Of a stretch of 40,138 bases of DNA, positions 1 through 40,138 are shown in pieces. The stretch lies in contig QBLX01000001.1 in assembly GCA_003241825.1 (NCBI GenBank), positions 1-40,138 on the forward strand, written 5' to 3'. This DNA is from Alphaproteobacteria bacterium (GTDB taxonomy: Bacteria; Pseudomonadota; Alphaproteobacteria; Caulobacterales; Caulobacteraceae). Numbering within the stretch: position 1 is the first letter of the stretch; each line of letters begins with the position of its first letter. The position numbers and the translations under genes are program-made. Below the pieces are notes generated by a model that saw only the letters and a list, made by a program, of their open reading frames with translations, did no database searches and was not told the origin of the DNA.

Positions 1-207
1 AGTTACCATTGGACTGACAGCGCCCAACAGGCGCCCCCTTAATCACGGACCCTAACAGTCTTTATTTGATGCGGAGTTTCACACATCTGGATTGATGCTT
101 AACTATACTCTGCGGTGAACGTGACAGTACCTTCTGAGGCCTACCGCTAATACAGAGACTCTTTGGGCCGTCGTTGACATGGACGTGGAGGGGTTCTGTC
201 AGGGCAA

Positions 208-1821
208 CTACCCGCCGTCGCTTCGTGCGCCACGTTCTACGGGTTGCCAATCGCGCACGAACTGCTCGAGCAGACGCACAGCAAATCCTGAAGAACCAGC
301 CGGGTTCCAGTCGCTCGGACCGCCATACGCCATGTTGGCGATGTCCAGATGAGCCCAGGGTATGTCACGATTGACAAACTCGCCGATAAACCAGGCACCG
401 GTGCTGGCACCGCCCCCGCCGTCGCTCGTGTTCTTGAGATCCGCGATAGTGGATGACATGTCGTTGCCATGTGTGGGGTTAACCGGGAGCCGCCAGAGGC
501 GCTCACCGGTTGTCCGGCCCGCAGCGTCAAGCTGGTTGGCCAGGTCGTCGTGACGACTGAAAAGGCCCGCATAATCGTCACCCAGGGCCCCGCCAACGGA
601 CCCGGTCAGGGTAGCGACGTCCACGATCGCCACAGGATCGAGATTGCGCTCGGCCCAGACCAGTGCGTCCGCCAGCACCAGTCGCCCCTCGGCGTCGGTG
701 CTGATGATCTCGATGGTCTTGCCGTTCATGGCCGTCAGTACATCGCCCGGCCGGATCGCCCGACCATCGGGCATGTTCTCGGCGAGTGCAGAGATCGCGA
801 CCACATCCACCGGCGCTCCGGATCTCGCCAGCGCGAGGACCGACGCCGTCACCGCGGCTGCGCCAGACATGTCCATCTTCATATTGCCCATCCCGGCACC
901 TGCCTTGATCGAGATGCCGCCGGTGTCGAAGGTGATGCCCTTGCCGACAAGGACGATGGGCCCACCATCGGGTGCGCCCTGACCGCGATAACGGATCGCC
1001 AGCAAGCGGGGCGGACGTTCTGACCCCCGCCCTACACCCAGCAAAGCCCCCATACCCAGGCGCTCCATGGCTGGCACATCCAGCACTTCGATTCTCACCC
1101 CGGCCAGACCTTCGAAGGCAGCCCGGGCGCGCTCCACAAAGGTTTCGGGGTAGATGACGTTCGCAGGCTCGTTGGAGATATCGCGCGCCCACGTCATGGC
1201 CTCGACCAGCGACGTCCCACGTCCCGCGAAAGCTTCACGCGCGCCTTCAGCAACGTCAGTGACGATCGTGACGGGGCCGCCCGGCGCGGCGGCACGGCGC
1301 GAGGCCTGATAAAGGTCGGAACGATAGTGTCCGATCCCCATACCGGTCGCCAGCGACGCCGTGACCTCCTCCGACAGACCGTTCGCAAGCACTGTAACAG
1401 GGCGTATATCGCTGACGAGCATCCGCCCGACGACAGCGCCGCTCCATTGGGGGTTTGCCGCCACAGTGCCCAAGCCTACCACGACGATGCGGTCCCAGTG
1501 TCCGATCCCCCGCAGGCTCAAGGTCTGACGTGGCCCATAGCCGAAGGCGGCGGACGCGAGGGCACGCCGAACTCCGTCGCGGGTCGCATCATCAAGCATC
1601 ACCGCCCTTGTCGCCAGATCATCGACGCTGCCGAGCGGTAGAACGAGGGTGCCGCCGAGGTCCGCCACGCTATCGGTAAACGCGACTACACGGGGTATCA
1701 TGGCGGGTGCCTCGACCGGACGCGATGCGGTTTGGGCTGCAACCCCGTCAGGCGAGATCAAGGCGAAAGCACCCATCAGGGCGGCAGCGGATACAACGAG
1801 TTTGCGCTTCTGGGAGGGCAT
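208..1821 (-). CDS. Leucyl aminopeptidase, M17 family, with N-terminal signal peptide
   Basis: Protein contains GKGITFDTGGISIKAG..MKMDMSGAAAV and NTDAEGRL-type (STDAEGRLVLADAL) M17 motifs. Start moved to MPSQKRKLVVSAA (ATG at 1821) because a signal-peptide-like N-terminus follows and AAGGAG lies upstream (CCCCCAAGGAGATGATCTGTATG). Confidence 0.92.
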   Translation of the reverse strand: MPSQKRKLVVSAAALMGAFALISPDGVAAQTASRPVEAPAMIPRVVAFTDSVADLGGTLVLPLGSVDDLATRAVMLDDATRDGVRRALASAAFGYGPRQTLSLRGIGHWDRIVVVGLGTVAANPQWSGAVVGRMLVSDIRPVTVLANGLSEEVTASLATGMGIGHYRSDLYQASRRAAAPGGPVTIVTDVAEGAREAFAGRGTSLVEAMTWARDISNEPANVIYPETFVERARAAFEGLAGVRIEVLDVPAMERLGMGALLGVGRGSERPPRLLAIRYRGQGAPDGGPIVLVGKGITFDTGGISIKAGAGMGNMKMDMSGAAAVTASVLALARSGAPVDVVAISALAENMPDGRAIRPGDVLTAMNGKTIEIISTDAEGRLVLADALVWAERNLDPVAIVDVATLTGSVGGALGDDYAGLFSRHDDLANQLDAAGRTTGERLWRLPVNPTHGNDMSSTIADLKNTSDGGGGASTGAWFIGEFVNRDIPWAHLDIANMAYGGPSDWNPAGSSGFAVRLLEQFVRDWQPVERGARSDGG

Positions 1822-2096
1822 ACAGATCATCTCCTTGGGGGTTGGGCAGCAAGGTTGCCGGTTCGAGCCCGGATTTGAAAGTCTGTTCAGTATCCAGGCG
1901 CTGAAATTGGCCAGGGGTAGATGAAGAGTCATGCAGGCTCAGCCACGATCTCGCAGATCACACCAGGGCACTCCCGGGCTCGCGCCGTCGTCCGGGCGAG
2001 TGACGCATGGGCAGGCGCTGTCACCGGTGCCTGAACGAAAGTTCCGTCATAACGGACTGTTTCAACTTACCTTGCTGCTTTTCAGTCGAAGATAAC

Positions 2097-3005
2097 TCAG
2101 TAATGGACTGACAACCCCTTGTCTCCGCTAGACCGTCTGAACAGGGCGTCCTTGGTCAGTTGAGCCCCCGCCCGAGCAATGGGCGAGAGTTCAACCGGGT
2201 CAGCAGCGCGACGGAAGACGATCTCGGTCGCATTGGCATGATGGACAGGCTCAAGACCGGCCTTTCCCGCAGCCAGCATAAGGCTGTGTGCGCTGAAGCC
2301 CAGCACGTGGGCAAAATGCAGGCTCATGAAGCCCGATTGCTCAAACCCGGACACCGCATCGGGCACCTCGATATAGAGCAGGCCTCCCGGCTTCAGCCAG
2401 CTGGCGGCCGCCCGAAACGCGCTGACCGGATCAGACAGGTGTTCGAACACATGGAAACTGGTGACAAGGTCAAACCGCGGACCATAGTCCATGTCCTGCC
2501 AGCGTCCCGCCCGGATCCGTTCACCCAGTTGCTGCCTGGCGAATGACGAATAGGTGCCGCCCGGCTCGAAGCCATGGGCGTCGTAACCTTCCTCGAGCAT
2601 GGCAAGGATGAACTCTCCGGACCCCGTACCAAAGTCCAGGGTGACCGCCGTCGGCGCCAGCACTTTCTTGATCACGCTCACGCGCCGGGCGGCCTGTGCG
2701 CTCCGTTTGCGAATATGGCGAGCACTCGGACGGACCACGGCCCCTTGATAGTCGAGGCGGTAGAGGCTGGCATAGTAGTCGTCGAGTTCTGCCTCGGTCG
2801 GCATCGGATTGGTGAACAGCAGACCGCACTCCCCGCAACCGACCGTCCGCAGCCGCTTCCAGCGGCGATCCACCCGGCTTACCTCCGTCTGGTTTGCTGA
2901 TCCGCAAACGGGGCAAGCGATCTCCTGCCCACGATAGGGATAGGCACTGAACGGGAGGAGATAGCCGGTGAGTTGCGACAGTGATTTCAGCAAAGAGCGG
3001 GGCAT
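2097..3005 (-). CDS. Class I SAM-dependent methyltransferase with N-terminal Zn-ribbon-like CPVCGS...CGECG
   Basis: CPVCGSANQTEV..GCGECGLLFTNP followed by LDFGTGSGEFI and FHVFEHLSDP, typical of Methyltransf_23-type proteins. Likely start at MPRSLLKSL. Confidence 0.8.
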   Translation of the reverse strand: MPRSLLKSLSQLTGYLLPFSAYPYRGQEIACPVCGSANQTEVSRVDRRWKRLRTVGCGECGLLFTNPMPTEAELDDYYASLYRLDYQGAVVRPSARHIRKRSAQAARRVSVIKKVLAPTAVTLDFGTGSGEFILAMLEEGYDAHGFEPGGTYSSFARQQLGERIRAGRWQDMDYGPRFDLVTSFHVFEHLSDPVSAFRAAASWLKPGGLLYIEVPDAVSGFEQSGFMSLHFAHVLGFSAHSLMLAAGKAGLEPVHHANATEIVFRRAADPVELSPIARAGAQLTKDALFRRSSGDKGLSVHY

Positions 3006-3087
3006 CTTCGACCGGGGGAAACAAGCCCATGGCAACCATGACCGGGCAATGTCCGTTTCATGCCGTCGGTGACAGCCAGTTGCGACC

Positions 3088-3768
3088 TCAGCGGGACCTT
3101 TGCTGCACGGCCGGGACCTTGGTCCCGCCTTGCGAATGGAAAAGCAGGGCAGCCTCGACGCGGTTTCGCACCTTCAACTTGGCCATGATGCGGGTCATAT
3201 GGTTTTTGACGGTCTTCTCTTCCAGCGAGATGGCTCTTGCGATCGTCTTGTTGCATGCACCTTCCGACAGGTGACGCAGGATGGCGATTTCCCGGTTGGT
3301 GAGTTGATCCAGACCCGACGCAGACGGGCCGGGCGGAGGCGTGGCACTTGCCAGCCCGGCGACAATCCGGCCAGCAAGCCCCGGCGGCGCGTAGATCTCT
3401 CCGCGCATCACGGCATGGATGGTGTCGGAAAGAGCCTCGATCCCCAGACCTTTCAAGGCGTAGCCCGCAGCCCCTGTCCCGAGGGTCGAGATCAGGTCGT
3501 CGTCGTCCTCTGACGCTGTCACTATCAGTACCTTCTGCTCTGGCCTGAGCGACAGGATGCGTGCGAGGGCTTCGCGACCCCCGCCTGGTATCGACAGGTC
3601 TAGCAGCACCAGATCGGGCTGGTGCTCCATCACTCCGTGCACCGCGCCATCGGCGTCCTCGGCCTCGCCGCAGACCACGAATTCGTCGCGTCCGGACAGA
3701 GTCAGGAGCAGCCCACTCCGGAAAATCGGGTGGTCGTCCACCACCATAATGCGGATCGGACCGATCAT
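3088..3768 (-). CDS. LuxR/NarL-family response regulator
   Basis: REC domain IRIMVVDDHPIFRSGL..DLVLLDLSIPG..VLIVTAS..GYALKG and C-terminal HTH LTNREIAILRHLSEGACNKTIARAISLEEKTVKNHMTRIMAKL. Confidence 0.93.
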   Translation of the reverse strand: MIGPIRIMVVDDHPIFRSGLLLTLSGRDEFVVCGEAEDADGAVHGVMEHQPDLVLLDLSIPGGGREALARILSLRPEQKVLIVTASEDDDDLISTLGTGAAGYALKGLGIEALSDTIHAVMRGEIYAPPGLAGRIVAGLASATPPPGPSASGLDQLTNREIAILRHLSEGACNKTIARAISLEEKTVKNHMTRIMAKLKVRNRVEAALLFHSQGGTKVPAVQQRSR

Positions 3769-5243
3769 GTGAACGGGATCGCAAGTTGGACGGTGATCAC
3801 TGTGCCCTCTGCCGAAGTTGCGGTTACGTGGAACTCGCCACCCAGACCGATCACTCTTTCGCGCAGTCCCTGCAGACCGAGGCCATGCTCATCAGTGCGA
3901 ACGTTGAAGCCCTTGCCGGAGTCACGAACGCGGACGACCAGCGTTTCGTCAACCCGACAGACCTCGATGTCGGCACCCCTCCCCTCGGCGTGACGTTCAG
4001 CATTGTTCAGCCCCTCCTGGATCACCCTGTAGAGACAGATGTTCTCGGCATTTGGCAGAGCCGGAAGTTCAACTGGCATCAGCAAGGGAATGGTCCGGCC
4101 CGTCTGACGTTCGTGCGCCTGAACGGCACGCCTTATCACAGCCGCCGTGTCGAGCCCTTCAATCTCCGGCAAGGTCAGGCCACGACAGATCTGACGCAGT
4201 TCCGTCATGGCCCCGACGACGGCTTCGCGCCCCTCGGAAGACCCGTTATGCTCTTCCGCCGAAGTCCGGTCGCTGAGCCTCAATGAGGCGAAGGCCAAAA
4301 GCTGGAGAGGACCGTCGTGAATATCCGCAGACAACCGCCGCAGGAACCGCTCGTTCAGGTCAGCGGCCCGGCGATTCGAAGCATCGACTGTGCGCGCAAG
4401 TTCCCGGTTCTGATCCAGAAGGGTTGAAAGCTTGAGGACCTGATCCTGCAGAAGGAGTCTTTGGCTGTCGATGAGACGCCCTCCCCGCGCGATGACGACG
4501 AACAGGATCGAAAGCATGGTCAGGGTCACCATGCCCACGAGGATCCAGCTATCGGAGCGTGCGTCCTGCAACTCGACCTGAAGGGCGGTGGCATCATCGT
4601 AGAATTCGACCACGCCAATGACCTGTCCGGTACCGGCGGCACGCACAGGGGCATAAACCTCCAGAAGAGGCACTTGCCGCGCCAGCGACCCGACAGCCTC
4701 TGAATCACCTGCCGCCTTCAGCTCGGAATAGACCTGTCCCGAGCGGGCGACCAGGAGCGCTTCGCGGTCCACGGTCTCGACCTCTGGCAGAGGCGCTGGC
4801 GAATAGACAACCATGCCATCAAGGTTCCAGATCTTGAAAGCCATCAGCTGTCGGGACATCAGGCCGCGGGCCATGCTCGCGTCCAGTCTGGCCCGTGCTT
4901 CGGTGGTGTCGCCTCCCGGCCGAAGCAGGGTTTGGGCATAGGGCGCGACGACACCGTCGACATAGAGAGCCGCGATGACCGCAGCCTTGCGCGATGCGGC
5001 CTCTTCGATCCGCTCGCTGACCCACAGCCCCATCACGCCCATCCCACTCAACAGGATGACGCTGGCCGCAATCAGGAAGGTCCTGACCAGATCGAACGGG
5101 CGGTGATTTCGGTGAAGGTTTGCCTCTGGCAATGGGTGCCCTGCGATCTTCGTTTTATGCCTGCGAAAGATTTTCTTGTTTTGGCACGATGTCCTGTTGG
5201 CGCTGTCGAACTTTTTACCTGAGGCAGCCGCTGGGGGCGTCAA
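3765..5243 (-). CDS. NarX-type sensor histidine kinase (HisKA_3 plus HATPase_c)
   Basis: LSADIHDGPLQLLAFASLRL phosphoacceptor region, EGLNNAERHAEG and DSGKGF..GLGLQGLRERV ATPase motifs. Stop overlaps the response-regulator start by 4 nt (ATGA). N-terminal start uncertain. Confidence 0.9.
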   Translation of the reverse strand: MTPPAAASGKKFDSANRTSCQNKKIFRRHKTKIAGHPLPEANLHRNHRPFDLVRTFLIAASVILLSGMGVMGLWVSERIEEAASRKAAVIAALYVDGVVAPYAQTLLRPGGDTTEARARLDASMARGLMSRQLMAFKIWNLDGMVVYSPAPLPEVETVDREALLVARSGQVYSELKAAGDSEAVGSLARQVPLLEVYAPVRAAGTGQVIGVVEFYDDATALQVELQDARSDSWILVGMVTLTMLSILFVVIARGGRLIDSQRLLLQDQVLKLSTLLDQNRELARTVDASNRRAADLNERFLRRLSADIHDGPLQLLAFASLRLSDRTSAEEHNGSSEGREAVVGAMTELRQICRGLTLPEIEGLDTAAVIRRAVQAHERQTGRTIPLLMPVELPALPNAENICLYRVIQEGLNNAERHAEGRGADIEVCRVDETLVVRVRDSGKGFNVRTDEHGLGLQGLRERVIGLGGEFHVTATSAEGTVITVQLAIPFT

Positions 5244-5285
5244 CTCGTCAGCGACAACGGCGTCATGTCAAGTTTGCCAACTCTT

Positions 5286-5299
5286 TGGCACCGGTGTCA
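5286..5299. promoter_or_regulatory. Palindromic operator-like site A: TGGCACCGGTGTCA
   Basis: Near-perfect inverted repeat in the intergenic region before the 5426 ORF. Shares ACCGGTGTCAT (5290-5300) with three other promoter regions in this window. Confidence 0.65.
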
Positions 5300-5425
5300 T
5301 AGTCACTTTAGGCAATGAGCTGCGGGTAAGACAGTGGCGACACTCCGGACCGCTACCGCCGAACACCGTGGCTGGATCGCCGCATATGAAAGGGCGCGAG
5401 AGACGCCCTCAGGGGAGATGTAGCT

Positions 5426-8400
5426 ATGGGTTGGACAAACCCGCTTTTCGGCGCTGTGGCCCTGGTCGCCGCTCTGGTTCCAGCGGCGGCGGCCCGTGCG
5501 CAGGATGGCCTGCTGTTCCGTATGTCAGCGGATGAATCGCTGGTGGCAGATGTCGCAACGGGGCAGGCGGAGCCGACCTTCGCCGACCGGGTGTCAATCC
5601 GGGCCGCCGGCGGCGCAACGGGCGGCTATATCCAGGCCGAGGACGATCAGGTGCTGGCCTGGGCGGCCCCCGGCAATATTCTGGCGCAGCGCGGGGCCCT
5701 CTCCTTCTTCTGGCGATCGCGTTATCCGGTCGGGACAAACCCGTTCCCGCTGTTCCGCGTCAGCTATGCCAACCACTCGAGCTGGGACATGGTGTTCCTC
5801 CGCCTCGACTGGAACGGCAAGGGCTTCGACGGTTTCGTCACCGACTCCAACCTGGCACGCGTGAGGGTATCCTGGGATATGTCGGGCGCGCCCGCACCGG
5901 AGGCGTGGACCCATATCGCCTTTACGTGGGACGAGACCACCGGCGTCAAACTGTATGTCGATGGAAGGCTGGTCGCGCGCAAGGACCAGCCCGCCCTTCT
6001 CGACGCCGGGCTCGACCAGTTCGGGCCCCATAGTCGCATCATAAGCCCCATGCAGGTCCAGAGCCGGTACAATTTCCTGCGCGGGGGCGACCTCGACGAA
6101 CTGCGTATCTACGATCGTGCGCTCGACGACGCGGCCATCGCGGCGCTCGCCCGCCATGATACGCCGGTTGTATCCACGGCGGCACGCCCTGACTGGTCCG
6201 CGACCTGGGCTCGCCGTCTCGGTTTCGAAGGGGCTTCGCCGCCCTATCTGGCAGATGCCGAAACAGCGATCCGTCGCGTCGAGTTCACGGACCAGCGCGA
6301 CGTCGCCCAACGCATGTGGAAGGGCAATGACGGGGTGCGCGAAACCACATGGCCCGGCGTCTACAACCGCTCGCGTCTCGAAGGCCGCAACGACTATTTC
6401 CAGCTGCCGGACTGGAATGTCTATTCCACCGGCGGCAAGGCCGGGACGTGGTTCCTGCCCGATGAGTCCTGGAATCAGGTTGAGATTCAGGGTGCCGCTT
6501 TCGGTCGACTGTCGGCGCTCGCCGATGGCCGAACGCCCCGAGGCTCCGAACAGATAGTCGACGACGGCGACCTGCTGGCCCGCCGTCGCGAGGGGGTGGA
6601 ACGCACGACCACCCGCCTTTCCTCTGAACGCACCGGCGGAGCGGTCCGCTTCGTCAATGACGCCCCGGAGACTCCGATCGGAGAGATCGGAGTCTATCGC
6701 GTCTTTGCCGGGCGGGCTCCACAGGGGATAGGCCGGTTTGACTTCACAATCCGCGCCGACGCCGAACCAGAATTCGAAGCGACCCGGTCGCTGAGCGAAT
6801 TTATCGCCGGCCGTTACCCGATCGAAGAGCGCACGACTGTCGCCGCCCTGCCCTCCGCCGCGCCGTCGAGAGCGCGAAGCGCACCGATCAGCGATGCCCG
6901 GCCGATCGTGCATGTGGTCGTTCCCCAGGATTTCCGGCGGCAGCCGCCGGGTCTGCCGCTGAACCGGAACACGCCAGGCCTGGGGTATGAGAATTTCGGC
7001 GGTCTGGACGGGGTCGAACTTGGACTGCCAGCCATGAACCTCGAACCGGGCCGTGACGGACTGATCCCGCTCAACATCCGCGTCAAGGATCCCCTGACGC
7101 CGACGCGCGACCTGCTGGACATCAACGTGTCGGTCAAACCGAACGAGGCGCGCACCCTTTGGCTCGACACGCGCGACCGGGTCCTCCCATCCGGCGGGAG
7201 TCTGTATTTCACGGTCGCCTCCTCCAATCCTGATTTTGGCGCCGCAAGTCTGGACGGAGCGAAGGTCGGTCTCGTGTTCAAAGGCCGTGAGGACGCCCGG
7301 GCAGAGCACGAACGCGACCGGTTTGAGCAAGTGCGCGACAACTACGGCTTCCTTGTCGAAGAGCGGCAGACCAACCGGGACCTCGGCCTGTTTGCCCGCT
7401 TCTATGAGGACCTGACCGATCTGCTGAGGGTCAATCCCGAGCATCCCGGCGGTCAGCGCTACTGGAGCGAATGGAATCCGCAGCAGCCATTGCCCGCGGT
7501 CGTCGTTGAGTCCCCGCCCATGGGCGTTCCGGCCTGGGCATGGGGCCAGACCCGGGCGCTCAGACAGGCCGGCGACTTCGTGCAGTGGTGGATCGACAAT
7601 CGTCAGGTCGAAGGCGAATTCGGCGGCGGTCTGTCCGATGACACCGACCTGACCAACCAGTGGCCGGGCCTCGCCCTGATGGGCGTCGCGCCAGACAAGG
7701 TGAACGCCTCCCTGTCCGAGCTGGTCGAGGCCACCTATCGAAACGGCATGTTTACCCGCGGCCTCGGAACGATCGTCACCGACGAGCTGCATGTCTATGA
7801 AGAGGGCGTCAACGCGATCAGCCAGTCCGCCTACCTTAACCCCGGCGATCCGGTGACTGTGGCCCGGCTTATGGAGACTGCGGTTCGCTATCGGGACCTG
7901 ACGGCCGTCAATCCGCAAGGCCATCGGCTGTTTGTCAGCAACTACTACGGAGGCGATCAGATCGTCACCGAAGCGCCCTGGCAGTGGTCCAAACCCTATT
8001 CCTACCTGATCCTTCACCCAGGTATCCGGCTGGTTGACTGGAACGGCTCGCCCGAGCTGAAGCGGTTGCTCCTCGAACTGGCTGACGGCTACCTCGCGCA
8101 CGGACGCCAGGATGCGCTGGGCAAATGGACCTATCCTACCGAGATCAACTGGCCGGACGGTGCCACTCGCGGAAGCGCCGGACCTCAGCAGACCAATCTT
8201 CTGATGTGGGCGGCCTATCGCTGGACCGGTGACGCGAAATATATGCGCCCCATTGAGCAGGTACTGCTTGAAGGGGGCCCTAACGCCCTGACGGGCACGA
8301 TCAACGGCGATCTCGCCGAGGCACTAAGCCGCCCAGAGCTGCGGGGCGCCTCGACAGCGGGAGCGCTCGCGCCGAACGCTTCGAACACAGCCCTGCACTT

Positions 8401-9235
8401 CGCCTGGGCTGCGACTGGCGACAAGACCTACCTCGAGCGGCTGTACGACCGGATGCGGCGCACGGCCCAGTTCCGCATGCCCATGATGACCGACGATCAC
8501 TGGTGGGTAGACCGGGTCGAAATCCCGACCCAGGAGCTCCAGCGCCAACGCCTGGGCGGAATCGCGCTGTGGCGAAACGCCATCGTACAGGGAAATTTGG
8601 TCAGCTGGCGCTTCGCCGGAGCGGATGACGCCGGGCAACTCGGCATTCTTGTGCGCGAACCCACCCGGACCGGCTTTCGGATCGTCGCTCACAATCTGTC
8701 GGATCGCCCGATCTCCGCCCATCTCGCCGGTGCCGAGATCGCCACCGGTTCGTGGTCGATGCGGCAGGGCATGGATGCGGACGGCGACGATGTCGCTGAC
8801 GCACCGGGTGAGGTCGCTCGCATGGAGTTTGGCCGAGACCGTGTGATCGATCTCGAGTTCGCGCCCGGCGCGACGACCGTGATCGAACTCAGGCTAGACG
8901 GCCCTGAGTCCGATATCCGCAACCGACCAGACCTCGCCCTCGCCGCGTCCGATGTCAGGTGGCGGGGCGGGACGCTGGAGACTGCAGTGCATTCGCTGGG
9001 GTCACGCCCCGCGGTCGACGGCCTGCTTCGGCTCGAAGACGCCCGGGGCGCAGTTCTGGTCGAAGCGCGAATCCCGGACCTGGCCGCGCCCGACGACCTC
9101 CTTCCCAAACACGTCACAGTGCGCCTGCAGCCGCCGGCCGGGGCGGATATGACGGGCGCAAGCGTGCGCGTCGTGCTGCCGGAGCCGGAAGTCAGCGTAA
9201 TGAACAATCACGCACCCGTTCCGCCCGGCGGCTGA
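5426..9235 (+). CDS. Large secreted protein, LamG/concanavalin-like N-terminal module plus alpha/alpha-toroid-like C-terminal region; putative polysaccharide-active enzyme of unknown specificity
   Basis: 1269-aa ORF with signal peptide (LVPAAAARAQ). LamG-like stretch (ALSFFWRSRYP..WTHIAFTWDETTGVKLYVDGRLVA..DELRIYDRALDDAAIAAL). Trp-rich helical repeats resembling toroid glycan-active folds (FGGGLSDDTDLTNQWPGLALMG..TNLLMWAAYRWTGDAKYM). Confidence 0.75.
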   Translation: MGWTNPLFGAVALVAALVPAAAARAQDGLLFRMSADESLVADVATGQAEPTFADRVSIRAAGGATGGYIQAEDDQVLAWAAPGNILAQRGALSFFWRSRYPVGTNPFPLFRVSYANHSSWDMVFLRLDWNGKGFDGFVTDSNLARVRVSWDMSGAPAPEAWTHIAFTWDETTGVKLYVDGRLVARKDQPALLDAGLDQFGPHSRIISPMQVQSRYNFLRGGDLDELRIYDRALDDAAIAALARHDTPVVSTAARPDWSATWARRLGFEGASPPYLADAETAIRRVEFTDQRDVAQRMWKGNDGVRETTWPGVYNRSRLEGRNDYFQLPDWNVYSTGGKAGTWFLPDESWNQVEIQGAAFGRLSALADGRTPRGSEQIVDDGDLLARRREGVERTTTRLSSERTGGAVRFVNDAPETPIGEIGVYRVFAGRAPQGIGRFDFTIRADAEPEFEATRSLSEFIAGRYPIEERTTVAALPSAAPSRARSAPISDARPIVHVVVPQDFRRQPPGLPLNRNTPGLGYENFGGLDGVELGLPAMNLEPGRDGLIPLNIRVKDPLTPTRDLLDINVSVKPNEARTLWLDTRDRVLPSGGSLYFTVASSNPDFGAASLDGAKVGLVFKGREDARAEHERDRFEQVRDNYGFLVEERQTNRDLGLFARFYEDLTDLLRVNPEHPGGQRYWSEWNPQQPLPAVVVESPPMGVPAWAWGQTRALRQAGDFVQWWIDNRQVEGEFGGGLSDDTDLTNQWPGLALMGVAPDKVNASLSELVEATYRNGMFTRGLGTIVTDELHVYEEGVNAISQSAYLNPGDPVTVARLMETAVRYRDLTAVNPQGHRLFVSNYYGGDQIVTEAPWQWSKPYSYLILHPGIRLVDWNGSPELKRLLLELADGYLAHGRQDALGKWTYPTEINWPDGATRGSAGPQQTNLLMWAAYRWTGDAKYMRPIEQVLLEGGPNALTGTINGDLAEALSRPELRGASTAGALAPNASNTALHFAWAATGDKTYLERLYDRMRRTAQFRMPMMTDDHWWVDRVEIPTQELQRQRLGGIALWRNAIVQGNLVSWRFAGADDAGQLGILVREPTRTGFRIVAHNLSDRPISAHLAGAEIATGSWSMRQGMDADGDDVADAPGEVARMEFGRDRVIDLEFAPGATTVIELRLDGPESDIRNRPDLALAASDVRWRGGTLETAVHSLGSRPAVDGLLRLEDARGAVLVEARIPDLAAPDDLLPKHVTVRLQPPAGADMTGASVRVVLPEPEVSVMNNHAPVPPGG

Positions 9236-9359
9236 GAGGTTGCAGTCGCCAGGTCGAAGGCCGTCCTGCCCTGCCTGAATACAGGAAACGGACGTCGTAC
9301 GAGCCGCGTCAGTTTCGCTCGCTGCCATCGTCATCGTCCGCCTATGAGACCTGCCCCTA

Positions 9360-9373
9360 GGAAACCGGTGTCA
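9360..9373. promoter_or_regulatory. Palindromic operator-like site B: GGAAACCGGTGTCA
   Basis: Contains ACCGGTGTCAT at 9364-9374, about 70 nt upstream of the 9440 pectate lyase-like gene. Confidence 0.6.
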
Positions 9374-9439
9374 TAGGTGGTTATGCTCTGCGCGGTACAG
9401 GGCCGCTAGAGCCATCCCAAGGGACCGATCGGAACGCTC

Positions 9440-11065
9440 ATGACGATTAAATTGAACCGCCGCACGCTATTGTCCGCCACAGCCGCGACCGCATTCGCTG
9501 CATCGGCACCTGCTCTGGCTGAAAGCTCCGTCCCTACGCGGTCTTCCGTTCTGACCGCCATGAAACGCGCGACGACGTTCATGGTCGAAGAGGCCTCGGT
9601 CGGTGGCGGTTATGTGTGGCAGACCCTGCCGGACTTTTCGCGTCGATGGGGCGAACTCGAGGCTTCACCGACCATGATCTGGGTGCAGCCGCCAGGCACT
9701 GCGACCATGGGCCATGTGTTCCTCGACGCCTATCATGCCACAGGCGACGAAACCTACTACACCGCCGCCAAGTCCGCCGCCGACGCCCTCATCAGGGGCC
9801 AGCACCCAAGCGGTGGCTGGAACTACGTCATTGATACTGTCAGCGAGGACAACCTCAAGCGCTGGTACGAGACCTATGGTCAGAACGCCTGGCGAATGGA
9901 AGAATTCCAGCGCTACTACGGCAACGCCACCTTTGACGACGCTGGCACCGCCGAGGCATCCCAGCTCATGCTGCGGATGTTCGCCGAGAAGCGCGAGCGC
10001 CGCTACAAGGCTGCACTGGACAGGGCGCTCGGATTTGTCCTCGACAGTCAGTATGCGAATGGCGGGTGGCCCCAGCGCTTTCCGCACGTCGAGCACGCGG
10101 GCCTTTACGGGCATCAGGACTACACCGGCCATATCACGTTCAACGATGACGTCGCCGGCGAGAACCTGAAGTTCCTGATCTATGCCTATCAGGTTCTGGG
10201 CGAACCGCGCCTTCTCGACGCAGTTCAACGCGGCATGGACATATTCGTTGCCACCCAGCAGCCAGCGCCCCAACCCGCCTGGGGCCTGCAGCATTTCGCC
10301 GACACCCTGAAGCCAGCCGGCGCACGAACCTACGAACCCCAGGGTTTCGCCACCCACACTACGGCGACCAATCTACGCTCGATGATGGACTTCTATCGCC
10401 TGACCGGCGACCGCAAATACATTGCCCGGATACCCGAGGCGCTGGACTGGCTGGACGCCGTCGCCACCCCTCCCGCCCTTCGCGGGCCCGGCCGCACCCA
10501 CCCGACCTTTGTGCTCGAGGGGTCGAATACGCCCGTCTATATCCATCGCCGTGGTTCCAATGTCGTCAACGGCGAATACTTCTACGACGCCAGCCCGACT
10601 GACGTGGTCGGCCACTACGGCTCTTTCCGTAACCTCGACACCGCCGCCATCCGCGCCGAGTATGCAGCTGCAGCCGCACTTTCGCCCGAAGATGTCAGTC
10701 GCGGGTCGCCGTTAAAGGCCAGGATGGGCACCCTGGCCTTGCCTCGATACTTCACACTCAGGGACGTCAGCGTCTGGGACATGGGGTCCGACGCCCGGCG
10801 GGCCACCGAACCTGCAGCCGCCCGGGTCACGTCCGTTGTTGCCGCGCTGAATGCCCGCGGCTACTGGCCCAGCCTTCTGACCACCACGTCCAACCCGTTC
10901 ATCGGAGATGGTCCGACGATCCCGACCGGCGGAGAATATCGCACCACCCGCGTCGGCGATGTCTGGGACACCTCTCCCTGGACGACCGACACACCTGTTG
11001 AGGGCGTATCGACTCAAGTCTACATCAGGAACATGGGTGACCTGATTGAGGCGCTGATCGATTAG
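9440..11065 (+). CDS. Pectate lyase family 10-like (PelA/pectic acid lyase) protein, Tat-like signal
   Basis: NRRTLLSATAATAFAASAPALA leader; GGYVWQTLPDFSRRWGE; GGWNYVIDT; NGGWPQRFP; DYTGHITFNDDV; ARTYEP. Paralogous to 12678-14273 and shares motifs with the short PL10 at 30961. Confidence 0.82.
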   Translation: MTIKLNRRTLLSATAATAFAASAPALAESSVPTRSSVLTAMKRATTFMVEEASVGGGYVWQTLPDFSRRWGELEASPTMIWVQPPGTATMGHVFLDAYHATGDETYYTAAKSAADALIRGQHPSGGWNYVIDTVSEDNLKRWYETYGQNAWRMEEFQRYYGNATFDDAGTAEASQLMLRMFAEKRERRYKAALDRALGFVLDSQYANGGWPQRFPHVEHAGLYGHQDYTGHITFNDDVAGENLKFLIYAYQVLGEPRLLDAVQRGMDIFVATQQPAPQPAWGLQHFADTLKPAGARTYEPQGFATHTTATNLRSMMDFYRLTGDRKYIARIPEALDWLDAVATPPALRGPGRTHPTFVLEGSNTPVYIHRRGSNVVNGEYFYDASPTDVVGHYGSFRNLDTAAIRAEYAAAAALSPEDVSRGSPLKARMGTLALPRYFTLRDVSVWDMGSDARRATEPAAARVTSVVAALNARGYWPSLLTTTSNPFIGDGPTIPTGGEYRTTRVGDVWDTSPWTTDTPVEGVSTQVYIRNMGDLIEALID

Positions 11066-11102
11066 GCCTTGCAGGGGAGAGCCCCCTTCCAGCCTTGCCA
11101 CT

Positions 11103-12470
11103 CTAGGGCAGGGTCTCCTCACGGGCACCGTCCAGGCGCGGCGGAGCGGCATAACTGCGCGCTGACGCAGCGACGTATTCCGCGAACTCATCCGGCGTCT
11201 TCAGCACCTCACCCTCGGACCAGCCCGCAACCAGCATGTAGCGGTAGGTCCGGTCCGCCTGTGCAGGTATCCGGAACACGTGATTACCACCGCGCGCCTC
11301 GACGAACTGATAGGCGGGCTGATCGCTCGGGGGCACGATGAGGGCGGTGCCCGCATAGAGGATGGGGGCCAGTTGTTGGAGCCCCTCCACATCGTCCGGA
11401 TTGCGCAAGGCTTCCGGTGCTGCCGAGAGGACTGAATTCTGCGTGCGGCGCTCGAAATTCTGGCCCGGTCGACGACGGATCCCTACGGCAAGATCGGCGC
11501 CCTGGGCTCCCGGCTCCCATGTCAGGAACCGCACCTCGGCCGTGGTGTAGTTCTGACCAGCGTAGGCAGTGTAGGTTTGTTCCAGCTCGTAGCGGCCCTG
11601 GCCAGTGTTCCAGTTCATCGTCCGGATCCTGACCATGCTGCGAAGCGGACCATTGACCAGCACCTCGAAGGCATAGCGGGTATCCGAGACCTGTCCGCCA
11701 TTGAAGCGGTTCGCGACATCGGCACCCGGGCTGAAGCGCGGACGTGCAAGGACATCGCCCTCGAACACACCGATGCCGCCGCCGCCGAAACTGTCGTCCA
11801 CCGACTGGATGTCGGCCCCGTAGTCTGGGTTCTCGGTGGCAACCCCGTAACCGTCCAGATTTCCCATGTAGAGACGGTTCGACATCAACAGACCCCGGCG
11901 CTTGCCATAGATATCGACATCGGTCGGGAACCACAGTTTCCATCCGACGTGCTCGCTCTCCCAGAAGGGTGCGAGGTGGCGCATGTAGCTGCCGATCGCC
12001 CCATGGGTCCGATGCGCGTTCCAGCCCCTTGGTTGAAAGCCCCGGTAGATGTGGAAGCGTTTGCGCTCTCCGGCCTTGAGGTCGGCCACGAAAAATAACT
12101 CATCCCAGATCCCGTCTCGGTCGAGGTCGTCGAACTGATAGTCGATCGCGCGGCCATTGGTTTCCGCACGGCGTTCGTGAGGCCCCTGACTGGCCAGCAG
12201 TTCCGGGGAAGGCTCGGATCTCGGCTGACCTGAAGGATCGACCAGGGAGACGGCGAGCTCATGGATATCTGCGAGCATTGGCAACTGATCACGTCGGATG
12301 ATGATCGGCGCATCCTTGCGGTCTTCGTCCAGATCATTGGCAATGACGATCTCGACCCTGGACAGGGGCAGGAAGTCATACTCGGCATACCAGCCGTCCT
12401 GGGCCGCGGCAGAGGTGGCGCCCGACATGCTCACCATGACGGCAGCCACGAGCCATGATGAACGCGCCAC
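11103..12470 (-). CDS. DUF4861-like secreted protein of unknown enzymatic activity
   Basis: Mature sequence WYAEYDFLPLSRVEIVIANDLDEDRKDAPIIIRRDQLP..FELLVNGP-type region resembles the DUF4861 family. Start set to GTG at 12470: AAGGAGG sits 4 nt upstream and a signal peptide follows (VARSSWLVAAVMVSMSGATSAAAQ). Confidence 0.72.
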   Translation of the reverse strand: MARSSWLVAAVMVSMSGATSAAAQDGWYAEYDFLPLSRVEIVIANDLDEDRKDAPIIIRRDQLPMLADIHELAVSLVDPSGQPRSEPSPELLASQGPHERRAETNGRAIDYQFDDLDRDGIWDELFFVADLKAGERKRFHIYRGFQPRGWNAHRTHGAIGSYMRHLAPFWESEHVGWKLWFPTDVDIYGKRRGLLMSNRLYMGNLDGYGVATENPDYGADIQSVDDSFGGGGIGVFEGDVLARPRFSPGADVANRFNGGQVSDTRYAFEVLVNGPLRSMVRIRTMNWNTGQGRYELEQTYTAYAGQNYTTAEVRFLTWEPGAQGADLAVGIRRRPGQNFERRTQNSVLSAAPEALRNPDDVEGLQQLAPILYAGTALIVPPSDQPAYQFVEARGGNHVFRIPAQADRTYRYMLVAGWSEGEVLKTPDEFAEYVAASARSYAAPPRLDGAREETLP

Positions 12471-12530
12471 CAGGCCTCCTTGTCGGTACCGGGCGACCTG
12501 GGGAAGGCGATCGTCGAGACGCTCAGAGAA

Positions 12531-12544
12531 AACCACCGGTGTCA
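12531..12544. promoter_or_regulatory. Palindromic operator-like site C: AACCACCGGTGTCA
   Basis: Contains ACCGGTGTCAT (12535-12545), about 65 nt upstream of the corrected start (12470) of the minus-strand DUF4861-like gene. Confidence 0.6.
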
Positions 12545-12677
12545 TTTTCACTCTCCGTGGCGCAAGGCCAGTTAACCTGTCTGAATGGTCCCGAAAGGAC
12601 CCGCATGGCCCATCCGATCCCTCACTGCCCAGCAGACCGGCCCTGGCCTGACCGCCCCGCCCGAACACATCCCCGTC

Positions 12678-14273
12678 CTATGGTGCGATGTCGCGCAGGG
12701 CACTGATCAGGCGGCTCATGTTGTTGATGTAGGTTCCTGTCGAAATCCCGATGGGCCCGGATGCGAGGGTAAAGGGTGAAGTGTCCCATTCGTCGCCGAC
12801 CTGACCGTTATCGACGAAGCCGGGAGGTGGCTCTGAAGGCCCGGGGCCGCGATAGGGATGGCTGGTCGAGCGTAGCTCCTGTGGCCAGAACCCGTCCGCA
12901 TTCAGTCCCGCAACCAGTTCTGCGGCTCCTAACGCCCTGTTCTGGGCTGCAGTTACGTTCAGATCCGAACCGCCGACGTCGCGTGTGATCCAGTATCGGG
13001 GCATTAATGACGGGCCGCTTCCGGCTAAAGGGGACCCAGCGCTCGCCTGTTCCGGCGACATGGCGGAAAGGCGCTGGAGGCGCTCTTGTAACCGGTCGAC
13101 ATCAATCCGCTTTTCGGCCCGTTTTCCGGTGATGTCGTAGCCGCGGTAATATTCCCCGTTCTGGGCGTTCGAGCCACGGCGACCGCCGCCGATGAAGCGG
13201 TTGGTGCCTGCCTCTACATAGCGGAAGTAGTTGAGCCCGTTCCGATGGGCCTCTACTGGAGCCTCGACCAGACGCAGCCAGTCGAGGGCCTCCGGGACTC
13301 TGGCCAGGAAGGTGGGGTCACCGGTCAGTTCGAAGAAGTCCATCAGCTTGGTGAGTGCGGCCGCCGTGGTGTGAGGCGACAGGGCCTTCGGCTCATAGGT
13401 GCGCGCAGCGGCGGGCTGCAGGTCCAGTGTGTATTGCATGGAGAACCCGGGCGAAGGCATCGGCTGCTGAAGCGCGATGTAGCAAGCCATCGCCCGCTCG
13501 ATCGGATCTCGCACCCGTTCGTTTCCCGTCTGCTGCAGGACCAGCAGCAGGAAGTCGATGTTGGTCTCGGCGACCTCGTCATTCAGGGTGATGTAGCCGG
13601 TGTAATCCGGCCGGCCATGGTTGTTGAAAGCCGCGGCCTTCGGCCATCTCTGGGGCCAGCCACCAACCGGGTACTGGCTGTTGAGCACGAACGAGACGGT
13701 CCGGTCGACCGCCTCCATGAACCGGGGCTCGTTCTTCTCGAGATACAGGCGCAACAGAAAGCTTCCGCACTCAACCGTCGCATGATCATCGAATGTGGCA
13801 TTGCCGTAGTAGTGCTGGAATTCCTCCAGCCGCCAGCCGTTGCGGCCGATGGTTTCGTACCAGCGCTTCAGCGACTCCTCGCCGTTGAAATCGATGATGT
13901 AGTTCCAGCCACCGCTCTCATGCTGGCCAGCGATCAGAGCGTCACCAGCCTTTACGGCGGCATCGTAATAGAGCGCCTCGCCCGTGGCATGAAAGGCGTC
14001 GAGAAAAATCTGGCCCATCTCCGGGGTGCCGGGAGCCTGTGTCCAGATCATGCTCGGCCAGGCCTCCATTTCGCCCCAGCGGCGGGAAAAATCGGCGAGA
14101 TAGGACCAGACATAGCCACCGCGCGTGGCAACCCGGTCCGTCATGAAGCTCGTCGCTCGGCGCATGGTCGCTGCGATCGCGTCAGAATCGGGTGCCTGTG
14201 GCGACCATCCGCCGACCGCGACCGCGATGGGGGTGATCGAGGCACTCACCAGCAAGGTTCGCCGAGACAGCAT
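12678..14273 (-). CDS. Pectate lyase family 10-like protein, paralogue of 9440-11065, Tat-like signal
   Basis: MLSRRTLLVSASITPIAVAVG leader; GGYVWSYLADFSRRWGEMEAWPSMIWTQAPGTPEMGQIFLDAFHATGE; GGWNYIIDF; GGWPQRWP; DYTGYITLNDE; ARTYEP. Start at 14273 supported by GGAG-AACTTTG-ATG. Confidence 0.82.
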   Translation of the reverse strand: MLSRRTLLVSASITPIAVAVGGWSPQAPDSDAIAATMRRATSFMTDRVATRGGYVWSYLADFSRRWGEMEAWPSMIWTQAPGTPEMGQIFLDAFHATGEALYYDAAVKAGDALIAGQHESGGWNYIIDFNGEESLKRWYETIGRNGWRLEEFQHYYGNATFDDHATVECGSFLLRLYLEKNEPRFMEAVDRTVSFVLNSQYPVGGWPQRWPKAAAFNNHGRPDYTGYITLNDEVAETNIDFLLLVLQQTGNERVRDPIERAMACYIALQQPMPSPGFSMQYTLDLQPAAARTYEPKALSPHTTAAALTKLMDFFELTGDPTFLARVPEALDWLRLVEAPVEAHRNGLNYFRYVEAGTNRFIGGGRRGSNAQNGEYYRGYDITGKRAEKRIDVDRLQERLQRLSAMSPEQASAGSPLAGSGPSLMPRYWITRDVGGSDLNVTAAQNRALGAAELVAGLNADGFWPQELRSTSHPYRGPGPSEPPPGFVDNGQVGDEWDTSPFTLASGPIGISTGTYINNMSRLISALRDIAP

Positions 14274-14460
14274 CAAAGTTCTCCAGTCCAACTGGACGCC
14301 GATCTTTTCAACTCAGGTCAGGCGTCGCGCACTACACACCGATCACTTTTTGACTCAAATCACAGCGGCGCCGTGCGAACGGTCGACGCTGGTAGCCTGG
14401 TTCCGCCAGTTCCGGATGATTGGCGTCCCGAAGTCCGCCGCCAGAATCGCAGAGAAAAAT

Positions 14461-14489
14461 GGAGCGTCGTCCTTTCAGGACGACGCTCC
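14461..14489 (-). terminator. Rho-independent terminator of the TonB-dependent receptor gene
   Basis: Perfect 12-bp inverted repeat ggagcgtcgtcc-tttca-ggacgacgctcc. On the minus strand it is followed by ATTTTTCTCT, and it lies just 3' of the minus-strand ORF ending at 14542. Confidence 0.85.
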
Positions 14490-14541
14490 AGTCTGGACAG
14501 TCCCTAGGAGGAATACTGTCCGTCCCCGGAGGGATCGAGAA

Positions 14542-17500
14542 TCAGAACGTGAAACGGGTTCCGATGAAGTACTGGCGGCCCGTCTTGCCATAGCTCGAGG
14601 CGACGGGATCGTCCTGATAGGCCCAGCGGCTGTCGACCTGATCCGTGAGGTTCAATGCTTCGGCCGTGAGAGTGATGCTGTCCGTTATCTTGTAGGTGAA
14701 CGACGCGTCGACATTGAGAGTCTCGTCCGAACCCACGAAGTCGTTGATCAGCGGCGAGTCACACTGACCGGGATCACAGGTGCCTGCCGCAAGCGGGTAT
14801 TGCGTTTGATACCCTGCACGATACGCGGCCGAAACACGGGCGCTCCAGCGTTCGACCTCGTAGAAGACCGTCGCATTGAAGCTGTCTGGCGAGGCACCCA
14901 GGAATGGTGCCGTGCCGGTCAGGTTTCTGGCCGGATCGAGGATGTATTCCAGTTCCGAAGAAATGTGGGTGTAGTTCGCCTGAACGCCAAGGTTCGACCA
15001 GAAGCCCGGCAGGAAGGTCAGGTTCTGCTGATAGATAAGCTCGTAGCCGGTGAGCGTGCCGCCCGGTGCATCGTTGAACTGGCGCACCGAGAACGGAAGA
15101 TTCTGATCGATGTAGGCCCGCCGACTGTCGGAAGCGATGTCGGTCAGCCCGTCGAAGGCAAGCCGCAGATTGGCGATCGCGTCCGCATCAAACAGATCGG
15201 TCAGCTGGGCTTCGCGCAGAACGACTTGCGGGAAGCTGTTGATCTTCTTGTGGAAGACCGCCACCGAAATGAGAGCGTCAGGCGCGAAATACCACTCGAC
15301 ATTGAAATCGAGGTTATCAGCCCGGAAGGGCTTCAGTCGCGTGTTGCCCAAGGTGATTGCCGCGTTGGAGCCGTCAAACTGGGCAGGTGCCGCACCGATC
15401 CCGATGGGGACGTTGAAGCCTGTCACGCCCGGTTGAAGGGAAAGTAGCTGTGGCCGGGCCATGACCTTGGCAGCAGCAAAGCGGAACAGCAGCTTGTCTG
15501 ACCATTCGTAGATCAGGTTCATCGACGGCAGTGTGTCGGTATAGTCGTTGGTATTTTCGACGGGACGTCCGCTCGGAGACCGGCCTGCTGCCTCGACGCT
15601 TGTCTCGGCAATCCGCACGCCGAAATTACCACGCAGATCGCGTCCGAAAAGCGGCTGCACGAAATCGACCTGGGCATAATAGGCGGTATCGGTCTCATCG
15701 ACCCGGAAGGTGTTCACCCCGCCGTTGCGCAGGTCGGACAGGCGCCAGTCACCCCAGTCGTTGATGCAGTCGCAGTTGAAGCCGAACCGCTGCTGGAAGG
15801 CTTCCAGATTGGGCGCGAAGAACGACGTCGGCGTGCCGGCGGGCACATCGAGGCCGAGACCCCAGTTCACCACCTGACCCATCTGGCCAACGGTCGTGGA
15901 TGGCGCAAGGCCTGTGCGGACCCCTTCAAGCAAGCTCGGGTTCTGGGTATCGGCGATGAGCCGCTCGAAACGGGTGTAGAAGAAGTCAAACTTCCGCTGG
16001 CCCGCCCCAAAACGCAGCGTGTAATCCGGCGTTATGTCCCACGCGATATCGATCTTGGCGGCTTCGTAGCCGTTCTCGGTGACCGTCCGGAAATGACGGA
16101 GGGAGGAGTATCCCTTCACGAAATCCCAGTTGTTCGGATTGGCCGTATCAAAGCCGAAATTCATGACGGGGATGTCGCCGCCGCCGCGCGCGTCGAAGAC
16201 GAAATAGTCGTTTCCTGGCGTGCCGTTTCCTGAGTCGAGGCGGATGAAGTCGACCAGTTGCCCGGTATTCACGTTGCTGGAGCTTGACCGCCCTAACAGC
16301 GCCACCATGCGGAGGGTGTCGCTGAACTCATGCTCGATGTTGATCGAGTTTTGCTGGAACTCTGTTGTGAAGGCACCCTGATCGACTGCCGAACGCATGT
16401 CGACGCGCCCGAGCTTCAGATAGTTGGCCTGCGTGCCCGAATCACTGAGCCCCGCGTCAATCAACTGAACCGATGGCCGCCCGATGAACGGACCGCGCAT
16501 GGCCAGGAAGTTCGGATGAGGTACATATCCGACTGAGGTCGGCTGGTTGTAGTAGTCGTAGACTTCCAGATTATTCGGATTGAAGCTTCCGACGGTCGCC
16601 CCGAGGTTGTTTACGTTAGCGCCCGGCGCTGTATTGAAGACACGGTTTGTCCCATACCTGGTCTGACCGCAATCTATGGCATCACGAAAATCGGTAGCGG
16701 CTTGAGTTGCGCAGTTTGGATATGCTCCCCGACGATTTACATAGCTGTTATTCGCAGAACTCGTCGTCGGGAACGTTTGATAGCTGAAAGCCGACGCCGT
16801 TCGATTACCGTTGGTGTTATTTCGATTCAGACCAACGGGGCCAAGCTGATAGTTGGTCGAACTCTGGGTCGCCTCGGAATACAGATTGTCGAAACTGATC
16901 GTCGTGCGATCGGTCGGGCGCCACTGGAACGACAGTGTCGCTCCGAGGCGCTCCTGCTCGATCTCGCGATGCTGCAGCGATGCGAGGGAGGGGATCCGCA
17001 CCAGGGATTGCCGATAGTTGTTGGGGCCATACAGAAGCTGGTAGGCCGCCGGATTCGAGCCGATCAGGAAGCTGAGCGCTTCAGGATTTGTAACTCGAGA
17101 AATCACCAGAGCCGGATTGACGTTGGTGGGCAGTGCAAAGCCCTGCGGATCGCCGGCAGCCGTTGCTGCCGCGTTATTGAAAGTTGACCCGCGGTACGTG
17201 TACTCGTTGCTGCCAACCGCCCTGAAGAAGCTGTCGGTTGTCTGCTTGCGCTCATTGTAGGCAAGCGAACCCAGAACGCCTAACTGGCCGAATGGGGTGT
17301 CCCAACGCTTCGACCCGAGCAGGGCCACACGTGGGTTGTGAGAGCCGCCGTTCTCGTAATAGGCATCCTGCAGCGAGAGTGCGAAACGCTGGCCGGAGTA
17401 GTCGAAAGGCCGCCCGGAAATCAGGTCTACAGTCGCACCGAGACTGCCCTCGTCTGTCTGCGCATCGGCAGATTTCTGCACTCTCAAGGAGTTGAAGAGC

Positions 17501-17946
17501 TCGGACGCGAACGTATTGAATGAAAACCCACGGTCACGGCGCAGGGCACCGTCAGCGTTGCTGGCACCCGACGTCGACAGGGTTTCGAGACCGTTCAACC
17601 GAACGCGGGTGAAGTCGCCGCCCAGGCCCCGAACCGAGATCTGGTTTCCCTCGCCATTCTCCCGGTCGATCGAGACACCCGGCAAACGTTGCAAAGACTC
17701 TGCGAGGTTTGCGTCCGGGAAGTCGGCTATATCTTCTGCATTGATGACATCGACAATGGTGTTGGACCGTCGCTTGTCGACAAGCGCGCTGGCCAGCGAT
17801 CCTCGAATGCCGGTGACGATGATCTCGTCCACCGTATCTTCCTGCGCTGGCTGCGATTGGGCGAATGCCGGCAGAGCCATTGCGGAAAAGGCCGCGCAAA
17901 GTGCAACGCAAGATGCGGACCGCAGATATAGCGAAGAAATTCTCAT
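14542..17946 (-). CDS. TonB-dependent receptor
   Basis: 1134 aa; signal peptide; DEIIVTGIRGSLASALVDKRRSNTIVDVINAEDIADFPDANLAESLQRLPGVSIDRENGEGNQISVRGLG plug; C-terminal QYFIGTRFTF beta-barrel end. Confidence 0.96.
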   Translation of the reverse strand: MRISSLYLRSASCVALCAAFSAMALPAFAQSQPAQEDTVDEIIVTGIRGSLASALVDKRRSNTIVDVINAEDIADFPDANLAESLQRLPGVSIDRENGEGNQISVRGLGGDFTRVRLNGLETLSTSGASNADGALRRDRGFSFNTFASELFNSLRVQKSADAQTDEGSLGATVDLISGRPFDYSGQRFALSLQDAYYENGGSHNPRVALLGSKRWDTPFGQLGVLGSLAYNERKQTTDSFFRAVGSNEYTYRGSTFNNAAATAAGDPQGFALPTNVNPALVISRVTNPEALSFLIGSNPAAYQLLYGPNNYRQSLVRIPSLASLQHREIEQERLGATLSFQWRPTDRTTISFDNLYSEATQSSTNYQLGPVGLNRNNTNGNRTASAFSYQTFPTTSSANNSYVNRRGAYPNCATQAATDFRDAIDCGQTRYGTNRVFNTAPGANVNNLGATVGSFNPNNLEVYDYYNQPTSVGYVPHPNFLAMRGPFIGRPSVQLIDAGLSDSGTQANYLKLGRVDMRSAVDQGAFTTEFQQNSINIEHEFSDTLRMVALLGRSSSSNVNTGQLVDFIRLDSGNGTPGNDYFVFDARGGGDIPVMNFGFDTANPNNWDFVKGYSSLRHFRTVTENGYEAAKIDIAWDITPDYTLRFGAGQRKFDFFYTRFERLIADTQNPSLLEGVRTGLAPSTTVGQMGQVVNWGLGLDVPAGTPTSFFAPNLEAFQQRFGFNCDCINDWGDWRLSDLRNGGVNTFRVDETDTAYYAQVDFVQPLFGRDLRGNFGVRIAETSVEAAGRSPSGRPVENTNDYTDTLPSMNLIYEWSDKLLFRFAAAKVMARPQLLSLQPGVTGFNVPIGIGAAPAQFDGSNAAITLGNTRLKPFRADNLDFNVEWYFAPDALISVAVFHKKINSFPQVVLREAQLTDLFDADAIANLRLAFDGLTDIASDSRRAYIDQNLPFSVRQFNDAPGGTLTGYELIYQQNLTFLPGFWSNLGVQANYTHISSELEYILDPARNLTGTAPFLGASPDSFNATVFYEVERWSARVSAAYRAGYQTQYPLAAGTCDPGQCDSPLINDFVGSDETLNVDASFTYKITDSITLTAEALNLTDQVDSRWAYQDDPVASSYGKTGRQYFIGTRFTF

Positions 17947-18071
17947 GGTCTCCCCCGGTTGTTTCCCAATCCGGCCCGACGCCTCTTACGAGCGTTCGAC
18001 CGGGTTTCCCGCTCGGCTTTTCACCGAGACAGTCGAAAAGTATGATTATAAGACATTGCAGTCAAACCTTT

Positions 18072-18085
18072 TGTCACCGGTGTCA
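18072..18085. promoter_or_regulatory. Palindromic operator-like site D: TGTCACCGGTGTCA
   Basis: 13/14 palindrome upstream of the TonB receptor start (17946). Shares CACCGGTGTCATTTTC exactly with site C. Confidence 0.65.
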
Positions 18086-18319
18086 TTTTCTGATTGTGTG
18101 ACGAGCAGGTGACCGAACGCCCTCTTCAACGGCGTCAGCCATGCCGTGAATCCAGACAGCACAATGTACGTAAATCCCGACAAGACCTTGCCCGCGCCGG
18201 CCAGAACTCGCCAACGCTCGCCTCCGGCCTGACTGCGGACGAACGGCTTCACTCCCTGCGGCTGAGCGACTGAAACGGTGATTGCAACTCAGCCAATTCC
18301 GAAGCTCGCGCGGTAAGCC

Positions 18320-19942
18320 TCAGAGCGCCCGGTATCTGAAGTTTCGGAAACGGGCCTCGCCCTCCCCTGCTGCATAGATAGCCGGCCGCAGCATCATGAA
18401 GCCGCCCCGCACATTCTGATTGTAGCCTGAGACCTCCATTCCCCGGTCGAACCTCTTCCAGGTCACGCCGTCGCTCGACGTATCGAAGAACACATTCTGG
18501 AAGGCGTTCGTCAGGCGAAGATGCAGCTGCGAGCCATGGTTGTGAGCGGGCCGTCCGCACTCGATGCCATATTGGTGGGTGACGTAGCGAGTCGGGTCGA
18601 AACCAAGCCCGGCGTAGAGTTGACGGTCATAGAACAGGATCAGCCCGGCAATCGTGCCCGGATCAATCTCGATCTCGCATTCCAACTCATAGGCCTGGTC
18701 CCCCTGAACGAAGGTCAATGGAGAGCAGTTGCTTGGCGCGGTGCCCTTGGCACGCATGTGCAGGACGCCGTCTTCACGTTTGAGGCGGGCCTTTTCGTTT
18801 AGCTGCGGGTCATAGAAGCTCCACTGGATCCCGAACTTGTCGCTGGAAAAATCGTCGGACAGCGCCATGCCATGCGGAAGCGCCTCCCCTCCCGCCGGCA
18901 TTGGCAGGGGCGTCGCGAGGTCGCCGCCTGTTGCACGGAACCAGCCATCATCCGTCCACTCGACAGGGTCCATGAGTGTCTGGCGACCCAGGCTCCAGTA
19001 GGCGTTTTCGTAGCCATGATAGACCATGTACCAATCGCCTGCCGGCCCCTCGACCAGAGTTGCATGGCCTCGAGACCACCATTTCTCCGCGCCCGAGCGG
19101 GTCCGGACGATCGGATTGTGGGGACAATCTTCCCAAGGTCCGTGGATGGTTCGCGATCTTGCTGCAATGACCATGTGGCCTGTCGGCGGCCCTGCCGTGC
19201 CGCCGACGGCCGTGATCATGTAGAAATACTCGCCCCGCCTCATCAGTTTAGGGCCTTCGGGCGAGAACCCTTCCACGATCCAGTCATCGGGGTAACGCCA
19301 CGGATCGTAGACGTGCTCCAGTTCGCCAGCGGTAGCCAAGCCGTCATCGGTTAGCCTCACACGATCGCCTCCGCTCAGGAACAGATAGCGTTTGCCGTCC
19401 TCGCCAACGACGTGACCCGGGTCGATGTGCCGGGGCAGCTTGAGGTCGATGGGCTCCGACCAGGGCCCCTCGATGTTGTCAGCCCATATCACGTAGTTTG
19501 ATCTGTAATCCGGCAGCCGTGCCGGAATGTAGACGTAATAGCGATCGCCATGTTTGCAGAGCTCCGGAGCCCAGACCGACCCGATGTTTGTGGTCAGCGC
19601 CGCGACGACAGGTTGCCAGTTCACCAGATCGCGTGACCGCCAGATATGTATCCCCGGAACCGACTCGAATGATGAGAAGGTCATGAAATAATCGTCCCCA
19701 TCCTTGAGGATCGTCGGATCCGGACGGTCACCGGACATGATGGGGTTCAGGAACGTCCCGTCGCCCAGATCAGCCTTGCGTTGGTTCTCGATTCCTCTTG
19801 CCCAGCGCATGTGGGCCCACTCGCGACCCAGGGGGGCAGCCTCCTGAATCGATTGGGCCTTGAGTGAACCGACGGGTAGCGCAGCAAGAGCGACGCCACC
19901 GAGGAGGTTCGACAAAGCAGCACGGCGGTGAAGGGATGGCAT
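18320..19942 (-). CDS. Glycoside hydrolase family 43-type protein with C-terminal beta-sandwich (beta-xylosidase C-terminal/DUF1349-like)
   Basis: NPIMSGDRPDPTILKDGDDYFMTFSSFESVPGIHIWRSRDLVNWQPV..SVWAPELCKHGDRYYVY..EGFSPEGPKLMRRGEYFYMITAVGGT: five-bladed propeller GH43 motifs. C-terminal LSDDFSSDKFGIQWSFYDP and GLILFYDRQLYAGLGFD. Confidence 0.9.
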   Translation of the reverse strand: MPSLHRRAALSNLLGGVALAALPVGSLKAQSIQEAAPLGREWAHMRWARGIENQRKADLGDGTFLNPIMSGDRPDPTILKDGDDYFMTFSSFESVPGIHIWRSRDLVNWQPVVAALTTNIGSVWAPELCKHGDRYYVYIPARLPDYRSNYVIWADNIEGPWSEPIDLKLPRHIDPGHVVGEDGKRYLFLSGGDRVRLTDDGLATAGELEHVYDPWRYPDDWIVEGFSPEGPKLMRRGEYFYMITAVGGTAGPPTGHMVIAARSRTIHGPWEDCPHNPIVRTRSGAEKWWSRGHATLVEGPAGDWYMVYHGYENAYWSLGRQTLMDPVEWTDDGWFRATGGDLATPLPMPAGGEALPHGMALSDDFSSDKFGIQWSFYDPQLNEKARLKREDGVLHMRAKGTAPSNCSPLTFVQGDQAYELECEIEIDPGTIAGLILFYDRQLYAGLGFDPTRYVTHQYGIECGRPAHNHGSQLHLRLTNAFQNVFFDTSSDGVTWKRFDRGMEVSGYNQNVRGGFMMLRPAIYAAGEGEARFRNFRYRAL

Positions 19943-20209
19943 CGCGGACCTCGTGGATGGATCAAAGACAAGGGTGGCCGCGAGCGGACCGAAGACGTGA
20001 TAGCCGGGGCCATAGTGCCCGGGCAGCCCCCGTGAGTTCCGGCCCGTGCGCGATGGAAAGACCGGGAGCCTGACACATGCTGCTCGCCATGCCGCACCTC
20101 CCTTTGCGAGCCAGGATGATCAGACGGGCTTCGTCGGCCAACCTGCCAGGCACTGATCTCTCAACCATGATATGATAATACTTTTCGTCGGAAATCTAGG
20201 GAGGGAATA

Positions 20210-23200
20210 ATGGTCCGTTGGTCCTGGCTGGCCGCAGCGTCATGGCTGCTGTCGACCACCGTCACCGCTCAGGTCCCGGATCCGCTCGCTGGCTGGAATG
20301 CGCCGCCAATAGACTTTTCACATGCCGGTTATCTCGGCGGCGGCGTTCTGCTGCCGCAGCCACTGGCGACGATCCTTGTCGCTCCCGGTCCGGGTGACGA
20401 TACCGACCGTGTCATGGCGGCAGTGCGGCAAGTCGAACAGCGTCCGTACGACCCGCAGGGCAGACGCGGGGTCGTGCAGTTGGAGCCAGGAGAGTTTCAG
20501 ATTGGTGGCCAGCTTCGCCTTGAATCCGGCGGCGTCATTTTGCGGGGTGCGGGAAGCGACATCGACGGGACGCTTCTGATCGCGACCGGCCATGATCGTC
20601 GCGCCCTGATTCGCATCGCTGGACCGTCAGGAAACCTGATAAGGGTTGGGGTGCCGCGCCCCGTATCCGCACCGGCCGGGGTCGGAACCAGAACGGTGGA
20701 GCTCGACGACGTCACCGGCCTCTCGGTCGGCGAGGCAGTCGTCTTGCGTCGTGCAAGCTCGGCCGACTGGATTGCGAGCCTGGGGATGGACGCCTTCGTT
20801 GGCTGGCGGCCGGAGTCCCGATTGAACTGGGAGCCGGGATCACGGGACGTCGTCTGGGACAGGCGGATCGTTGCCATTGATGGCAACAGCGTAACGCTGG
20901 ACGCACCCCTGACCATGGCGATTGGCGGGCCTGGCGAAGTGACGCTGGCGACAGGAGCATCGGTTACGCGCATCGGCGAAATCGGCGTGGAGCATCTGCG
21001 AATGATCTCCCGGTCCGACCCTGCCCGAGAAGCGGATGAGGATCACAGCTGGTTCGGCATCTCGATCGACAGCGCGGAAGACAGCTGGGTCAGCAACGTG
21101 GTGGCGACGGGTTTCGTCAGTTCCGTCGTGGACCTCGGCGCGACGAGTCGGAGGATCACGGTGCAGGACGTGTCCGCCTCCGACCCCGTGTCTGAGCTGG
21201 GCGGTCTACGACGGCGGGTTTTCTACTCCGCAGGCCAGCAGACCCTCTTCGTTCGCTGCAACAGCCGCGACGGCATCCACGACTTTGGTTTCGGTCACGC
21301 TGCGGCCGGACCCAATGTGTTTCTGGATTGCGAAGCGACGAACGCCAATGGCGACAGCGGAACTCTGGAGAGCTGGGCTTCGGGAGCCTTGTTTGACAGC
21401 GTAAAGGTCCGCGGGAACGCCTTGAACCTCACCCATCGCGGACGTGACGGTCAAGGCGTGGGCTGGTCGGCTGCAAACTCGATCCTCTGGAACTGCGAGG
21501 CAACCGATGTCGAAGTCCGCACACCGCCCGGCGCAATGAATGCGGCGATCGGCTGCCGCGGCGAACTGACGGGAGACGGCGCGCTTGAAGATCCGCGGAT
21601 CCAGCCCGGGCGGGATTTTTATCGGGCTCAGCCAAAGTCGCCCTCAAGCCTGTATCGTGCGCAACTGGAGAGGCGGTTGGGACCGGACGCGCTGACCAGC
21701 CTTGCACCGGTGCGTGTTCCGTTGATCCCGCCCTCAACGCCGCGCCTGAGCGAAGCCGACGTCGCGAAACATGTTGCGGACTCCCGTATCCCCACTCAGA
21801 GCCACCCGCTGACACTTACAGGCGGTCAGTTTCTGATCGACGGAAAGCCCGCCCTTACGAGGCGAATCGGCTTTTCGTTCTTTCAGGCCCAGATGGTCCC
21901 GGTCCTTGCGCCGTCTTTCGGGCCGGCACTGACCCGTTTTGCTCCCGGCCTTGAGGGCGTCGGCCTTACCGACGATCTGGAGGCACTGGCAGGCAGCCTG
22001 GGGACGGGCGACTATGTAGTTCACAACTATGGCCTTTGGTATGATCGGCGCAGGGTTGATCACGACTTCTACGGTTCGCCCGATCAGCGCACTGGCGAAG
22101 TCTGGGGCCCGTTCATGGAGGTTCCCTGGGCCCGGAGCGGCGAAGGACGTGCCTGGGATGGCCTCAGCAAATATGATCTGACGCGTTTCAACCCCTGGTT
22201 CTTTGATCGCATCGCGCAGTTTGCGGACCAGGCCGAGAACCAGGGCGTCGTTCTCTTTCATAAATTCTACATGCAGCATTGGCTGCTCGAAAGCCGGTCA
22301 CACTACGTCGACTTCCCTTGGCGTCCGGTCAATTCCCTGCAGGCGACCGGCATGCCCAATGAGGTTCCTGCGTCCGAAACCTTCTGGGATGTGTCTGACG
22401 AACAGAGGCAAAATCTTCACCGGCTCTACATCCGGCATACCCTGGAGGCACTGAGAGGGCGCACGAATGTCATCTACGGGCTCGACCCGGAATACACGGG
22501 GCCGCTCTCGTTCGTACAATTCTGGCTGGACACGATCGCCGACTGGGAAGGCGAAACCGGGCAGTCAGTCCGGGTCGCTGTCGAGGTTCCGAAAGACCAG
22601 ATGGATGCCTTGCTGGCCGACCCTGTACGATCCCGGATGATCGATGCGATTGGCTTTCATCACTGGGTCTATCGGCCGGATGGAGCGCTATTCGCGATCA
22701 AGGGCGGCCTGAACCGGGCACCCCGACAACAGGTCGATGCCATCGCCTTGCCCGCCGAGCTGGAGGGTCAGGCGGACCCTGGCGCGGTTCGTCGCGCCCT
22801 CTGGCGTTCGACCCCGGCCATGCGCTACCGGGCCTACAGGGAATACCGCGATCAGGGCCCGGAACGGGCCATCATCGGGGCCGCGGACGATTTCCCGGCG
22901 TTCAGCCTGGCATGGGAAGGCGCATTGCCAGCCGCGTTCAGGGCCACGCTTCGACTTGACCCATCTTTGCTGCAAGCGACAGGGACGGCCTGGGCCATGT
23001 CAGCCCGTGACACCATCGTGGTGTTCAGCATGAGCGGCGCCGCAGTAAACCTCGAACGGCCGTTGACCGCGGATACGTCGGCGCGGTGGATCGGTCAGAA
23101 TGGCGAGTCTGTGCTCACCACCCTCCCCGCTGCGGCGCACCAACTCAGCCCACCGACCGGGCTGATGTATGCGCCCTGGGCTGTCGTCCTCCAGATCAAG

Positions 23201-23215
23201 AGCGGCGAACGTTAG
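20210..23215 (+). CDS. Two-module secreted protein: pectate lyase-like right-handed beta-helix N-terminus plus DUF6298-like putative TIM-barrel C-terminus
   Basis: Signal peptide; AGYLGGGVLLP..ILVAPGPGDDTDRVMAAVRQVEQ..VVQLEPGEFQIGGQLRLESGGVILRGAG beta-helix start; second half HPLTLTGGQFLIDGKPALTRRIGFSFFQAQ..NVIYGLDPEYTGPLSFVQFWLDTIADWEGETG..AIGFHHWVY. RBS GGGAGGGAATA before ATG. Confidence 0.75.
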   Translation: MVRWSWLAAASWLLSTTVTAQVPDPLAGWNAPPIDFSHAGYLGGGVLLPQPLATILVAPGPGDDTDRVMAAVRQVEQRPYDPQGRRGVVQLEPGEFQIGGQLRLESGGVILRGAGSDIDGTLLIATGHDRRALIRIAGPSGNLIRVGVPRPVSAPAGVGTRTVELDDVTGLSVGEAVVLRRASSADWIASLGMDAFVGWRPESRLNWEPGSRDVVWDRRIVAIDGNSVTLDAPLTMAIGGPGEVTLATGASVTRIGEIGVEHLRMISRSDPAREADEDHSWFGISIDSAEDSWVSNVVATGFVSSVVDLGATSRRITVQDVSASDPVSELGGLRRRVFYSAGQQTLFVRCNSRDGIHDFGFGHAAAGPNVFLDCEATNANGDSGTLESWASGALFDSVKVRGNALNLTHRGRDGQGVGWSAANSILWNCEATDVEVRTPPGAMNAAIGCRGELTGDGALEDPRIQPGRDFYRAQPKSPSSLYRAQLERRLGPDALTSLAPVRVPLIPPSTPRLSEADVAKHVADSRIPTQSHPLTLTGGQFLIDGKPALTRRIGFSFFQAQMVPVLAPSFGPALTRFAPGLEGVGLTDDLEALAGSLGTGDYVVHNYGLWYDRRRVDHDFYGSPDQRTGEVWGPFMEVPWARSGEGRAWDGLSKYDLTRFNPWFFDRIAQFADQAENQGVVLFHKFYMQHWLLESRSHYVDFPWRPVNSLQATGMPNEVPASETFWDVSDEQRQNLHRLYIRHTLEALRGRTNVIYGLDPEYTGPLSFVQFWLDTIADWEGETGQSVRVAVEVPKDQMDALLADPVRSRMIDAIGFHHWVYRPDGALFAIKGGLNRAPRQQVDAIALPAELEGQADPGAVRRALWRSTPAMRYRAYREYRDQGPERAIIGAADDFPAFSLAWEGALPAAFRATLRLDPSLLQATGTAWAMSARDTIVVFSMSGAAVNLERPLTADTSARWIGQNGESVLTTLPAAAHQLSPPTGLMYAPWAVVLQIKSGER

Positions 23216-23288
23216 AGACCATTGGCTTGACGGACCCTGCGGTTTGCCGCGACTTCGCAAATCCGACCCATATCTGCGGTGACCTTAT

Positions 23289-24293
23289 ATGATCGACGAC
23301 GACCGCAAACCGACCATCGGTGATGTGGCTCGCCTTGCAGGCGTATCGCCGATGACTGTGTCGCGCGTCATCAACGAGAGCGCGCGTGTCAGGCCCGAAA
23401 CCAGAACCAGGGTCGAGACTGTGATCGCCGCTACGGGCTACGCGCCAGACCCGGCAGCAAGGATCCTTGCAAGGGCCGGAGCCGGTCGGATCGGGCTGCT
23501 GTATGCAAACCCAAGCAATGCCTATCTGGCCGAGGTGCTGGCGGGTGCCCTGTCAGGTGCGCGTGCCGCCGGTCTGTTTCTATTGATTGAGCCATCCCGC
23601 GCCGGAGACCCGGTCGCAGAACGTCTGGCCGTCTCTCGCCTCGTAGCCGGTGGAGCCCAAGGCCTGATCGTACCGCCTCCGCTCGGAGAATCCCCTGCGA
23701 CGCTGCAGGCGATTTCGAAGGCGGGCTTGCCTGCCGTGGTTCTGGCGGCACCCGCGCACCTTGCCGACCTCGTCAGCCTGCGCGTCGACGACAGCGCAGC
23801 GGCTCGCCAGATGACCGAGTATCTCATGAGCCTCGGCCACAGATGTATCGGCTTCATTCAAGGGCCGGACGACCAGAGCGCGAGCGCGGAGCGTCGGAGG
23901 GGGGCAGAAGAAGCCGTGGCGCTGCAGCCCGATGCCCGGCTATCAGTCGTGGCAGGGGACTTCACGTATCGCTCCGGGCTGGAGGCGGCTCGTGTCCTGC
24001 TGGCGCAATCACCGAGACCGACCGCGATCTTTGCCAGCAACGACGACATGGCTTCGGGCGCATTGGCGGCGATTCACGGTGCCGGACTGGACACTCCGGG
24101 GGATGTGTCCGTTGCCGGCTTTGATGACAGCTATGTTGCAGCCAGTTCCTGGCCCACCCTGACCACCATCCGCCAACCCGCAGCAGAGATGGCGCACGAG
24201 GCGGCCATTCGCCTGGCTCGACCGGGGGACGCACCCCTGCCGGTACGGCATTTGCTGATTATCCGGGAAAGCACCGCCCCCGTCGCCGATTGA
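23289..24293 (+). CDS. LacI-family transcriptional regulator (candidate XylR)
   Basis: PTIGDVARLAGVSPMTVSRVINESARVRPETRTRVETVIAATGYAPDPAAR HTH; periplasmic-binding-like C-terminus FASNDDMASGALAAIHGAGLDTPGDVSVAGFDDS. Confidence 0.93.
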   Translation: MIDDDRKPTIGDVARLAGVSPMTVSRVINESARVRPETRTRVETVIAATGYAPDPAARILARAGAGRIGLLYANPSNAYLAEVLAGALSGARAAGLFLLIEPSRAGDPVAERLAVSRLVAGGAQGLIVPPPLGESPATLQAISKAGLPAVVLAAPAHLADLVSLRVDDSAAARQMTEYLMSLGHRCIGFIQGPDDQSASAERRRGAEEAVALQPDARLSVVAGDFTYRSGLEAARVLLAQSPRPTAIFASNDDMASGALAAIHGAGLDTPGDVSVAGFDDSYVAASSWPTLTTIRQPAAEMAHEAAIRLARPGDAPLPVRHLLIIRESTAPVAD

Positions 24294-24313
24294 CATTCGC
24301 CATCCCGCTAGTG

Positions 24314-24329
24314 ATGTTACCGCTAACAT
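24314..24329. promoter_or_regulatory. LacI-type operator ATGTTACCGCTAACAT upstream of the xylX-like gene
   Basis: 16-nt inverted repeat with one mismatched pair and a central CG, as in LacI-family operators. Lies between the lacI-type gene and the xylX-like start. Confidence 0.65.
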
Positions 24330-24338
24330 ATCGCCAGA

Positions 24339-25487
24339 ATGCCGATGCGGGTGCCCTTGAAACTGATCAACGACATGCCCGAAGACTGGCGCGACGGGTT
24401 CTTCATGGGGCGGTTGCTGCTGGCCGAAGGCCCGACGCCGGTCGTTGTCCGGGGCGGTGAGGTTTTCGACATTTCCGCGACCGCGCCCACGACTGCCCAA
24501 GCCATTGCAGAAGGTGGTCTGGAGGCTCTGGTCGGGCCGTCGCTGGGTCGGCTCGAAGATCTGAACCTGACAGACACCTCCACCATTCCACGCCTGCTTT
24601 CGCCGCTGGACCTTCAGTGCGTGAAGGCGTCGGGCGTCACGTTCGCCGTCTCTGCCATTGAGCGCGTGATCGAGGAGCGGGCCCGAGGTGACGCCGCGGC
24701 GGCGCAGACCATCCGTGCCAGGCTCGCTGATCGGATTGGCGCCGACCTGTCGGCGGTAAAGCCAGGTTCCGCCGAAGCCATGGCCCTCAAGGTCGTGCTG
24801 ATCGGCGAAGGCTTGTGGTCGCAATATCTCGAGGTGGCTATCGGGAAGGACGCAGAAATCTTCACCAAGGCACCTGTTCTTGCCTCGGTCGGCTGGGGTG
24901 ATCAGGTCGGCGTAAGGTCCGACAGCGACTGGAACAATCCCGAGCCCGAGGTCGTCCTCATCTGCGATCCTGACGGTCAAGCCATCGGCGCGGCGCTGGG
25001 GAATGACGTCAATCTGCGAGACGTGGAAGGGCGGTCGGCGCTGCTGCTGGGCAAGGCCAAGGACAACAATGCGTCCGCTGCCGTCGGCCCCTGGATCCGG
25101 CTGTTCGACAAGAGTTTCGGGATCGATGATGTCCGGGACGCGATTGTGTCACTGAGCGTCAACGGGGACGACGGCTTCGAGCTTACGGGCCAGTCATCCA
25201 TGCGTCTGATCAGCCGCGATCCGCTTGACCTTGCAGCGCAGACCCTGTCGTCGTCGCATCAGTACCCCGACGGGTTCGCCCTTTATCTTGGCACCATGTT
25301 CGCGCCGATCGACGACCGCGACGCACCCGGCGAAGGGTTCACCCACAAGGCTGGCGATCGGGTCTGCGTGTCGTCGCCCAGGCTTGGTACCTTGCGAAAT
25401 ACGGTCGCCGCTTGCGAGGACGCCCCTCCCTGGACGTTCGGCATATCCGCCTTGATGGCCAACCTGGCAGGGCGGGATCTGTTGTGA
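24339..25487 (+). CDS. xylX: Fumarylacetoacetate hydrolase-family 2-keto-3-deoxy-pentonate dehydratase, XylX-like
   Basis: KASGVTFAVSAIERVIEERARGD..LWSQYLEVAIGKDAEIFTKAP..GWGDQVGVRSDSDWNNPEPEVVLICD..GNDVNLRDVEGRSALLLGKAKDNNAS..HQYPDGFALYLGTMFAPIDDRD. Recognised as like the Caulobacter XylX family, with pathway context. Confidence 0.82.
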   Translation: MPMRVPLKLINDMPEDWRDGFFMGRLLLAEGPTPVVVRGGEVFDISATAPTTAQAIAEGGLEALVGPSLGRLEDLNLTDTSTIPRLLSPLDLQCVKASGVTFAVSAIERVIEERARGDAAAAQTIRARLADRIGADLSAVKPGSAEAMALKVVLIGEGLWSQYLEVAIGKDAEIFTKAPVLASVGWGDQVGVRSDSDWNNPEPEVVLICDPDGQAIGAALGNDVNLRDVEGRSALLLGKAKDNNASAAVGPWIRLFDKSFGIDDVRDAIVSLSVNGDDGFELTGQSSMRLISRDPLDLAAQTLSSSHQYPDGFALYLGTMFAPIDDRDAPGEGFTHKAGDRVCVSSPRLGTLRNTVAACEDAPPWTFGISALMANLAGRDLL

Positions 25488-26242
25488 GCAGCGCGATCTA
25501 CCCTTCCCTGCGAGGCCGGCTGGTGGTGGTCACCGGTGGAGGCAGCGGCATCGGCGCCGCCCTGACCGAAGGCTTTGCTCGCCAGGGAGCGAGGGTTTTC
25601 TTTCTCGATATTGCCGAGCAAGCCTCGCAGGCCCTCAAGCAAGACCTGACAGGTTGCGATCCGCCGCCCGAATTCCGCGCCTGCGACTTGCAGAATATCG
25701 AGGCCCTTCAGGCCACCCTTTCTGACATCAATGTCGACCATGGGCCGATCGATGTTCTCGTGAACAACGCTGCCAATGACGACCGGCATGCTCTTGCCGA
25801 CGTCACCCCGGCCTATTGGGACGAGCGCATCGGGGTCAATCTGCGTCACCTCTATTTCGCGGCCCAGGCGGTTGCGCCCGGGATGAGGGATCGGGGCCGG
25901 GGCGTGATTCTCAATCTCGGTTCCATCAGCTGGCACCTCGGTTTGCCAGACCTGTCGATCTACGAAACAGCAAAGGCTGGCATCGAGGGCATGACACGGG
26001 CTCTTGCGCGCGAACTTGGAACGGACGGCGTCCGGGTCGTCTGCATCGTTCCTGGCAATGTGCGAACGCCCCGCCAGATGCAATGGTACACGCCCGAGGG
26101 AGAGGCGGAGATCGTCGCCGCGCAATGCCTGAAGGGCCGGATAGAACCGATGGATGTCGCGGCTCTTGCGCTGTTTCTGGCCTCGGACGACGCTCGCTAC
26201 ATCACGGGCCACGAGTATTTTCTGGACGCTGGCTGGCGTTAG
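25484..26242 (+). CDS. xylB: SDR-family D-xylose (or L-arabinose) 1-dehydrogenase, XylB-like
   Basis: Start GTG 25484 overlaps the xylX stop (GTGA). SSAIYPSLRGRLVVVTGGGSGIGAALTEGFARQGARVFFLDIAEQ..VNNAANDDRHALADVTPAYWDERIGVNLRHLYFAAQAVAPGM..GSISWHLGLPDLSIYETAKAGIEGMTRALARELG is highly reminiscent of Caulobacter XylB. Confidence 0.87.
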   Translation: MSSAIYPSLRGRLVVVTGGGSGIGAALTEGFARQGARVFFLDIAEQASQALKQDLTGCDPPPEFRACDLQNIEALQATLSDINVDHGPIDVLVNNAANDDRHALADVTPAYWDERIGVNLRHLYFAAQAVAPGMRDRGRGVILNLGSISWHLGLPDLSIYETAKAGIEGMTRALARELGTDGVRVVCIVPGNVRTPRQMQWYTPEGEAEIVAAQCLKGRIEPMDVAALALFLASDDARYITGHEYFLDAGWR

Positions 26243-26284
26243 CCGGTCGTCACAATAACGGGCCGAAAGGGTCCACGGGGGAGA

Positions 26285-27724
26285 ATGGGCATGGCAGGAT
26301 CAACGGGAGGATCAGGTCCGGATATTGCGGGCAACGAGGAGGTCAACATGGCCTTCATTGCCCTGATCGTCGCTGTGGCGACGATCGGCGGATTTATGTT
26401 CGGCTATGACTCCGGGGTCATCAATGGAACCCAGGAAGGGCTGGAAAGCGCCTTCAACCTTTCAGCGCTTGGAACGGGCTTCAACGTCGGGGCCATCTTG
26501 CTGGGCTGCGCGGTCGGCGCCTTTGTCGCCGGGCGGCTTGCCGATCTCTCCGGACGCAAGACCGTCATGCTCATTGCCGCTGTGCTGTTCATCGTGAGTG
26601 CCCTCTGGGCTGGAGCGGCGAACTCCTCAGCCCATTTCATCATGGCTCGCTTCGTCGGTGGCCTTGGGGTCGGGGCAGCCAGTGTGCTGGCACCGGCCTA
26701 TATCTCGGAAGTCACGCCGGCATCGATGCGTGGACGGCTGTCCAGCGTGCAGCAGATCATGATCATCACGGGCCTGACGGGTGCCTTCGTTGCCAACTAT
26801 TCGCTTGCCGCAACAGCCGGCGGATCGACTGCTGAATTCTGGCTGGGCTTCCCTGCGTGGCGCTGGATGTTCTGGCTGCAGGTCGTGCCTGCGACGATCT
26901 ATCTGTTTGCCCTGCTGCTCATTCCCGAGAGCCCCCGCTTCCTCGTTGTGAAGAACCGCGAGGCCGAGGCAGAAGCCGTTCTGGCCAAGCTGTTTGGCGC
27001 TGCTACTGGCGCGCGCAAGGTCGCGGAAATCCGCGCCTCGCTTGCCGCCGACCACAAACCGAGCTTCCGGGACCTGCTGGATCCGATAACACGCAAGGTG
27101 CGCCCGATCGTATGGGCTGGCCTGATCCTCGCCGTCTTCCAGCAGCTCGTCGGGATCAACATCGTCTTCTATTACGGAGCGACCCTGTGGCAGTCCGTGG
27201 GCTTTTCCGAGAACGACGCCCTGTTGATCAATATCGGCTCGGGCGTTCTTTCGATTGTCGCTTGCCTCGCCGCTGTTTCGGTCATCGACAAGATAGGGCG
27301 CAAGCCTTTGCTCCTGATTGGATCGGCCGGAATGTTCGTCACCCTGGCTGTTGTCGCCTGGTGCTTCTCTCAGGCCCAGACTGTCGACGGCGCGGTTGCA
27401 CTTCCCGACTCGGTCGGACTCGTCGCTCTGATCGCTGCCAATGCGTACGTCGTCTTCTTCAACCTGAGCTGGGGGCCCGTGATGTGGGTCATGCTGGGTG
27501 AAATGTTCCCGAACCAGATGCGCGGCTCCGCACTCGCCGTCGCTGGTTTCGCCCAGTGGATCGCCAACTTTGCCATCTCTGTCAGCTTCCCGACCATGGC
27601 TGCGGGCCTCGGCCTGCCGCTGACCTACGGTTTCTATGCCGCCAGTGCACTTGTCTCCTATTTCCTTGTTCAAGCTTGGGTAAAGGAAACAAGGGGCCGC
27701 GAACTGGAAGACATGACCGGCTGA
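26285..27724 (+). CDS. MFS sugar porter (xylose/arabinose transporter-like)
   Basis: GGFMFGYDSGVINGTQEGL; GRLADLSGRKTVML; PAYISEVTPASMRGRLSSVQQIMIITG; FQQLVGINIVFYYGATLW; IDKIGRKPLLLIGSAGM; PESPRFL: sugar porter signatures. Start could be 26291. Confidence 0.93.
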   Translation: MGMAGSTGGSGPDIAGNEEVNMAFIALIVAVATIGGFMFGYDSGVINGTQEGLESAFNLSALGTGFNVGAILLGCAVGAFVAGRLADLSGRKTVMLIAAVLFIVSALWAGAANSSAHFIMARFVGGLGVGAASVLAPAYISEVTPASMRGRLSSVQQIMIITGLTGAFVANYSLAATAGGSTAEFWLGFPAWRWMFWLQVVPATIYLFALLLIPESPRFLVVKNREAEAEAVLAKLFGAATGARKVAEIRASLAADHKPSFRDLLDPITRKVRPIVWAGLILAVFQQLVGINIVFYYGATLWQSVGFSENDALLINIGSGVLSIVACLAAVSVIDKIGRKPLLLIGSAGMFVTLAVVAWCFSQAQTVDGAVALPDSVGLVALIAANAYVVFFNLSWGPVMWVMLGEMFPNQMRGSALAVAGFAQWIANFAISVSFPTMAAGLGLPLTYGFYAASALVSYFLVQAWVKETRGRELEDMTG

Positions 27725-27740
27725 CCTCCACTTCCCTTGT

Positions 27741-27765
27741 CCGGCGGCGCTCCCCCCGCCGCCGG
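27741..27765. other. Intra-operon GC-rich hairpin
   Basis: ccggcggcg-ctccccc-cgccgccgg, 9-bp perfect stem and 7-nt loop, between the transporter stop and the next gene start; no T-tract. Confidence 0.55.
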
Positions 27766-27788
27766 CTCCAGCTTGCCAGGACCCTGCC

Positions 27789-29231
27789 GTGACCGACACC
27801 TTGAACCTCAGCCATCTCATCGACGGTGAAAGACTGGACGTAGCCAGGCCGGGCGAAAGCCAGAACCCTTCCGACACCCGGGAGATTGTGGCCAGGACCC
27901 CGGATGGTGGTCAGGCAGAGGTCGACGCCGCCGTTGCCGCTGCCAAGGCCGCTTTCCCGTCATGGTCACAGGCCAGTCCCGAAGTGCGCTCTGACATTCT
28001 CGACCGCGCCGGGACCCTCGTCATGGAGCGCCGCGAGCAGCTGGGGCGGCTGCTGTCGCGTGAAGAAGGCAAGACCCTGCCGGAGGGCATAGGCGAGACT
28101 GTCCGTGCCGGCCGCATCCTGAAGTATTTCGCGGGTGAAGCCCTGCGTCGCCATGGCCAGAATCTGGACAGTGTCCGCCCCGGTGTCGAAATCCAGACCT
28201 ATCGGGAGGCCGTGGGCGTTTTCGGCCTGATCACGCCGTGGAACTTCCCCATCGCCATTCCAGCATGGAAGGCCGCGCCAGCTCTGGCATTCGGCAACAC
28301 CGTGGTGATGAAACCCGCTGGCCTTACCCCCGCAACGGCTTCTGCGCTCGCCGATATCCTGGTCGAGGCCGGACTGCCAAAGGGCGTATTCAATCTCGTG
28401 ATCGGAAGAGGCGGCGTGGGCCAGGCGATTGTCGATCATGCCGATGTAGACGGCCTGTCTTTCACAGGCTCGCAGAGCGTGGGGGCGGGTGTCGCCCTGG
28501 GCGCCATCAAACGTCAGGCGCGGGTGCAGCTGGAAATGGGCGGCAAGAACCCCCTGATCGTGCTCGACGATGCGGACCTCGAGCGTGCCGTCGCGATCGC
28601 GCTTGATGGCTCGTTCTTCGCGACCGGCCAGCGCTGCACGGCGTCCAGCCGCCTGATCGTGACCGACGGCGTTCACGACAGGTTCGTTGCCCTTCTGGCC
28701 GAGCGCGTGGCGGCCCTCCGTATCGGGAATGCCCTCGATCCCGAAACGCAGGTGGGCCCGGCTGTCTCCGAGGCCCAGATGGAGACAAGCTACCGGTACA
28801 TAGACATCGCGCGTGCAGCGGGAGGACGGATTGTTGCCGGAGGCGAGATTCAGAACCACCCAAGCCCGGGCTGGTATGTCCAGCCGACCCTGATCGCCGA
28901 CACGGATCCCTCGATGAGGATCAACACAGAGGAGGTGTTTGGCCCTGTCGCTTCGACCATCCGCGTCAAGGATTATGAAGCTGCGCTGGCCGTGGCGAAT
29001 GACACCGAATTCGGCCTGTCAGCGGGCATTGTCACGACCAGTCTGAAACATGCCCGGGATTTCCAGCGCCGGGCTCGCGCCGGGATGACCATGGTCAATC
29101 TCGCAACCGCCGGAGTCGATTACCATGTGCCTTTCGGCGGTTCGAAAGGCTCGAGCTACGGTGCTCGGGAACAGGGCTTCGCTGCGGTCGAGTTCTACAC
29201 CCAGACAAAGACTTCCTATTCATGGAGCTGA
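27789..29231 (+). CDS. xylA: Alpha-ketoglutarate semialdehyde dehydrogenase (aldehyde dehydrogenase family; XylA in Caulobacter nomenclature, not xylose isomerase)
   Basis: GLITPWNFPIAIPAWKAAPALAFGNTVVMKPAG; LEMGGKNPLIVLDDADLERAVAIALDGSFFATGQRCTASSRLIV; GAREQGFAAVEFYTQTKTSYSWS. Closely matches remembered Caulobacter KGSA dehydrogenase; GTG start. Confidence 0.88.
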   Translation: MTDTLNLSHLIDGERLDVARPGESQNPSDTREIVARTPDGGQAEVDAAVAAAKAAFPSWSQASPEVRSDILDRAGTLVMERREQLGRLLSREEGKTLPEGIGETVRAGRILKYFAGEALRRHGQNLDSVRPGVEIQTYREAVGVFGLITPWNFPIAIPAWKAAPALAFGNTVVMKPAGLTPATASALADILVEAGLPKGVFNLVIGRGGVGQAIVDHADVDGLSFTGSQSVGAGVALGAIKRQARVQLEMGGKNPLIVLDDADLERAVAIALDGSFFATGQRCTASSRLIVTDGVHDRFVALLAERVAALRIGNALDPETQVGPAVSEAQMETSYRYIDIARAAGGRIVAGGEIQNHPSPGWYVQPTLIADTDPSMRINTEEVFGPVASTIRVKDYEAALAVANDTEFGLSAGIVTTSLKHARDFQRRARAGMTMVNLATAGVDYHVPFGGSKGSSYGAREQGFAAVEFYTQTKTSYSWS

Positions 29232-29234
29232 GCG

Positions 29235-30089
29235 GTGTCCGAGCCTGAGCTCGTCTGGGATGTCGGAGCGGAACTGGGCGAAGGCCCGGTATGGGACGCC
29301 TCGTGTGGTGCCATCTGGTTCGTCGACATCAAGGGCTGCAAGCTTCATCGTTACGGAGTGGAGACCGGCGAAAAGACCTCGTGGGACACACCCGATCAGA
29401 CGGGGTTCGCCCTTCCTGCTGACGACGGTTCGCTCGTCTGTGGAGTAAGAGGTGGTCTTCATCGTTTCGTGCCAGAGACGGGCACCTTCCACCTGCTCTT
29501 GCCGGTCGAACAGGATCGTCCCCAGAACCGCCTGAACGATGGCTATGTCGCGGCCGACGGGTCGCTGTGGTTCGGAACCATGGACGACAGTGAAAGGACG
29601 AGCTCGGGGGCTCTCTATCGATTTCATCAAGGCGAGGTCGAGCGCCATGACGACGGCTATCTGGTAACCAATGGTCCGGCGATGTGCCCCGCGGGCCATA
29701 CCCTCTATCACCACGACACCCTGGGACGGCGGATTTTTGCGTTCGATCACAAGGGCGGGGTCCTCAGCAACAAGCGCGTCTTCGCCGAAACCCCGGACGG
29801 CTTTGCGGATGGGCCCGCTGTTGACGCCGAAGGTGTGCTGCACGTCGGCCTTTTCAACGGCTGGGGCATGGCCCGCTTCGCCCCGTCCGGCGCGCGTATC
29901 GGCACGATCCGGTTTCCCGTTCAGACAGTGACAAAGGGGGCGTTCGCTGGAGATGACCTGCGGGATCTGTATTGCACGACGGCCTGGCTCAATAATGCAG
30001 ACAAGAAGGTCGAACAGCCCGGGCTGGGCGGACTTTTCAAGGTTCGTGTCGAAACGCCAGGCCTGCCTCAGCACAGGGTGCGGCTTTGA
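29235..30089 (+). CDS. xylC: SMP-30/gluconolactonase-family pentonolactonase, XylC-like
   Basis: LVWDVGAELGEGPVWDASCGAIWFVDIKGCKLHRY..RLNDGYVAADGSLWFGTMDDSERTSSGALYR..LYHHDTLGRRIFAFD. GTG start, position within xyl operon. Confidence 0.87.
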   Translation: MSEPELVWDVGAELGEGPVWDASCGAIWFVDIKGCKLHRYGVETGEKTSWDTPDQTGFALPADDGSLVCGVRGGLHRFVPETGTFHLLLPVEQDRPQNRLNDGYVAADGSLWFGTMDDSERTSSGALYRFHQGEVERHDDGYLVTNGPAMCPAGHTLYHHDTLGRRIFAFDHKGGVLSNKRVFAETPDGFADGPAVDAEGVLHVGLFNGWGMARFAPSGARIGTIRFPVQTVTKGAFAGDDLRDLYCTTAWLNNADKKVEQPGLGGLFKVRVETPGLPQHRVRL

Positions 30090-30961
30090 TCACATTGACG
30101 CATCAGAACTGGACGCTGGAGGTGCAACCGGAACTGGGGGCATCCCTGAACCGCCTGAGCTGGCGGGATCACCAGATTCTGCGTCCAGAGACTGCGAGCG
30201 CAAACAGTCCACTGGAGACTGGCAGCTTTCCTCTTCTCCCTTACGCCAACCGCATCGCCAACGGCGCGTTCGCGTTCAACGACCGGCAGATCGTCCTGCC
30301 TCCGACCCTCGGGTTCGAACCTCACGCACTACACGGCCTTGGCTGGCAACGGCCCTGGAGCGTGCTGCGATACGGGGATGCGTTCGTTGAACTGGGCCTC
30401 GCGAGTCAGGCGTGCCCGGACTGGCCGTGGGACTGGAGCGCATCTCACAGGCTGGAGTTGGGGGTGGATCTCGCCATCAGTCTGTCGATCACCAACGAGA
30501 GCCGCGGCCCCATGCCCGCGGGCCTTGGTCTTCACCCCTATTTCATGACGGTCCCCGGGACGATCCTGACCGTTCCGGCAGATGAAGTCTGGACCACCGA
30601 CGGCTCGCTCATTCCCGACCGGCTGTCGCCGCCTGAAGAGGTATTTGACTGGAGACAGGGGGCGAAGGTGGCCGGGGCACCTTTCGTGGACAACGCCTAC
30701 TGCAGCTGGTCCGGGCAAGCGCGACTCGATCATCCGGATCACACGGTCAAAGTCGCGGCGTCATCAAAGGCCCGATGGGTTCACATCTATGCCCCGGGAA
30801 GTGGCGGATTTGTCTGCATCGAGCCCGTCACGCACCGCCCGAACGCCCACAACGCGCCACCGGGCGAAGACAGCGGGCTGGTTATCCTCAATCCCGGACA
30901 AACCCTCTCGATGTCGATGCAGATCAGCGTGGCTGTTAGAAACCCAAGCGGAGAAGTCTGA
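30086..30961 (+). CDS. Aldose 1-epimerase family protein
   Basis: LGASLNRLSWRDHQILRP..LLPYANRIANGAFAFNDRQI..HALHGLGWQRPWSV..GLHPYFMTV..DNAYCSWSGQARL. TTG start overlaps the xylC stop by 4 nt. Confidence 0.85.
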   Translation: MITLTHQNWTLEVQPELGASLNRLSWRDHQILRPETASANSPLETGSFPLLPYANRIANGAFAFNDRQIVLPPTLGFEPHALHGLGWQRPWSVLRYGDAFVELGLASQACPDWPWDWSASHRLELGVDLAISLSITNESRGPMPAGLGLHPYFMTVPGTILTVPADEVWTTDGSLIPDRLSPPEEVFDWRQGAKVAGAPFVDNAYCSWSGQARLDHPDHTVKVAASSKARWVHIYAPGSGGFVCIEPVTHRPNAHNAPPGEDSGLVILNPGQTLSMSMQISVAVRNPSGEV

Positions 30962-32028
30962 TGCCCAGATCGTTGAACATGGTCATGGCCACCATGGTGA
31001 TCGCGTGGAGTTCACCGGCATTCGCCCAGACCCCCGTCGTCTGGAACACCGCGATTATCGAGCGAGATCTCGCCTGGTTTGGTTCGGCCGAAGCCAGGAG
31101 CATCGCCGACACCGTCATCCTGCATCAATCGCCCGAGGGGGGATGGCCAAAAAACACTTCGCTGATCGTTTCGCCAGACGATGCGCCTGTGGACCCGGCC
31201 TCAAAGAACACTTTCGATAACGAGGCGACGACCCTGCCTCTGGCCTTTCTTGCGCGCGTCATCGCCGCAAATAACAGACCCGCCGATCGTGCGGCCTTCG
31301 ATCGGGGACTGGACTATACCCTGATGGCCGAGTTGCCCAACGGAGGCTGGCCGCAGTTCTATCCTCTGAGGAGTGGCTACTACAGTCACATCACCTTCAA
31401 CGACGACGCGATGGTCCGAATTCTGACCCTGCTGAGGGACGTGTCGGCCGGGGTCGAGCCCTATGGATTCGTAGACGACGCGCGTCGCGCGCGCGCTGGA
31501 GAAGCCGTTGCAAGGGGTGTGAAAGTCATCCTCGCCACACAGGTCCGACGAGACGGGGTATTGACCGTCTGGTGCGCGCAGCACGACGCCGTTTCCCTTC
31601 AGCCAGCTTGGGCACGCGCTTATGAGCCTCCCTCGCTGTCTGGCAACGAGAGCGTCGGCATCACCCGTTTCCTGATGTCGATCCCTGAACCTTCGGATGA
31701 CGTCATCGCAGCGGTAGAGGGCGCAGTTCGTTGGTTCGAAACCGTCCAGGTCGCCGGTCAAAGGCTCCAGCGCTTCACAGGCCCGGACGGCAGGCCCGAT
31801 GTGCGCGTGATCGCCGACGCCGAAGCTCAGCCGCTCTGGGCGAGGTTCTACGATCTTCAGTCAGACCGACCCATCTTCCTTGGCCGTGACTCCTTGGTCC
31901 AGCCCGAGTTTTCGATGATCGAGCGAGAACGCCGCACAGGCTATAATTACTACGGGACCTGGCCCCAGTCGCTGCTCAGCCGCGACTACCCGGCCTGGCG
32001 CCAGCGTGTCCGGAGCAACCCGTCCTAG
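30961..32028 (+). CDS. pelA: Pectate lyase, PL10 family, secreted
   Basis: Signal peptide MVIAWSSPAFAQ; LHQSPEGGWPKNTSLIVSP; STFDNEATT-like NTFDNEATTLPLAFLARV; PNGGWPQFYPLRSGYYSHITFNDDAMVRILTLLRDV; ARAYEPPSLSGNES; NYYGTWPQSLL. Start overlaps the epimerase stop (TGATG). Confidence 0.93.
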   Translation: MPRSLNMVMATMVIAWSSPAFAQTPVVWNTAIIERDLAWFGSAEARSIADTVILHQSPEGGWPKNTSLIVSPDDAPVDPASKNTFDNEATTLPLAFLARVIAANNRPADRAAFDRGLDYTLMAELPNGGWPQFYPLRSGYYSHITFNDDAMVRILTLLRDVSAGVEPYGFVDDARRARAGEAVARGVKVILATQVRRDGVLTVWCAQHDAVSLQPAWARAYEPPSLSGNESVGITRFLMSIPEPSDDVIAAVEGAVRWFETVQVAGQRLQRFTGPDGRPDVRVIADAEAQPLWARFYDLQSDRPIFLGRDSLVQPEFSMIERERRTGYNYYGTWPQSLLSRDYPAWRQRVRSNPS

Positions 32029-32789
32029 GGGCCGCGCGAACGGACCTTTTCCGCCTCGACCCGCTCAAAGCCAGCCTCGATGACAGCGAGCATGGCGGAC
32101 GCAGCGGCAACTGAATCAGATGCCTCGATGCAATCCACGATCCGCTCGTGAGCATTCACGGTCTCGCGGTGCAACTGCGCGCTTCGGGTCGGAGGACTGA
32201 GCGTAAACGCCTCGAGCAGTGCCGTCTCGATCACGCTGGCCAGGGACCGCATCATGGGGTTCTGGGATGCTATGGCGATCCGCAAATGCAGTTCCAGATC
32301 GGCCCGTGCAAACGCATACTCCGAGGCCTGCTCGCGGCGCATCAACTCGATAGCCTCGCGCATTCCGACCAGATCATCCGCACTGCGATGTCTGGCTGCC
32401 AGGGCAGCAGCAGCTGGTTCCAGCGCGCGCCTGACCTCTGCCAGATGTCGCCTGAAATCAGCGTCCATGCCGTTGGCGACCTGCCAGGCGAGGACTTCCG
32501 TATCAAAGAAATTCCACCTCATGGGATCGGTGACCTTGGTCCCGACCCGCGTCTTCACAATCAGAAAGCCCTTGGCTGAAAGGGTTTTAAGCGCCTCCCT
32601 CAGTGCGGTTCTGGAAACGCCGAAGCGTTCAAGCAACTCAGCCTCAGCAGGAATCTTCGCGCCGGGAGGGATCTCCCCTCTCAGGATTTCCTGGCCCAGG
32701 GATCGCACTATCTGATCATGACTTGAGACCGTCTGGCGAGCGCTCCGAGCGCCTCCAGCATAGCTCGTCGTGTTTCGTGGAGCCTCCAT
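32025..32789 (-). CDS. GntR-family transcriptional regulator, FadR/FCD subfamily
   Basis: SLGQEILRGEIPPGAKIPAEAELLERFGVSRTALREALKTLSAKGFLIVKTRVGTKV wHTH; FCD C-terminus with EVRRALEPAAAALAA..DLELHLRIAIAS..AHERIVDCIEASD. Confidence 0.94.
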   Translation of the reverse strand: MEAPRNTTSYAGGARSARQTVSSHDQIVRSLGQEILRGEIPPGAKIPAEAELLERFGVSRTALREALKTLSAKGFLIVKTRVGTKVTDPMRWNFFDTEVLAWQVANGMDADFRRHLAEVRRALEPAAAALAARHRSADDLVGMREAIELMRREQASEYAFARADLELHLRIAIASQNPMMRSLASVIETALLEAFTLSPPTRSAQLHRETVNAHERIVDCIEASDSVAAASAMLAVIEAGFERVEAEKVRSRGP

Positions 32790-32986
32790 GGAACCGCTCT
32801 ATACGCTCCTCTGAAATCCGCAAGGTTGACGCCGATGACCAGCAAACCGTTGAAAACAGGTTTCCAACTGGAGCTAGATTAATATGATGATATGATCCAA
32901 AAACACCAATGCCGTTCTGGCCGAGGGGGTTGCGTGATCCACCACTGCTATCCGAGCCTTCCGTGCCTGAAGGCAGGTCGTCCGCG

Positions 32987-34780
32987 ATGAAAAAGGCTTT
33001 GCCCGGCCTGCGATCACGCGCGTGGTTCGATAATCCGGAAAACCCGGACATGACGGCCCTCTATCTGGAACGCTACCTCAACTATGGGCTCACGCTGGAC
33101 GAGCTGCGATCGGGCAAGCCGATTATCGGCATCGCCCAGACCGGATCGGACCTGAGCCCGTGCAACCGGCACCATATCGAACTCGCCAAGCGGGTTCGGG
33201 AGGGAATTCGCGAGGCCGGCGGAATCGCCATGGAGTTCCCCGTCCACCCGATCCAGGAGACCGGAAAGAGACCGACGGCCGGACTTGACCGGAACCTGGC
33301 CTACCTCGGCCTTGTCGAACTCCTGTACGGATATCCACTGGACGGTGTCGTCCTGACGATCGGGTGTGACAAGACGACTCCTGCCTGTCTGATGGCTGCC
33401 GCGACCGTGAACATTCCAGCGATCGCGCTGTCTGTCGGACCCATGCTGAACGGCTGGCACAAAGGCCAGCGGATTGGTTCCGGGAGCATCATCTGGAAGG
33501 CGCGCGAGATGATGGCAGCTGGAGAGCTGGACTATGAAGGGTTCATCGATCTGGTGGCCACATCGGCTCCCTCCGTTGGCTACTGCAACACCATGGGAAC
33601 CGCTTCGACGATGAACACTCTGACCGAGGCACTGGGCATGTCCCTGCCCGGCTCGGCGGCCATTCCGGCACCTTACAGAGAACGGCCGCAGGTCGCCTAC
33701 AAGACCGGACTCCGGATCGTGGACATGGTCAAGGCCGACATGAAACCTTCGGACATCCTGACCCGCAAGGCGTTCGAAAACGCCATCGTCGTCAACTCGG
33801 CCATCGGGGGTTCGACCAATGCCCCCATACATCTGATCGCGCTCGCACGACACGCTGGCGTCCAGCTTGACCTCCAGGACTGGCAGTCCGTGGGACACAA
33901 GGTGCCGTTGCTGGTGAACCTTCAGCCCGCCGGTGCCTACCTTGGAGAGGACTTTCACCAGGCAGGGGGCGCACCGGCGGTCATCGCGGAGTTGATGCGT
34001 CACGGACTGATCCACGAGGACGCTCCGACGGTGAATGGCCACACGATCGGCGAGAACTGCACCGGAGCCGAGATTGTCCTTCCAGACGTCATCCGGACGT
34101 TTGAAACGGCCCTCGTCACGGATGCCGGCTTCCTCGTCATGACCGGCAACGTGTTCAATACCGCCATCATGAAAACCAGCGTGATATCGGCTGATTTTCG
34201 GAAGCGTTATCTCTCACGCCCCGAAGCGCCCGGAGTTCTGGACGGGATCGTCACGGTGTTTGACGGCCCCGAGGATTATCATCGCCGCATCGATGACCCG
34301 GCGGAGAACATCACGGCAGAAACAGTGCTCGTGATACGAGGATCCGGGCCGATCGGTCATCCGGGCTCTGCCGAGGTGGTCAACATGCGTCCACCGGCCC
34401 ATCTGATCAAACAGGGCATTATCGAACTTCCCTGCATCGGCGACGGCCGGCAATCGGGCACCTCGGGATCGCCTTCGATCCTGAATGCTTCGCCAGAAGC
34501 CGCGAGCGGGGGAAACATCGCCCTCCTGAGGAACGGCGATCGCCTGCGCATTGACCTCAACGCTGCGCGTGTCGATGTCGATCTGACCCTGGAAGAGATG
34601 GACGAGCGACGTCGGTTGTTGGACGAAGCCGGGGGCTATCAATACCCGGCTTCTCAAACGCCATGGCAGGCAATCCAGCGCCAGTTTGTGGGCGAGCTCG
34701 AGACAGGAGCGGTTCTTGAAGGAATGACCCGCTATCACCGCATCATTGATACCCAGGGGTTACCTCGCGATAATCACTAG
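32987..34780 (+). CDS. xylD: IlvD/Edd-family pentonate dehydratase, XylD-like (xylonate or arabonate dehydratase)
   Basis: [87 protein letters not shown]-like [61 protein letters not shown]. Start set to MKKALPG. Confidence 0.88.
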
Positions 34781-34800
34781 CTCCCGGGTAACGACCGGGA

Positions 34801-35103
34801 ACGGCCAGGATAAAGGCCTACTTGTCAGAGGTCGAACAGGCACTGGCCGCCCTTGGATCTGCCGAAGCGAGGGCTGGAACGCGTCTTGAAGCGACCGCTG
34901 CCGCCGAAGATCAGGTCGCCCTCGCGACACGCCGCTATCGTGCAGGCGTGTCCCCCTTCATCGACGTCCTCGCGGCAAGGCGTGCGGCGGCGGACGCTGA
35001 AGCCGAGCATGCCACCGCCGCTGGCCAGGCCCTTTCGGCCTATGCCCGCTTAAACGCCGCCGCCGGATTGGGCGGACAGGCAAACGCGGCTCCTGCAATC
35101 TGA
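34801..35103 (+). pseudogene. C-terminal remnant of an outer-membrane efflux factor (TolC/OprM/NodT-like)
   Basis: TARIKAYLSEVEQALAALGSAEARAGTRLEATAAAEDQVALATRRYRAGVSPFIDVLAARRAAADAEAEHATAAGQALSAYARLNAAAGLGG matches the typical OMF C-terminal repeat. The frame is closed by TAA at 34789-34791, so most of the gene is missing. Confidence 0.75.
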
Positions 35104-35189
35104 GCGCCCGACGGCTGATCGCAACCGGTTGCTCAAAACCGCGAAATCAGGTGGAGCTCAGCTGAGCGGCACCGTACGCCCGTCGCGCC

Positions 35190-36068
35190 TCAGTGTCGGG
35201 AAGGAGAGGCGAAGGCCGTCACCAGCCAGACCTTTCCAGCCATCATCACCCCCCGACCTTCTGTGTAGTGGCGAGCGAACATGGTCTGCAAATCGTCCCG
35301 CACGCTGAGCCGCAGGCTCTCGGTCTGATCCTCCATCAACCGACCAGCAGCCAGAGATGACATCGCGAAATTCATTGCCGACCCGGGCGTTCCACCCGCT
35401 CCGCCGATTGGCTGAAGACCCTCGTAGGAGACGATGTCGATGTCCGTGAAGCCAGCCTCGATGAGGACGCTCGCGAGATAGTCGGTGTCCTCGAATGCGA
35501 ATGGACCCGGAGCACGCGGCACAGCCGGCGGCACCTCGATGTGACGTCGCAGCACGCCCATCATCTCCATCATCCAGGGATTGTCGCGGGGTGGCCCCCA
35601 GACAGCGAGGTCAATCCGCCCGCCGGACGTCAGGCACCCATGCAGGTTCCTGAAGGCTTCGACCGGATGCGGGAAGAACATGCTGCCGAAGCGGGATACC
35701 ATCCGGTCGAATGTCGCTCTCGGCCGGTAGATGGCCGCGTCAACGTACTCGAATTGAACGTTGCGCAGGTTGGCGGCTTCCGCCCTTTTCTTAGCCTGGC
35801 CGACCAGATCGGGCGAGATATCGATGCCGGTCACAGACCCGGTCGGGCCAACGAGGACGCCCATCTCGAGACTGGTCGCACCGCCTCCACAGCCGAGGTC
35901 GAGAACACGTTCGCCGCTACCGATAGCCGCTTTGGCCAGAAGGGCGGATCCGATGGGCGCAATCATCGACTCGAACTGATCGATACCGGCCAGCCAGCGG
36001 GCCCCCATCTCTCCGGCCCAGTCCTCGCCCGGAGGCGCCGTGGGAAGGTCGATCCGTGTGTTCTGCAT
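35190..36068 (-). CDS. Class I SAM-dependent methyltransferase
   Basis: GERVLDLGCGGGATSLEMGVLVGPTGSVTGIDISPDLVGQAKKRAE motif I. Start at MQNTRIDLPT. Confidence 0.88.
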   Translation of the reverse strand: MQNTRIDLPTAPPGEDWAGEMGARWLAGIDQFESMIAPIGSALLAKAAIGSGERVLDLGCGGGATSLEMGVLVGPTGSVTGIDISPDLVGQAKKRAEAANLRNVQFEYVDAAIYRPRATFDRMVSRFGSMFFPHPVEAFRNLHGCLTSGGRIDLAVWGPPRDNPWMMEMMGVLRRHIEVPPAVPRAPGPFAFEDTDYLASVLIEAGFTDIDIVSYEGLQPIGGAGGTPGSAMNFAMSSLAAGRLMEDQTESLRLSVRDDLQTMFARHYTEGRGVMMAGKVWLVTAFASPSRH

Positions 36069-36102
36069 CACCGGTCTCCAAAAGCGGCTTAAATGTTCCG
36101 AC

Positions 36103-36216
36103 CTAGGCCTTGAGCCAGGTGCGTATGATGAAGGCAACGGCCCCAAGTGCAGCAACGCTCATGACCCAGATCGCCGCCATCCACGCCAGTCGCTTCCAGA
36201 GAGGGGCCTCATCCAT
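36103..36216 (-). CDS. 37-aa single-TM protein, DUF2474/CydX-like quinol oxidase accessory peptide
   Basis: Translated by hand from the minus strand: MDEAPLWKRLAWMAAIWVMSVAALGAVAFIIRTWLKA*. ATG overlaps the CydB stop (TGATG); position after cydAB is typical. Not in the supplied ORF track. Confidence 0.78.
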   Translation of the reverse strand: MDEAPLWKRLAWMAAIWVMSVAALGAVAFIIRTWLKA

Positions 36217-37241
36217 CAGTGGTATCCATGGGTGCCCACCTTCCCGCGGAAGACCCAGTAGGCCCAGGCGGTATAGGCGAGGATGACGGGAATGATGATG
36301 ACTGTTCCGACCAGCATGAATATCTGGCTCGATGCCGGAGCCGCGGCCTCCCAGATCGTGATCTGGTCCGGTACGATGTAAGGAAAGATGCTGATCCCCA
36401 GACCTGCAAACCCGAGCAGGAACAGACCCAGGGCGATGGCAAACGGAAGACGCTCAGACCCGGCCTTCAGGCTATGGAAATAGAAGAAGCTGGCGACGAC
36501 GACGAGGATCGGGACCTGAGCAGTCAGGAAGATTCCCGGCATCTCGAACCAGCGCTGCCAATAGGCATAGTCGAGAAAGGGAGTGGCAGCGGAGACGGCA
36601 GCCATGCCGACCAGGGTCGCAACACCAAGGATGCGCGCGAGGCGAAAGGCATGTCTCTGGGCTGTGCCCTCGACCTTCCAGATCAGCCACGTCGCACCAA
36701 GCAGCGCATAGCCCGCAACGACGCCAATTCCAGTCAGCAGACTGAAGGGCGTCAACCAGTCGAGCCAATTTCCTGCATAGGCCCAGCCACCGGCCTGAAC
36801 ACTCTCGACCACCGTAATCCCTTGAAGGATCGCCCCCAGGATCATGCCCTGAGCCATGGCGGAAACTACAGACCCGAGCGTGAAGGCCACGTCCCAGAGC
36901 GCCCTGTGGCGCGGGTCACGCCAGCGGAATTCGAAGGCGACCCCACGAAACACCAATCCGAGCAGCATCGCGATCATCAGCGGATAGGTCGCAGGAAGTA
37001 TGATTCCGTAGGCCAGCGGAAACGCTGCGAACAGACCTCCGCCCCCCAGCACCAGCCAGGTCTCGTTGCCGTCCCAGACCGGAGCGATCGAGTTCATCGC
37101 CTGGTCCCTTTCTTCGCCAACGGCAAAGAAGGGAAACAGGATGCCGATCCCGAGATCGAAGCCGTCCATCACCACATAGGCAAAGACAGCAAAGGCGATG
37201 ATGAAGGCCCAGATGACCGTCAGATCGAACGCAAATGTCAT
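36216..37241 (-). CDS. cydB: Cytochrome d ubiquinol oxidase subunit II (CydB/CioB)
   Basis: AYVVMDGFDLGIGILFPF..WDGNETWLVLGGGGLFAAFPLAYG..FRGVAFEFRW signatures. Confidence 0.95.
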   Translation of the reverse strand: MTFAFDLTVIWAFIIAFAVFAYVVMDGFDLGIGILFPFFAVGEERDQAMNSIAPVWDGNETWLVLGGGGLFAAFPLAYGIILPATYPLMIAMLLGLVFRGVAFEFRWRDPRHRALWDVAFTLGSVVSAMAQGMILGAILQGITVVESVQAGGWAYAGNWLDWLTPFSLLTGIGVVAGYALLGATWLIWKVEGTAQRHAFRLARILGVATLVGMAAVSAATPFLDYAYWQRWFEMPGIFLTAQVPILVVVASFFYFHSLKAGSERLPFAIALGLFLLGFAGLGISIFPYIVPDQITIWEAAAPASSQIFMLVGTVIIIPVILAYTAWAYWVFRGKVGTHGYH

Positions 37242-37244
37242 GAC

Positions 37245-38657
37245 CTACTCCGCAGGCTGGTTTGCGCCGCTCAGGGCGGCAGCCGGTGTGATCCCAGCGG
37301 ATCGTATCGGCGTCTGCGGTGGCTCGGTTTCATGGGCTTGGGGGGTGTGCCCCATCAGCTTGAGCAGGTACCAGACCCCCGCCCCGAACACTGCAAAATA
37401 CACAACCACAAAGGCGATCAGCGACGCAGCGACCGCAGGGGCGGCGAGCGGGGAATGCGACTGTCCAGTGAGAAGCTGACCATAGACCGTATAGGGCTGA
37501 CGCCCGACCTCGGTAGTAATCCAGCCAGCAATGACAGCCACGAACCCGGTCGGCCCCATCAGAATCGCAAGCCGGTGCAGCAGCGGCCAGTCGTAGAGTG
37601 ACCGGCGCGCACGAGCGATCAGGCTGAGCAGCCCCAACCCCAGCATTGCGAAACCGAGGCCAACCATCACGCGGAACGACCAGAAGACGATGGCTACAGG
37701 AGGTTCGCGGTCGTCAGGAATCGTGTCGAGCCCGGCCAGCGGCGCGTTAGGGTCATGCTTCAGGATTAGGGACGAGGCCTTGGGGATCTCTATCGCATAG
37801 TCGACGCGCTTTTCGGCGCTGTTGGGGATGCCGAACAGGATCAGAGGCGCGCCGTCGGGGTGGCTTTCGTAATGGCCTTCCATGGCCATGACCTTGGCGG
37901 GCTGATGCTCAAGTGTATTGAGGCCGTGCAGGTCTCCAGCAAAAATCTGGATAGGTGCCACGATCGCAGCCATCCACATGGCCATCGAGAACATCTTGCG
38001 CGCATAGGGGTTGGTCCGGTCCTTGAGCAAGTGCCAGGCACCTACGGCCCCGACGACCAGCGATGTCGTCAGATACGATGCGATCAGGGTGTGCAGTAGT
38101 CGGTAAGGGAAGCTGGGATTGAAGATGATATCCAGCCAGGATCCGGCTGGAACGAACTGGCCCGCCGCGTTGATGTCGAAGCCGGTGGGCGTCTGCATCC
38201 AGCTGTTCACGCTCAGGATCCAGGTGGCCGAGATGAAGGTGCCCAGGGCAACCATACAGGTGGCCACGAAATGCAGCTTCCTGCCGACCTTGCTCATCCC
38301 GAACAGCATCACGCCGAGGAATCCGGCCTCAAGGAAGAAGGCAGTCAGGACCTCATAGGCCATAAGCGGACCCAGCACGGGTCCGGTCTTCACCGAGAAC
38401 ACCGACCAGTTGGTCCCGAACTGATAGGACATGACGATGCCGGACACGACGCCCATGGCGAACACGACAGCAAAGACCTTCAGCCAGTATCTGAACAGGT
38501 CCAGATAGACGGGCTTTCCTGTCTTCAGCCAAAGCCCCTCAAGCACGGCGAGATAGCTGGCGAGCCCTATCGAAAAGGACGGAAAGATGAAGTGGAAGCT
38601 GACCGTGAAAGCGAACTGGATGCGCGCGAGCAGAACAGCGTCGAGATTGTCAAACAC
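37245..38657 (-). CDS. cydA: Cytochrome ubiquinol oxidase subunit I (CydA/CioA type)
   Basis: LARIQFAFTVSFHFIFPSFSIGLA; GVVSGIVMSYQFGTNWSVFS; LMAYEVLTAFFLEAGFLGVMLFG; NSWMQTPTGF; GLQPYTVYGQLLT-type GRQPYTVYGQLLTGQSHSP. Confidence 0.95.
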   Translation of the reverse strand: MFDNLDAVLLARIQFAFTVSFHFIFPSFSIGLASYLAVLEGLWLKTGKPVYLDLFRYWLKVFAVVFAMGVVSGIVMSYQFGTNWSVFSVKTGPVLGPLMAYEVLTAFFLEAGFLGVMLFGMSKVGRKLHFVATCMVALGTFISATWILSVNSWMQTPTGFDINAAGQFVPAGSWLDIIFNPSFPYRLLHTLIASYLTTSLVVGAVGAWHLLKDRTNPYARKMFSMAMWMAAIVAPIQIFAGDLHGLNTLEHQPAKVMAMEGHYESHPDGAPLILFGIPNSAEKRVDYAIEIPKASSLILKHDPNAPLAGLDTIPDDREPPVAIVFWSFRVMVGLGFAMLGLGLLSLIARARRSLYDWPLLHRLAILMGPTGFVAVIAGWITTEVGRQPYTVYGQLLTGQSHSPLAAPAVAASLIAFVVVYFAVFGAGVWYLLKLMGHTPQAHETEPPQTPIRSAGITPAAALSGANQPAE

Positions 38658-38719
38658 TAAAGGTGGCCTTGTATGCCGGCGAAGCCGACGAAAAGATTGA
38701 TGATTCAGCAGACATGAAT

Positions 38720-40138
38720 TCAGTGGCCATTGGATGGGACAGGCACAGCCAGTCGGTCGGCACGCGAGGCTTCTCCCGCGAGCTCGTCAAAGGCCTGGTG
38801 CTGGGACAGGAAAACTCGGCCCCCCAGCGCTTCCAGCAGATGGGAGCGTTGGAGCGCATCCATGACGGGGCCTTTCACCTCTGAAAGGTGAAGCTGGACG
38901 CCGGCGTCGGCCATGCGAAGGTTGATAGCCTCAAGGCTCTCCAGAGCAGAGGCATCGATGCCGTTCACCGCTGAACACATCAGAACGAGATGTTGCAGGT
39001 CGCGATGTTCCGCGACCTGTTCCAGCACGAACTCCTCCAGCCAGCGGGCATTGAGGTAGGTCAGGCTTTCGTCGATCCGGATCGTCAGGATGCGCGGGTC
39101 CGTGATCACCGCATGTCGCTTCACATTGCGGAAATGCTCCGTGTCCGGGACCCGGCCCACGATTGCCGCATGAGGCCGGGATGCCCGCCACAGGTAGAGC
39201 GCCAGGCTGAGGACCACGCCCGACACGACACCGGGCTCGACCCCGGCCAGCAGGGTCACGGCGATCGTCGTGATCAGGGCTGCGAAGTCCGGCTTCGAGA
39301 ACCGCCAGACCGTGCGGGGCGTCTTGAAGTCCACGAGGCTGAGCACGGCAACGATGATGGTCGCCGCCAGGGTGGCTATGGGCAGCGCATAGAGCAGCGG
39401 GGTCAGCAGCAGGGCTGCGACAAGGATGCCGACCGCGGTGAAGGCACCCGCTGCAGGGGTCTCGGCACCGGCATCGAAATTCACGACTGATCGTGCGAAT
39501 CCACCCGTGACAGGGTAACCGCCCGAGAAGGCGGCCGCGACATTGGCGGCACCGAGCCCGATCAGTTCCTGGTTCGGGCTGATCCGCTGGCGGCGCTTCG
39601 CTGCGAGCGTCTGGGCGACAGACACCGACTCGACGAAACCGATGACCGCGATCAGCAGGGCGGGGACCGCCAGTTGCTGCCAGAGCGCAAGATCGATCAA
39701 GGGCACGGTGAATGGGGGCAGGCTTTGAGGGATGGTCCCGACAACCTTCACCCCCTGCGCTTCGAGATCGAACAGGATCACAGCGACGGTCGAGACCGCG
39801 ATCGCCGCAATCGGTCCCGCCTTGGCAATCAGGTCTGCAGGCCGGGCAGCAAGCCCCAAGCCCGTCAAGAGCGGCTTCAGTCCCTTTCGCACCCAGAACA
39901 GAAAGGCGGCACTGGTCACGCCTATAACCAGGGTGGGAACGTTGGTGTCACCGAGGTTTGCGATGAGGGTCGTGATCAGTTCCGGCAAGGCCTCGCCGCT
40001 GGCTCCGATGCCGAGGATGGATTTCAGCTGGCTCGTGGCGATGATGATGCCGCTTGCCGTGATGAAGCCAGAGACCACGGGATGCGAGAGCAGATTACCG
40101 AGGAAGCCAAGCCTCAGCACACCCATCACGATCAGGAT
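38720..40138 (-). CDS. SulP-family anion transporter with C-terminal STAS domain (5' end beyond window)
   Basis: GLGAANVAAAFSGGYPVTGGFARSVVNFDAGAETPAAGAFTAVGI SulP signature; C-terminal STAS-like domain with VLMCSAVNGIDASALESLEAI. Frame remains open to the window edge. Confidence 0.9.
   Translation of the reverse strand: MLIVMGVLRLGFLGNLLSHPVVSGFITASGIIIATSQLKSILGIGASGEALPELITTLIANLGDTNVPTLVIGVTSAAFLFWVRKGLKPLLTGLGLAARPADLIAKAGPIAAIAVSTVAVILFDLEAQGVKVVGTIPQSLPPFTVPLIDLALWQQLAVPALLIAVIGFVESVSVAQTLAAKRRQRISPNQELIGLGAANVAAAFSGGYPVTGGFARSVVNFDAGAETPAAGAFTAVGILVAALLLTPLLYALPIATLAATIIVAVLSLVDFKTPRTVWRFSKPDFAALITTIAVTLLAGVEPGVVSGVVLSLALYLWRASRPHAAIVGRVPDTEHFRNVKRHAVITDPRILTIRIDESLTYLNARWLEEFVLEQVAEHRDLQHLVLMCSAVNGIDASALESLEAINLRMADAGVQLHLSEVKGPVMDALQRSHLLEALGGRVFLSQHQAFDELAGEASRADRLAVPVPSNGH

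Follow-up and report, generated by a model that had tools for sequence, protein, structure and literature searches.

Putative operators of a KdgR-like LacI-family repressor at polysaccharide-degradation loci of Caulobacteraceae

The window, a 40,138-nt stretch of DNA from a member of the Caulobacteraceae, encodes a secreted 1269-aa protein with a LamG-type domain (PF13385; 5426-9235, plus strand), a PL10-like Pec_lyase protein (PF09492; 9440-11065, plus strand), a DUF4861 protein (PF16153; 11103-12470, minus strand) and a TonB-dependent receptor of the TonB-Xanth-Caul subfamily (TIGR01782; 14542-17946, minus strand). The minus strand also encodes a second PF09492 protein (12678-14291), whose gene follows the TonB gene after 250 nt and may possibly belong to one operon with it. 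The preliminary description had reported an identical 11-mer, ACCGGTGTCAT, at 5290-5300, 9364-9374, 12535-12545 and 18076-18086, with an expected chance count of 0.02. Indeed, the 11-mer was exact at all four positions, and 100 dinucleotide shuffles of the sequence gave a mean of 0.02 copies and never four.

Each 11-mer lies within a 14-bp site, namely site A (TGGCACCGGTGTCA, 5286-5299) upstream of the LamG gene, site B (GGAAACCGGTGTCA, 9360-9373) upstream of the PL10-like gene, site C (AACCACCGGTGTCA, 12531-12544) upstream of the DUF4861 gene, which starts near 12470, and site D (TGTCACCGGTGTCA, 18072-18085) upstream of the TonB receptor gene, which starts at 17946; the second PF09492 gene would then also lie behind site D. 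The centre-to-start distances calculated from these coordinates (133.5, 73.5, 67.5 and 132.5 nt for A to D) agreed with those given previously, and the flanks described as common to A and B (ACCGGTGTCATAG) and to C and D (CACCGGTGTCATTTTC) were likewise present. The sites had also been described as near-palindromes. As judged against the 14-bp consensus TGACACCGGTGTCA, this is accurate for A and D, with one mismatch each, and weaker for B (two mismatches) and C (three), since the arm ACCGGTGTCA is fixed in all four sites while the opposite arm is degenerate.

We then investigated whether the sites are retained upstream of the orthologous genes in related genomes. A start-proximal operator (up to three mismatches) was found in all nine LamG orthologues examined, against a chance expectation of 0.0045 per 150 nt; no relatives of the LamG protein were detected when viruses were searched. 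The window PL10-like gene was found in 26 other genomes of the family. Of 24 orthologues, 20 have an operator some 60-205 nt upstream, where chance would give 0.008 per 200 nt, and two further orthologues carry one 55 nt upstream of the start according to a separate gene call. Operators were also found 52-155 nt upstream of the relatives' TonB receptors whose best match in the window genome is the window receptor. Thus, the earlier assignment of each copy to a separate pectin-block gene holds for A, B and D, and is weak for site C, which is not conserved: it has the lowest matrix score (14.2), similar to that of stray matches, and is uncertain because both DUF4861 orthologues found lack an operator upstream (0/2). 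The DUF4861 frame opens with an ATG (MTPVVFSERL...) that site C (12531-12545) overlaps, and a start annotated at this upstream ATG would hide the site within the gene. A GTG start at 12470 appears plausible, being closely preceded by AAGGAGG and followed by a signal peptide.

The search was extended to the genome itself, using pattern searches and selected stretches of the 2.93-Mb assembly, which is 98% complete. As a result, ten exact copies of the 11-mer were detected, against one for the reversed control, and the palindrome at up to two mismatches occurred at 18 places, against five for its control. Eleven strong sites fall into three loci, the window (sites A-D) and contigs C22 and C156, and define the operator as an even inverted repeat with a CG centre (consensus TGACACCGGTGTCA), with perfect copies at C22:7307 and C156:20266 and an invariant central ACCGGT. 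According to a codon-usage gene call, all 11 are intergenic or at gene edges, and they cluster at uronate loci rather than being equally common within genes or upstream of unrelated genes. Other exact or near matches, at C9:6241 (beside an ABC-type gene), C24:3118 and C120:12146, have neighbours without an evident uronate role.

The C22 locus (operators at 7307, 7340, 12442 and 13832) has the following gene order: a PfkB kinase of the KDG-kinase type (kdgK) and a TonB receptor gene on the minus strand, two operators, a PelZ-like lyase gene on the plus strand, TRAP transporter components including DctM and DctP and then an FAH-type hydratase on the minus strand, followed by an operator, a LacI-family gene (plus), another operator, and kduI and kduD (both plus). 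The preliminary description had proposed looking across the genome for uronate-catabolism or lacI genes with the motif upstream, and here the lacI gene lies between two operators, the second of which precedes kduI-kduD. Operators are also placed before the lyase genes and before the TonB gene ahead of kdgK. The two operators in the interval from which the TonB and PelZ-like genes diverge (C22:7307-7353) are separated by 33-34 bp, a spacing kept across genera, and this pair may bind its regulator cooperatively. On C156, where operators are located at 13155, 20266 and 22652, the genes encode an aldose epimerase, a GH88 enzyme, a PF05426 lyase-type protein, a TonB receptor and a 618-aa protein. 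Both KDG-pathway and polymer-degrading genes are therefore preceded by operators, as expected of a KdgR-type regulon.

The LacI-family gene of C22 (12767-13810, plus strand; PF00356 and PF13377 above cut-off) is one of five in the genome, and its closest named orthologue, from Brevundimonas variabilis, is 94% identical, which makes Brevundimonas or a near relative the probable source of the window. Its recognition helix, VSKKTVSR, differs from the two others extracted (VSPMTVSR for the LacI protein encoded in the window and VSISTASR for another), and all the listed orthologues carry VSKKTVSRVIN. The preliminary description had suggested a LacI-type operator with a cognate regulator possibly outside the window; both suggestions were borne out, as the CG-centred palindromes track a LacI-family gene, and this gene lies on C22 amid genes for pectin and uronate breakdown. 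The four repeated sites of the window are, judging from their sequence and distribution, very probably LacI-type operators. The nearest LacI gene to sites A-D is the in-window one (23289-24293, plus strand), and its product could bind them in a purely local regulon. We consider this very unlikely, given its different recognition helix, its situation in an oxidative pentose-type block, and a separate palindrome, ATGTTACCGCTAACAT, which adjoins it at 24314-24329 as described previously; we place both the gene and this palindrome outside the regulon. This lacI gene and ATGTTACCGCTAACAT head a block (23289-34780) of FAH, SDR, sugar transporter, aldehyde dehydrogenase and SMP-30 lactonase genes, with a dehydratase-like gene at 32909, which resembles an oxidative pathway of the L-arabinose type under a LacI switch of its own.

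The assignment of the sites to the C22 regulator was further examined by comparing their occurrence across 119 family genomes, in which the orthologues of this LacI share at least 54% identity with it. The orthologue was present in 52 genomes, 51 of which carry at least two operators, compared with one of the 67 genomes without it (Mann-Whitney p=4.7e-22, uncorrected for shared ancestry); the mean number of operators at up to one mismatch per genome was 5.1 with the orthologue and 0.31 without it. Within the window's genus, the orthologue and the operators alternate together in presence and absence. Genomes with other LacI relatives (E<=1e-40) and without the C22 orthologue have zero or one operator, which also argues against the in-window LacI protein as the regulator. 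PF09492 was found in 37 genomes of the family, 36 of which carry the LacI orthologue, and between two and seven operators persist in each of the 16 genomes that carry the orthologue but lack PF09492, indicating that the sites follow the regulator and not this enzyme. Relatives of the LamG gene were present in 14 other family genomes, all of them with the LacI orthologue. A single genome (G045) has two operators at up to one mismatch and no LacI match at E<=1e-40, an exception that may reflect an assembly gap or loss of the regulator.

In addition, 80 named loci with the LacI orthologue (from Brevundimonas, Caulobacter, Rhizomicrobium, Rhodospirillales and others) yielded 64 operator matches at up to one mismatch, whereas palindromes of permuted half-sites gave a mean of 0.2 and a maximum of three. 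The genes adjacent to the sites in other genera (54 scanned) included 19 TonB Plug, nine carboxylesterase, eight Pec_lyase and three MFS genes, together with GH43, GH127 and GH106, while some sites in relatives fell within genes or had an alanine dehydrogenase, sigma factor or dnaX gene nearby. The exact repetition of an 11-mer at several places could also suggest a mobile or structural repeat element instead of operators. This explanation is highly improbable, since conservation is limited to 14-16 bp between unrelated flanks, the sites are mostly start-proximal (54 of 65, compared with 40% for random positions), and the presence of the repeat follows one regulator gene.

The placement of the operators relative to promoter-like elements, which were judged by eye and with a simple score, was then compared. 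Operator A overlaps the promoter-like TTGGCA-17-TTAGGC, and the site at the FAH gene of C22 overlaps TTGACA-18-CATGCT. The footprint of the TonB promoter in relatives consists of a -35-like TTGC and a conserved -10-like TTAGGC, followed at once by the first operator and about 34 bp further on by the second. At the lacI-proximal site, GGAAACCGGTGTCAA, the complement TTGACACCGGTTTCC provides a -35-like TTGACA on the opposite strand as part of a perfect half-site. Operators that overlap -35/-10-like elements or directly follow a -10-like box are suitably placed for repression. The same C22 protein could instead act chiefly as an activator, or as a dual regulator such as Cra and CcpA in the LacI family; in line with this, the start is well downstream of some operators, and the lacI-proximal site precedes the promoter-like box of lacI by 20-38 nt. 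Either role is nevertheless unlikely in view of the arrangement at the best conserved promoters, and SucR of Caulobacter crescentus (PMC11897816), a LacI-type protein that represses a TonB-receptor operon for sucrose, offers a precedent for repression.

With considerable confidence, we propose that the sites are operators of a KdgR-like LacI repressor, the product of C22:12767-13810, which would control uronan uptake and catabolism in response to a KDG-type inducer. The sequences show the sites, where they lie, how they are conserved, how they co-occur with this LacI and which genes make up the regulon; that the protein itself binds, that it represses instead of activating, and what its effector is are inferred. 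A LacI dimer would bind ATGACACCGGTGTCAT-like CG-centred palindromes that overlap or abut the promoters of the TonB receptor genes, the polysaccharide lyase genes, the TRAP transporter operon and the kduI-kduD operon, and thereby keep them repressed. Degradation of uronic-acid polymers would generate an intracellular product common to the substrates, and this inducer, most likely 2-keto-3-deoxygluconate (KDG) or a near precursor to judge from the gene content, would release the repressor, so that uptake and catabolism are derepressed together. As KduI and KduD lead to KDG and KdgK removes it, KDG would, from this pathway, be the natural signal common to the uronan loci.

The 618-aa protein of C156 (15743-17599 of that stretch) bears on the breadth of the regulon. 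It gave no sequence match in Pfam, NCBIfam or the PDB, and relatives were found in four of 118 other family genomes. Its AlphaFold model, built from five sequences only (mean pLDDT 68, pTM 0.67), has beta-sandwich strands after an alpha-helical domain. Its best Foldseek matches were the uronan lyases GAGase II, PL33, PL8 and PL17, with E values as low as 4e-9 and TM scores near 0.5. The model points to a uronan lyase with a GAG/alginate-lyase-like fold, and the protein possibly represents an unclassified polysaccharide lyase family. The pectin regulon proposed in the preliminary description thus stands as a polysaccharide-degradation regulon, for which the pectin label is too narrow, since C156 contributes the GH88 enzyme, the PF05426 lyase and this predicted lyase fold. 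A wider reading, to which we assign somewhat less than an even chance, is that one LacI repressor and its operator, conserved in Caulobacteraceae and some related Alphaproteobacteria, would form a general uronan regulator that senses a catabolite common to pectin and non-pectin uronans (KDG or a precursor) and switches on several separate polymer loci, among them one in which a TonB receptor is accompanied by a polysaccharide lyase not classified before.

Related systems are known. In enterobacteria, the IclR-type regulator KdgR governs the pectinases jointly with kduI, kduD and kdgK and responds to KDG as its inducer. The C22 regulon would likewise unite pectinase-type enzymes and kduI, kduD and kdgK under one regulator; however, this regulator belongs to the LacI family and lacks the IclR-type HTH, and its operator also differs, so the two are analogous and not homologous. 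LacI-family control of uronan degradation is also exerted by AlgO, the alginate regulator of Sphingomonas sp. A1. We take PDB 7cdv/7cdx, titled only "LacI-type transcription factor", to be AlgO; its similarity to the C22 protein is distant (E 4e-18), and it is not the closest solved structure. SucR resembles the C22 regulator as a LacI-type regulator of a TonB-dependent receptor operon from the same bacterial family, but acts on one local promoter in response to sucrose, whereas the C22 protein is assigned to at least three loci and to uronates. LacI regulons with CG-centred palindromes are, according to Ravcheev et al. 2014 (PMC4052901), a standard kind in Proteobacteria, with ExuR, KdgR, UxaR and UxuR as the uronate groups; shared features there include an even CG-centred palindrome, mostly 30-140 bp upstream, a regulator beside its target operons, and uronate catabolism. 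Its main text names no pectin regulon, and the Caulobacterales passages concern GluR and BglR. PMC5507952 concerns other regulators. Searches of the literature by motif, regulator, taxon and substrate found no description of the C22 LacI-operator pair; RegPrecise entries and supplements were beyond their reach, and a prior listing is possible.

The C22 LacI-operator regulon is therefore well supported and conventional, of a kind already known, with the pair itself apparently undescribed in the searchable literature. As the regulatory design is conventional, its value lies in annotation and testability and not in surprise. The analysis assigns a regulator, an operator and a target set to the use of uronate polymers in Brevundimonas, Caulobacter and related genera, and the operator provides a sequence handle for finding TonB receptors and lyases for uronans that have yet to be characterised, by which the 618-aa protein of C156 was found.
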